37,043 nucleotides of DNA from an uncultured Clostridia bacterium (GTDB lineage Bacteria > Bacillota > Clostridia > Christensenellales > Borkfalkiaceae), in NCBI GenBank assembly GCA_947624805.1, contig CANQLW010000010.1, forward strand, positions 1 through 37,043, given 5' to 3'. The translations under genes and the position numbers were made by a program. Below the pieces are notes generated by a model. That model ran no database searches, was not told where the DNA came from, and was given only the letters and a program-made list of their open reading frames with translations. Shown piece by piece: positions 1 through 37,043 of the stretch; positions within the stretch are counted from its first letter, which is position 1; every line of letters begins with the position of its first letter.

Positions 1-2696
1 GGATGAGGCATTTCCACGTCCAGATCATCGGCGGCATCTGCCTCTTCCAAGGCCGTATCGCCGAGATGAAGACGGGTGAAGGCAAGACGCTCGTCGCGAC
101 GCTCCCCGCCTATCTCGAGGCGATCAGCGGCAAGGGCGTGCACATCGTCACGGTCAATGACTATCTCGCCCGCCGCGACGCGGAGTGGATGGGCAAGGTC
201 CACCGTTTCATGGGCCTGACGGTCGGCGTCGTGGTCCCCGGGATGAGCGACGACGATAAGCGCGCCGCCTATGCCGCGGATATCACATACGGCACGAACA
301 ACGAGTTCGGGTTCGACTATCTGCGTGACAATCTCAAATCGAGCTTAAAGCTCATGGTGCAGCGGGAACTCAACTTTGCGATCGTCGACGAGGTGGACTC
401 CATTCTCATCGATGAAGCGAGGACGCCGCTTATCATCTCGGGCAGAGGGGACAAGTCCTCGGAGCTCTACGCGCAGGTGGACCGTTTCGTGCAGACGCTT
501 ACGGGCGGGTTCGACGATGAGCTCGAAGATGCCCAGAACGCGGCGCACAGGCGGAAGGATAAGAACGCGGGCGAGCGCAAACTTGCCGAGGCTGAGGCGC
601 TGCAATGGGATTTCGTCATCGAGCGGAAAGACAAACAGGTCGAGCTGACCGAATACGGCGCGGCCAAGGCGGAAAAGTTCTTCGGCATCGAGAACGTTGC
701 AGACATCGAGCACGCCTCGCTCAACCATCACATCCAGCAGGCGCTCAAGGCGCATCATCTGTTTCATCTCAACGAGGAATATATCATTCAGGACGGGGAG
801 ATCATCATCGTCGACGAGTTCACGGGGCGTCTCATGATCGGGCGCCGCTACTCAGACGGTCTGCATCAGGCGATCGAGGCGAAAGAGGGGGTCAAGATCC
901 GTGAGGAGAACAAGACCTATGCGACGATCACCTTCCAGAACTATTTCCGTCTCTACAAAAAGCTCTCGGGCATGACGGGTACTGCCAAGACGGAGGAGGG
1001 GGAGTTCCGCACGATCTATTCCCTCGACGTCATCGAGATCCCGACGAACAAGCCTGTCCGCCGAGAGGATCTGCACGACCGTATTTTCTCGACCGTCGAA
1101 GGCAAGAAGAAAGCGATCGTCCGCGAGATCGCGGAGCGGCACGAGAAGGGCCAGCCCATCCTCGTCGGTACTGTCTCCGTCGAGAAGTCGGAGGAGATCT
1201 CGAGGCTTCTGCGCAGAAACGGCATTCAGCATAACATTCTCAATGCAAAGAACCATGAGCGTGAGGCGGAGATCGTCGCACAGGCGGGGCGGTACGGCGC
1301 GGTGACCATTTCTACCAACATGGCGGGCCGCGGTACCGATATCCTGCTCGGCGGGAATCCCGAATACCTCGCCAAGAAGCGGCTGCGTGAGGAGGGGGTC
1401 GAGCACGACACGATCGAGCTCGCGACGAGCTATGCAGAGCTCGACGAGGAGACCCAGAAGGTCCGTGACCGCTATAACGAGCTCTATAAGCAATACAAAG
1501 AAAAGACCGACGAGGAGAAGCAGAAGGTCATCGAAGCGGGCGGGCTCTGCATCATCGGCACAGAGCGGCACGAGAGCCGCCGTATCGATAACCAGCTCCG
1601 TGGCAGGTCGGGACGTCAGGGCGACATCGGTGCATCCGTCTTCTTCCTCTCCCTCGAGGACGACCTCATGGTCCGTTTCGGCGGCGAGCGGATGAAGCAC
1701 ATCTATGAGATGTCCAAGATGCAGGACGACGAATGCCTCGAGAGCAAGCTCCTCACCCGCCTCATCGAGTATGCACAGAAGCAGATCGAGGGCAGGAACT
1801 TTGCTACGAGAAAGAACGTTCTCCAATACGACGACGTCATGAACACCCAGCGTAAGATCATCTACGCCGAGCGTATGAAGGTCATCCGCGGCGAGGACGT
1901 GCACGAGCAGGTGCTCAAATATATTCCCGATTATGTCGTCAGCGTCGTCCGTTCGGCGGTCAATGCAGACGAGATGCCCGAGAAGTGGAACGAGGAAGAC
2001 CTCAACGTCGCGCTCGAGCGGAAACTTCTCCCCCCCGGGACCAACTTCATCACCCGTGAGAAGCTCGAGAAGTGGGAGTATGATGTCGCCATCGACAAGA
2101 TCTCCAAGAAGACGGCGGAGTGCTACGAGGAGAAGATCGAGCGGATCCGTGAAGAGGCACACATCGATTTCAAGGATGCGGAGAGAAATATCCTGCTCCG
2201 CGTCGTCGACAGCAACTGGATCGACCATATCGACGCGATGGACCAGCTCCGCAAAGGGATCAGGCTCCGCGCTTACGGACAGTCCGACCCCATCATCGCC
2301 TACAAGCAAGAGGGACTTGCGATGTTCGACGAGATGGTCGAACGGATCCAGGAGAGGACGATCGCGATCTTGCTCAAAGCGCAGGTCGAAGTCCGTCAGC
2401 AGCCCGTTCAGCGCGTGATGCCGACGGCACCCCAACAGGCCCCGCAGGAGCCCGCAGAGCAGGAGGCTTCCGAGGAGCAGACGCCCGCGCCCGCGGGACA
2501 GGCGCCCGCGCAGCCGCAAAGGCAGATGGGGATGCCCGCCGTGCCCGCGGCGGTCGACGTGGATTCGCTCAGGACGAGCGGATCGGAGCGCTTCAACCCC
2601 GCGACGATGAAGAAGGCGAAAAAACCGGGCCCCAACGACCCTTGCCCCTGCGGCAGCGGACTCAAATACAAGAAGTGCCACGGCAAACCGTTTTAA
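1..2696 (+). CDS. secA: Protein translocase subunit SecA, 5'-truncated by window edge
   Basis: SecA is the ATPase motor that drives unfolded preproteins through the SecYEG channel at the cytoplasmic membrane. The reading frame is open at the left edge, and about 75-80 N-terminal residues are missing compared with full-length SecA. The visible part begins in nucleotide-binding domain 1. Walker A GEGKT is encoded at 75-89 and the Walker B/DEAD-like DEVD at 387-398. The preprotein cross-linking domain follows, then domain 2 with the RGTDI and GRSGRQGD motifs, then the helical scaffold and wing. The C-terminus has a proline/glutamine-rich linker and the SEC-C zinc motif CPCGSG...KKCH (cysteine codons at 2643, 2649 and 2676), which in this family binds zinc and contacts SecB or ribosomes. 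It is followed by prfB on the same strand, an arrangement common in Bacillota. The family identity is not in doubt; the start lies outside the window. Confidence 0.98.
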   Translation, partial: MRHFHVQIIGGICLFQGRIAEMKTGEGKTLVATLPAYLEAISGKGVHIVTVNDYLARRDAEWMGKVHRFMGLTVGVVVPGMSDDDKRAAYAADITYGTNNEFGFDYLRDNLKSSLKLMVQRELNFAIVDEVDSILIDEARTPLIISGRGDKSSELYAQVDRFVQTLTGGFDDELEDAQNAAHRRKDKNAGERKLAEAEALQWDFVIERKDKQVELTEYGAAKAEKFFGIENVADIEHASLNHHIQQALKAHHLFHLNEEYIIQDGEIIIVDEFTGRLMIGRRYSDGLHQAIEAKEGVKIREENKTYATITFQNYFRLYKKLSGMTGTAKTEEGEFRTIYSLDVIEIPTNKPVRREDLHDRIFSTVEGKKKAIVREIAERHEKGQPILVGTVSVEKSEEISRLLRRNGIQHNILNAKNHEREAEIVAQAGRYGAVTISTNMAGRGTDILLGGNPEYLAKKRLREEGVEHDTIELATSYAELDEETQKVRDRYNELYKQYKEKTDEEKQKVIEAGGLCIIGTERHESRRIDNQLRGRSGRQGDIGASVFFLSLEDDLMVRFGGERMKHIYEMSKMQDDECLESKLLTRLIEYAQKQIEGRNFATRKNVLQYDDVMNTQRKIIYAERMKVIRGEDVHEQVLKYIPDYVVSVVRSAVNADEMPEKWNEEDLNVALERKLLPPGTNFITREKLEKWEYDVAIDKISKKTAECYEEKIERIREEAHIDFKDAERNILLRVVDSNWIDHIDAMDQLRKGIRLRAYGQSDPIIAYKQEGLAMFDEMVERIQERTIAILLKAQVEVRQQPVQRVMPTAPQQAPQEPAEQEASEEQTPAPAGQAPAQPQRQMGMPAVPAAVDVDSLRTSGSERFNPATMKKAKKPGPNDPCPCGSGLKYKKCHGKPF

Positions 2697-2789
2697 TGGG
2701 GAGCTTCGGCGCCTTAAGTGGATGCCGAGAAACTTGCCCATCCCTCAAGGGGCGCCAAGGGACAAATCACCAAACCAATCAAGGAATTT
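2697..2789. repeat. secA-prfB spacer with a fragment of a REP-like repeat
   Basis: This 93-nt spacer contains GGGGCGCCAAGGG near 2749-2761. The same core occurs in the dispersed repeats at 12152-12205 (opposite strand) and 20937-20993. The spacer is short for an independent promoter and none was recognised, so prfB is probably cotranscribed with secA. The start of prfB is set by an AAGGA sequence at 2781-2785. Confidence 0.45.
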
Positions 2790-3887
2790 ATGTTCAAAGC
2801 AGACGATTACAGATTAAAGATCAAAGGGCTCGAGGAGATGCTCGCCGAGGCGAAGTATGCCCTCGACATCGACAACCGCTACGAGCAGCTCAAAACATTG
2901 CGGCAAGAACAGGAAGACCCCGCCGTCTGGCAGGATTTGGAGCGTTCCGCCGCGATCGGGCGTCAGATCGCTTCCATCGAGAACAAGATCGCGTCCTATG
3001 AGAAGGGCCGTAAAGCCGTTGACGACGCAAACGAGATCATCGACCTCATCGAGGAGACGGAAGAGGAGGAACTCATCCCCGAACTCGACAAGATGATCGC
3101 CGCCGCCGAAGCCGATATCGAGGAGATGCGCGTCAAGGCGCTCCTCCGCGGCAAGTACGACAGCTCCAACGCCCTCCTCTCCATCCATGCGGGCGCGGGG
3201 GGCACGGAGGCGTGCGACTGGGTCTCCATGCTCTACCGTATGTATTGCCGCTATGCCGAAATGCAGGGCTTCAAATGGACGGAGATCGACCGTCTCCCCG
3301 GTGATACTGCCGGGCTGAAATCGGTGGATTTCCGTATCGAGGGGGAGAATGCGTACGGCTATCTCAAGGCAGAGATCGGCGTGCACAGGCTCGTCCGTAT
3401 TTCCCCGTTCGACGCAAACAAGCGCCGCCAGACCTCCTTTGCCTCCCTCGAGGTCATGCCCGAGGTCGATGACGACGACGAGATCGAGATCAAGGACGAG
3501 GATATCCGTATCGACGTTTACAGGAGCTCGGGCGCGGGCGGGCAGAAGGTCAATAAGACAGAGACTGCCATCCGTATCACCCACTTCCCGACGGGCATCG
3601 TCGTCACTTGCCAGAACGAGAGGAGCCAGCTCCAGAATAAGGAGATGGCGTTCAAATATCTGCGTTCCCGTCTTCTCGAAAAGCAGATCGAGGAGCGTAT
3701 GGCGCAGGAGGCCGCCCTCAAGGGCGAGACGAAGAAGATCGAGTGGGGCTCGCAGATCCGTTCCTATGTATTCTGCCCCTATACCCTCGTCAAGGACCAC
3801 CGTACGGGGTACGAGGTCGGCGACGTGCAGTCCGTCATGGACGGCAATATTCAGGGCTTCATCATCGACTATCTGAAAAAGACCTGA
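2790..3887 (+). CDS. prfB: Peptide chain release factor 2 (RF2), no programmed frameshift
   Basis: RF2 recognises UGA and UAA stop codons and triggers peptidyl-tRNA hydrolysis on the ribosome. The 365-aa product has the usual family length. The RF2-specific stop-recognition tripeptide SPF is at residues 205-207 (RF1 has PxT here). The catalytic GGQ loop is at 250-252, in the context SGAGGQKVNKT. The N-terminal part is the charged helical domain. The ATG at 2790 is chosen because AAGGA lies four nucleotides upstream and because the N-terminus then aligns with other RF2 proteins; an in-frame GTG at 2718 would add 24 non-homologous residues encoded by repeat-like DNA. Most bacterial prfB genes carry an in-frame UGA near codon 25 that needs +1 frameshifting. 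Here the corresponding stretch (YALDIDNR) reads straight through, so this copy lacks that autoregulation. tsaD follows after 8 nt. Confidence 0.97.
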   Translation: MFKADDYRLKIKGLEEMLAEAKYALDIDNRYEQLKTLRQEQEDPAVWQDLERSAAIGRQIASIENKIASYEKGRKAVDDANEIIDLIEETEEEELIPELDKMIAAAEADIEEMRVKALLRGKYDSSNALLSIHAGAGGTEACDWVSMLYRMYCRYAEMQGFKWTEIDRLPGDTAGLKSVDFRIEGENAYGYLKAEIGVHRLVRISPFDANKRRQTSFASLEVMPEVDDDDEIEIKDEDIRIDVYRSSGAGGQKVNKTETAIRITHFPTGIVVTCQNERSQLQNKEMAFKYLRSRLLEKQIEERMAQEAALKGETKKIEWGSQIRSYVFCPYTLVKDHRTGYEVGDVQSVMDGNIQGFIIDYLKKT

Positions 3888-3895
3888 TCTTACCC

Positions 3896-4903
3896 ATGAA
3901 ACAACCTGTCATTCTCGGAATCGAATCCTCTTGTGATGAGACGGCGGCGGCGGTCATCCGCGGCCGCACTTTACTCTCCGACGAGATCATCTCCTCCGCC
4001 TCCGTGCAGGCGAAGTTTGGCGGCGTTGTGCCCGAGATCGCCTCCCGTGCCCACAGCGACGCCGTGGACGAGGTCGTGCTCCGTGCACTCCGTGCCGCAA
4101 ACGTCAAAAAAGAGGAACTGGACGCCGTCGCCGTGACCTATGGCGCGGGGCTCTTGGGGGCGCTCCTCGTCGGGCTCTCCTTCGCCAAGGGGCTTGCATA
4201 CGGGCTCGGGATCCCTCTTGTCGGGGTCAATCATATCCGCGGACACCTTGCGGCGAGCTATCTCGAGGACGAGACCCTCACCCCGCCCTTTATGACGCTT
4301 CTTGCGAGCGGCGGGCATACGGCCATTCTCCATACAAAGACCAAGACGGAGTTCGAAGTTCTCGGCGGCACCCTCGACGACGCCGCGGGGGAGGCATTCG
4401 ATAAAGTCGCCCGTGTCTTGGGACTTCCCTATCCCGGGGGTCCCCATGTCGAGGCGCTTGCACGGGAGGGGAGGAACGTCGTTCCCATGCCGAAGATGCT
4501 CAAGGGCATGGGCGGCTTCGATTTCTCTTACAGCGGGCTCAAGACGCACATCATCAACTATGTCCATACCAAGGAGCAGAGAGGGGAGGCATGGTCGAAG
4601 GCGGACGTTGCCGCATCCTTCCAGTCCGCCGCGCTCGACATCCTCGCCGATAAGACGGTAGAGGCGGCGCTCGGGCGGAACGTGAAGACGGTGACGGCGG
4701 GCGGCGGGGTCATCGCGAACGGGTACCTGCGGGAACGCTTACAGGAACAGTGCACCCGCCACGGCCTGAAACTCGTCCTTCCCGCCAAAAAACATTGCAC
4801 AGACAACGCAGCCATGATCGCTGCCGAGGGGCTCATCCGATACGAGGCGGGAGACTTCTCCCCGCTCTCCCTCAACGCCGCGGCGAGCATCCCGCTCCGA
4901 TAA
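3896..4903 (+). CDS. tsaD: tRNA threonylcarbamoyladenosine transferase subunit TsaD
   Basis: TsaD works with TsaB and TsaE to move the threonylcarbamoyl group from threonylcarbamoyl-AMP onto A37 of ANN-decoding tRNAs in the cytoplasm. The 335-aa product has the normal length for the family (Kae1/Gcp/ASKHA fold). It opens with the typical VILGIESSCDETAAAVI. It has the metal-binding HxxxH as HIRGH at residues 113-117, followed by the LASGGHT and DFSYSGLK segments. The ATG at 3896 is chosen over a longer frame from 3743, because that extension overlaps the end of prfB in another frame and because family members start this way. With 8 nt between prfB and this gene, the two are almost certainly cotranscribed. 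The transcript ends at the hairpin at 4917-4947. Confidence 0.97.
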   Translation: MKQPVILGIESSCDETAAAVIRGRTLLSDEIISSASVQAKFGGVVPEIASRAHSDAVDEVVLRALRAANVKKEELDAVAVTYGAGLLGALLVGLSFAKGLAYGLGIPLVGVNHIRGHLAASYLEDETLTPPFMTLLASGGHTAILHTKTKTEFEVLGGTLDDAAGEAFDKVARVLGLPYPGGPHVEALAREGRNVVPMPKMLKGMGGFDFSYSGLKTHIINYVHTKEQRGEAWSKADVAASFQSAALDILADKTVEAALGRNVKTVTAGGGVIANGYLRERLQEQCTRHGLKLVLPAKKHCTDNAAMIAAEGLIRYEAGDFSPLSLNAAASIPLR

Positions 4904-4904
4904 A

Positions 4905-4942
4905 GTATCAATCTCACCCGATTGCAGAAACTGCGGTCGGGT
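4905..4942 (+). repeat. 38-bp direct repeat, copy 1 (terminator-bearing)
   Basis: This is the first of two 38-bp copies that differ at one position. The second is at 5678-5715. The toxin-antitoxin pair lies exactly between them. The repeat contains the whole hairpin of the tsaD terminator. Confidence 0.9.
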
Positions 4943-4947
4943 TTTTT
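4917..4947 (+). terminator. Rho-independent terminator after tsaD
   Basis: An 11-bp stem (4917-4927 with 4931-4941, two G-T pairs) closes an AAA loop and is followed by six T. It ends the secA-prfB-tsaD transcription unit. Confidence 0.92.
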
Positions 4948-4986
4948 GCCAAAAAGACATTTTCGGCGGAAATTGCATAAAATATC

Positions 4987-5015
4987 TTGACAGAGTAGAC
5001 AAATTATAGTATAAT
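4987..5015 (+). promoter_or_regulatory. Consensus sigma-A promoter of the toxin-antitoxin operon
   Basis: TTGACA (4987-4992) and TATAAT (5010-5015) are both perfect and are separated by 17 nt. Transcription should begin near 5022. That rules out the ATG at 5016 as the antitoxin start and supports the one at 5040. Confidence 0.9.
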
Positions 5016-5039
5016 ATGACTACGAAAAGGAGAGAAGAT

Positions 5040-5327
5040 ATGGCGATCGGAATTTCTATCAGGCCGTCAAAGGACCTTCGCACCAATTATGGGCAGATCT
5101 CCGCGCTGACGCGGCAGACACCCGTTGCGATCACCGTCAACGGGCGGGAGGACACCGTCCTCATGAGCCATGAGGACTATGTTGCACAGCAGGCAGCCCT
5201 TGAGGAGATGAAGGAGCGGCTCGAGCTGTATGCACATTTTGCACAGGCGGAGGATGACGTACGGCTCGGCAGGGTCAAGCCGCTCGACGACGCGTTCGGC
5301 GAGATCATAAAGGCGATTTCGGAGTGA
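5040..5327 (+). CDS. Antitoxin of a type II toxin-antitoxin pair, Phd/YefM-like
   Basis: This small protein (95 aa) is predicted to bind and neutralise the toxin encoded just downstream and to repress the shared promoter. It has the Phd/YefM layout: an N-terminal DNA-binding part (about residues 1-60, with PSKDLRTNYGQISALTRQ and then PVAITVNGREDTVLMSHEDY) and a charged helical C-terminus that would wrap the toxin. The ATG at 5040 is preceded by AAAGGAGAG. An in-frame ATG at 5016 lies upstream of the predicted transcription start and is discarded. The stop codon is 3 nt before the toxin start, so translation is probably coupled. The promoter is unusually strong, as expected for a unit normally held down by autorepression. 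The assignment rests on motif pattern and gene order, not on a database search. Confidence 0.88.
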   Translation: MAIGISIRPSKDLRTNYGQISALTRQTPVAITVNGREDTVLMSHEDYVAQQAALEEMKERLELYAHFAQAEDDVRLGRVKPLDDAFGEIIKAISE

Positions 5328-5330
5328 GCC

Positions 5331-5654
5331 ATGCGTTATCATGTCCTCATGACCGAAACGGCGATCGCCGATTTCAAGAAGATCGCCCTGAATCTCCTCG
5401 ACGTCTCCAAGGACGCCGCGACCGCCGTCAGGTTTGTCAGGGAGCTGCAAGAGGAAGTGGAGCGCCTTGCCGATTTTCCGCAATCGGGGGCGCTTCCGAA
5501 TGACAGGAATCTCGTCTGTCAGGGGTACCGCTTCCTCGAACATAAAGAATATCTGATTTTCTATACATATGAGAACGGCGCCGACACTGTCTATGTCAAG
5601 GCTACCTTTCACGCAAAGCTCGATTATAAACGGGTCCTGCGGACGATCAAATAA
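5331..5654 (+). CDS. Toxin of a type II toxin-antitoxin pair, RelE/ParE superfamily
   Basis: This 107-aa basic protein has the RelE/ParE fold signature. It has an N-terminal strand and two helices (TETAIADFKKIALNLLD...AVRFVRELQEEVERLADFPQSG), then the sheet region with YRFLEHKEYLIFYTYE and VYVKATFHAKLDYKRVL. RelE members cleave mRNA in the ribosomal A site and ParE members poison gyrase. The sequence alone does not decide between these activities. The start at 5331 has GGAG at 5321-5324, inside the end of the antitoxin gene. The pair lies between duplicated terminator repeats, which points to acquisition as a unit between tsaD and spoVAD. Confidence 0.9.
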   Translation: MRYHVLMTETAIADFKKIALNLLDVSKDAATAVRFVRELQEEVERLADFPQSGALPNDRNLVCQGYRFLEHKEYLIFYTYENGADTVYVKATFHAKLDYKRVLRTIK

Positions 5655-5677
5655 ACGGGAGCCGAGCGGCTCTCCCC

Positions 5678-5715
5678 GTATAAATCTCACCCGATTGCAG
5701 AAACTGCGGTCGGGT
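5678..5715 (+). repeat. 38-bp direct repeat, copy 2 (hairpin directly upstream of spoVAD)
   Basis: This is the second copy of the repeat at 4905-4942. Its hairpin (5690-5700 with 5704-5714) is followed by TATTTTT instead of six T. It probably terminates toxin transcription, although less efficiently. It ends six nucleotides before the spoVAD start codon, where a Shine-Dalgarno sequence would be expected. Confidence 0.9.
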
Positions 5716-5721
5716 ATTTTT

Positions 5722-6714
5722 ATGGGGAATCAGACGATCTATTTCAAAAACCGGCCGAGGATCATCGCGACGAGCACGATCGCGGGGCCCAAGGAGTGTG
5801 AGGGGGTCATCGGGCGGTATGTCGAGACGGCACTCTCCGATGATATGTACGGCGAGAGTACCTATGAAAAGGCGGAGTGCAAAATGCTCTCCAAAGTTAT
5901 CGACGGCGCGATCACGAACGCGGGGCTCAGGCGGGAGGAGGTGGATATGATCGTCTCGGGCGACCTGCTCAACCAGATCATCTCGGCGAGCTTTGCGGCG
6001 CGGGATTTCTCCATTCCCTTTTTGGGGGTGTACGGCGCTTGCTCCACGATGGCGGAATCGATTGCCGTGGCGGCGGCGTTTGTCAACGGCGGACTGTGCA
6101 AGAGGGTCGTCGCGGCGACGGGGAGCCATTTTGCCTCGGCAGAACGCCAGTACCGCTATCCCTTGGAACTCGGCTGTACCCGCCCGCCGCAATCCCAGTG
6201 GACGGTGACGGGCGCAGGCGGCGCACTCATCGCCGATGAGGGGAAGGGCGTCAAGATCACGGCGGCGACGCTCGGCAAGGTCGTCGATTTCGGCATCACG
6301 GACGTCAATAATATGGGCGCAGCGATGGCTCCCGCGGCCTCTGATTCAATTTTGGCGCACTTTCGGGGCACGAAGGAGGACGTCGAGGACTATGATCTCA
6401 TCGTCACGGGAGATTTGGGGGCGCTCGGGAGCAGGATCCTCAAGGACCTTACATGGGAGAAGGGGCTCGACATCTCCAAGATCCATGTGGATTGCGGGGA
6501 GATCATCTATAACGTCATCGAGGATGAATATCAGGGCGGGAGCGGGGCGGGCTGCTCGGCGGTCGTGCTGAATTCCTATCTGTACAGCAAACTGATGTCG
6601 GGGAGTCTCAAAAAGATCTTATTTGTTGCGACGGGTGCGTTGCTTTCGACGGTCTCCTCGGGACAGGGCGAATCCATCCCCTGCATCGCCCACGCCGTCG
6701 TTTTGGAACGATAG
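5722..6714 (+). CDS. spoVAD: Stage V sporulation protein AD (thiolase-fold)
   Basis: SpoVAD binds dipicolinic acid and works with SpoVAC and SpoVAE in moving it across the inner forespore membrane during sporulation and germination. The 330-aa product follows the family throughout: GPKECEGVIG near the N-terminus, VSGDLLNQIISASFAARD, GACSTMAES with Cys107 at the thiolase-like site, ATGSHFASAERQYRYPLE, the NMGAAMAPAA segment, and SIPCIAHAVVLER at the C-terminus. The ATG at 5722 aligns with known SpoVAD starts, but no good Shine-Dalgarno precedes it because the terminator repeat ends six nucleotides upstream. spoVAC, normally the upstream neighbour, is not present; a toxin-antitoxin pair is there instead. 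No sigma-G promoter was recognised. How the gene is expressed is therefore unclear. Confidence 0.96.
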   Translation: MGNQTIYFKNRPRIIATSTIAGPKECEGVIGRYVETALSDDMYGESTYEKAECKMLSKVIDGAITNAGLRREEVDMIVSGDLLNQIISASFAARDFSIPFLGVYGACSTMAESIAVAAAFVNGGLCKRVVAATGSHFASAERQYRYPLELGCTRPPQSQWTVTGAGGALIADEGKGVKITAATLGKVVDFGITDVNNMGAAMAPAASDSILAHFRGTKEDVEDYDLIVTGDLGALGSRILKDLTWEKGLDISKIHVDCGEIIYNVIEDEYQGGSGAGCSAVVLNSYLYSKLMSGSLKKILFVATGALLSTVSSGQGESIPCIAHAVVLER

Positions 6715-6781
6715 GGCGGGGCATATTCAGAACACGTTGCCCACCCCCCTGCCGCCGCAACGGGGTAGGGGTGGGGACTTG

Positions 6782-6819
6782 CCCTCCCCCTTTTTAAGGG
6801 GGAGGGGTAGGGGAGGGGG
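6782..6819 (+). other. Hairpin merging into a G-quadruplex motif
   Basis: An 11-bp stem (6782-6792 with 6796-6806, TTT loop) overlaps four G-runs: GGGGG, GGGG, GGGG and GGGGG at 6798-6802, 6804-6807, 6810-6813 and 6815-6819. The loops are one, two and one nucleotides. Runs this long with loops this short are predicted to fold into a very stable quadruplex in single-stranded DNA or RNA. It lies in the spoVAD-spoVAE spacer. Confidence 0.75.
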
Positions 6820-6969
6820 TTCGTTTCAATTAACGGCGCGTGGCAGGGTTGCCCTGCCTAAGCGCTTTGGGCGGCAGGGACCGCCGCAAAGCCCGTCGGC
6901 GAGGCCACGCCTCCTGTCGCGGCGCCGCTCACAGTGCACTGCACTGTTGAGCGAGAACTGCGCCGCTCC

Positions 6970-7152
6970 ACCCCATTTGCCGAACCCCTTCGGCTTAATG
7001 TCTTCTCGAGCGAATGAGAGGATGACCCAAGAGGACGCAAACGCAACTTTCCTCGAACGTATTTATTTGCGTGGCCCCGCGAGATTCTTCGACAAGCTCA
7101 GAATGACGCGCTAACGCGCGTCCGCGGGGCGGAGCAAAGAAATCGTTCGAAA
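6970..7152 (-). repeat. Dispersed non-coding repeat, copy A
   Basis: Read on the minus strand, this segment shares four blocks in the same order with 36655-36879. The blocks are a 30-bp one (7123-7152), a short GTCATTCTGAG block (about 7100-7110), a block of about 40 bp (7051-7092) and a 33-bp one (6970-7002). The spacers between blocks are unrelated. The rest of the spacer from 6715 is G/C-rich repeat-like DNA with no credible gene. Confidence 0.85.
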
Positions 7153-7167
7153 TAATTCCCCCTACAT

Positions 7168-7545
7168 ATGGAATATCTCCAGATCCTGTTTATGTTCCTC
7201 AAAGCGTTTGCGGTGGGGGGACTCATTTGCGCAATCGCACAGGTCGTCATCAATTTCACCGATCTTACGGCGGGGAAGATCCTCGTCATCTTCATGCTCG
7301 CGGGCGTCGCCCTCACCGCACTCGGGCTCTATCAGCCCCTCGTCGATTTCGCAGGCGCAGGGGCGACCGTTCCCATCTCAGGCTTTGGCTATCTTCTCGC
7401 CAACGGCGCCATGCGCGGGGCGGAAGAGGGCCTTTTCAAAGCCCTTACAGGCTCCCTCGCCGCAGCCAGCGCGGGCGTCTCCGCCGCCGTCGTCTTCTCC
7501 TTCCTCATGGCCCTCCTCTTCAAATCCCATACAAAATACAATTGA
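7168..7545 (+). CDS. spoVAE: Stage V sporulation protein AE (SpoVAEb type)
   Basis: This is a small integral membrane protein (125 aa) of the SpoVA dipicolinic-acid channel complex in the spore inner membrane. It matches SpoVAEb. The first membrane segment runs from about residue 7 to 28 (FLKAFAVGGLICAIAQVVI) and the second from about 36 to 58. Next come the conserved FAGAGATVPISGFGYLLANG loop and a C-terminal hydrophobic stretch of about 23 residues (SLAAASAGVSAAVVFSFLMA). The ATG at 7168 gives the usual length; a second ATG at 7192 would also fit the family start. Neither has a visible Shine-Dalgarno, and the dispersed repeat ends only 15 nt upstream. It is separated from spoVAD by 453 nt instead of the few bases usual in spoVA operons. 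Confidence 0.93.
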   Translation: MEYLQILFMFLKAFAVGGLICAIAQVVINFTDLTAGKILVIFMLAGVALTALGLYQPLVDFAGAGATVPISGFGYLLANGAMRGAEEGLFKALTGSLAAASAGVSAAVVFSFLMALLFKSHTKYN

Positions 7546-7619
7546 CCCCCGCCCGCGTGAACAAATATTACATTTTTTAGTTCACGAATAACATTTTCAG
7601 TTAAATAATAGACCAAATC

Positions 7620-7673
7620 CTCACAGCGTATATTTACACGGCATTCCCGTGCGTTATATAATAATTCTGTGAG
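7620..7673 (+). promoter_or_regulatory. Promoter set inside nested inverted repeats, upstream of the modular lipoprotein
   Basis: TTTACA (7633-7638) and TATAAT (7657-7662) are spaced by 18 nt. A CACGG/CCGTG inverted repeat (7637-7641 and 7647-7651) lies between them. An outer pair, CTCACAG (7620-7626) and CTGTGAG (7667-7673), encloses the whole promoter. This could be an operator for a repressor. The promoter elements are convincing; the operator is an inference. Confidence 0.65.
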
Positions 7674-7731
7674 AGCATGGGGAGGGCGGCTCCCTCGCTT
7701 TTGCTTTTCAACAAAAATCAGGAGGAAAGAG

Positions 7732-10700
7732 ATGACAAAAAGAAGAACGATCCTCGTTGTCCTGATGAGCGTACTCATGACCCTTCTCCTTGCAGTCGCC
7801 GCGGCGTGCGGTGGGGGGGGAGAAAAGGTTGCGCTTAAATGGGACATCGCGGACCATGCAACTGTTCAGGTGGAAGGCTACGACGCACTTCCCGAAGAGG
7901 TGAAGGCGGGAACGGAGCTTCGGTTCACGGTCACGCCCGACAACGGGTACGAAGTGACCGTCAACGTCGGCAGAAACCGCCTCAGCGCCAAAAACGGTGT
8001 CTATACCTATACCGTCAACGGCGAAGTCACGATCACTGTCACGGTGAACCGTATCGTCTCCGACGTCGTCGTATCGCAGAAGCCGACCAAGAATCTCTAT
8101 TACGCGGGCGAGGAGATCGACCGTACGGGGATGGTCGTCACCGTGCAGTATGCAACGGGCGAGAACGAGACGACGGATGTCTATACCGTCAACTATCAGA
8201 CCAAGAACGCGACCGCGTTCACCCTCGGGGACACCTATTACACCGTCACATTCGGGGCGAAGGAGTCCGCTCATGTCGAGCTTGATCAGGCGGTCGTCGG
8301 ACGGATCGTCGTCGACCCCGCGGGCGGCGAGATCGAGTCCGCTTACAAGTCCCAGCTCGAGGCGATGCCGGGGATCAAAGATATCACGGTTGACGACGAG
8401 TCCGGGATCTATACCTTCTATTTCGAGAAGGCGCTCACCGAGAGCATCCCGCTTCCCATCAATGCCCAGCTCAGCCGCGGTGAGGAGTTCCAGCTCGTCG
8501 GTATGCAGGAAAACGGCACAAGGGTGTACAATGTCCCCGCCGAGACCGCTGTCAGCCATACCTATACCGCAGCGTGGGTCGGCGAGCTCGTCAAGCTCAC
8601 GAGCGTCAAATACGAGAAAGAGACCGTCAGCAACAAGGAAGTTCCCTTCCTCGTGTTCAGAGGCACATTCAATGCCGCCGACGAGGTGCAGCTTGTTCTC
8701 TATGAGGGCAATGCGAAAGTCACCTTCGAGGGCGAGAGCGTGAAGGGCACGAAGGGCGACGAATTTGTCCTCAAGCTCAACATGGTAGAGCTTGCAGAGG
8801 CGCAAAACGGCGCCTGCATCGGCAAATGGATGGACATCACCTTTGTCGCGAAGACTGTCGTGGGCGGCAACACCATTACGGATCGTCAGGAGATCTTCGC
8901 TGCTTCCTACGAGGAAGGCGTGATCGATCGGACCGCGATGAATGTCGGCGGCGTCAACTGCACGTTTGAGGAATACAACGGAGCATTGAAGGCCGTTGTC
9001 AATCTTGCCTCGACCTCCGAAGGCGTCACGGCCACCATTGCGATGACAATGACGGCGGCTATGGAGAAAGATGTTCCCACGCTCACCTTCAGCGGCACGA
9101 TCAATGCGGAGCACAACGGCAAGACCGTCACGATCGACTATGAGATCGGCTCCACCACATATCCCACGGATGCAACGGTTGCGGACGGCACATTCGAGAT
9201 CAAGATCGATCTTACAAAGATCCCGCTCAACAGCATTGCATATTTCCACCTCTATCTGAAGGATAACGGGCTTGTCGTCTATAAGGGTGATGAGAATGGC
9301 AACCTTCTGAATTCTTGGTGCATCAGCGATGCCTTCGCCGACCATGGCCGGCACGCGCTGAGCGGCAACGATTATCTGCTGGGCGCCGACGGCAACGAGG
9401 CTAAGACTATCGAACTCGCAAACGAGGACAAGACGAGCGTCTATTATATCGGCTACGGTAAGTGGGGCGGCATCATCGCCTATGGCGAGAATCAGGCGCT
9501 CTCCTACACGGAAATCTCCGCGGAAGAGAAAGAGGGGACTCCTTACTACGTCATCAGCGGGTCGTACAACGAAGCGCTGGCGGCGGACAAACTTGCCGCG
9601 ATCCTCAAGGCAGAGTGGGAGAACGGCGACATCTCCAACAACCCCGATGCAGGTTCCATGAATGCCGACTGGACGGTCAACGCTCTCTCCGCTGAGGGCG
9701 CCATGACGGTCGAGCCCGACGAAACGGCACATACCTTCAAGCTCTTCATCGCCCTTCCCAAGGGCGCGGCGCACGGCTGGATCCTCTTCTTGCATATCGC
9801 CGCGAACAACAACTTCATGGGCACGGAATGCACGATCGGCGATCCCATCATGATCGGCAATATCGAGTATGCGATCAGGAGAGGAGAAGGTTACAGCGAT
9901 ACGAAGAGCTGGATCAATAACCTTCCCATGCTCTATATCACCGACACCGCCAAGACGCAGCTCTCCGTTGCGAGCGGCTCCCGCGTCAGGCTGTATGTCG
10001 ATGACTTTACCGCTCCCACCAAGGTTTACTATATTGTCAATGTGAACCATAAGAACGCCGAGCTTGCAAACATCTACTTCGGCAATGCGGACGGCGGTGA
10101 ATACTACGGCGCGGATGCAACCCTCTCCAAGCTCAATGAAGACGGCACGGGCGAGCTTTGGTTCGACATCACGGCTTATAACGGCACCCAGCTCTGGCCG
10201 CACCTCTACTATAAGGAAACGGACGGCAGCTACACCCATTTTGTCGAGATCAAGGATACAGATTCCTCCGTCGGGACGCAGTATGCAGTCGTCGGCGGCA
10301 GAGTGTACTCCCTCAAGAACGACAGTTCCGTCTACAACGACGTCTGCCTCGTCACCGCCGAGGCGGAAGAGGGCATGAAAAACCCGCCGAAGTCGGATAA
10401 GGATTACACGGCGTCGACAGTCAACGGAAACTCGCTCAAGATCGAAGTCGTCGATCAGAAGGTCCTGATCACCGTCGAAGGCACTGCGATCACCAAGTAC
10501 TACACGAAGGACGACGTCAAGCTCTACCTCTACAACGTGGGAGCGCTCACGAGAATGCCCGTCGAGCAGGAAATCGATATGAAAGAAGACGGCAGCTTCA
10601 CGATCAAGGCGGACATTACGGGACTTGAAGTCAGTGTCGTCACCTACTCCGTGAGAGTGTATTTCGGTACATTCGAAGACCATTATGTCATTCCCAAGGC

Positions 10701-12063
10701 GGCGGACAACGTGAATCTTGACTTCGGGACCAAGGTGTACACCGTTACCCGTCCCGGCAACACGGCCACGACCATCTCCGTGAGCGAGTTCAAGGGATAT
10801 AAGGCGACTGCCGTCGCATTTGACACAACGGATGAGACCAAGATCAAGTTTGTCGTCAGCGGTATTTATCAGAATGCCACGAAGGAAGCTGTCGAAGAGA
10901 AACTCGGCGAGACTTTGGAGTTCGATTTCGCATTGAACGACCATTTGGCGCACACCGGCTGGGCTACGGCCGAAGGCGTGACCAAGGAATCCTTTGAGGT
11001 GACGGAAGACGGCACGTGGCAAGTCGTGTTTGACATCACCTCGCTTACGGACGCTGCCTATACCGTTCACTTTGACGGCGGAGACCTCAAGATCACCGAT
11101 GATTCGCTCGACGGCCTGACTGCTCAGTTCAGCGGCAAGACGTTCAAGGTCAGCAACAAGGTCGGATCTGCGAAGGGCAGAGAATTCTGGGGCACGGTCG
11201 GCATCCTTATCGTGGATCCTGCAAGAACGTATGCGGATTACGATCCCGAGGCGATCACGATCAAAGAGGAAGGCGGCAAGCCCATGCTTGTCATCAGCGG
11301 CACATATACGGGGAACGTCACGCAGGATATGTTTGACCTTGATGCACAGGAAAATAATGCGTGGACACCGAATGCCCTCAAGGATTACCTCACGGTTACG
11401 CTTGATAATGGGAAGTTCGAAGCCAAAGCGGACATTTCGAGCGTGCCTGCAAGCAAGAATGATTATATTCTGCACTTCTTCGTCGGGAAAGATGATAGCG
11501 CATTGTTCAACGAGGGGAATGTTGTCGGCGATATTCCTACCGGCACATCGCTCGGGACGTGGAAGATCGGGGAGAAACAGTACTCCTTAGAAGTCCGTCA
11601 TATGTGGGAGAGCCAGAGGGTCCAGCTCTATGTCGAGGACGCAGAGACCAATACGGGGATCCGTGTCCGTGGCGTTGACGTTGCAACCAATGACGCGGAA
11701 ACGGTCGCTTACTACGTCGTAACGGTGAGCAGTCTGTATTCCGAGCAAGACCTGCAAAGCAAGCTCAAGTATGGCGACAGCGCCGCGAATGGCTACAGCG
11801 TTGCAAAGATCGAGGCCGTAACGGGCGGTTATACAGTCTACTTCGATGTGACGAGCGCGCCCGGCAACGGTGCATGGATCTGGTCTAAACTGTTCTATGA
11901 CGGTGCGGCCTTTGACGGTAGCAATGGTGACATCAAGTTTGGCGCAAACGGCAAGTCTGTCACGGTCGGCAGCAAGACCTATCGGATCCAGAACATCGAC
12001 GGGACAGCTGAAACGGACGGCAACACATGGGGTATCGATGTCCTTGTGGTTGAAGGCAACTGA
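7732..12063 (+). CDS. Giant secreted lipoprotein with about eight divergent tandem modules
   Basis: The function is not known. The 1443-aa product starts with a basic, hydrophobic signal peptide and a lipobox-like AAAC with Cys26, so it is probably a lipid-anchored surface protein. Residues of about 35-105 look like a small beta domain. Residues of about 108-165 resemble a bacterial Ig-like domain (KPTKNLYYAGEEIDRTGMVV). From about residue 300 the protein is made of roughly eight divergent units of 126-161 aa. Each opens with a strand such as VFRGTF, TFSGTI, VISGSY, VVSGIY or VISGTY, at about residues 306, 450, 604, 765, 912, 1038, 1185 and 1327. Many then have a GxFxxxxDIT or similar turn, a hydrophobic LHxY-like strand and a GxxYxV strand. 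No catalytic motif was recognised. The ATG at 7732 follows a strong AGGAGG at 7720-7725. Binding of glycan or protein ligands is plausible but unproven. Confidence 0.85.
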   Translation: MTKRRTILVVLMSVLMTLLLAVAAACGGGGEKVALKWDIADHATVQVEGYDALPEEVKAGTELRFTVTPDNGYEVTVNVGRNRLSAKNGVYTYTVNGEVTITVTVNRIVSDVVVSQKPTKNLYYAGEEIDRTGMVVTVQYATGENETTDVYTVNYQTKNATAFTLGDTYYTVTFGAKESAHVELDQAVVGRIVVDPAGGEIESAYKSQLEAMPGIKDITVDDESGIYTFYFEKALTESIPLPINAQLSRGEEFQLVGMQENGTRVYNVPAETAVSHTYTAAWVGELVKLTSVKYEKETVSNKEVPFLVFRGTFNAADEVQLVLYEGNAKVTFEGESVKGTKGDEFVLKLNMVELAEAQNGACIGKWMDITFVAKTVVGGNTITDRQEIFAASYEEGVIDRTAMNVGGVNCTFEEYNGALKAVVNLASTSEGVTATIAMTMTAAMEKDVPTLTFSGTINAEHNGKTVTIDYEIGSTTYPTDATVADGTFEIKIDLTKIPLNSIAYFHLYLKDNGLVVYKGDENGNLLNSWCISDAFADHGRHALSGNDYLLGADGNEAKTIELANEDKTSVYYIGYGKWGGIIAYGENQALSYTEISAEEKEGTPYYVISGSYNEALAADKLAAILKAEWENGDISNNPDAGSMNADWTVNALSAEGAMTVEPDETAHTFKLFIALPKGAAHGWILFLHIAANNNFMGTECTIGDPIMIGNIEYAIRRGEGYSDTKSWINNLPMLYITDTAKTQLSVASGSRVRLYVDDFTAPTKVYYIVNVNHKNAELANIYFGNADGGEYYGADATLSKLNEDGTGELWFDITAYNGTQLWPHLYYKETDGSYTHFVEIKDTDSSVGTQYAVVGGRVYSLKNDSSVYNDVCLVTAEAEEGMKNPPKSDKDYTASTVNGNSLKIEVVDQKVLITVEGTAITKYYTKDDVKLYLYNVGALTRMPVEQEIDMKEDGSFTIKADITGLEVSVVTYSVRVYFGTFEDHYVIPKAADNVNLDFGTKVYTVTRPGNTATTISVSEFKGYKATAVAFDTTDETKIKFVVSGIYQNATKEAVEEKLGETLEFDFALNDHLAHTGWATAEGVTKESFEVTEDGTWQVVFDITSLTDAAYTVHFDGGDLKITDDSLDGLTAQFSGKTFKVSNKVGSAKGREFWGTVGILIVDPARTYADYDPEAITIKEEGGKPMLVISGTYTGNVTQDMFDLDAQENNAWTPNALKDYLTVTLDNGKFEAKADISSVPASKNDYILHFFVGKDDSALFNEGNVVGDIPTGTSLGTWKIGEKQYSLEVRHMWESQRVQLYVEDAETNTGIRVRGVDVATNDAETVAYYVVTVSSLYSEQDLQSKLKYGDSAANGYSVAKIEAVTGGYTVYFDVTSAPGNGAWIWSKLFYDGAAFDGSNGDIKFGANGKSVTVGSKTYRIQNIDGTAETDGNTWGIDVLVVEGN

Positions 12064-12100
12064 CGCATGAAATTGCGCTCTGTGCACACATGAACGAAAA

Positions 12101-12130
12101 AAAGAACGGCGGTTTTCCGCCGTTCTTTCT
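12101..12130 (+). terminator. Rho-independent terminator after the modular lipoprotein
   Basis: A perfect 12-bp stem (12101-12112 with 12117-12128) has a TTTT loop, a T-rich 3' arm and an A-rich 5' flank, so it may work in both directions. Confidence 0.92.
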
Positions 12131-12151
12131 TCGTATTTCACGTCCGCCCCG

Positions 12152-12205
12152 CCCCTTGGCGCCCCTGTAGGGGAGCTGGCGAGCGTTAGCGAGACTGAGG
12201 GGTTT
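12152..12205 (-). repeat. REP-like repeat, minus-strand copy
   Basis: The reverse complement matches 20937-20993. Shared parts are CCCCTCAGTC, then GCCAGCTCCCC, then GGGGCGCCAAGGGG, around a variable loop. The rest of the spacer to 12329 is similar repeat-like DNA (for example TCCCCTAAGAGGGGAAGC and ACCCTAAGAGGGGAGGC) with no credible gene. Confidence 0.7.
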
Positions 12206-12329
12206 TGAACCCTATCCCCCGCTACGCGGGTACTTCCCCTAAGAGGGGAAGCAAGTGCCATTTACTACGCGTTGCTCCACCCTAAGAGGGGAGGCAAGAA
12301 TAAGCCCATACCCTTTTACAATGCGTTCA

Positions 12330-12358
12330 TTGACAAAAAGGGCGATATATGTTACAAT
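12330..12358 (+). promoter_or_regulatory. Sigma-A promoter of the beta-helix lipoprotein
   Basis: TTGACA (12330-12335) and TACAAT (12353-12358) are spaced by 17 nt, 41 nt before the start codon. Confidence 0.85.
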
Positions 12359-12398
12359 AGAACAAATTTCGCACGATCGATCTCAAAAAGGAAATCCT

Positions 12399-14468
12399 AT
12401 GAAAAAAAGTTTATCCGTTCTTGCCGTTCTCGTGGCTGCTGCCGCGCTTCCGTCGGTCTCGGCCTGTACGGTCACCGACACCCCCCGTCCCGCCGAGCCC
12501 CTTTTCGATGCCTTCGAGGCCGCAACGCTCGCCGACGACCCCGTTCTCATCAAGGCGGACAGCGGGCTCACACGCATCCGCTGGCGCTCCGTCGAGGGCG
12601 CCGAGTCCTATGTCCTCTACCGCGCGGAGAGCAAATACGGGGCATATACACAAGTCGGGACCTTCACGCCCGATACATCCGAGTACGAGACGGCGATGTA
12701 TATCTACGACTACTACAAAGTCTGCGCCGTTGTCAACGGTGAGGAGGTGGAAGTCGGGGAGCCGCAGTCTGCCTTCTCGGCGAACGCGCTCGTCATCTCC
12801 CCCGATGACGACATGACCGCTGTCCAGTCGGAGATCGACAGGACACACACCGCCTTGGAGCTCGGCTCCACGGGGCAGTTTTCCTCCCAAAGAGCTGCAT
12901 ATCTCTTCCTCCCGGGGCGGTATGACGACCTCACGGCGAAGATCGGTTACTATACCTCCGTCAACGGGCTGGGCGAGGTCCCCACGGACGTCTCCGTGAG
13001 CCTCTACGTCTCCGATAAGGTGCTCGACAAGCAGAATGCGACCTGCACGTTCTGGCGGAGCGTTGAGAATCTGACGGCGAAGGGGGGCGTCGTATGGGCG
13101 GTCTCACAGGCGACGAGCTTCCGCCGCAGCAAGGTCAGCGGGGGCATCGCGCTCTCCTACGGCGGCTGGTCCTCGGGCGGGTTCCTCGCCAATACCCTCG
13201 TGACGGGCGAAGTCTCGGGCGGGACGCAGCAGCAGTGGATGTTCCGCAATGACGAGGCGAGGTCCTATAAAGGCGGGTCCTTCAACATGGTCTTCAGCGG
13301 CTGTGAAGGGGACAAGGACAGCGACGTATGGACGAACGATTCTGGCTCCGTCACCGTCATCGATGAGACGGAGAGGATCGCCGAAAAGCCCTTCCTCTAC
13401 CTCTCCGAGCAGGATTATCAGGTCTTTTTGCCCTCCGTGCAGGAGAATACGCAAGGCGTGACGTGGAAAAACGGGCTCGCCGCCGAGGACGGTATCTCCG
13501 TCCCGCTCACCGAGTTTTATATCGCCGACGCGCGTTATGATGACGACGTCTCCCTCAACGACGCCCTTGCAGCGGGCAGAAATCTCCTCTTCACCCCCGG
13601 GATCTACACCCTGAATGCGCCGCTCGAGGTCACAAACGCCGACACGATCCTGTTCGGGCTCGGCTATGCGACACTCAAGATCAGCGACAGCAATACCGAT
13701 TGTGCCGTTCGGGTGGGGGATGTCGACGGGGTGAGGATCGCCGACCTCCTCCTCGATGCAGGCAAGAAGAGCGAGAACATGATCGTCGTCGGGGAAAAGG
13801 GGAGTAAGGTCTCCCATGCCGAGGATCCGATCGTGCTCTCCAACCTCTATTGCCGTATCGGCGGCGTCGCCAATATCCATACCGAGACGAACGAGGCGGT
13901 CGTCATCCATGCAAACGACGTCATCGGCGATAATTTCTGGATCTGGCGTGCCGACCACTCCCAAGGCGTCGCATGGAGCGATGAAGTCTACGACAATTAT
14001 ACAAATTACGGCAACCCCGCGCAGACGGGCGTGAGGGTGACGGGCGACCGCGTGCATTGCTACGCGCTCATGGTCGAGCATTTCGAGAACTTCCAGACGG
14101 TCTGGACGGGCGAGGACGGGCTTACGGTGATGTATCAATCCGAGACGCCGTACAGGACGCCCGCGCAGAGCGACTGGATGAGTCATGACGGGCAGAAACG
14201 GGGCTGTGCCAGCTACAAGGTCGAGGACAGCGTCTCGCGGCACAGAGCGTTTGGCATCGGCGTCTATCTCGTCCAGCCGACGGGCATGACGCTCGACTCG
14301 GCGATCGAGGTCCCCGAGAAGGAGGGGATCGAGATGCGGCATCTCATCACCTGTAATTTCTCGGGACAGAACGGGAACATCATGAACGTCGTCAATGACT
14401 ACGGCGGCGCAGTCGGCAAGGGTGCTGCAGGTCAGCGTCGCGTTCCCCGCTATCCCCTCGCAACGTAA
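12399..14468 (+). CDS. Secreted right-handed beta-helix lipoprotein with N-terminal Fn3-like domain
   Basis: This is probably a carbohydrate-active or glycan-binding surface protein of 689 aa. The N-terminus is a signal peptide with lipobox VSAC (Cys23). Residues of about 55-130 look like fibronectin type III (IRWRSVEGAESYVLYRAES and a following Tyr-rich strand). From about residue 168 (YLFLPGRYDD) to about 675 it resembles, from memory, a family of secreted actinobacterial beta-helix proteins that often carry misleading names such as adenylyl cyclase or coagulation factor 5/8. Shared segments include CTFWRSVENL, WAVSQATSFRR, GGTQQQWMFRND, EKPFLYL, LLFTPGIYTL, GDNFWIWRADHSQGVAW and VEHFENFQTVW. 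A beta-helix of this type could degrade or bind a polysaccharide, but no catalytic residue can be assigned. The start has AAGGA six nucleotides upstream. The last 12-15 residues (basic, QRRVPRYPLAT) do not look like the family's usual end. Confidence 0.82.
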   Translation: MKKSLSVLAVLVAAAALPSVSACTVTDTPRPAEPLFDAFEAATLADDPVLIKADSGLTRIRWRSVEGAESYVLYRAESKYGAYTQVGTFTPDTSEYETAMYIYDYYKVCAVVNGEEVEVGEPQSAFSANALVISPDDDMTAVQSEIDRTHTALELGSTGQFSSQRAAYLFLPGRYDDLTAKIGYYTSVNGLGEVPTDVSVSLYVSDKVLDKQNATCTFWRSVENLTAKGGVVWAVSQATSFRRSKVSGGIALSYGGWSSGGFLANTLVTGEVSGGTQQQWMFRNDEARSYKGGSFNMVFSGCEGDKDSDVWTNDSGSVTVIDETERIAEKPFLYLSEQDYQVFLPSVQENTQGVTWKNGLAAEDGISVPLTEFYIADARYDDDVSLNDALAAGRNLLFTPGIYTLNAPLEVTNADTILFGLGYATLKISDSNTDCAVRVGDVDGVRIADLLLDAGKKSENMIVVGEKGSKVSHAEDPIVLSNLYCRIGGVANIHTETNEAVVIHANDVIGDNFWIWRADHSQGVAWSDEVYDNYTNYGNPAQTGVRVTGDRVHCYALMVEHFENFQTVWTGEDGLTVMYQSETPYRTPAQSDWMSHDGQKRGCASYKVEDSVSRHRAFGIGVYLVQPTGMTLDSAIEVPEKEGIEMRHLITCNFSGQNGNIMNVVNDYGGAVGKGAAGQRRVPRYPLAT

Positions 14469-14487
14469 CCATAACCGTAACAAAAAA

Positions 14488-14514
14488 ATCCTCGCGCTAA
14501 GCGCGAGGATTTTT
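14488..14514. terminator. Bidirectional terminator between convergent genes
   Basis: A perfect 10-bp stem (14488-14497 with 14501-14510) and TAA loop has A-rich and T-rich flanks, so it can end both the plus-strand beta-helix gene and the minus-strand GH3 gene. Confidence 0.92.
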
Positions 14515-14524
14515 GTGTGCCTGT

Positions 14525-17500
14525 TTACTGCTGAGGCGGAACGTCCTCAGGCGTGTCGGGGGTCTCGGGCGTCTCGGGCGTATCGTCTGCGTTGCCCTCA
14601 ACGGGAGCCGCCTTGTCCTTCTTACGGATTGCGAAGAACACCCAGACGGCGCATCCTGCGATGACGACAGCGTCCACGACGCCGATGATCGTCCAGAGCG
14701 GGAACTGGGCACGTTCCGCACGGTTGACCTGAACTTCGTCCTCCGACGGGTTGTAATTGCTTGCAACGGCCTGTGCATTGAGAATGCCGTACAGCAAGTG
14801 ATGCGTCGCCTCACGGAGCTGCGTCTTGAACGCCGCCGTGTCGTAAGCCTTATCGTAGTCGAACGTGCCGTCGTGCAGATAGCCCGCCATCCAGAGGTCG
14901 CCGCCCGCACGGATCATCTGGTCGCCGTTCATGAACTCGTGGTGGTCTGCATAGTCGGTGAGGATCGCGCCGTTGTAGCCCCATTCCTCACGGAGGACGC
15001 TCGTGATGAGCGCTTCACTGCCGCCCGACCACGTCGCACCGATCCTGCCGTAAGCGGTCATGAGCCCGGGGGTCCCGCCGACGTCCGCTTCCACGCGGTT
15101 GATCATATATTTGAAAGGCTTGAGATAGATCTCGCGGAGCGCCTGTTCTGTCATCCAGCAATACAGCCCGTCGCGGAGGGTCTCCTGATCGTAACCGATG
15201 ATGTGCTTGACGTAGACATATACGCCTGCATTGAGGGAGCCCTCTGCGGTCATGGCGCCCATGACGCCCGAGAGGAGGGAGTCCTCGGAGTAATACTCAT
15301 AATTTCTGCCGCCGAACGCGGAACGGTGCAGGTTGATACCGGGAGCATACCAGCCCGAGAGGCCCATCGAGAGCGCCTGCGTGCCGACCGAGTAGCCGAA
15401 GCTCTTTGCGAGCTGTTCGTTCCATGTCTGCGCGATGACGGTGGGCATCGGGAAGCCTGTGCCGTGCTTGTCGGTGTTGAAGGAACCGATCTGCGCGGGG
15501 CCGTCATAGGAACTGGTCACGGCCTTGTTGACGGAGGGGACTTCCTTCTCACGGTTGAAGCCGTCGCGGACGAGTTCGGACATTTCGCTCTCGGTGATGG
15601 AGTCGAGGACTTCATCCCAGAGGGGATCGGCATAATCTGCACCCAGCTGAAGCCCGAGTTCCGTCGCCGCCGAACCTGCCGTATTCTCGTCGAGAATACC
15701 GTTCTTCTGGACGCCGAACAGCTTGTAATTGCCTCTGTTCTGCCCGAACACGGGAGCCGTCACGCCCTCCTGTGCCTTCTTGTTTTCCCATGCCTTTACG
15801 TCCTTTTCACCGTAGAGGTTGGTATCGATGAGATTCTGCGCCATTTCGCGTTTCATCCACGATTGGGTCCTGTCCTTACCCTCGGGCACGAGTTTGAAGT
15901 CTGCAAACTTATTCCCGCGGGAGAGGAAGGTGATGTTGCCGCCCGAGTTCGAGCCGTCCAGCGAAATGCCGTTGTCGACGGCGTCGTCGCCCGTGAAGAC
16001 GTTGAACGCGCTCTCCTTGTCGCAGTGCCGGATGTCGTCATTGAACTTGATGTCGTGCGTCGCATTGTCCATCTTTGCGACATTGTGTGCATCTGTCCTG
16101 AGGGAGAGGGTATAGTTGTTCTTCTCGAGGATCCAGCCGCCGCCCGCGATCTTGTCCCCGTAGCAATCATAGGATGCCATATCGGAGAGCTTGAATTTCA
16201 GGGTGAGCTCCTGCGTTTCCCCGGGTTCGACCGCGACGGGCGTCTTTGCAAAGGCGAGCAGATTGACGGCTGCCTTTTCGATGCCGTTCGGCGTATAGGG
16301 AGGCGTGAAGTAGAGTTCGACGACTTCCTGTGCGGGGAAATCACCCGTATTGGTGACGCGGACAGTGACCTCCTGCGTCTCATCCTGCAATTTGTTCCAG
16401 TCCGATGCAGACACGGAGGAGAGGGAGGGCCATCTCACATCCCACTCGAAGGTCGTGTAGCTGAGACCGTAGCCGAAGGGATACTGCACGACTTCGTCAT
16501 AGCCGTTTACGTTGAAATTCGTCTTTGCGAAGTCGCTCTGCCAGAAGCCGTCTGCTTCCGCCGTCTCGTACCACTTGTACCCGACATAGATGTTTTCCTG
16601 ATAGTCGAGATAGCTGACCTGCGTGAACTGGGGCTTTGCGGTGCCGTCGGGGACCCAGTTGCCGTTTGTCGTGCCGTTGTAAGGGTATTTGCCCTGTCCG
16701 TTGGAGTATTCGCCGACGCCCTGTGTGCCCGTGTATGCCCATGCGGGGTTGGTGGCGAAGTCGTACACATAGGTGTCCGTGAGCCGCCCGGAGGGGCTGA
16801 CCTTCTCGCCGTAGAGGGGATCGTCGATCATGATCGTCTTGCCGCTGTCATCCACGCTCTCCTTCTGCTCATACATCTTTTCGCCGTAGAGGAGATTGAC
16901 GACGCCGCGCACCGCGTTCATGCCCGTGCCGCCGACGACGAGACAGCTGTCGAGCCCGGGGATCTCGTTCATGAAGCCGAGGTTCATGGCATTGGTGGAG
17001 TTGATGAGAACGATCGTCCTTTCATACGTCTCGCCCACATAATTGAGGAGGGCGTACTCTTCATCGGAGACTTCGAGATAGCTCTTTGAGGCATCGGACG
17101 GCGTTGCGCTGATCGTCGTGCCCTTGTACTGCACGAGGGGAGCGTCGTTGCTCTCGCCCGCGCCTCTGCCGAGGACGACGATGGCGATATCCGAATAGCT
17201 CTCCGCATCTGCAAGCAGGGTGGAATCATAATCGGTAATCGCAGGCTCAATCAGACGGCAGCTCTGATAGTCGTAAGAGTGGAGGGTATCCGCGAACTGG
17301 GACGTTCTCGAAGCCGCATACTTCTTATACATATCGATGAGCTTTTGGTTATACTCGATACCCGCGTCCCCGAGCGCCGTCAAGAAGTCGGTTTCAGGGG
17401 TGGAATCCGAGTTGCTCCCCGGCCTCAGGCTCCGTCCCGAGCCGCTGCCCGAGCCGATCCATTGGGTCGCCGACCAACCGAATACATTGACCTGCGTGTC

Positions 17501-17740
17501 CTCTTCTGCGTTGAGCGGAAGGGTGTTTTCGGCATTCTTGACGAGAACGCTGCCCTCTTCCTGTATCTGCAACGCAAGATCTTCCCCTGCGGCACGCGCC
17601 GCCCCGGAGACCTCTTTGGCACTGAACAGGTCCATGATCATGTCCTGAAAAATGCCTGCCGCCACATTCACCGCGAGAATGATCGCGAGGAGCACCCCGA
17701 CGACGGAAAACGTGACGATGCGGAATGTTTTTGCCTTCAT
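14525..17740 (-). CDS. Glycoside hydrolase family 3 enzyme, domain-permuted, membrane segments at both ends
   Basis: This is a probable exo-acting beta-glycosidase (beta-glucosidase type) of 1071 aa. The domain order is reversed from standard GH3. After a membrane segment (residues 8-31) comes the alpha/beta sandwich usually found at the C-terminus (about 55-410, starting LQIQEEGSVLVKN). Next is an Fn3-like domain (about 450-525, VRVTNTGDFPAQEVVELYF). The TIM-barrel domain is last (about 690-970), with GFPMPTVIAQTWNE, the YVKHIIGYDQET segment and nucleophile Asp929 in AILTDYADHHE. A second membrane segment (about 1014-1037) precedes a basic stop (RKKDK) and a tail rich in Thr-Pro-Glu/Asp. Permuted GH3 enzymes are known from ruminal Clostridia such as Ruminococcus albus and Butyrivibrio. 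The start at 17740 has AAGGAGG upstream. The enzyme is probably held on the outer face of the membrane. Substrate is not shown; the neighbouring GH5 suggests beta-glucans. Confidence 0.92.
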   Translation of the reverse strand: MKAKTFRIVTFSVVGVLLAIILAVNVAAGIFQDMIMDLFSAKEVSGAARAAGEDLALQIQEEGSVLVKNAENTLPLNAEEDTQVNVFGWSATQWIGSGSGSGRSLRPGSNSDSTPETDFLTALGDAGIEYNQKLIDMYKKYAASRTSQFADTLHSYDYQSCRLIEPAITDYDSTLLADAESYSDIAIVVLGRGAGESNDAPLVQYKGTTISATPSDASKSYLEVSDEEYALLNYVGETYERTIVLINSTNAMNLGFMNEIPGLDSCLVVGGTGMNAVRGVVNLLYGEKMYEQKESVDDSGKTIMIDDPLYGEKVSPSGRLTDTYVYDFATNPAWAYTGTQGVGEYSNGQGKYPYNGTTNGNWVPDGTAKPQFTQVSYLDYQENIYVGYKWYETAEADGFWQSDFAKTNFNVNGYDEVVQYPFGYGLSYTTFEWDVRWPSLSSVSASDWNKLQDETQEVTVRVTNTGDFPAQEVVELYFTPPYTPNGIEKAAVNLLAFAKTPVAVEPGETQELTLKFKLSDMASYDCYGDKIAGGGWILEKNNYTLSLRTDAHNVAKMDNATHDIKFNDDIRHCDKESAFNVFTGDDAVDNGISLDGSNSGGNITFLSRGNKFADFKLVPEGKDRTQSWMKREMAQNLIDTNLYGEKDVKAWENKKAQEGVTAPVFGQNRGNYKLFGVQKNGILDENTAGSAATELGLQLGADYADPLWDEVLDSITESEMSELVRDGFNREKEVPSVNKAVTSSYDGPAQIGSFNTDKHGTGFPMPTVIAQTWNEQLAKSFGYSVGTQALSMGLSGWYAPGINLHRSAFGGRNYEYYSEDSLLSGVMGAMTAEGSLNAGVYVYVKHIIGYDQETLRDGLYCWMTEQALREIYLKPFKYMINRVEADVGGTPGLMTAYGRIGATWSGGSEALITSVLREEWGYNGAILTDYADHHEFMNGDQMIRAGGDLWMAGYLHDGTFDYDKAYDTAAFKTQLREATHHLLYGILNAQAVASNYNPSEDEVQVNRAERAQFPLWTIIGVVDAVVIAGCAVWVFFAIRKKDKAAPVEGNADDTPETPETPDTPEDVPPQQ

Positions 17741-17845
17741 TTTTTCCTCCTTAATTCCGGCGGATCCTCCCGCGCCCGCGCGCGTAACAAAAAGAAATGC
17801 CGCTGGGACGGGCATGAAAAGATCGATCCGTTGAATTTTGTCTCT

Positions 17846-17874
17846 ATTTTACATTATTTTGTCAGTTTTGTCAA
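17846..17874 (-). promoter_or_regulatory. Sigma-A promoter of the GH3 gene
   Basis: On the minus strand, TTGACA (17874-17869) and TAAAAT (17851-17846) are separated by 17 nt. This gives a leader of about 100 nt before the start at 17740. Confidence 0.88.
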
Positions 17875-17892
17875 GAATGACGTTCTAAAAAA

Positions 17893-17969
17893 CTGTGAAT
17901 TCTTCCACTTCTTGAATGAAGTGTATTACTTTTATACTAATTAAAGTTAAAGTCTATTTCAATTCACAG
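17893..17969. promoter_or_regulatory. Candidate operators in the divergent GH3-GH5 intergenic region
   Basis: A TetR-style inverted repeat has CACTTC (17906-17911) and GAAGTG (17918-17923) with a 6-nt spacer. It sits between outer arms CTGTGAATT (17893-17901) and AATTCACAG (17961-17969). The site lies just upstream of the GH3 -35 box and ahead of the GH5 promoter, and a TetR-family gene is the second gene of the GH5 unit. Binding is inferred only. Confidence 0.45.
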
Positions 17970-17983
17970 AGTGTGTGATAAGA

Positions 17984-17989
17984 TATAAT
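17984..17989 (+). promoter_or_regulatory. Probable -10 box of the GH5-tetR operon
   Basis: A perfect TATAAT lies 32 nt before the GH5 start, but no good -35 box is found at 16-18 nt. Expression may depend on an activator or on weak basal contacts. TTAAAGT-like repeats flank it (around 17940-17953 and 17990-18013). Confidence 0.45.
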
Positions 17990-18020
17990 TAAAGTAAAAA
18001 GGGGAAAGTTAAAGATTACA

Positions 18021-19742
18021 ATGAAATATCCGATTCGGGGGTGGTATCGGTCCGTCTTAGCCGTGGCGCTGTGCGTCGTCATGGCGCTTTGTTGTGTCGC
18101 CTGCGATGAGCGTCCCGCCGAGGTCCCGCCTTCGCCTGCGATCACTTCAGATGATTTTCTCAGGGCGGACGGGGAGCGCGTCAAAAGTCGCTCGGGCGCG
18201 GAGGTGACCCTCCGCGGCGTCAACGCGGGCGGGCTGTTCGTCACCGAGAACTGGATGAACGGTTTCGTCGGGGAGGACGGCACGGAGGAGATCCCCATCA
18301 AGGCGCGGGATTTAAGGTCCATCACGAAGATCTTTCTGGAGCGGTTCGGCGAGGAAAAGACGCTCGAGCTCTGGAAGGCCTACCGTGACAACTGGTGGAG
18401 CGACATCGACTTCGACAATTGCGCCGCGATGGGCATGAACGTCATCCGTCTTCCCTTCACCTATCTTACGGTGGATTTTCAGGCGATCTACGGCTATGAG
18501 TACGCGGGCAAGAATTACGACTTCTCGCTGCTCGACGATTTCGTCACAAAAGCCGCCTCGCGCGGGATCTACACCATTCTCGATCTGCACGGGGCGTACG
18601 GCTCCCAGAACGGGCAGGATCACAGCGGCGAAGTCATCGATGAGGCGGCGCAGGTCACTTTTTACAGGAACGAGCAGTATATCTCGCTCACCGCAGACCT
18701 CTGGAAGGCGATCGCGAAGCATTACAAAAACAATCCCGCCATCGCGGGGTATGACATCCTCAACGAACCCGGGGAGAAAGCGGCGGAGACGACGAGCATT
18801 CACTTCTCCGTCTTCGACCGTATCTATGATGCCATCCGCTCGGTGGATAACAGGCACATCGTCATCTTCGAATCGTGCTGGGGCGGCAAAAATCTGCCGC
18901 AGCCCTCTCTCTACGGCTGGGAGAACTGTATGTACTCCTTCCACCATTACACCAATATGTCGCACGGAGGGGAATATCTCGAGCACGGCATGAGCTGGAA
19001 TGAAAAACTCTCGGACGTCGCGGCGCAGAACTTCGGCGTCCCGCTCTATATGGGCGAGTTCACCTGCTATAACGACGCCGAGCAGTGGGATTACACCCTC
19101 GATCTCCTCAATATCAATGGCTGGCACTGGACAAGCTGGCTCTATAAACTCAACAACACTTGGTTCAATTCCGCGTGGGGCATCGTCTCGATCCTTGCAA
19201 CCGACGAGAGCAAGGTCAATGCCCATTCAGACAGTTTCGAAACCATCCTCTCAAAGTTTTCTAACCTCAAAACGACGGAGGATATTTACAGGACCGATCT
19301 CGGCGGCAGAACGCTCGAGCGCATTCTTTCTGAAAATTACAAAACATATTACGGACACGTCAACATCGAGACGGGGCTGTACCCGCTCTACGATTCCGAG
19401 ACGAATCTGCCGCTCAAAGCGGAGGGGAAGACCCTCGTCCGTTCCCATGACAGAAACGCCGCGCTCGGGTTCATCATCACGCCCTATCAGGACGGCGACG
19501 GCACCTTTACCTTCTATTGCAGCGGCATGGGATATTGGACCGCAAACCCCGACGGCAGCCTCACTCTCTCCCAAAATGTCAAGGGCGGGGAGGACGCCAC
19601 ACGCTTTTATATCGTATTGACGAGATACGGTTACTGCTTCGTGTCCTATGCGAACTGCAGTTTCCTGTATCTGGATGAAAGCGGGGTGTTCCGCGCGGAC
19701 GGCAAGGTCACGGACCTTCGGACGACCTTTTATTTTGATTGA
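18021..19742 (+). CDS. Glycoside hydrolase family 5 lipoprotein (endoglucanase-like) with C-terminal accessory domain
   Basis: This is a predicted retaining endo-beta-glycanase at the cell surface, 573 aa. The signal peptide ends in a Cys-rich lipobox region (LCCVAC, probable lipid anchor Cys28). The GH5 barrel spans about residues 45-420. The acid/base is Glu249 in the motif LNEPG and the nucleophile is Glu346 in YMGEFTCY. Other GH5 features are RGVNAGG near the start, MGMNVIRLPF, LDLHGAYGSQNG and YSFHHYT. Residues of about 445-573 form an extra domain (ALGFIITPYQDGDGTFTFYC...YLDESGVFRADGK) that resembles a beta-trefoil or fascin-like fold and may bind glycan. The ATG at 18021 gives a full signal peptide, although its Shine-Dalgarno is weak (AAGGGGAAAG lies too far upstream). 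A regulator gene follows after 18 nt and the GH3 gene diverges upstream, consistent with a small beta-glucan utilisation unit. Confidence 0.93.
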   Translation: MKYPIRGWYRSVLAVALCVVMALCCVACDERPAEVPPSPAITSDDFLRADGERVKSRSGAEVTLRGVNAGGLFVTENWMNGFVGEDGTEEIPIKARDLRSITKIFLERFGEEKTLELWKAYRDNWWSDIDFDNCAAMGMNVIRLPFTYLTVDFQAIYGYEYAGKNYDFSLLDDFVTKAASRGIYTILDLHGAYGSQNGQDHSGEVIDEAAQVTFYRNEQYISLTADLWKAIAKHYKNNPAIAGYDILNEPGEKAAETTSIHFSVFDRIYDAIRSVDNRHIVIFESCWGGKNLPQPSLYGWENCMYSFHHYTNMSHGGEYLEHGMSWNEKLSDVAAQNFGVPLYMGEFTCYNDAEQWDYTLDLLNINGWHWTSWLYKLNNTWFNSAWGIVSILATDESKVNAHSDSFETILSKFSNLKTTEDIYRTDLGGRTLERILSENYKTYYGHVNIETGLYPLYDSETNLPLKAEGKTLVRSHDRNAALGFIITPYQDGDGTFTFYCSGMGYWTANPDGSLTLSQNVKGGEDATRFYIVLTRYGYCFVSYANCSFLYLDESGVFRADGKVTDLRTTFYFD

Positions 19743-19760
19743 TTTTGACGGAGGGGAAAA

Positions 19761-20279
19761 GTGAAAATCGAATTTTTCTTGGAAAACACGCTTCTGAATC
19801 TCTTGAAGACGAAATCCATCGACGGGATCCACGTCAAAGACATCATTCAGGAACTCGGGATCTGTAAGGGGACGTTCTATAAGTATTATCAGGATAAGTA
19901 CGACCTCGTCGTGCACGCCTTTGAAAATAAGTTTTATTGCAATGTCGAAGACGGGGGTTCATGGGAGAGATTCGTCGTCGGATCCCTCAGACAGTTCCGC
20001 AGCAGCCCGACCGTCGTCTATAACGCCTTTTTGTCCACGGATATCAATTCAATCTCCCAGTATCATCAGGCACGGATCAAGGCGCTTTTCCTTGCAGAAC
20101 GCGCCGCAAACAAGCTCCCCTGCGACGGGATCGAGATCGAGTACGCAGTCAATATCCTGACTTGGCTCGTCAATGAGACCATGCGGGTCTGGCTGAGAAA
20201 CGGCTGCATCGAAACGGAAGAGGAAACGCTCGCAATGATCAAAAGGATGATGCCGTGCATTCTTGTTGACAAAACATAA
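19761..20279 (+). CDS. TetR/AcrR-family transcriptional regulator
   Basis: This is a 172-aa DNA-binding regulator, likely controlling the adjacent GH5 and divergent GH3 genes. The N-terminal helix-turn-helix is typical of TetR proteins: VKDIIQELGICKGTFYKYYQDKYDLV at about residues 25-50, given here in two pieces as VKDIIQELGICKG and TFYKYYQDKYDLV. The C-terminal part is helical and is the presumed ligand-binding and dimerisation domain. The start is GTG at 19761, preceded by GGAGGGG at 19750-19756. The protein is slightly short at the N-terminus compared with many relatives. It lies 18 nt after the GH5 stop, so the two share a transcript. The inducer is unknown; a sugar or oligosaccharide would fit the context, but most TetR ligands cannot be predicted from sequence. 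Confidence 0.88.
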   Translation: MKIEFFLENTLLNLLKTKSIDGIHVKDIIQELGICKGTFYKYYQDKYDLVVHAFENKFYCNVEDGGSWERFVVGSLRQFRSSPTVVYNAFLSTDINSISQYHQARIKALFLAERAANKLPCDGIEIEYAVNILTWLVNETMRVWLRNGCIETEEETLAMIKRMMPCILVDKT

Positions 20280-20324
20280 ATTCGTCTGTTATCGAATCTC
20301 TTTTCCGAAAAAAGAACGGAAAAG

Positions 20325-20445
20325 TTATCAACAATTTTTGCGTCATTTCCTGTATATATACAAAATTCGACCTTTTTCGACAAGTTTTATCGATATAAGT
20401 CAAGAAAAGTTATCCACACTCCTCCCGCCCCTGTGGATAACTTTT
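20325..20445. other. Cluster of three DnaA-box-like sites
   Basis: TTATCAACA (20325-20333) and consensus TTATCCACA (20410-20418) lie on the plus strand; TGTGGATAA (20432-20440) is the consensus on the minus strand. The last two are halves of a perfect 14-bp inverted repeat, AAAAGTTATCCACA at 20405-20418 and its partner at 20432-20445. Between them lie AT-rich DNA, a TGTATATATACA palindrome (20351-20362) and a TTCGACAA (20376-20383) that reads TTGTCGAA, the Spo0A-box core, on the minus strand. An 8-bp inverted repeat at 20300-20307 and 20317-20324 may end the tetR transcript. No dnaA or dnaN is nearby. Confidence 0.6.
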
Positions 20446-20507
20446 ATTTTTGCTATGGTTTACGGGCAGTTCGAGTGCGCTCCCTGCCCGCCCCTTGAAG
20501 GGTGGGT

Positions 20508-20583
20508 GTCACGGCTTTGCCGTGACGGAAGGGGTGTTGTAGCCTGACCCCCTACGGGGGGAAGGTGGCACGGCGTAGCCGTG
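20508..20583. repeat. Two tandem REP-like hairpins
   Basis: GTCACGGC-TTT-GCCGTGAC (20508-20526) and CACGGC-GTA-GCCGTG (20569-20583) sit in similar GGGTG...GGGG contexts. They resemble the CAGTCAC-loop-GTGACAG units at the right end of the window. They may belong to one repeat family with variable loops. Confidence 0.6.
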
Positions 20584-20639
20584 ACGAATGGGGGGGATTA
20601 TGTCCCGTCCTTACGCGTCATCCCGCCGCCCCGCCCCAG

Positions 20640-20703
20640 TGTCATCCTGAGCCGCGTGCCCGCCGACATAGTCGGCGGGCACGCGTGTCGAAGGATCCCG
20701 AGG
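20640..20703. repeat. Repeat unit with a 15-bp perfect hairpin
   Basis: The unit is framed by GTCATCCTGA and AAGGATCCCGAGGA. It contains a 15-bp perfect stem (20653-20667 with 20671-20685, ATA loop). The same frame recurs at 20999-21030 with a different middle. Confidence 0.75.
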
Positions 20704-20739
20704 AGCAAGCGATAACGCCCTTGCTGCCCCTGTAGGGTA

Positions 20740-20819
20740 GAATTTTGCGTTCTGCGAAAAGTCCAGTGAACTTTTCGCGCAAAATTCGAAGGCATTTGCC
20801 CATATGTGCGGGCAAATGC
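20740..20819. repeat. Two consecutive long hairpins
   Basis: The first has arms GAATTTTGCG/CGCAAAATTC (20740-20749 and 20778-20787) plus CGAAAAGT/ACTTTTCG (20755-20762 and 20770-20777). The second has GCATTTGCCC/GGGCAAATGC (20792-20801 and 20810-20819). No gene or promoter is associated. Confidence 0.7.
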
Positions 20820-20936
20820 TGACCGCCCCGCCCGCACGTATTTGGTGGACTAAGGGCGACACAAGCCCGCAGGGCGAAGTAACGCGAGATTCCACTCGCG
20901 TGAGACAGTGGCGAGCGGAGCGAGCCAAAGGGGTTA

Positions 20937-20993
20937 AACCCCTCAGTCACTCACTGCGTTCGTGCCAGCTCCCCCAAGAGGGGCGCCAAGGGG
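20937..20993 (+). repeat. REP-like repeat, plus-strand copy
   Basis: This is the inverted partner of 12152-12205, with the same CCTCAGTC...GCCAGCTCCCC...GGGGCGCCAAGGGG order and a different loop. Confidence 0.7.
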
Positions 20994-20998
20994 TAGCG

Positions 20999-21087
20999 CG
21001 TCATCCTGAACGAATGTGAAGGATCCCGAGGATTGAAATTCGGACTCCGTTCTTCGGGATCCTTCGGGCTTCGCCCTCAGGATGACG
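20999..21087. repeat. Long inverted repeat (GTCATCCTGA family)
   Basis: Outer arms CGTCATCCTGA (20999-21009) and TCAGGATGACG (21077-21087) enclose inner arms AAGGATCCCGA (21019-21029) and TCGGGATCCTT (21054-21064). It looks like two head-to-head copies of one short repeat. The remaining DNA to 21214 shows no gene. Confidence 0.75.
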
Positions 21088-21214
21088 CGGAGGAGAACGC
21101 GGGGCAGGATGACTCTGGGAGGCAGGGGGCATGACGCGAGGGGGGAATGTGTCCCTCATAATGACCTATATGGCGGAAAAGGGCAACAAATTCAAAACAA
21201 TTTGCTAAAAGTTC

Positions 21215-21243
21215 TTGACTTTATAGAGCAACAATGATAATAT
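21215..21243 (+). promoter_or_regulatory. Promoter of surface paralog 1
   Basis: TTGACT (21215-21220) and TAATAT (21238-21243) are spaced by 17 nt. It is a weaker match than the promoters of paralogs 2 and 3, but its distance to the leader hairpins is the same. Confidence 0.7.
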
Positions 21244-21249
21244 ATAACC

Positions 21250-21378
21250 GAAGACCGTGCGGGATCCTGCCCCCCATGGGGGGCAGTTTGCCATGAAATG
21301 GCAAACTGTAATGACTCTACCGGGCGCGTGGACCACGGCGGACAAATAAATCAAAGAAATTGTAGTACAGGAGGATGT
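21250..21378 (+). promoter_or_regulatory. Structured 5' leader of surface paralog 1
   Basis: Hairpin 1 is the palindrome CTGCCCCCCATGGGGGGCAG (21267-21286). Hairpin 2 (21284-21308) has an 11-bp stem with a GAA loop and shares CAG with hairpin 1. The 3' part differs from the other two leaders. Here CTGTA (21306-21310) and CTAC (21317-21320) can pair with GTAG (21362-21365) and TACAG (21366-21370), which touches the AGGAGG at 21369-21374. Confidence 0.6.
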
Positions 21379-24300
21379 ATGAAAATTTTGAAGAAACACG
21401 GTTTGACGTTTGTCTTGCTTGCAGCGCTTGTCGTGACGTTTACGCTCGGCATAGTGTTTGCGCTGCCCGCAAAGACCGTCAGCGCCGCGGATGATGTCGA
21501 ATACGGTGAACCCGTGTACGTATCGTCCGAGAAAGAACTGAAAGATACAGTCGCGAACGCCGGGGAGATCCCCACAAAGATCATTCTTGATGGCAATATC
21601 GAGATGAACTCGATTACGAGCAAGGTAAACAAAAAGTTTTATGAGCTTACCATCAATAGGAAGCAGGTGATCGAACTTGATCTTGCGGGGCATATTCTTT
21701 CCTTGAGTCCGGCAAGCATATCTACCAGAGGTGTCATCCAAAATTATGGAACGCTTTCTATTGTCGACTCTTCCGGTGATTACAGCGGCGCAGTTGTTTC
21801 GAATGGGTATATCCATTCGGAAGATGACGGAGTTTATTGGGACGCGTCAAGAAGTGTAATTGACAATTATGGCGCCTTGACATTAAACGCAAACATTCGG
21901 ATGGGTTGTCCTGCCCCTACTGCGTCAGGAACGGATGGTTATTTTAATCGTATTTGTGATATCGCCCAATCTGCTCTTGATTCCCATTTGATTCGTAACC
22001 TGATGGAGCCGCCTATGGGAAGCGATCCGGATCAAACGTTCTATGTCGCTTCCGTTACAATCAATGGTGGCAATTTTGACCTGGATTATTCTTCTGCCTT
22101 AACAAACAAGTTTCCTTATGTGATGAATCACTTCATCTTGATTAGGGATGCTCAATTGACGATCAATGGCGGCACGTTCCGCAATTCTCAAACACATTGT
22201 TATGAGGGAGTGCGTCCGTGGAATCCCGGGTTCTTGGTTGATTTGGGGTATCTCTCCAATCGCTATGGCGATGTAAATAACAAAAAACTTTTAGAGGATG
22301 GCTACCGTCATGTTAATATCAACATCACGGGCGGTGATTTCGCTGATAAAAATTTGTTGACCCGTTTTGAAGATGAAAATGCTCTGCTATATCTCGCTGA
22401 ATATAATAAGTCAGAATATGGTGATACCTTTTCGGTCTCCATTTCGGGCGGCACATTCCCCATGGACCTTTCCGTCTATACAGACGCACAACATATGATG
22501 ATCGAGGAGGAACTCAGTAAGGATAATAAGCAGTACATTGTTGTTCCTGTCGATGACAACTTTATCAATGGATATGCCGTAGCAAAGTTAGAGTTGGACG
22601 GCGAAACGCCTACGTTGAACGGGTACTATGGTTCTTTTGAGGGTGCATGGAGCGCCGCGCAGACTCGTGCGGCGATGGGGCAGAGCACTACCATTCAACT
22701 GCTGAAAAATATTGAGACAAAGATTTTGTTCCTCAACGGGGTCGATAAGGATGTTTCAATGACAATTGACTTGAACGGGAAAGAAATGAAAATCTCGGTA
22801 GATGGACAGAATGCTGCTGCCGATAACGCATTTATATGTGCGGACAACAGCACGAGCAAGCCCGGGGTCACGACGCTTGTCGTCTGTGATACAACGGAAG
22901 AACAGAACGGCGCGATCAATTTTGTTTATCCGCAAAAATATGATAAATACGGCAGCATTTACATTACGCAACACATGAAATTCGTTCTTGAAAGCGGCAC
23001 ACTGAAGAGAACGGGGGGCGGCTTTAATGCAGTGAAAGGCTCGAATGAACATAAAAAGTCGATATTCTACCTTGTTAAAGGTTCGTATTATCAATCTGCC
23101 GTGACGATCAAGGGCGGGAATATTTTAAGTATGCTGAGCGGTGGTGACCAAGGGCACTTGATTTCCCACGGAGATGACAGTGGCCATAATGATGATGAAT
23201 GGTATAATCTGGCCAATTACACGGGAGATATCAATATCGCATTTGCCGACGATTTGTCAAGTAAAAGCGGCAGGGGGTATCGTTTCTCCTGGAACCTCAG
23301 CCCGATTCTTCCCGAAGGCGTCACGGGTACCACGACGAGTGACGGTTCCTTTGTCGTAACATACACGCAGGAAAACGAAAACTACATGGTAGGCACAACG
23401 GCATATTCAACGTTGGCCGACGCGATTGCAGCCGCTCAGGCGGGTGAAAACCATACTGTCGTTCTTCTTCGCGACAGAACCGAAGAGGGGGATGTTGAGC
23501 TTCCCGACGGGATCAAGCTCGATCTCAACCAATACCTCAACTACACATTCGCCGCGACGAAGCTCAGCCTCAACACAGGCTCCGCCGTCATGAACGGTAC
23601 CGTTCAGGCAAATATCGTCGTCAAGGGAGCGGTCACCTTCTCCGCGCTCACCGTAAAGGGTGACATCACCGTTGAGGAGAGCGGCAAGCTGGTCATCGGC
23701 GACGGCACCTACGACGGAACACTCTCCGCGGCTCAGGGCGGCAAGCTCTCGCTCATCGGCGGGAAATATCTTGCAACGGGCGAGTCGTATATCCCCTATA
23801 TTCAGGCGGGATTCGGCGCGGCGTCCGAGAACGGCGGGTACAGGACCGTAAAGGCGGGCATCGCGAGCGACGCTGCGCTGGCATGGTATGAAAGCAAGGG
23901 AGCTACAGAGGCGGGGATCCAGACGGCCGCCGTGGGCGATACCTACTATATCAATAATGAGAACGATTTCCTCTATTTCACATCGATCGTCAACAGCGGG
24001 AAAGATACCTTCGGCGACGACACGATCATCCTGAACAGCGATCTCAACTTTGGCGATTACACCTTCCTTCCCGCGGGCGCCGGCAGTCATGCCTTTAACG
24101 GGACGATCGATGGGAACAATAAGACGATGTCCAACATTGTCATGAAGGAATTCTTTGCCGGGATCATCGGCGAAAGCGGCAGCGCCTGCACCGTGAACGA
24201 TCTCACGATCAAAGATTCCACATTCACGGCAGGAAGCGGATATCTCGACGATCTTATGACCGATTCCTCTTGGCTTGCGGCGGGCTCTGTCGTCGGCAGC

Positions 24301-26226
24301 GGCTTCCTGAAGAACAGTAGCGGGATCACGATCGACGGATGCTCGATCGGGACGGAGGCGGGATATACCTTTATCGGTGGTCTCATCGGGCATACGTATT
24401 CCAGTGTTCAGTCGGATAATCTCACCGTGACAGACACTTCCGTCCGTTCGTCATGGAAGAGCGGCGGCGTTGTCGGCTATGTCGAAGGAGAACTGACTTT
24501 GAAAGAGGCGGATATCAAAGGCTTAGGATTTGAAGGCGAAGGTTTCTTCCCGTCGGGCGTCCTTGCGGGCGATCTGAACGGCGGAAAGGCGGAAGTCACA
24601 AACGCGACGATCGATTGTCCCGACGTTCCCCTGAACGGCGTGAGCAGTTCCAAGGCAGATGTCAAAGTCGATGGGCCCAAGACGGATATCCACGTCGAAA
24701 GCCTCGGCAATGCGGGCAGTTTCAATTTCACCCTTGACAAAAATGAAGAGACGGGCGATTCCGCCCAGCTTCAGGTCGGCAGTTCGCTTCCCGAGAATGT
24801 GACCATTAAGGATTCGGAAGGCAATGAGGTCAAGCAAGAACCCAACCCCGACGGCGACGGCGTCATCATGCAGGCATCGCCCAAGAATGTGGAGCTTTTC
24901 TACGGTCACGGCGAGATCCGCGGCAGCTATGATACCTTGCAGGCCGCGATCGACGCAGCGGAGGAGGGCGAGCGTATCTATCTCAAAGCAGATCTGGCCG
25001 AAGCATCGGTCACGGTCGGCACGGACAAAGTTGTCACGATCAATCTCTACGGCCACACCCTCACGGGGAATATCACGGTCGAGGGCGCGCTCATCCTTGA
25101 AAACGGCACCGTGAAGGGTTCGATCACGGTAAGCGGCGGCACGCTCACCCTTGCCGTTCCCGCGCTCGGCGAGGACGAGACGGCGATCAAGGAACTCACG
25201 ATCACGGCTACGGAAGGCAAGGCGATCGACGGTACCTACACCGTTGAGAAAAACGGCAATCAGGTCTGTGTGCAGGACGGGGAGACCGAGGTCAAGCTCA
25301 CCGGCGAGCACGCGTTCACAAAATATGTAGGCGAGGGCAACCGGATCCTTCTCGTCTGTGAATTTGACGATGAACCCTCCGGTCAGGCGATCACCGTCAC
25401 GACGGAGAAAACTGCTTATCCTTACATCGGCACGGCTTATACAGACCTTGCGGTCGTGACAAGCAATATTGCAGGGTTCGATCTCAAGGACGTCATCGTG
25501 AGCTATCTCTACAGTGCGACCGCGGAAGGCGCCTTTGCCGTGGCAGATTCCGTGCTGAAGGTCGGCTTCTACCGTGCACAGATCGAATACAATGACGTGA
25601 CCGCGTTTGCGACGTTCTCGATCAGCAAGACGTCGGCGACGATTTCCGGCATCACCGCGATCACCCAATACACGGGCGATAAGGTGTATGAAGGCGAGGC
25701 GGCGGGGGCTGTTGTCACCCTCGCAAACGGCACGACGATGTCGGCGGCGGAGATCGGGCTCACAGTCATCATCAGGGCGGAGCTCAGCGATTACAGCGTC
25801 GGCAAGCAGTTCGCAAAGATCGTGTCGATCAGCGTCGCGGGCGATGCCTTGACGGAATTTGAACTCGCTCCCGTCGGCAACCAGCTCTTCGCAGAGGTCG
25901 ACGTCACCCCGACGACGCTCACCGTCCGAGTCAATGGTGACGGCAGCGTGAGCTATGTCGGCTTCGTGGGCGGGGAAGATGAGAGCGTGCTCGGCGGCAA
26001 TCTGAAACTGGACTACACCGACAACGGCGACGGAACATCGACCGTGACCCCGAGCGGACTCGAGAGCAATAACTATCGTATCGTCTATGAAGTCGGCGTT
26101 GTCCGGAATAGCGTTTTGGGCAATGGAAACAACACGCTTTGGATCGTGCTCGCCGTGCTCGGAGCCGTGGCTGCGGCCGTCGGCATGGTTGCAGTCGTCT
26201 ACGCGGTCCGCCGTAAGAAAGACTAA
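21379..26226 (+). CDS. Giant surface protein, paralog 1: beta-helix/GLUG-like body with C-terminal membrane anchor
   Basis: This adhesin-like protein of 1615 aa has no assignable enzyme activity. A signal peptide (cleavage likely after VSA36) is followed by a beta-helix-like region with repeated GG-turn rungs (INGGNF, INGGTF, ITGGDF, ISGGTF) and the EMNSIT, LDLAGH and NYGTLSI motifs shared by all three paralogs. Around residues 905-1065 lie GLUG-like motifs (AGIIGES, GGLIGHT, GGVVGY, GVLAGDL). Next comes a second helix-like part (about 1150-1300), an MBG/YDG-like Ig domain (about 1415-1510), a conserved terminal block (about 1508-1578, SVSYVGFVGGEDESVLGG), and a membrane segment (about 1587-1609) with basic tail RRKKD. 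There is no LPXTG. The ATG at 21379 follows AGGAGG. Residues of about 110-670 are encoded by visibly lower-GC DNA than the rest. A role in adhesion or glycan contact is inferred from architecture. Confidence 0.88.
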   Translation: MKILKKHGLTFVLLAALVVTFTLGIVFALPAKTVSAADDVEYGEPVYVSSEKELKDTVANAGEIPTKIILDGNIEMNSITSKVNKKFYELTINRKQVIELDLAGHILSLSPASISTRGVIQNYGTLSIVDSSGDYSGAVVSNGYIHSEDDGVYWDASRSVIDNYGALTLNANIRMGCPAPTASGTDGYFNRICDIAQSALDSHLIRNLMEPPMGSDPDQTFYVASVTINGGNFDLDYSSALTNKFPYVMNHFILIRDAQLTINGGTFRNSQTHCYEGVRPWNPGFLVDLGYLSNRYGDVNNKKLLEDGYRHVNINITGGDFADKNLLTRFEDENALLYLAEYNKSEYGDTFSVSISGGTFPMDLSVYTDAQHMMIEEELSKDNKQYIVVPVDDNFINGYAVAKLELDGETPTLNGYYGSFEGAWSAAQTRAAMGQSTTIQLLKNIETKILFLNGVDKDVSMTIDLNGKEMKISVDGQNAAADNAFICADNSTSKPGVTTLVVCDTTEEQNGAINFVYPQKYDKYGSIYITQHMKFVLESGTLKRTGGGFNAVKGSNEHKKSIFYLVKGSYYQSAVTIKGGNILSMLSGGDQGHLISHGDDSGHNDDEWYNLANYTGDINIAFADDLSSKSGRGYRFSWNLSPILPEGVTGTTTSDGSFVVTYTQENENYMVGTTAYSTLADAIAAAQAGENHTVVLLRDRTEEGDVELPDGIKLDLNQYLNYTFAATKLSLNTGSAVMNGTVQANIVVKGAVTFSALTVKGDITVEESGKLVIGDGTYDGTLSAAQGGKLSLIGGKYLATGESYIPYIQAGFGAASENGGYRTVKAGIASDAALAWYESKGATEAGIQTAAVGDTYYINNENDFLYFTSIVNSGKDTFGDDTIILNSDLNFGDYTFLPAGAGSHAFNGTIDGNNKTMSNIVMKEFFAGIIGESGSACTVNDLTIKDSTFTAGSGYLDDLMTDSSWLAAGSVVGSGFLKNSSGITIDGCSIGTEAGYTFIGGLIGHTYSSVQSDNLTVTDTSVRSSWKSGGVVGYVEGELTLKEADIKGLGFEGEGFFPSGVLAGDLNGGKAEVTNATIDCPDVPLNGVSSSKADVKVDGPKTDIHVESLGNAGSFNFTLDKNEETGDSAQLQVGSSLPENVTIKDSEGNEVKQEPNPDGDGVIMQASPKNVELFYGHGEIRGSYDTLQAAIDAAEEGERIYLKADLAEASVTVGTDKVVTINLYGHTLTGNITVEGALILENGTVKGSITVSGGTLTLAVPALGEDETAIKELTITATEGKAIDGTYTVEKNGNQVCVQDGETEVKLTGEHAFTKYVGEGNRILLVCEFDDEPSGQAITVTTEKTAYPYIGTAYTDLAVVTSNIAGFDLKDVIVSYLYSATAEGAFAVADSVLKVGFYRAQIEYNDVTAFATFSISKTSATISGITAITQYTGDKVYEGEAAGAVVTLANGTTMSAAEIGLTVIIRAELSDYSVGKQFAKIVSISVAGDALTEFELAPVGNQLFAEVDVTPTTLTVRVNGDGSVSYVGFVGGEDESVLGGNLKLDYTDNGDGTSTVTPSGLESNNYRIVYEVGVVRNSVLGNGNNTLWIVLAVLGAVAAAVGMVAVVYAVRRKKD

Positions 26227-26239
26227 ATAAAATTCCTGT

Positions 26240-26267
26240 AAAGACCGCCGATTTTTCGGCGGTCTTT
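26240..26267 (+). terminator. Terminator after paralog 1
   Basis: A perfect 12-bp stem (26240-26251 with 26256-26267) has a TTTT loop. The same stem sequence with a different loop follows paralog 2. Confidence 0.88.
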
Positions 26268-26316
26268 ATAAAATGGGGGAAATCTTGTTTTTTCGAACAA
26301 AAATTCACCGAAATCC

Positions 26317-26345
26317 TTGACATTTTCTGACCGTAATGTTATGAT
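26317..26345 (+). promoter_or_regulatory. Promoter of surface paralog 2
   Basis: TTGACA (26317-26322) and TATGAT (26340-26345) are spaced by 17 nt; the predicted start is near 26352. Confidence 0.88.
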
Positions 26346-26351
26346 AAAACA

Positions 26352-26480
26352 AAACCGAGACACCCTCCTGCCCCCATGGGGGCAGTTTGCCATGAAATGG
26401 CAAACTGTAAAATCCCTACCGAGCGGGTATGTAGTCACGGTTTCAAGCATACTGAAAAGGGATTTTATTTAGGAGGATGT
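26352..26480 (+). promoter_or_regulatory. Structured 5' leader of surface paralog 2
   Basis: Hairpin 1 is CTGCCCCCATGGGGGCAG (26368-26385). Hairpin 2 (26383-26407, 11-bp stem, GAA loop) shares CAG with it. A perfect 10-bp stem TAAAATCCCT/AGGGATTTTA (26408-26417 and 26458-26467) encloses 40 nt in which ACCG/CGGT (26418-26421, 26438-26441) and GTATG/CATAC (26427-26431, 26448-26452) interleave, as in a pseudoknot or two alternative folds. AGGAGG (26471-26476) follows three nucleotides after the stem. Confidence 0.7.
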
Positions 26481-29400
26481 ATGAAAATATTGAGAAAACA
26501 CGGCCTGACGTTTGTCCTGCTTGCGGCGCTCATCGTGACCTTCGCGCTCGGCGTTGTATTCATGATGCCCGCAAAAACCGTCAGCGCGGATGAGGAGTTC
26601 GTTCCCCAAAACACAGTAACGGTTACGAGCGAGCAGGCCCTGAAAAAAGCCGTCGCGGACGCAGCCGATACGCCCACGAAGATCATACTCGGCGGGAATA
26701 TCGAGATGAACTCGGTCACAAGCGGCGCAGAAGGGACGAAATATTACGAATTGATCGTGGATAGGGGACAGCGCATTCAGCTCGACCTCGCGGGCCACAC
26801 GCTTTCGGTGATTCTCAATCCCACGAGCAAATACGTAATCGTGAACTACGGCACGCTCTCTATCATCGACTCCTCAGGGAATTACAGCGGGAAAGTCGTG
26901 TCGAACGGCTACATTGTAAAGCAAACTTCCGGCGACGATTGGAGTGTTGAAAATCCGGGCTATATTTGGCGTCCCGCGTCTGTTATTTATAGTTATGGCG
27001 ACCTGACGATCAATGCCAATATCGGTTTGGAAACGCCCGAGAGCAAGGGCGCACCCGGAGAAGACGGTTATTACAACGGCACACACCCGGAACACACAAG
27101 TATGATCATCAGCAGCCTTTATGTTCCCGATGCCGATGACCCCGATCAGACGATCTCCAATTCTTCCGTAACGGTCGAGGGCGGTACCTTCAGCGGTAAA
27201 TATATGTACGTGTTCCAATTGGAGGACGCGGATTTAACGATCAAAGACGGTACATTTACGACGCTTGCCTCTACGGGGTACATGAAAGAAACATATCTTT
27301 TTGCTACTGCGCCTTATGCTCCGGAGCCGAGCTATTGGCCGAGAGGTTATGAAGACGAGGATTATAACTTCACTTTATATCCGGGTGAAGCAGAAAAAGT
27401 CGAACAAACATTAAAGGAGCATTCAGATTTAATCGATAGGCTCACACCGTATCATCACAGCACGATCGAAATCATAGACGGAGATTTTACCGCATACACC
27501 GGGGACAGCAGCTGTTTCGAAATCGAGACTGAGGTCAATAAGTGCATAGAGATTGATCGTGAGCTCTGGGATTGGAAGAGAGAAAAGGTCGGAGAGGCGA
27601 CGTTCAGTTTTGCCTTAACGGGCGGCAGATGGGGGAGAGATCTCTCTGACTACGTTCCCGACGGGTATTGGATGGAACTTTTTCAGGAAACAACGCAAGA
27701 CGGTGACATCCTTAGCAAATATTATCAGGTAGGCCGCATCGATGAGAACAGAGCGGGGGCTCTTTTAGAGGTGAATGACGAGAAGCATTATTATTCTACT
27801 TTTGCCTCTGCCCTTTTGGCCGCAAAGACTGTGCAGGCGGAGACCCGCACGATTACGCTTTTATCGGATAATCAAATCGGCCAAATCGGACTCACGGACC
27901 TTAAGGGAGAGTTGCGGCTCGACCTGAACGGATATAAGCTCACGGTGGAACCGACGAATACGTATCATATTATCGGAGGCAACGGCGCCGCGTATAAAAA
28001 TACCTTTATCATTTGCGATGGGAGCGCTCAGCAGGAAGGCGAATTGATCTTGTCCGTTAAGAGCGGAAACGCGATTTCGAATGGCTCATTTATTCAAGTG
28101 AGCCAAAACACGAAATTTATCCTCGAAAGTGGGACGATTCGTCAAACGGGATATGTCCCCGCAACGTATTATGATGCCGAAGCTGCCTCTTACAAACGTA
28201 ATGTGAATCTGCTGTCCTTGTTCAAACTGAAGGATAAAGTTCAAATCACCAATTCAAATGTAAATACCTACGCGGACTGTGTTCAGATCAAGGGCGGGAA
28301 TATTCTCTCCGATCTGACATTCGGAACGGCGGACAACATCGTCGGTCGCCGCACGGGTGAACTGTTCGCTTGGTGGGATGGTAAATCTTACGCGTATCCT
28401 GATTATGAATGCGGTTTGGGCGACGGCGCCGTTTCTGCCGCAAATAAAAAAACAATCTTTGTTGTCGATCTGAAAGATTACCTTGCAGACGGCACCACAG
28501 CGTGCAGATTCGCTTGGGACTTCAACGATATTGTCTCCTCCGACGGTATGTCGAGCAGCTCCGACGGCAACGGCAACTATATTGTAACACTCGTCAGTGA
28601 AGAAGAGTATTTCATCGTCGGCACAAAAAAGGTCGCCACTTTGCAGGCAGCCCTTCAGGAGGCAAAGGAAAACGCTACGATCTCCGTTCTCAAAGACGCA
28701 ACCGTCTCGGGCGATGTTGAGATCGGAAACGGCATTACGCTCAATCTCAATTCTGTCGTGAATTTTAAGGTGACGTTCGAAGGTAAATTAACGCTCAAAG
28801 ACGGCGCTTCGATCAAGAACGGCACGATCATATGTAACGACATCACGCTTGACGGAGATGTGACGCTGGAAGATGTGACCGTCACGGGCAAGGACGACGT
28901 TGCTTCGGCCGTCACGGTGCAAGGCGGCACGGTCACCATCCCGAGCGGCAAATATAACTGTGATTTCACGGTCGGCGGCGGTACGCTCGATATCACGGGC
29001 GGCTTCTTCCGCGGCGATCAGATCGATGCGCTTGATCAATATTTCGGGGAATTCCTCGGCGGATATATCGCGGCGGGAGAAGCGTATCAACAGAACGAGC
29101 TTTACGAAGTGAAGTTCGCCCCCGATCTCGACGCGCAGGAATGGTATAAGAAATACAAGAATAACGCGGACAAGACGTTCCTGATCGGCAAGCCCGAAGA
29201 ATGGGGCTACTTTGCGCTCTATGTCAACAGCGGAGTTGACAGTTTTCAGGGAAAAATTGTAAAAATCAGCGCGAATCTTGATTTTGCCTCGGGCACTGCA
29301 AGCGGCATCGCTCTTGCCGCCGAAGCGAATGAGCCGAATTTCATGCCTGCAGGCAACAAGGCCCATTCCTTCTTTGGTACGATCGACGGAGATTATCATG

Positions 29401-31547
29401 TGATCAGCGGGATCGTCGCGCGGGAAAAGTATGTCGGCTTGATCGGTTATTCGGCATATAATTCGTCCGAAAACTCGCTACAGGTAAATAATTTAACCGT
29501 CAAAGATTCCGTCTTCACGGTGGGGAACGGTTTCCTCGATGCGTTTAATGTTGTGAATGCGACCAGCGAATTCTTGGCAGGCGGCGCAATTATCGGTTTT
29601 AGCCATTTCGGAGTCAAACAAGCGAACATCACACTCGATCATGTTACCGTCGATTGCGATACTGAGAATCTTGGTGCCCACAGAACTTACAGCGGCGCAA
29701 TCATCGGGCATACGTTTGGAGGTGTCTCGGTTGAAAATCTGGAGATGACGGGTTCTACCGTAATGGGCAACTGGAAAACGGGCGGCGTGGTCGGCTTTAA
29801 TGAGAGCGGAAGTATCGCCCTGAAAGAGGCCCATATCAGCGATGTCACAATCGACGGGAGCAGTAGTGCCGGCGTGGTGGCAGGACATACGCAGGGCTCG
29901 AACGTAACCCTTGAAAACTGTACGGTGGAGACGCCCGATCAGTCCTTGATCGGCTCCGCAAGTGTCAGAAAAGGGACGCAGGAGATCAAAATTACGGGAC
30001 CCAAGACGGACATCCATGTCGAGTCGCTCGGGCAACTCGATAATAAAAACGCAAATCAAACGGTTGCAATCGAACTTTCGACGGATGGAGAGGGCAACGC
30101 TTCGCAGGTGCAGTTTTCCTCGGGCGCGACGCTTCCCCCCAACCTGACCGTCACCAACAACGGCGATGAGGTAGATCTCAGCGGCGGTCTCAAGACCGAC
30201 CCCGAGAACGGCAGCTTCATCTTTGAAGCGGATCCTAAGCCCGTTGACCTTTACACCGATGAAGCGAACGAATCGGTCCATCAGGGGAGCTACTCGACCT
30301 TGACAGAGGCGCTTGCAAAGGCATCCAAGGGCGACAGAATTTACGTCAACGGAGATATCAAAGAAGACATCACGATCGCCGCGGATCAGGAAGTCATCAT
30401 CAACCTTCTTGGGAATACCCTCACGGGAAATATCACGATTCAGGCAAACGGAATGCTCACGCTGGAATACGGCACCGTGGCGGGTTCGATCACAAATAAC
30501 GGCACGCTCAAACTTGTGGTTCCCGCGCTCGGAGAGGGCGAGACGGCGATCAAAGAACTCAAGATCACGGCGGAAGGCAAGGCGATCGACGGCGAATATA
30601 CCGTTGAGACGAACGGCAATGAGGTCTGCGTCCGCGTAAGTGACAGCGAGATCTATCTTACGAAGGATCACGAGGCGGGCGCCTACACCGCCGCGGGCGA
30701 CACGATCACGATCCGTTGCCTGCATGATGACACTGTTCTCGGCACGGTGAGGATTGTCGCTCCTGCGAATGCAACGTTCAGCAATGAAAAAATCGAGGCG
30801 ACGGTTGAGATCGATCCCGAAGGATTTATCGAAGCTCCCGAGATCACCTACACGGACGCCGAGGGCAACCCTGTCGAGGAGATCCTCTCTGCGGGCAAGT
30901 ACACGGCAAGCATTAAGCTCGGCGATGTGACTGCAAGTGTCACGTTCGTGGTGAAACAGCAGGAACTCACCATCACCGATATCGAGGGTACGATCAGCTA
31001 TCAGGGCGATACGGCGCTCACGATCGATGTGGAGAGCTATACACTTAAAGACCTCAACGGGACAGTTGTCGAGCTCGAGAATATCACCGTGACGGTGACC
31101 CTCGAGAAGTCGAAGTACAGTGTCGGGAATGACCAGTACGCCCTCATCACAGAGATCCATATGAGCGGCAATGACAATTATGCACTCAGCACGGTCGGCA
31201 ACCAGCTCTATATGAAACTCGATGTCACCCCGACGACGCTCACCGTCAGAGTGAATAATGACGGCAGCGTGAGCTATGTCGGCTTTGTGGGCGGGGAAGA
31301 TGAGAGCGTGCTCGGCGGCAGTCTGAAGCTGGACTACACCGACAACGGCGACGGAACATCGACAGTGACCCCGAGCGGACTCGAGAGCATCAACTATCAC
31401 ATTGTCTATGAGGCAGGTATCGTCTCGAACAATGTCGCGGGCGGAGAGAATAACGCCCTTTGGATCGTGCTCGGCGTGCTCGGAGCCGTGGCTGTAGCAG
31501 CCGTTGCAACAGTGATCGTCTGCGAGGTACGCCGTAAGAGGAACTAA
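26481..31547 (+). CDS. Giant surface protein, paralog 2
   Basis: This is the longest of the three paralogs (1688 aa) and has the same plan. A signal peptide (cleavage likely after VSA36) comes first. A beta-helix-like N-terminal half follows, with EMNSVT, LDLAGHTLSV and NYGTLSI, but with its own variable region (rungs VEGGTF, IKDGTF, IDGDF, TGGRWG). GLUG-like motifs lie at about residues 965-1130 (VGLIGYS, GAIIGHT, GGVVGF, GVVAGHT). Then come the IHVESLG block, a second helix-like part, an Ig-like domain from about residue 1440 (VEIDPEGFIEAPEITYTDAEG, given in two pieces as VEIDPEGFIEA and PEITYTDAEG), an MBG-like domain and the conserved terminal block. The last part is a membrane anchor (about 1660-1682) with tail RRKRN. 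There is no sortase motif. The ATG at 26481 follows AGGAGG. The first ~105 codons and last ~250 codons are nearly identical in DNA to paralog 3. Confidence 0.88.
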   Translation: MKILRKHGLTFVLLAALIVTFALGVVFMMPAKTVSADEEFVPQNTVTVTSEQALKKAVADAADTPTKIILGGNIEMNSVTSGAEGTKYYELIVDRGQRIQLDLAGHTLSVILNPTSKYVIVNYGTLSIIDSSGNYSGKVVSNGYIVKQTSGDDWSVENPGYIWRPASVIYSYGDLTINANIGLETPESKGAPGEDGYYNGTHPEHTSMIISSLYVPDADDPDQTISNSSVTVEGGTFSGKYMYVFQLEDADLTIKDGTFTTLASTGYMKETYLFATAPYAPEPSYWPRGYEDEDYNFTLYPGEAEKVEQTLKEHSDLIDRLTPYHHSTIEIIDGDFTAYTGDSSCFEIETEVNKCIEIDRELWDWKREKVGEATFSFALTGGRWGRDLSDYVPDGYWMELFQETTQDGDILSKYYQVGRIDENRAGALLEVNDEKHYYSTFASALLAAKTVQAETRTITLLSDNQIGQIGLTDLKGELRLDLNGYKLTVEPTNTYHIIGGNGAAYKNTFIICDGSAQQEGELILSVKSGNAISNGSFIQVSQNTKFILESGTIRQTGYVPATYYDAEAASYKRNVNLLSLFKLKDKVQITNSNVNTYADCVQIKGGNILSDLTFGTADNIVGRRTGELFAWWDGKSYAYPDYECGLGDGAVSAANKKTIFVVDLKDYLADGTTACRFAWDFNDIVSSDGMSSSSDGNGNYIVTLVSEEEYFIVGTKKVATLQAALQEAKENATISVLKDATVSGDVEIGNGITLNLNSVVNFKVTFEGKLTLKDGASIKNGTIICNDITLDGDVTLEDVTVTGKDDVASAVTVQGGTVTIPSGKYNCDFTVGGGTLDITGGFFRGDQIDALDQYFGEFLGGYIAAGEAYQQNELYEVKFAPDLDAQEWYKKYKNNADKTFLIGKPEEWGYFALYVNSGVDSFQGKIVKISANLDFASGTASGIALAAEANEPNFMPAGNKAHSFFGTIDGDYHVISGIVAREKYVGLIGYSAYNSSENSLQVNNLTVKDSVFTVGNGFLDAFNVVNATSEFLAGGAIIGFSHFGVKQANITLDHVTVDCDTENLGAHRTYSGAIIGHTFGGVSVENLEMTGSTVMGNWKTGGVVGFNESGSIALKEAHISDVTIDGSSSAGVVAGHTQGSNVTLENCTVETPDQSLIGSASVRKGTQEIKITGPKTDIHVESLGQLDNKNANQTVAIELSTDGEGNASQVQFSSGATLPPNLTVTNNGDEVDLSGGLKTDPENGSFIFEADPKPVDLYTDEANESVHQGSYSTLTEALAKASKGDRIYVNGDIKEDITIAADQEVIINLLGNTLTGNITIQANGMLTLEYGTVAGSITNNGTLKLVVPALGEGETAIKELKITAEGKAIDGEYTVETNGNEVCVRVSDSEIYLTKDHEAGAYTAAGDTITIRCLHDDTVLGTVRIVAPANATFSNEKIEATVEIDPEGFIEAPEITYTDAEGNPVEEILSAGKYTASIKLGDVTASVTFVVKQQELTITDIEGTISYQGDTALTIDVESYTLKDLNGTVVELENITVTVTLEKSKYSVGNDQYALITEIHMSGNDNYALSTVGNQLYMKLDVTPTTLTVRVNNDGSVSYVGFVGGEDESVLGGSLKLDYTDNGDGTSTVTPSGLESINYHIVYEAGIVSNNVAGGENNALWIVLGVLGAVAVAAVATVIVCEVRRKRN

Positions 31548-31562
31548 ATCAAAATCACCTGT

Positions 31563-31590
31563 AAAGACCGCCGAACACTCGGCGGTCTTT
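31563..31590 (+). terminator. Terminator after paralog 2
   Basis: A perfect 12-bp stem (31563-31574 with 31579-31590) has an ACAC loop; the arms are identical to those of the terminator at 26240-26267. Confidence 0.88.
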
Positions 31591-31639
31591 ATAAATGTGC
31601 ACTTTTTCTACATTTTTCCAATAGATTTGAAGCAAACCC

Positions 31640-31668
31640 TTGACATTTTCTAATCGTAATGCTATGAT
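31640..31668 (+). promoter_or_regulatory. Promoter of surface paralog 3
   Basis: TTGACA (31640-31645) and TATGAT (31663-31668) are spaced by 17 nt. It is almost identical to the paralog 2 promoter. Confidence 0.88.
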
Positions 31669-31674
31669 AAAACA

Positions 31675-31803
31675 AAACCGAGACACCCTCCTGCCCCCAT
31701 GGGGGCAGTTTGCCATGAAATGGCAAACTGTAAAATCCCTACCGAGCAGGTATGTAGTCCCGGTTTCAAGCATACTGAAAAGGGATTTTATTTAGGAGGA
31801 AGT
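31675..31803 (+). promoter_or_regulatory. Structured 5' leader of surface paralog 3
   Basis: It has the same layout as the paralog 2 leader: hairpin 1 at 31691-31708, hairpin 2 at 31706-31730, the 10-bp stem at 31731-31740 and 31781-31790, interleaved ACCG/CGGT (31741-31744, 31761-31764) and GTATG/CATAC (31750-31754, 31771-31775), and AGGAGG at 31794-31799. Very few bases differ from copy 2 and those seen fall outside the stems. Confidence 0.7.
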
Positions 31804-34800
31804 ATGAAAGTATTGAAAAAGTATGGCCTGACGTTTGTCCTGCTTGCGGCGCTCATCGTGACCTTCGCGCTCGGCGTTGTATTTATGATGCCCGCAAAAA
31901 CTGTCAGCGCGGATGAGGAGTTCGTTCCCCAAAACACAGTAACGGTTACGAGCGAGCAGACTCTGAAAAAAGCCGTCGCGGACGCAGCCGATACGCCCAC
32001 GAAGATCATACTCGGCGAGAATATCGAGATGAACTCGATCACAAGCGGCGGCGAGGGCACCAAATATTATGAATTGATCGTGGAGAGGGGACAGAGCATT
32101 CAGCTCGACCTCGCGGGCTTTGAACTCTCTGTTCCTGTACGGAAAAATACTGAAGGTTGTGTTATTGAGAATCACGGCACGCTCTCTATCATCGACTCTG
32201 AGAATTATCAGGGAGCGGTCGTGTCGAATGGTTATATATCCCTTAACGCCGGGAAAATGACTTGGCTTTCGGCGGACGTCATTCAGAATCATGGCGAATT
32301 GACGGTGGATGCCAATCTTCGCATTCAATGTCCCGAAAGTACAGCAGAGGGGACGGATGGATATTATGAAACCACGGGCAACTTTAACTACGCCTTTTTC
32401 GTTGAAAGCAGTCTTTATATTCCCACGCTGTCCGATGTCGATAGAACTTATCAAAAGGCCTCCACTGTTATCAATGGCGGTAACTTTGACTTAAATTGTG
32501 GTCCTCAAGTCATACCCCACTTTTTCAGTATCGCAGAAGCGGATTTGACGGTCAACGGCGGTTCATTCAAAAATACTTCTTCTACCCGTCCGGGCCAAGA
32601 TGGTTTCTTGGCGACTTTGCGGAGCATCGATTTTAGGGAAAGTCCATATACGAATCACAATGTGTATGGTGATCTGAATAATGCGGCCATCAAGAATTTC
32701 CGTCATGTGCATATCACAGTTACAGGCGGCGATTTCAAGGACAAGAATTTGATTCAAGGCGAAAATAAAGGCGCTTTGCTGTATATATTCGACTTCTATG
32801 GTAGCAATAAATCAACCGCTTTGCGAATTGACGGCGAAGAGTACACGGTCGCAGTCACGGGTGGCACATTCCCGTTGGATCTTTCCGGGTATCTCGACGT
32901 GGATCATGCCATGCTCGAAGAAAAAGTTACGCAGGACGGGGTAGAGACGGGTGAGGTCTCTTACACCGTAGTAGGAGCAGATAAACAGGGCGCCGTTGCC
33001 ATTTTGAAGCAGGGCGATGAGATCAAAGGATATTATTCCTCTTTTACTTCCGCCTGGAATGCCGCGATGACTCAGACGACCGACAGGACGATCGTTCTCC
33101 AAAAGGATGCAACGGTAATCGACCAAACACTTCTTATTAAAGGGAGAGATGTCAATACAACGCTGGATCTGAACGGACACACATTGACGGTTACTCCGCC
33201 TGTAACTCCTAACGGATGGGACTATCATTTCAAAAACGATGAGACACACCCGCCTTTTTACGGAATTTTTACCGTGAAGGATTCGAACCGAGATGGCGGC
33301 GGTGAGTTGATTTTGAATTATCCGGACAAGTCAACGAAAGGTGGCTTCCATATCAACGGCGGATATCAGTTTGTTCTCGAAAGCGGTACCATTCGCGTGA
33401 CAGGAGTGAAACCCAGTACCCGTAACCAATATAATGCATTATTCCAGTTTGATGTGAGTAGCAAAAAACAGAAAGCGGACTCTGTGATCATCAAGGGCGG
33501 CAATATCGTATCTGACTGGGGAACTGAAGGCATTTATTTTGGAGCATGGGCATACGGTTCGTCAAGCTGGTCTTATAGCTTAGACAAAAATAACGAAGAC
33601 TGGAAACCCGACACGGGATATGAAACTCCCAGCAAGTACGAATCTTTGAGATTCGACATCGACGACTATCTGGCCGCTCACAATACCATGAAATTCTCGT
33701 GGGATCTGACGGCATTCCTGCCCGATGGAATGACGTGCACCCCCGGTGAGAGCGGATATGTCATTACAAATGTTCAGACGGGAGATAACTATTTCGCCAA
33801 CGAAACAAAATTCGCCGAGCTCTCTGATGCGATCCAGGCCGCGCAGTCGGCTCCGTCCAACAAGACCGTCACCCTTCTCCGCGATATGACGGAAACGGGC
33901 GATGTGGAGATCCCCGAGGGGATCACGCTGGACCTCAACCCTTATCTGCACTTCACATTCGGGGCGGAGAATGTCATCCTCAATGAGAACACCGCCCTCA
34001 AAAACGGTACCGTGAATGCGAATGTCACCGTCAAGGGCAAGACGGAATTTTTGAAGCTCACCGTCAAGAAAGATCTTACCGTTGCGGAGGGCGGCGATCT
34101 TACGATCAAGGACGGCACCTACGACGGCGCCCTCAACGTAAACGGCGGCACGCTCCTCCTCATGGGCGGCAAGTTTGCAGATGGCGGCACGGACGACGCG
34201 AAACTGAAGGGATATGACCAATATATCCAGCCCGGTTTCGGCGCATCGGGCGTGGAAAACGGTTACAGAACCGTGAGAGGCGGCCTTGCAAGCCTCGCGG
34301 CGTTGCAACAATGGTATGCAACGGGCGTGAAACCCGCGGCGGCGGAAGCGGGCACAGCATTTACGATCAAAGACACGACCGAATGGCTCTACTTCACGTC
34401 TATCGTCAACAGCGGTACCGACAATTTTGCAAATTGCACGGTGACCCTCGTCTATGACCTCGACTTCAGGGATTCTATCTTTATCCCCGCAGGTACGGCA
34501 GGACATGATTTTGCGGGTACTTTGATCGGAAACAACAAAACGATTTCGAATGCCCATGCCAAAGAGCACTATGCAGGGGTCTTCGGCGTCGGCGCCAATA
34601 CCTTCACAGTTACAGACCTCAATGTTGTGAGCTCCTCCTTTGTCTCGGGCCCCGGGTATCTCGACGATGTATCTGTCGATTGGGGCTGGGGCGCAGCGGG
34701 CGCTATCGTCGGCGCAGGCTTTATCGGAAAGGACAGCAGCGGACTGAAGATCTCGGGCACTGAGATCAATACAGAGTACGGCTATGTCTATCTCGGCGGC

Positions 34801-36582
34801 ATTATCGGGCATACGTTCGGGGGCGTCACGCTGAAGGATATTACTCTTGAGAATGTCTCCGTCGAGCAGAAGTGGAAGAGCGGCGGTATCGTCGGTCAGG
34901 TCGATTACGGTCTGTATCTTGAAAATCTGACCGTAACGGGGCTGGAATTTACGGGGACCATGGGCGGCTGGTGCCCGAGCGGCGTTCTCGCGGGCGATCT
35001 CAACAGCGCGACATCGACGGTTACGAATGCGAAAATCGATTGCCCCGAAATCCCCTTGACGGGTTCGAGCAGTCATTCTGTTGCGATCACGGTCGACGGT
35101 GCCGAGACGGATATCCATGTCGGCAGCCTCGGCGATGCGGGCAGCTTTGAGATCGTTCTCGAACAGGACGAGGCAAGTTCTGCACAGGTTCAGGTCGGCA
35201 GTTCGCTTCCCTCCAATGTAACGATCAAGGACAAGGAAGGTAATACGGTCGAGCAGGAACCCAACCCCGACGGCAACGGCTTCATCATGCAGGCGGATTC
35301 CAAGGCGGTAGAGGTGTTCTACGGCGAAGGGGAGATCCTCGACAGCTTTGACACATTGCAGGATGCGATCAACGCGGCGGGCGAGAACAACCGTATTTAT
35401 CTTAAAAAACCTTTGACCGAATCTGTCACGGTCGGTGCAGAGAAAAAGATCACGATCAACCTCTACAAGAATACCTTGACGGGTACGATCGCGGTCGAAG
35501 GCGCTCTCATCCTTGAAAACGGCAAGGTGGTGGGCTCGGTCGCAAACGGCGGCACGCTCACGCTTGCAACGGGTGAAATCGGCCTTATCATCGAAAACAC
35601 CGAGGCGGTCGTCACGGGGAATGACTATACCGTGGACGGAACTCCCTGCATCCGTGAGACGGTGGACGGGGAAGTCGTGACGAGGCTCGAACTTGCCCTT
35701 ACCCATGATTATACCAAGTACACGGCGGTCGGGAATGTCATCACCGTCTCGTGCGTGCACGACGGCGTGGTGGAGGGAACGGTCACCCTGAAGGCGCCCG
35801 AGGCTCCGAAGTTCGGCGACGAAGCGATCGGGGCGACGGTTGAGATCGATCCCGAGGGATTTATCGAAGCTCCCGAGATCACCTACACGGACGCCGAGGG
35901 ACACGAGGTTAAAACGATCACCGAGGCAGGCAAGTACACGGCAAGCATTAAGCTCGGAGATGTGACTGCAAGCGTCACGTTCGTGGTGAAACAGCAGGAA
36001 CTCACCATCACCGATATCGAGGGTACGATCAGCTATCAGGGCGATACGGCGCTCACGATCGATGTAGAGAGCTATGTCCTCAAAGACCTCAACGGGATAG
36101 TTGTCGAGCTCAAGGATATCACCGTGACGGTGACCCTCGAGAAGTCGAAGTACAGCGTCGGGAATGATCAGTACGCACTCATCACAGAGATCCATATGAG
36201 CGGGAATGACAATTATGCACTCAGCACGGTCGGCAACCAGCTCTATATGAAACTCGACGTCACCCAGACGACGCTCACTGTCCGTGTCAACAACGACGGC
36301 AGCGTGAGCTATGTCGGATTCGTCGGCGGGGAAGATGAGAGCGTGCTCGGCGGAAGTCTGAAACTCGACTATACCGACAACGGCGACGGGACATCGACCG
36401 TGACCCCGAGCGGACTCGAGAGCATCAACTATCATATTGTCTATGAGGCAGGTATCGTCTCGAACAATGTCGCGGGCAATGAAAACAACACGCTTTGGAT
36501 CGTGCTCGCCGTGCTCGGAGCTGTGGCTGTAGTAGCCGTTGCCACAGTGATCGTCTGTGAGGTACGGCGTAAGAGGAACTAA
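31804..36582 (+). CDS. Giant surface protein, paralog 3 (mosaic of paralogs 1 and 2)
   Basis: This 1592-aa member has the same architecture: a signal peptide to VSA36, a beta-helix-like region with INGGNF, VNGGSF, VTGGDF and VTGGTF rungs, GLUG-like motifs at about residues 905-1060 (AGVFGVG, GGIIGHT, GGIVGQ, GVLAGDL), a second helix-like part, Ig-like and MBG-like domains from about 1344, the conserved terminal block, a membrane anchor and tail RRKRN. Residues 1 to about 105 follow paralog 2. From there to about 1290 the protein follows paralog 1 (for example GYLDD, PSGVLAGDLN, VGSSLP, QEPNPDG). From 1344 onward it again follows paralog 2, apart from NTLWIVLAVLGAV in the anchor, which is like paralog 1. 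It lacks the VPALGE...TAIKEL stretch that both others have. The ATG at 31804 follows AGGAGG. Regulation probably matches paralog 2. Confidence 0.88.
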   Translation: MKVLKKYGLTFVLLAALIVTFALGVVFMMPAKTVSADEEFVPQNTVTVTSEQTLKKAVADAADTPTKIILGENIEMNSITSGGEGTKYYELIVERGQSIQLDLAGFELSVPVRKNTEGCVIENHGTLSIIDSENYQGAVVSNGYISLNAGKMTWLSADVIQNHGELTVDANLRIQCPESTAEGTDGYYETTGNFNYAFFVESSLYIPTLSDVDRTYQKASTVINGGNFDLNCGPQVIPHFFSIAEADLTVNGGSFKNTSSTRPGQDGFLATLRSIDFRESPYTNHNVYGDLNNAAIKNFRHVHITVTGGDFKDKNLIQGENKGALLYIFDFYGSNKSTALRIDGEEYTVAVTGGTFPLDLSGYLDVDHAMLEEKVTQDGVETGEVSYTVVGADKQGAVAILKQGDEIKGYYSSFTSAWNAAMTQTTDRTIVLQKDATVIDQTLLIKGRDVNTTLDLNGHTLTVTPPVTPNGWDYHFKNDETHPPFYGIFTVKDSNRDGGGELILNYPDKSTKGGFHINGGYQFVLESGTIRVTGVKPSTRNQYNALFQFDVSSKKQKADSVIIKGGNIVSDWGTEGIYFGAWAYGSSSWSYSLDKNNEDWKPDTGYETPSKYESLRFDIDDYLAAHNTMKFSWDLTAFLPDGMTCTPGESGYVITNVQTGDNYFANETKFAELSDAIQAAQSAPSNKTVTLLRDMTETGDVEIPEGITLDLNPYLHFTFGAENVILNENTALKNGTVNANVTVKGKTEFLKLTVKKDLTVAEGGDLTIKDGTYDGALNVNGGTLLLMGGKFADGGTDDAKLKGYDQYIQPGFGASGVENGYRTVRGGLASLAALQQWYATGVKPAAAEAGTAFTIKDTTEWLYFTSIVNSGTDNFANCTVTLVYDLDFRDSIFIPAGTAGHDFAGTLIGNNKTISNAHAKEHYAGVFGVGANTFTVTDLNVVSSSFVSGPGYLDDVSVDWGWGAAGAIVGAGFIGKDSSGLKISGTEINTEYGYVYLGGIIGHTFGGVTLKDITLENVSVEQKWKSGGIVGQVDYGLYLENLTVTGLEFTGTMGGWCPSGVLAGDLNSATSTVTNAKIDCPEIPLTGSSSHSVAITVDGAETDIHVGSLGDAGSFEIVLEQDEASSAQVQVGSSLPSNVTIKDKEGNTVEQEPNPDGNGFIMQADSKAVEVFYGEGEILDSFDTLQDAINAAGENNRIYLKKPLTESVTVGAEKKITINLYKNTLTGTIAVEGALILENGKVVGSVANGGTLTLATGEIGLIIENTEAVVTGNDYTVDGTPCIRETVDGEVVTRLELALTHDYTKYTAVGNVITVSCVHDGVVEGTVTLKAPEAPKFGDEAIGATVEIDPEGFIEAPEITYTDAEGHEVKTITEAGKYTASIKLGDVTASVTFVVKQQELTITDIEGTISYQGDTALTIDVESYVLKDLNGIVVELKDITVTVTLEKSKYSVGNDQYALITEIHMSGNDNYALSTVGNQLYMKLDVTQTTLTVRVNNDGSVSYVGFVGGEDESVLGGSLKLDYTDNGDGTSTVTPSGLESINYHIVYEAGIVSNNVAGNENNTLWIVLAVLGAVAVVAVATVIVCEVRRKRN

Positions 36583-36596
36583 ATCAAAATCCCGAC

Positions 36597-36626
36597 AGCC
36601 CGAGGAGCGCCGCTCCTCGGGCTTTT
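36597..36626 (+). terminator. Terminator after paralog 3
   Basis: An 11-bp G/C-rich stem (36597-36607 with 36613-36623) has a CGCCG loop and ends in TTTT. It is unrelated to the stems after paralogs 1 and 2. Confidence 0.9.
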
Positions 36627-36654
36627 CCCATATTTGGATTCGAACGATTTGTTT

Positions 36655-36879
36655 TTTCGAACGATTTCTTTGCTCCGCCCCGCGAATGCGCGACGTAGAC
36701 GCGCCCCCTCGCGTCATTCTGAGAGAGTGGGACGTACGTAGTCCGAAGAGTAATTCCCGAAGAATCACGCGGGGCTACGCAAATAAATACGTTCGAGGAA
36801 TGTCGCCCTCTGGGATATTACGTTGCGGCTCGACATCGCTCTCCCCGACATTAAGCCGAAAGGGTTCGGCAAATTGGGT
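36655..36879 (+). repeat. Dispersed non-coding repeat, copy B
   Basis: This is the plus-strand partner of the element at 6970-7152. The shared blocks are 36655-36684 (30 bp), a GTCATTCTGAG core near 36713-36723, about 36759-36800, and 36847-36879. The middle spacers have different lengths and sequences. No coding potential was recognised between 36627 and the window end. Confidence 0.85.
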
Positions 36880-36934
36880 CGCCCACGGCGGAAGTGAATT
36901 CCGCCTAAGGCACATTATTTGGGAACATTGCCCA

Positions 36935-37026
36935 CCTCAGTCACCTGCGGTGACAGCTCCTCCTTGGGAGGAGCCTTTCCCCTCCTCAGTCACGCGAAGC
37001 GTGACAGCTCCCCCCCAAGGGGGAGC
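36935..37026 (+). repeat. Two tandem REP-like units
   Basis: Units at 36935-36973 and 36984-37026 both read CCTCAGTCAC-loop-GTGACAGCTCC (loop CTGCG-like in one, GCGAAGC in the other) followed by a second short hairpin. They resemble the repeats at 20508-20583 and 20937-20993. Confidence 0.7.
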
Positions 37027-37043
37027 TTTACCCCCACCTGACG

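Follow-up and report, generated by a model that had tools for sequence, protein, structure and literature searches.

The 37,043-nucleotide window, meaning the whole stretch of DNA analysed, comes from an uncultured Clostridia bacterium and contains three complete open reading frames in tandem (21298-26226, 26376-31547 and 31699-36582), encoding proteins of 1592-1688 aa. Each gene was read as having its own promoter-like sequence, leader and Shine-Dalgarno (SD) sequence (Table 1). Because the upstream part of each open frame is structured leader, the likely true starts of genes 1, 2 and 3 are the ATGs that follow AGGAGG, at 21379, 26481 and 31804. The C-terminal block of gene 3 includes an MBG_2-like domain whose score lies below the Pfam cut-off.

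Table 1. Features of the three-gene array, in window coordinates.
Feature	Position	Strand	Remarks
Promoter-like sequence, gene 1 (TTGACT ... TAATAT, approximate)	21215..21243	+	read from sequence
Gene 1 leader stem 1, palindrome CTGCCCCCC/GGGGGGCAG	21267..21286	+	leader-model match 21258-21332
Gene 1 leader hairpin 2, AGTTTGCCAT gaa ATGGCAAACT, overlapping the end of stem 1	21285..21307	+	
Gene 1, 1615-aa surface protein from likely start	21379..26226	+	SD AGGAGG 21369-21374
Terminator-like hairpin 3′ of gene 1	26239..26268	+	
Promoter-like sequence, gene 2, TTGACA-17-TATGAT	26317..26345	+	read from sequence
Homogenised tract, promoter to codon ~105, gene 2 copy	26317..26795	+	
Gene 2 leader stem 1, palindrome CTGCCCCCATGGGGGCAG	26368..26385	+	leader-model match 26359-26431
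Gene 2 leader hairpin 2	26384..26406	+	
Gene 2 extra helix TAAAATCCC/GGGATTTTA and SD AGGAGG, pairable with upstream CCTCC	26408..26476	+	SD predicted blocked
Gene 2, 1688-aa surface protein from likely start	26481..31547	+	
Homogenised C-terminal block, gene 2 copy	30776..31547	+	91% to gene 3 over 781 nt
Terminator-like hairpin 3′ of gene 2	31562..31591	+	arms as in that after gene 1
Promoter-like sequence, gene 3, TTGACA-17-TATGAT	31640..31668	+	read from sequence
Homogenised tract, promoter to codon ~105, gene 3 copy	31640..32118	+	
Gene 3 leader stem 1, palindrome	31691..31708	+	
Gene 3 leader hairpin 2	31707..31729	+	
Gene 3 extra helix and SD, like gene 2	31731..31799	+	SD predicted blocked
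Gene 3, 1592-aa surface protein from likely start	31804..36582	+	
Predicted right-handed beta-helix, gene 3	31912..33039	+	AlphaFold2 model and structural comparison, model residues 1-376
Homogenised C-terminal block, gene 3 copy, with hydrophobic C-terminal anchor	35811..36582	+	
Terminator-like hairpin after last gene	36597..36623	+	unlike the two others

Past the signal peptide of gene 3, the first ~376 residues are predicted to form a right-handed beta-helix (AlphaFold2, mean pLDDT 69.5), as in the binding regions of SRRP-type adhesins. Its structural neighbours include the binding regions of the L. reuteri SRRP adhesins (PDB 5nxk, 5ny0) and S. pneumoniae PfbA (4mr0, 3zpp; sequence identity 10-14%). 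Pectinolytic enzymes (pectinases) and phage tailspikes score equally with this model, so we infer adhesion only tentatively. The array proteins lack the serine-rich repeats of SRRPs, reaching a maximum of 10-12 Ser per 60 residues, and, unlike SRRP and PfbA, carry a hydrophobic C-terminal anchor in place of an LPXTG motif.

The sequence-only reading of this locus proposed three giant surface-protein genes in a mosaic array shaped by recombination. The tandem array and its mosaic character were confirmed, and identity along genes 1-3 is strongly uneven (2177 informative sites; chi2 518.7, where 2000 shuffles reached at most 86.1). Genes 2 and 3 were said to agree over about the first 105 codons, and there they are indeed 94% identical, falling to 57% beyond. 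Approaching this tract from the 5′ side, their identity is 41% in the spacer before the -35, 87% in the promoter and 98% in the leader. At four-fold sites, genes 2 and 3 share 0.98 (50/51) in alignment columns 1-110, 0.62 in columns 110-200, 0.41-0.46 in columns 200-1450, 0.57 in columns 1450-1550 and 0.80-0.82 in columns 1550-1835; the N-terminal value for gene 1 against either is 0.56. Gene 3 had further been described as tracking gene 1 over ~1200 codons after that, which is overstated: genes 1 and 3 are the closest pair chiefly at alignment codons ~275-485 and ~827-1459, and in the remaining stretches of the centre the closest pair changes. The likeness of the gene 3 anchor to gene 1 was overstated as well, resting on few residues. 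Over the final 135 columns, four-fold identity is 0.89 for genes 1/2 and 0.78 for genes 1/3, about as close as genes 2/3, and the anchor region is therefore alike across all three genes.

We compared 14 array proteins from seven genomes. A protein match at E ≤1e-20 was found in 9 of 103 genomes of the genus, and copy number, a comparison that had been suggested earlier, varied from one to three per locus read. Across the analysis, the named hits all bear titles of the form 'uncultured Clostridia bacterium isolate Lapin-...', which suggest a rabbit source for those hits. In the tree of C-termini, proteins grouped by genome for G000 (99/98), G033 (97/95) and G031 (100/100), and those of G250 and G052 were intermixed. 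The tree of centres paired proteins from different species, and all five within-genome clades tested were rejected (p-AU 8e-5 to 3e-54). A single consistent tree across segments had been named as the outcome that would speak against recombination between the genes; the trees we built disagree, and recombination between the genes is supported. Ends from different genomes sometimes match the within-genome likeness (up to 0.90 for the C-terminus between G052 and G250; 0.89 for the signal peptide). In composition the G250 array contig resembles G000 and G033 (0.88/0.87) more than it does the SecA contig of G250 itself (0.74), which fits either recent transfer or misbinning. Residues 37-100 in the other genomes are no more alike within a genome (0.17-0.35) than between genomes, so homogenisation as far as codon ~105 is a peculiarity of genes 2 and 3 in the present array.

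By these comparisons, the array is a tandem family of membrane-anchored, adhesin-like putative surface proteins in concerted evolution. Recombination keeps the signal peptide and C-terminal block alike inside one genome. The central modules, in part a predicted beta-helix, are old and freely diverging, of types common to several species, and have probably also moved to some extent between genera and families. A model without any recombination, in which old paralogues have relaxed centres and ends under strong purifying selection, is a very improbable substitute. The ends do hold functional parts (promoter, signal peptide and anchor), and the lack of homogenisation in the intergenic spacer (41%) implies that selection on such parts contributes. 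However, selection alone would not predict N-terminal four-fold identity of 0.98 for genes 2 and 3 against 0.56 for gene 1, nor C-termini that group by genome in three genomes while the centres group across genomes, giving contradictory segment trees.

Identical flanks around variable centres had been taken as the arrangement expected of a surface-variation locus. The homogenised ends stand, but the flanks are largely a conserved element that also precedes unrelated genes. Recombining families of bacterial surface proteins are known elsewhere, for example MgPa of Mycoplasma genitalium (PMC2169797) and Neisseria opa. In these, as in the array, recombination has acted on paralogues that are conserved in some parts and diverged in others. 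Unlike the copies in such families, those of the array each have their own promoter-like sequence, leader and SD; donor cassettes were not seen here, and the variation shown is between species. A search of the array's own genome (a 93%-complete draft) found no other close copy of these genes, just four matches with 30-42% identity across 69-187 residues. In this draft genome the array thus shows no single expression site with silent donor cassettes of the kind found at antigenic- or phase-variation loci, and the proposal of a switching locus is not supported. Contigs C44, C56 and C93 terminate inside the leader element; repeated leaders, which break assembly, explain these ends, and a site-specific recombination site was rejected as their cause. 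As a whole, the earlier interpretation is partly supported.

The leaders of genes 1-3 are members of a conserved, covarying family of elements. Each element consists, in order, of a zero-loop palindrome of 10-18 bp (stem 1), an abutting hairpin (hairpin 2), an A-rich tail and YUUAwyrG, and lies directly downstream of a promoter on the strand of the next gene. From 141 elements read, two duplicates and four parser failures (L173, L218, L219 and L222) were dropped to leave 135 distinct copies; the parser tolerated stem-1 loops of 0-2. Stem 1 is a perfect palindrome through its centre in 133 of the 135, with a 1-nt centre in the other two, and its central two bases are complementary in 133/135, within seven different central four-letter words. 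Among the parser failures, L222 and the identical L218 and L219 nonetheless carry a zero-loop palindrome, and only L173 genuinely departs from the pattern, its stem 1 being looped (GCTCC-CCAA-GGAGC). One base is common to stem 1 and the abutting hairpin in 124/135. Hairpin 2 has arms of 9-13 bp and loops of 3-7 nt across the 135 copies. Arm sequences are diverse (56 distinct for stem 1, 80 for stem 2), and several stem-1 sequences occur inside one genome (e.g. G382, G361 and G026). Covariation is present at each of the 15 modelled pairs, and G-U is rare. Depending on scoring, G-T makes up 12 of 1404 stem-2 pairs (G-T-rewarding scoring), 1 of 1392 or 0 of 1383; terminator-like hairpins, scored as for the last figure, have 4 of 228. 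Covarying helices in a predicted 5′ UTR, on the strand of the next gene, are what a structured cis-regulatory RNA would be expected to present.

Proteins encoded downstream of the element were called exported in 120 of 137 cases by a simple hydrophobicity/lipobox rule rather than a trained predictor, against 43 of 107 background ORFs; this background, drawn from contigs around element-preceded genes, contains some such genes and is therefore conservative. Of the 83 genomes with a match to the element, 77 belong to three genera of a single family. Within the array's genus, 13 of 103 genomes bear it at E ≤1e-3, two of them doubtful. Eight genomes besides the array's own in the class sample (291) gave weak matches only (E at least 5e-5). 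In the order sample (297), matches outside the family came from five genomes and were strong only in G470. Misbinning is unlikely for G470, given GC of 0.444 on both contigs and a tetranucleotide correlation of 0.87. By eye, weak matches looked like terminators, coding stretches or CsoR-type operators, except L149 (G489, another family; E 7e-4), a palindrome ahead of an exported-looking ORF that may be a distant member of the family. A hairpin-2-only pattern, whose reversed control also matched up to 15 times in some genomes, found 13 sites in 398 genomes. Eight carried a flush zero-loop palindrome and were all already known from the element model; the other five had no palindrome of at least 5 pairs and looked like coding sequence or chance matches.

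Rfam 15 returned nothing at the gathering threshold in the whole window or in nine element-bearing loci, and permissive scans of two leaders gave at best an animal lncRNA (E 0.0087, 19.4 bits against a threshold of 70). No description of the element was found in the literature searched, which included the available portion of PMC11109978 and few subscription papers. By both searches, the family is apparently undescribed. An upstream ORF in the leader (ATGGGGGCA...TAA) was rejected, since such a frame depends on a 3-nt loop and an ATG at the centre and is disrupted in other copies. A mobile element is not supported; two viral-contig patterns gave no matches.

Our best guess is that the leader serves as a 5′ mRNA stabiliser or insulator. 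The element would form a rigid 5′ double helix in the mRNA, shielding the transcript from 5′-end-dependent decay, and would keep the SD clear of upstream pairing. The outcome would be long-lived mRNAs for proteins made at the membrane. Because the added helix of genes 2 and 3 is predicted to block the SD, these two genes would probably be translated only under some condition. We give roughly an even chance to the joint view of an array in concerted evolution with a leader acting as a 5′ element in mRNA. The CIRCE operator/leader of chaperone genes is also a 5′ UTR inverted repeat beside the promoter and can act as DNA and RNA. In CIRCE a single conserved sequence goes with a spacer of fixed length, whereas the element varies widely in sequence and length and its structure is what persists. 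The product of Bacillus aprE is an exported protein, like most of those encoded behind the element. In 5′ mRNA-stabilising hairpins such as the Bacillus aprE leader, a hairpin likewise lies near the mRNA 5′ end, and protection from 5′-dependent decay is the likely shared role (PMC3997798, available portion). In contrast to the aprE leader, the element has two abutting covarying stems, one a zero-loop palindrome, and a conserved tail, and it precedes many unrelated exported-protein genes.

A plain stabilising hairpin requires neither a palindrome through its centre (133/135) nor so few G-U pairs, and the covariation could partly stem from template switching at inverted repeats, a mechanism described in the available portion of PMC8794818. 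Were the perfect pairing mainly mutational, such switching would correct arms and flip loops, and just the presence of some hairpin would be under selection. Two-sided changes with few G-U intermediates agree with this, as does a loop flip from GAA to TTC between the otherwise near-identical leaders C27 and C3. We consider it quite unlikely as the main cause; it leaves unexplained the position after the promoter, the one-base overlap of the stems (124/135), the conserved tail and the gene context. Few G-U in both stems and the place directly after the promoter would also suit double-stranded DNA, with stem 1 bound by a symmetric protein and the complete element serving as a regulatory site near the transcription start; pairing inside one RNA molecule could not require the through-centre palindrome seen in 133/135. 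However, 56 distinct stem-1 sequences, several per genome, offer no common sequence to read, the arms (9-13 bp) and loops (3-7 nt) of hairpin 2 leave half-site spacing unfixed, unlike in a dimeric operator, and the conserved tail is one-sided. No conserved half-site with fixed spacing was found in the parsed copies. Stem 1 alone is strictly symmetric, and a DNA role for stem 1 fits; for the element we hold a DNA site to be unlikely.

It is similarly improbable that the leader is a riboswitch or RBS-occluding regulator in which a ligand sets whether an anti-SD strand pairs with the SD. Candidate strands are AGCTCCT in lipoprotein leaders and CCTCC in genes 2 and 3, whose SD is predicted to be blocked (unpaired 0.02), and alternative pairings are predicted in the array's own genome (AUGGGGG/CUCCUAU in some leaders, AGCUCCU/AGGAGCU in another). 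Across 110 leaders, however, the SD is on average freer than in the shuffled control (unpaired 0.59 vs 0.47), and it is mostly paired (unpaired <0.3) in 13 of 110, genes 2 and 3 included, compared with 10 for the averaged control. What is conserved comprises two hairpins whose loops vary, and apart from the A-rich tail and YUUAwyrG we saw no unpaired pocket that is conserved. Sequestration of the SD in one of two conserved conformations was not found among the 110 leaders, and their SD accessibility does not support a general RBS-occlusion switch. A separate reading, which we consider quite unlikely, has the palindromic stem 1 act between molecules: two mRNAs would join as a homodimer over a duplex of 10-18 nt, with the abutting hairpin as competitor for the shared junction base. 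Such a duplex is impossible for a single hairpin, and the central two bases, unpairable within one molecule, are yet complementary in 133/135. If true, this would be a dimerisation switch jointly controlling a surface-protein regulon, and a new class of 5′-UTR element.

The geometry of the element, with its through-centre palindrome, one shared base and few G-U, is odd for RNA, and poses the question of whether it is an RNA hairpin, an RNA dimer, a DNA site or a mutational by-product. The array offers a clean natural case of homogenised ends with freely diverging beta-helix modules, probably host-facing, whose centre types are common to different genera. If the preferred reading of the leader and array is right, dozens of uncultured Clostridia species tie many exported or surface proteins to one undescribed leader, which would be a candidate handle on surface control in such bacteria.

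The three giant surface-protein genes of the array lie consecutively on one strand of contig C10, which is the window, in a draft genome of 1.72 Mb (112 contigs, 93% complete). Each carries a promoter-like sequence, a structured leader, an AGGAGG Shine-Dalgarno (SD) sequence and a signal peptide, and the mechanical ORF starts fall within the leader. An MBG_2-like domain lies close to the C-terminus of all three proteins, each time below the Pfam cut-off, with a few weaker matches besides; NCBIfam (E<=0.01) and PDB sequence (E<=0.1) searches of the array proteins returned no match. Genes 1 and 2 end in the same terminator hairpin and gene 3 in a different one, which is what a tandem duplication of the unit would leave behind. 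Stretches resembling the inverted repeats that flank the array are visible 5' of other element-bearing genes of this genome. A nearby glycosidase has its GH3 C-terminal domain (90-377) and an Fn3-like domain (497-573) ahead of the GH3 N-terminal domain (777-956).

Features of the window and of the genome that contains it
Feature	Location	Relation	Basis or remark
Lipoprotein-like ORF, 1464 aa (...AAACGGGG)	window 7669-12063	upstream of array	no Pfam match at E<=0.001
GH3-type glycosidase, permuted domain order	window 14528-17815 (-)		Pfam
Intergenic inverted repeats, e.g. CGCGTCATCCTGA...TCAGGATGACGCG	window ~20900-21140 and ~36680-37043	both sides of array	
Genes 1-3	window 21298-36582	array	ORF calling
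Likely true starts of genes 1, 2 and 3	21379, 26481, 31804	array	
Extra leader helix	window 26408-26476 and 31731-31799	genes 2 and 3, not gene 1	predicted to hide SD
Second protein family with same leader (lipoproteins)	L023, L024, L025, L026, L027, L028, L031, L032	own genome	element loci

The sequence-only reading had described the array as a recombination-shaped mosaic, an observation that holds, with two details overstated. Which gene pair is closest shifts along the genes well beyond chance (chi2 518.7 versus a maximum of 86.1 in 2000 shuffles; 2177 informative sites). Genes 2 and 3 are alike from the promoter to about codon 105, and the spacer directly upstream of this tract is only 41% alike. 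At four-fold sites their identity is 0.98 in alignment columns 1-110 and 0.80-0.82 at the end; in the centre the sites approach saturation. Over the last 135 columns gene 1 is almost as similar to both (0.78-0.89). Gene 3, said to follow gene 1 for ~1200 codons, is closest to it mainly in two central stretches, not 1200 consecutive codons. Recombination between the array genes is supported.

Of 103 genomes in the genus, 9 contain the array protein (E<=1e-20), as do G250 (another genus) and G470 (another family), with one to three copies per array locus among the loci read. Across 14 full-length proteins from 7 genomes, identity within versus between genomes was 0.83 versus 0.60 for the signal peptide and 0.85 versus 0.57 for the C-terminus, with overlapping ranges (between-genome maxima 0.89 and 0.90), and 0.35 versus 0.36 for the centre. 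Residues 37-100 were alike within a genome only for window genes 2 and 3 (0.91; elsewhere 0.17-0.49). The best central matches cross species, as between numbered proteins of different genomes (G000_2/G052_2, 0.68; G250_3/G470_1, 0.69; G033_1/G250_2, 0.63; G033_2/G031_1, 0.56). In quick-search trees (LG+G4 without mixture), the C-terminus clustered G000, G033 and G031 each by genome and intermixed G250 with G052, and the centre rejected all five genomes as clades. The pattern is one of concerted evolution of the ends, with central types shared across species. SecA identity is 55% for G250/G470 and 65% for G033/G250 (86-87% for G000 and three genus mates); set against such low values, the central modules of these two pairs resemble each other more closely than a fast gene would lead one to expect. 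Transfer is likely, depending on how fast the centre normally evolves. The array contig of G250 (C7, locus L242) is closer in composition to the window's genus than to that genome's own SecA contig, through either recent transfer or misbinning.

The leader is not merely a flank that was duplicated within the array. A 195-bp leader probe found 14 sites in the own genome, and for 8 of the 11 lying elsewhere than the array the gene that follows was readable. These eight genes all encode long lipoproteins with a common N-terminus (M(N/H)KTK(R/K)RS...SACGN) and different remainders, the first ~400-1200 nt being mutually 70-96% alike, so that this set also has the constant-front, variable-back design of the array. 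The gene at a ninth site (C47b) starts likewise before its contig ends, and contigs C44, C56 and C93 terminate within the element. A first covariance model (27 sequences) matched 13 genomes out of 103 in the genus, two of them (G009 and G054) apparently by chance when viewed by eye, and 32 out of 251 in the family. The second model was made from 23 diverse members and found the element at E<=1e-3 in 83 of 398 family genomes, 77 of them in three genera (g1, g3 and g8). Matches were obtained in 9 of 297 genomes of an order sample (five outside the family, G470 alone strong) and in 9 of 291 of a class sample (all eight besides the own genome weak). Two weak matches outside the family (L148 and L248) resemble CsoR-type ATACCCC-GGGGTAT operators. 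Another, L149 in G489 (another family of the order), has the palindrome 5' of an exported-looking ORF and is a possible distant member. A pattern scan of 84,980 species genomes returned 17 stretches, all in uncultured Clostridia bacterium isolate Lapin MAGs.

Reading 141 elements gave 135 distinct parsed ones, four parser failures and two duplicates being left out. Stem 1 (10-18 bp) is a loopless palindrome in 133 of the 135, the other two having a 1-nt centre; with one element from each of 63 genomes, 62 were loopless and one had a 1-nt centre. L173, a row left out, has an ordinary loop. Stem 1 centres were CATG (87), CGCG (23), CTAG (10) and TATA (6), and more rarely TGCA (3), CCGG (3) and GTAC (1). 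Stem 2 consists of 9-13 pairs closing a loop of 3-7 nt, and is followed by 4-5 A and a YUUAwyrG motif. In 124 of 135 the two stems share one base, which ends stem 1 and begins stem 2, and the three junction bases mostly co-vary (A,T,A 73; T,A,T 28; G,C,G 8; other 15 mixed).

Both-sided variation affected only 2 of 15 pairs in a first, nearly invariant set. In an alignment of 73 members (72 from other genera), fitted to the model and biased towards it, 99.0% of 1063 cells were paired, two-sided changes occurred in all 15 modelled pairs and covariation was 0.515 versus 0.165 in shuffles. Two-sided cells numbered 195 versus 5-22 in slid controls, and one-sided (U-G) changes five. With 4 mismatches in 1383 pairs and no G-T, the element pairs more cleanly than do terminator-like hairpins from the same sequences (10 in 228, four G-T; 23 control hairpins only). 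Other scorings gave stem 2 G-T counts of 1 in 1392, or 12 in 1404 where G-T is rewarded.

Elements were read in the orientation of the gene that follows. The element lies 20-27 nt 3' of the -10 box in 49 of 97 good promoter matches; individual promoters are not certain, since shuffled upstreams also give 62 such matches on average. For the 137 elements with a downstream ORF (4 more ran off contigs), the start codon follows hairpin 2 at a median of 53 nt, and within 130 nt in 116. By our simple rule, applied identically to background ORFs, 120 of these 137 ORFs carry a lipobox, signal peptide or N-terminal membrane segment versus 43 of 107 in the background (Fisher 6e-15). Pfam assigned 39 families in all to 96 of these products, including Listeria-Bacteroides repeats (10), xanthine/uracil-type permeases (6), solute-binding proteins (5 and 3), BspA-type repeats (3) and LytTR regulators (2).

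In predictions averaged over 110 leaders, the SD was unpaired at 0.59 versus 0.47 with shuffled leaders. It was mostly paired in 13, most strongly in genes 2 and 3 (0.02), and general hiding of the SD was not found across the 110. The predicted extra helix of genes 2 and 3 hints that array members may differ in expression. A generally free SD argues against the SD being switched as a general rule and favours an insulating or stabilising structure, which the element would form at the mRNA 5' end. In B. subtilis, mRNAs can be stabilised by a hairpin located at the 5' end or close to it (PMC3997798), and membrane-bound RNase Y is described as initiating the decay of mRNAs whose translation takes place at the cell periphery (PMC11313650); joining the two into one explanation is our own link.

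A 5' stabiliser leaves the loopless palindrome unexplained. The two central bases of stem 1 are always complementary yet cannot pair intramolecularly, which points to a two-molecule duplex or a mutational process. Such a duplex would be either an RNA dimer or the DNA. Among mutational processes, template switching is a serious candidate: it yields compensatory changes and loop flips (PMC8794818), and the leaders at C27 and C3 differ by one clear loop flip (GAA -> TTC), but it leaves position, tail and gene context unexplained.

Rfam 15 held no family matching the element in the whole window and nine element-bearing loci, and a literature search that reached few subscription papers found no description of it. 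The leader element, rather than the array mosaic, is the more novel part of the finding.
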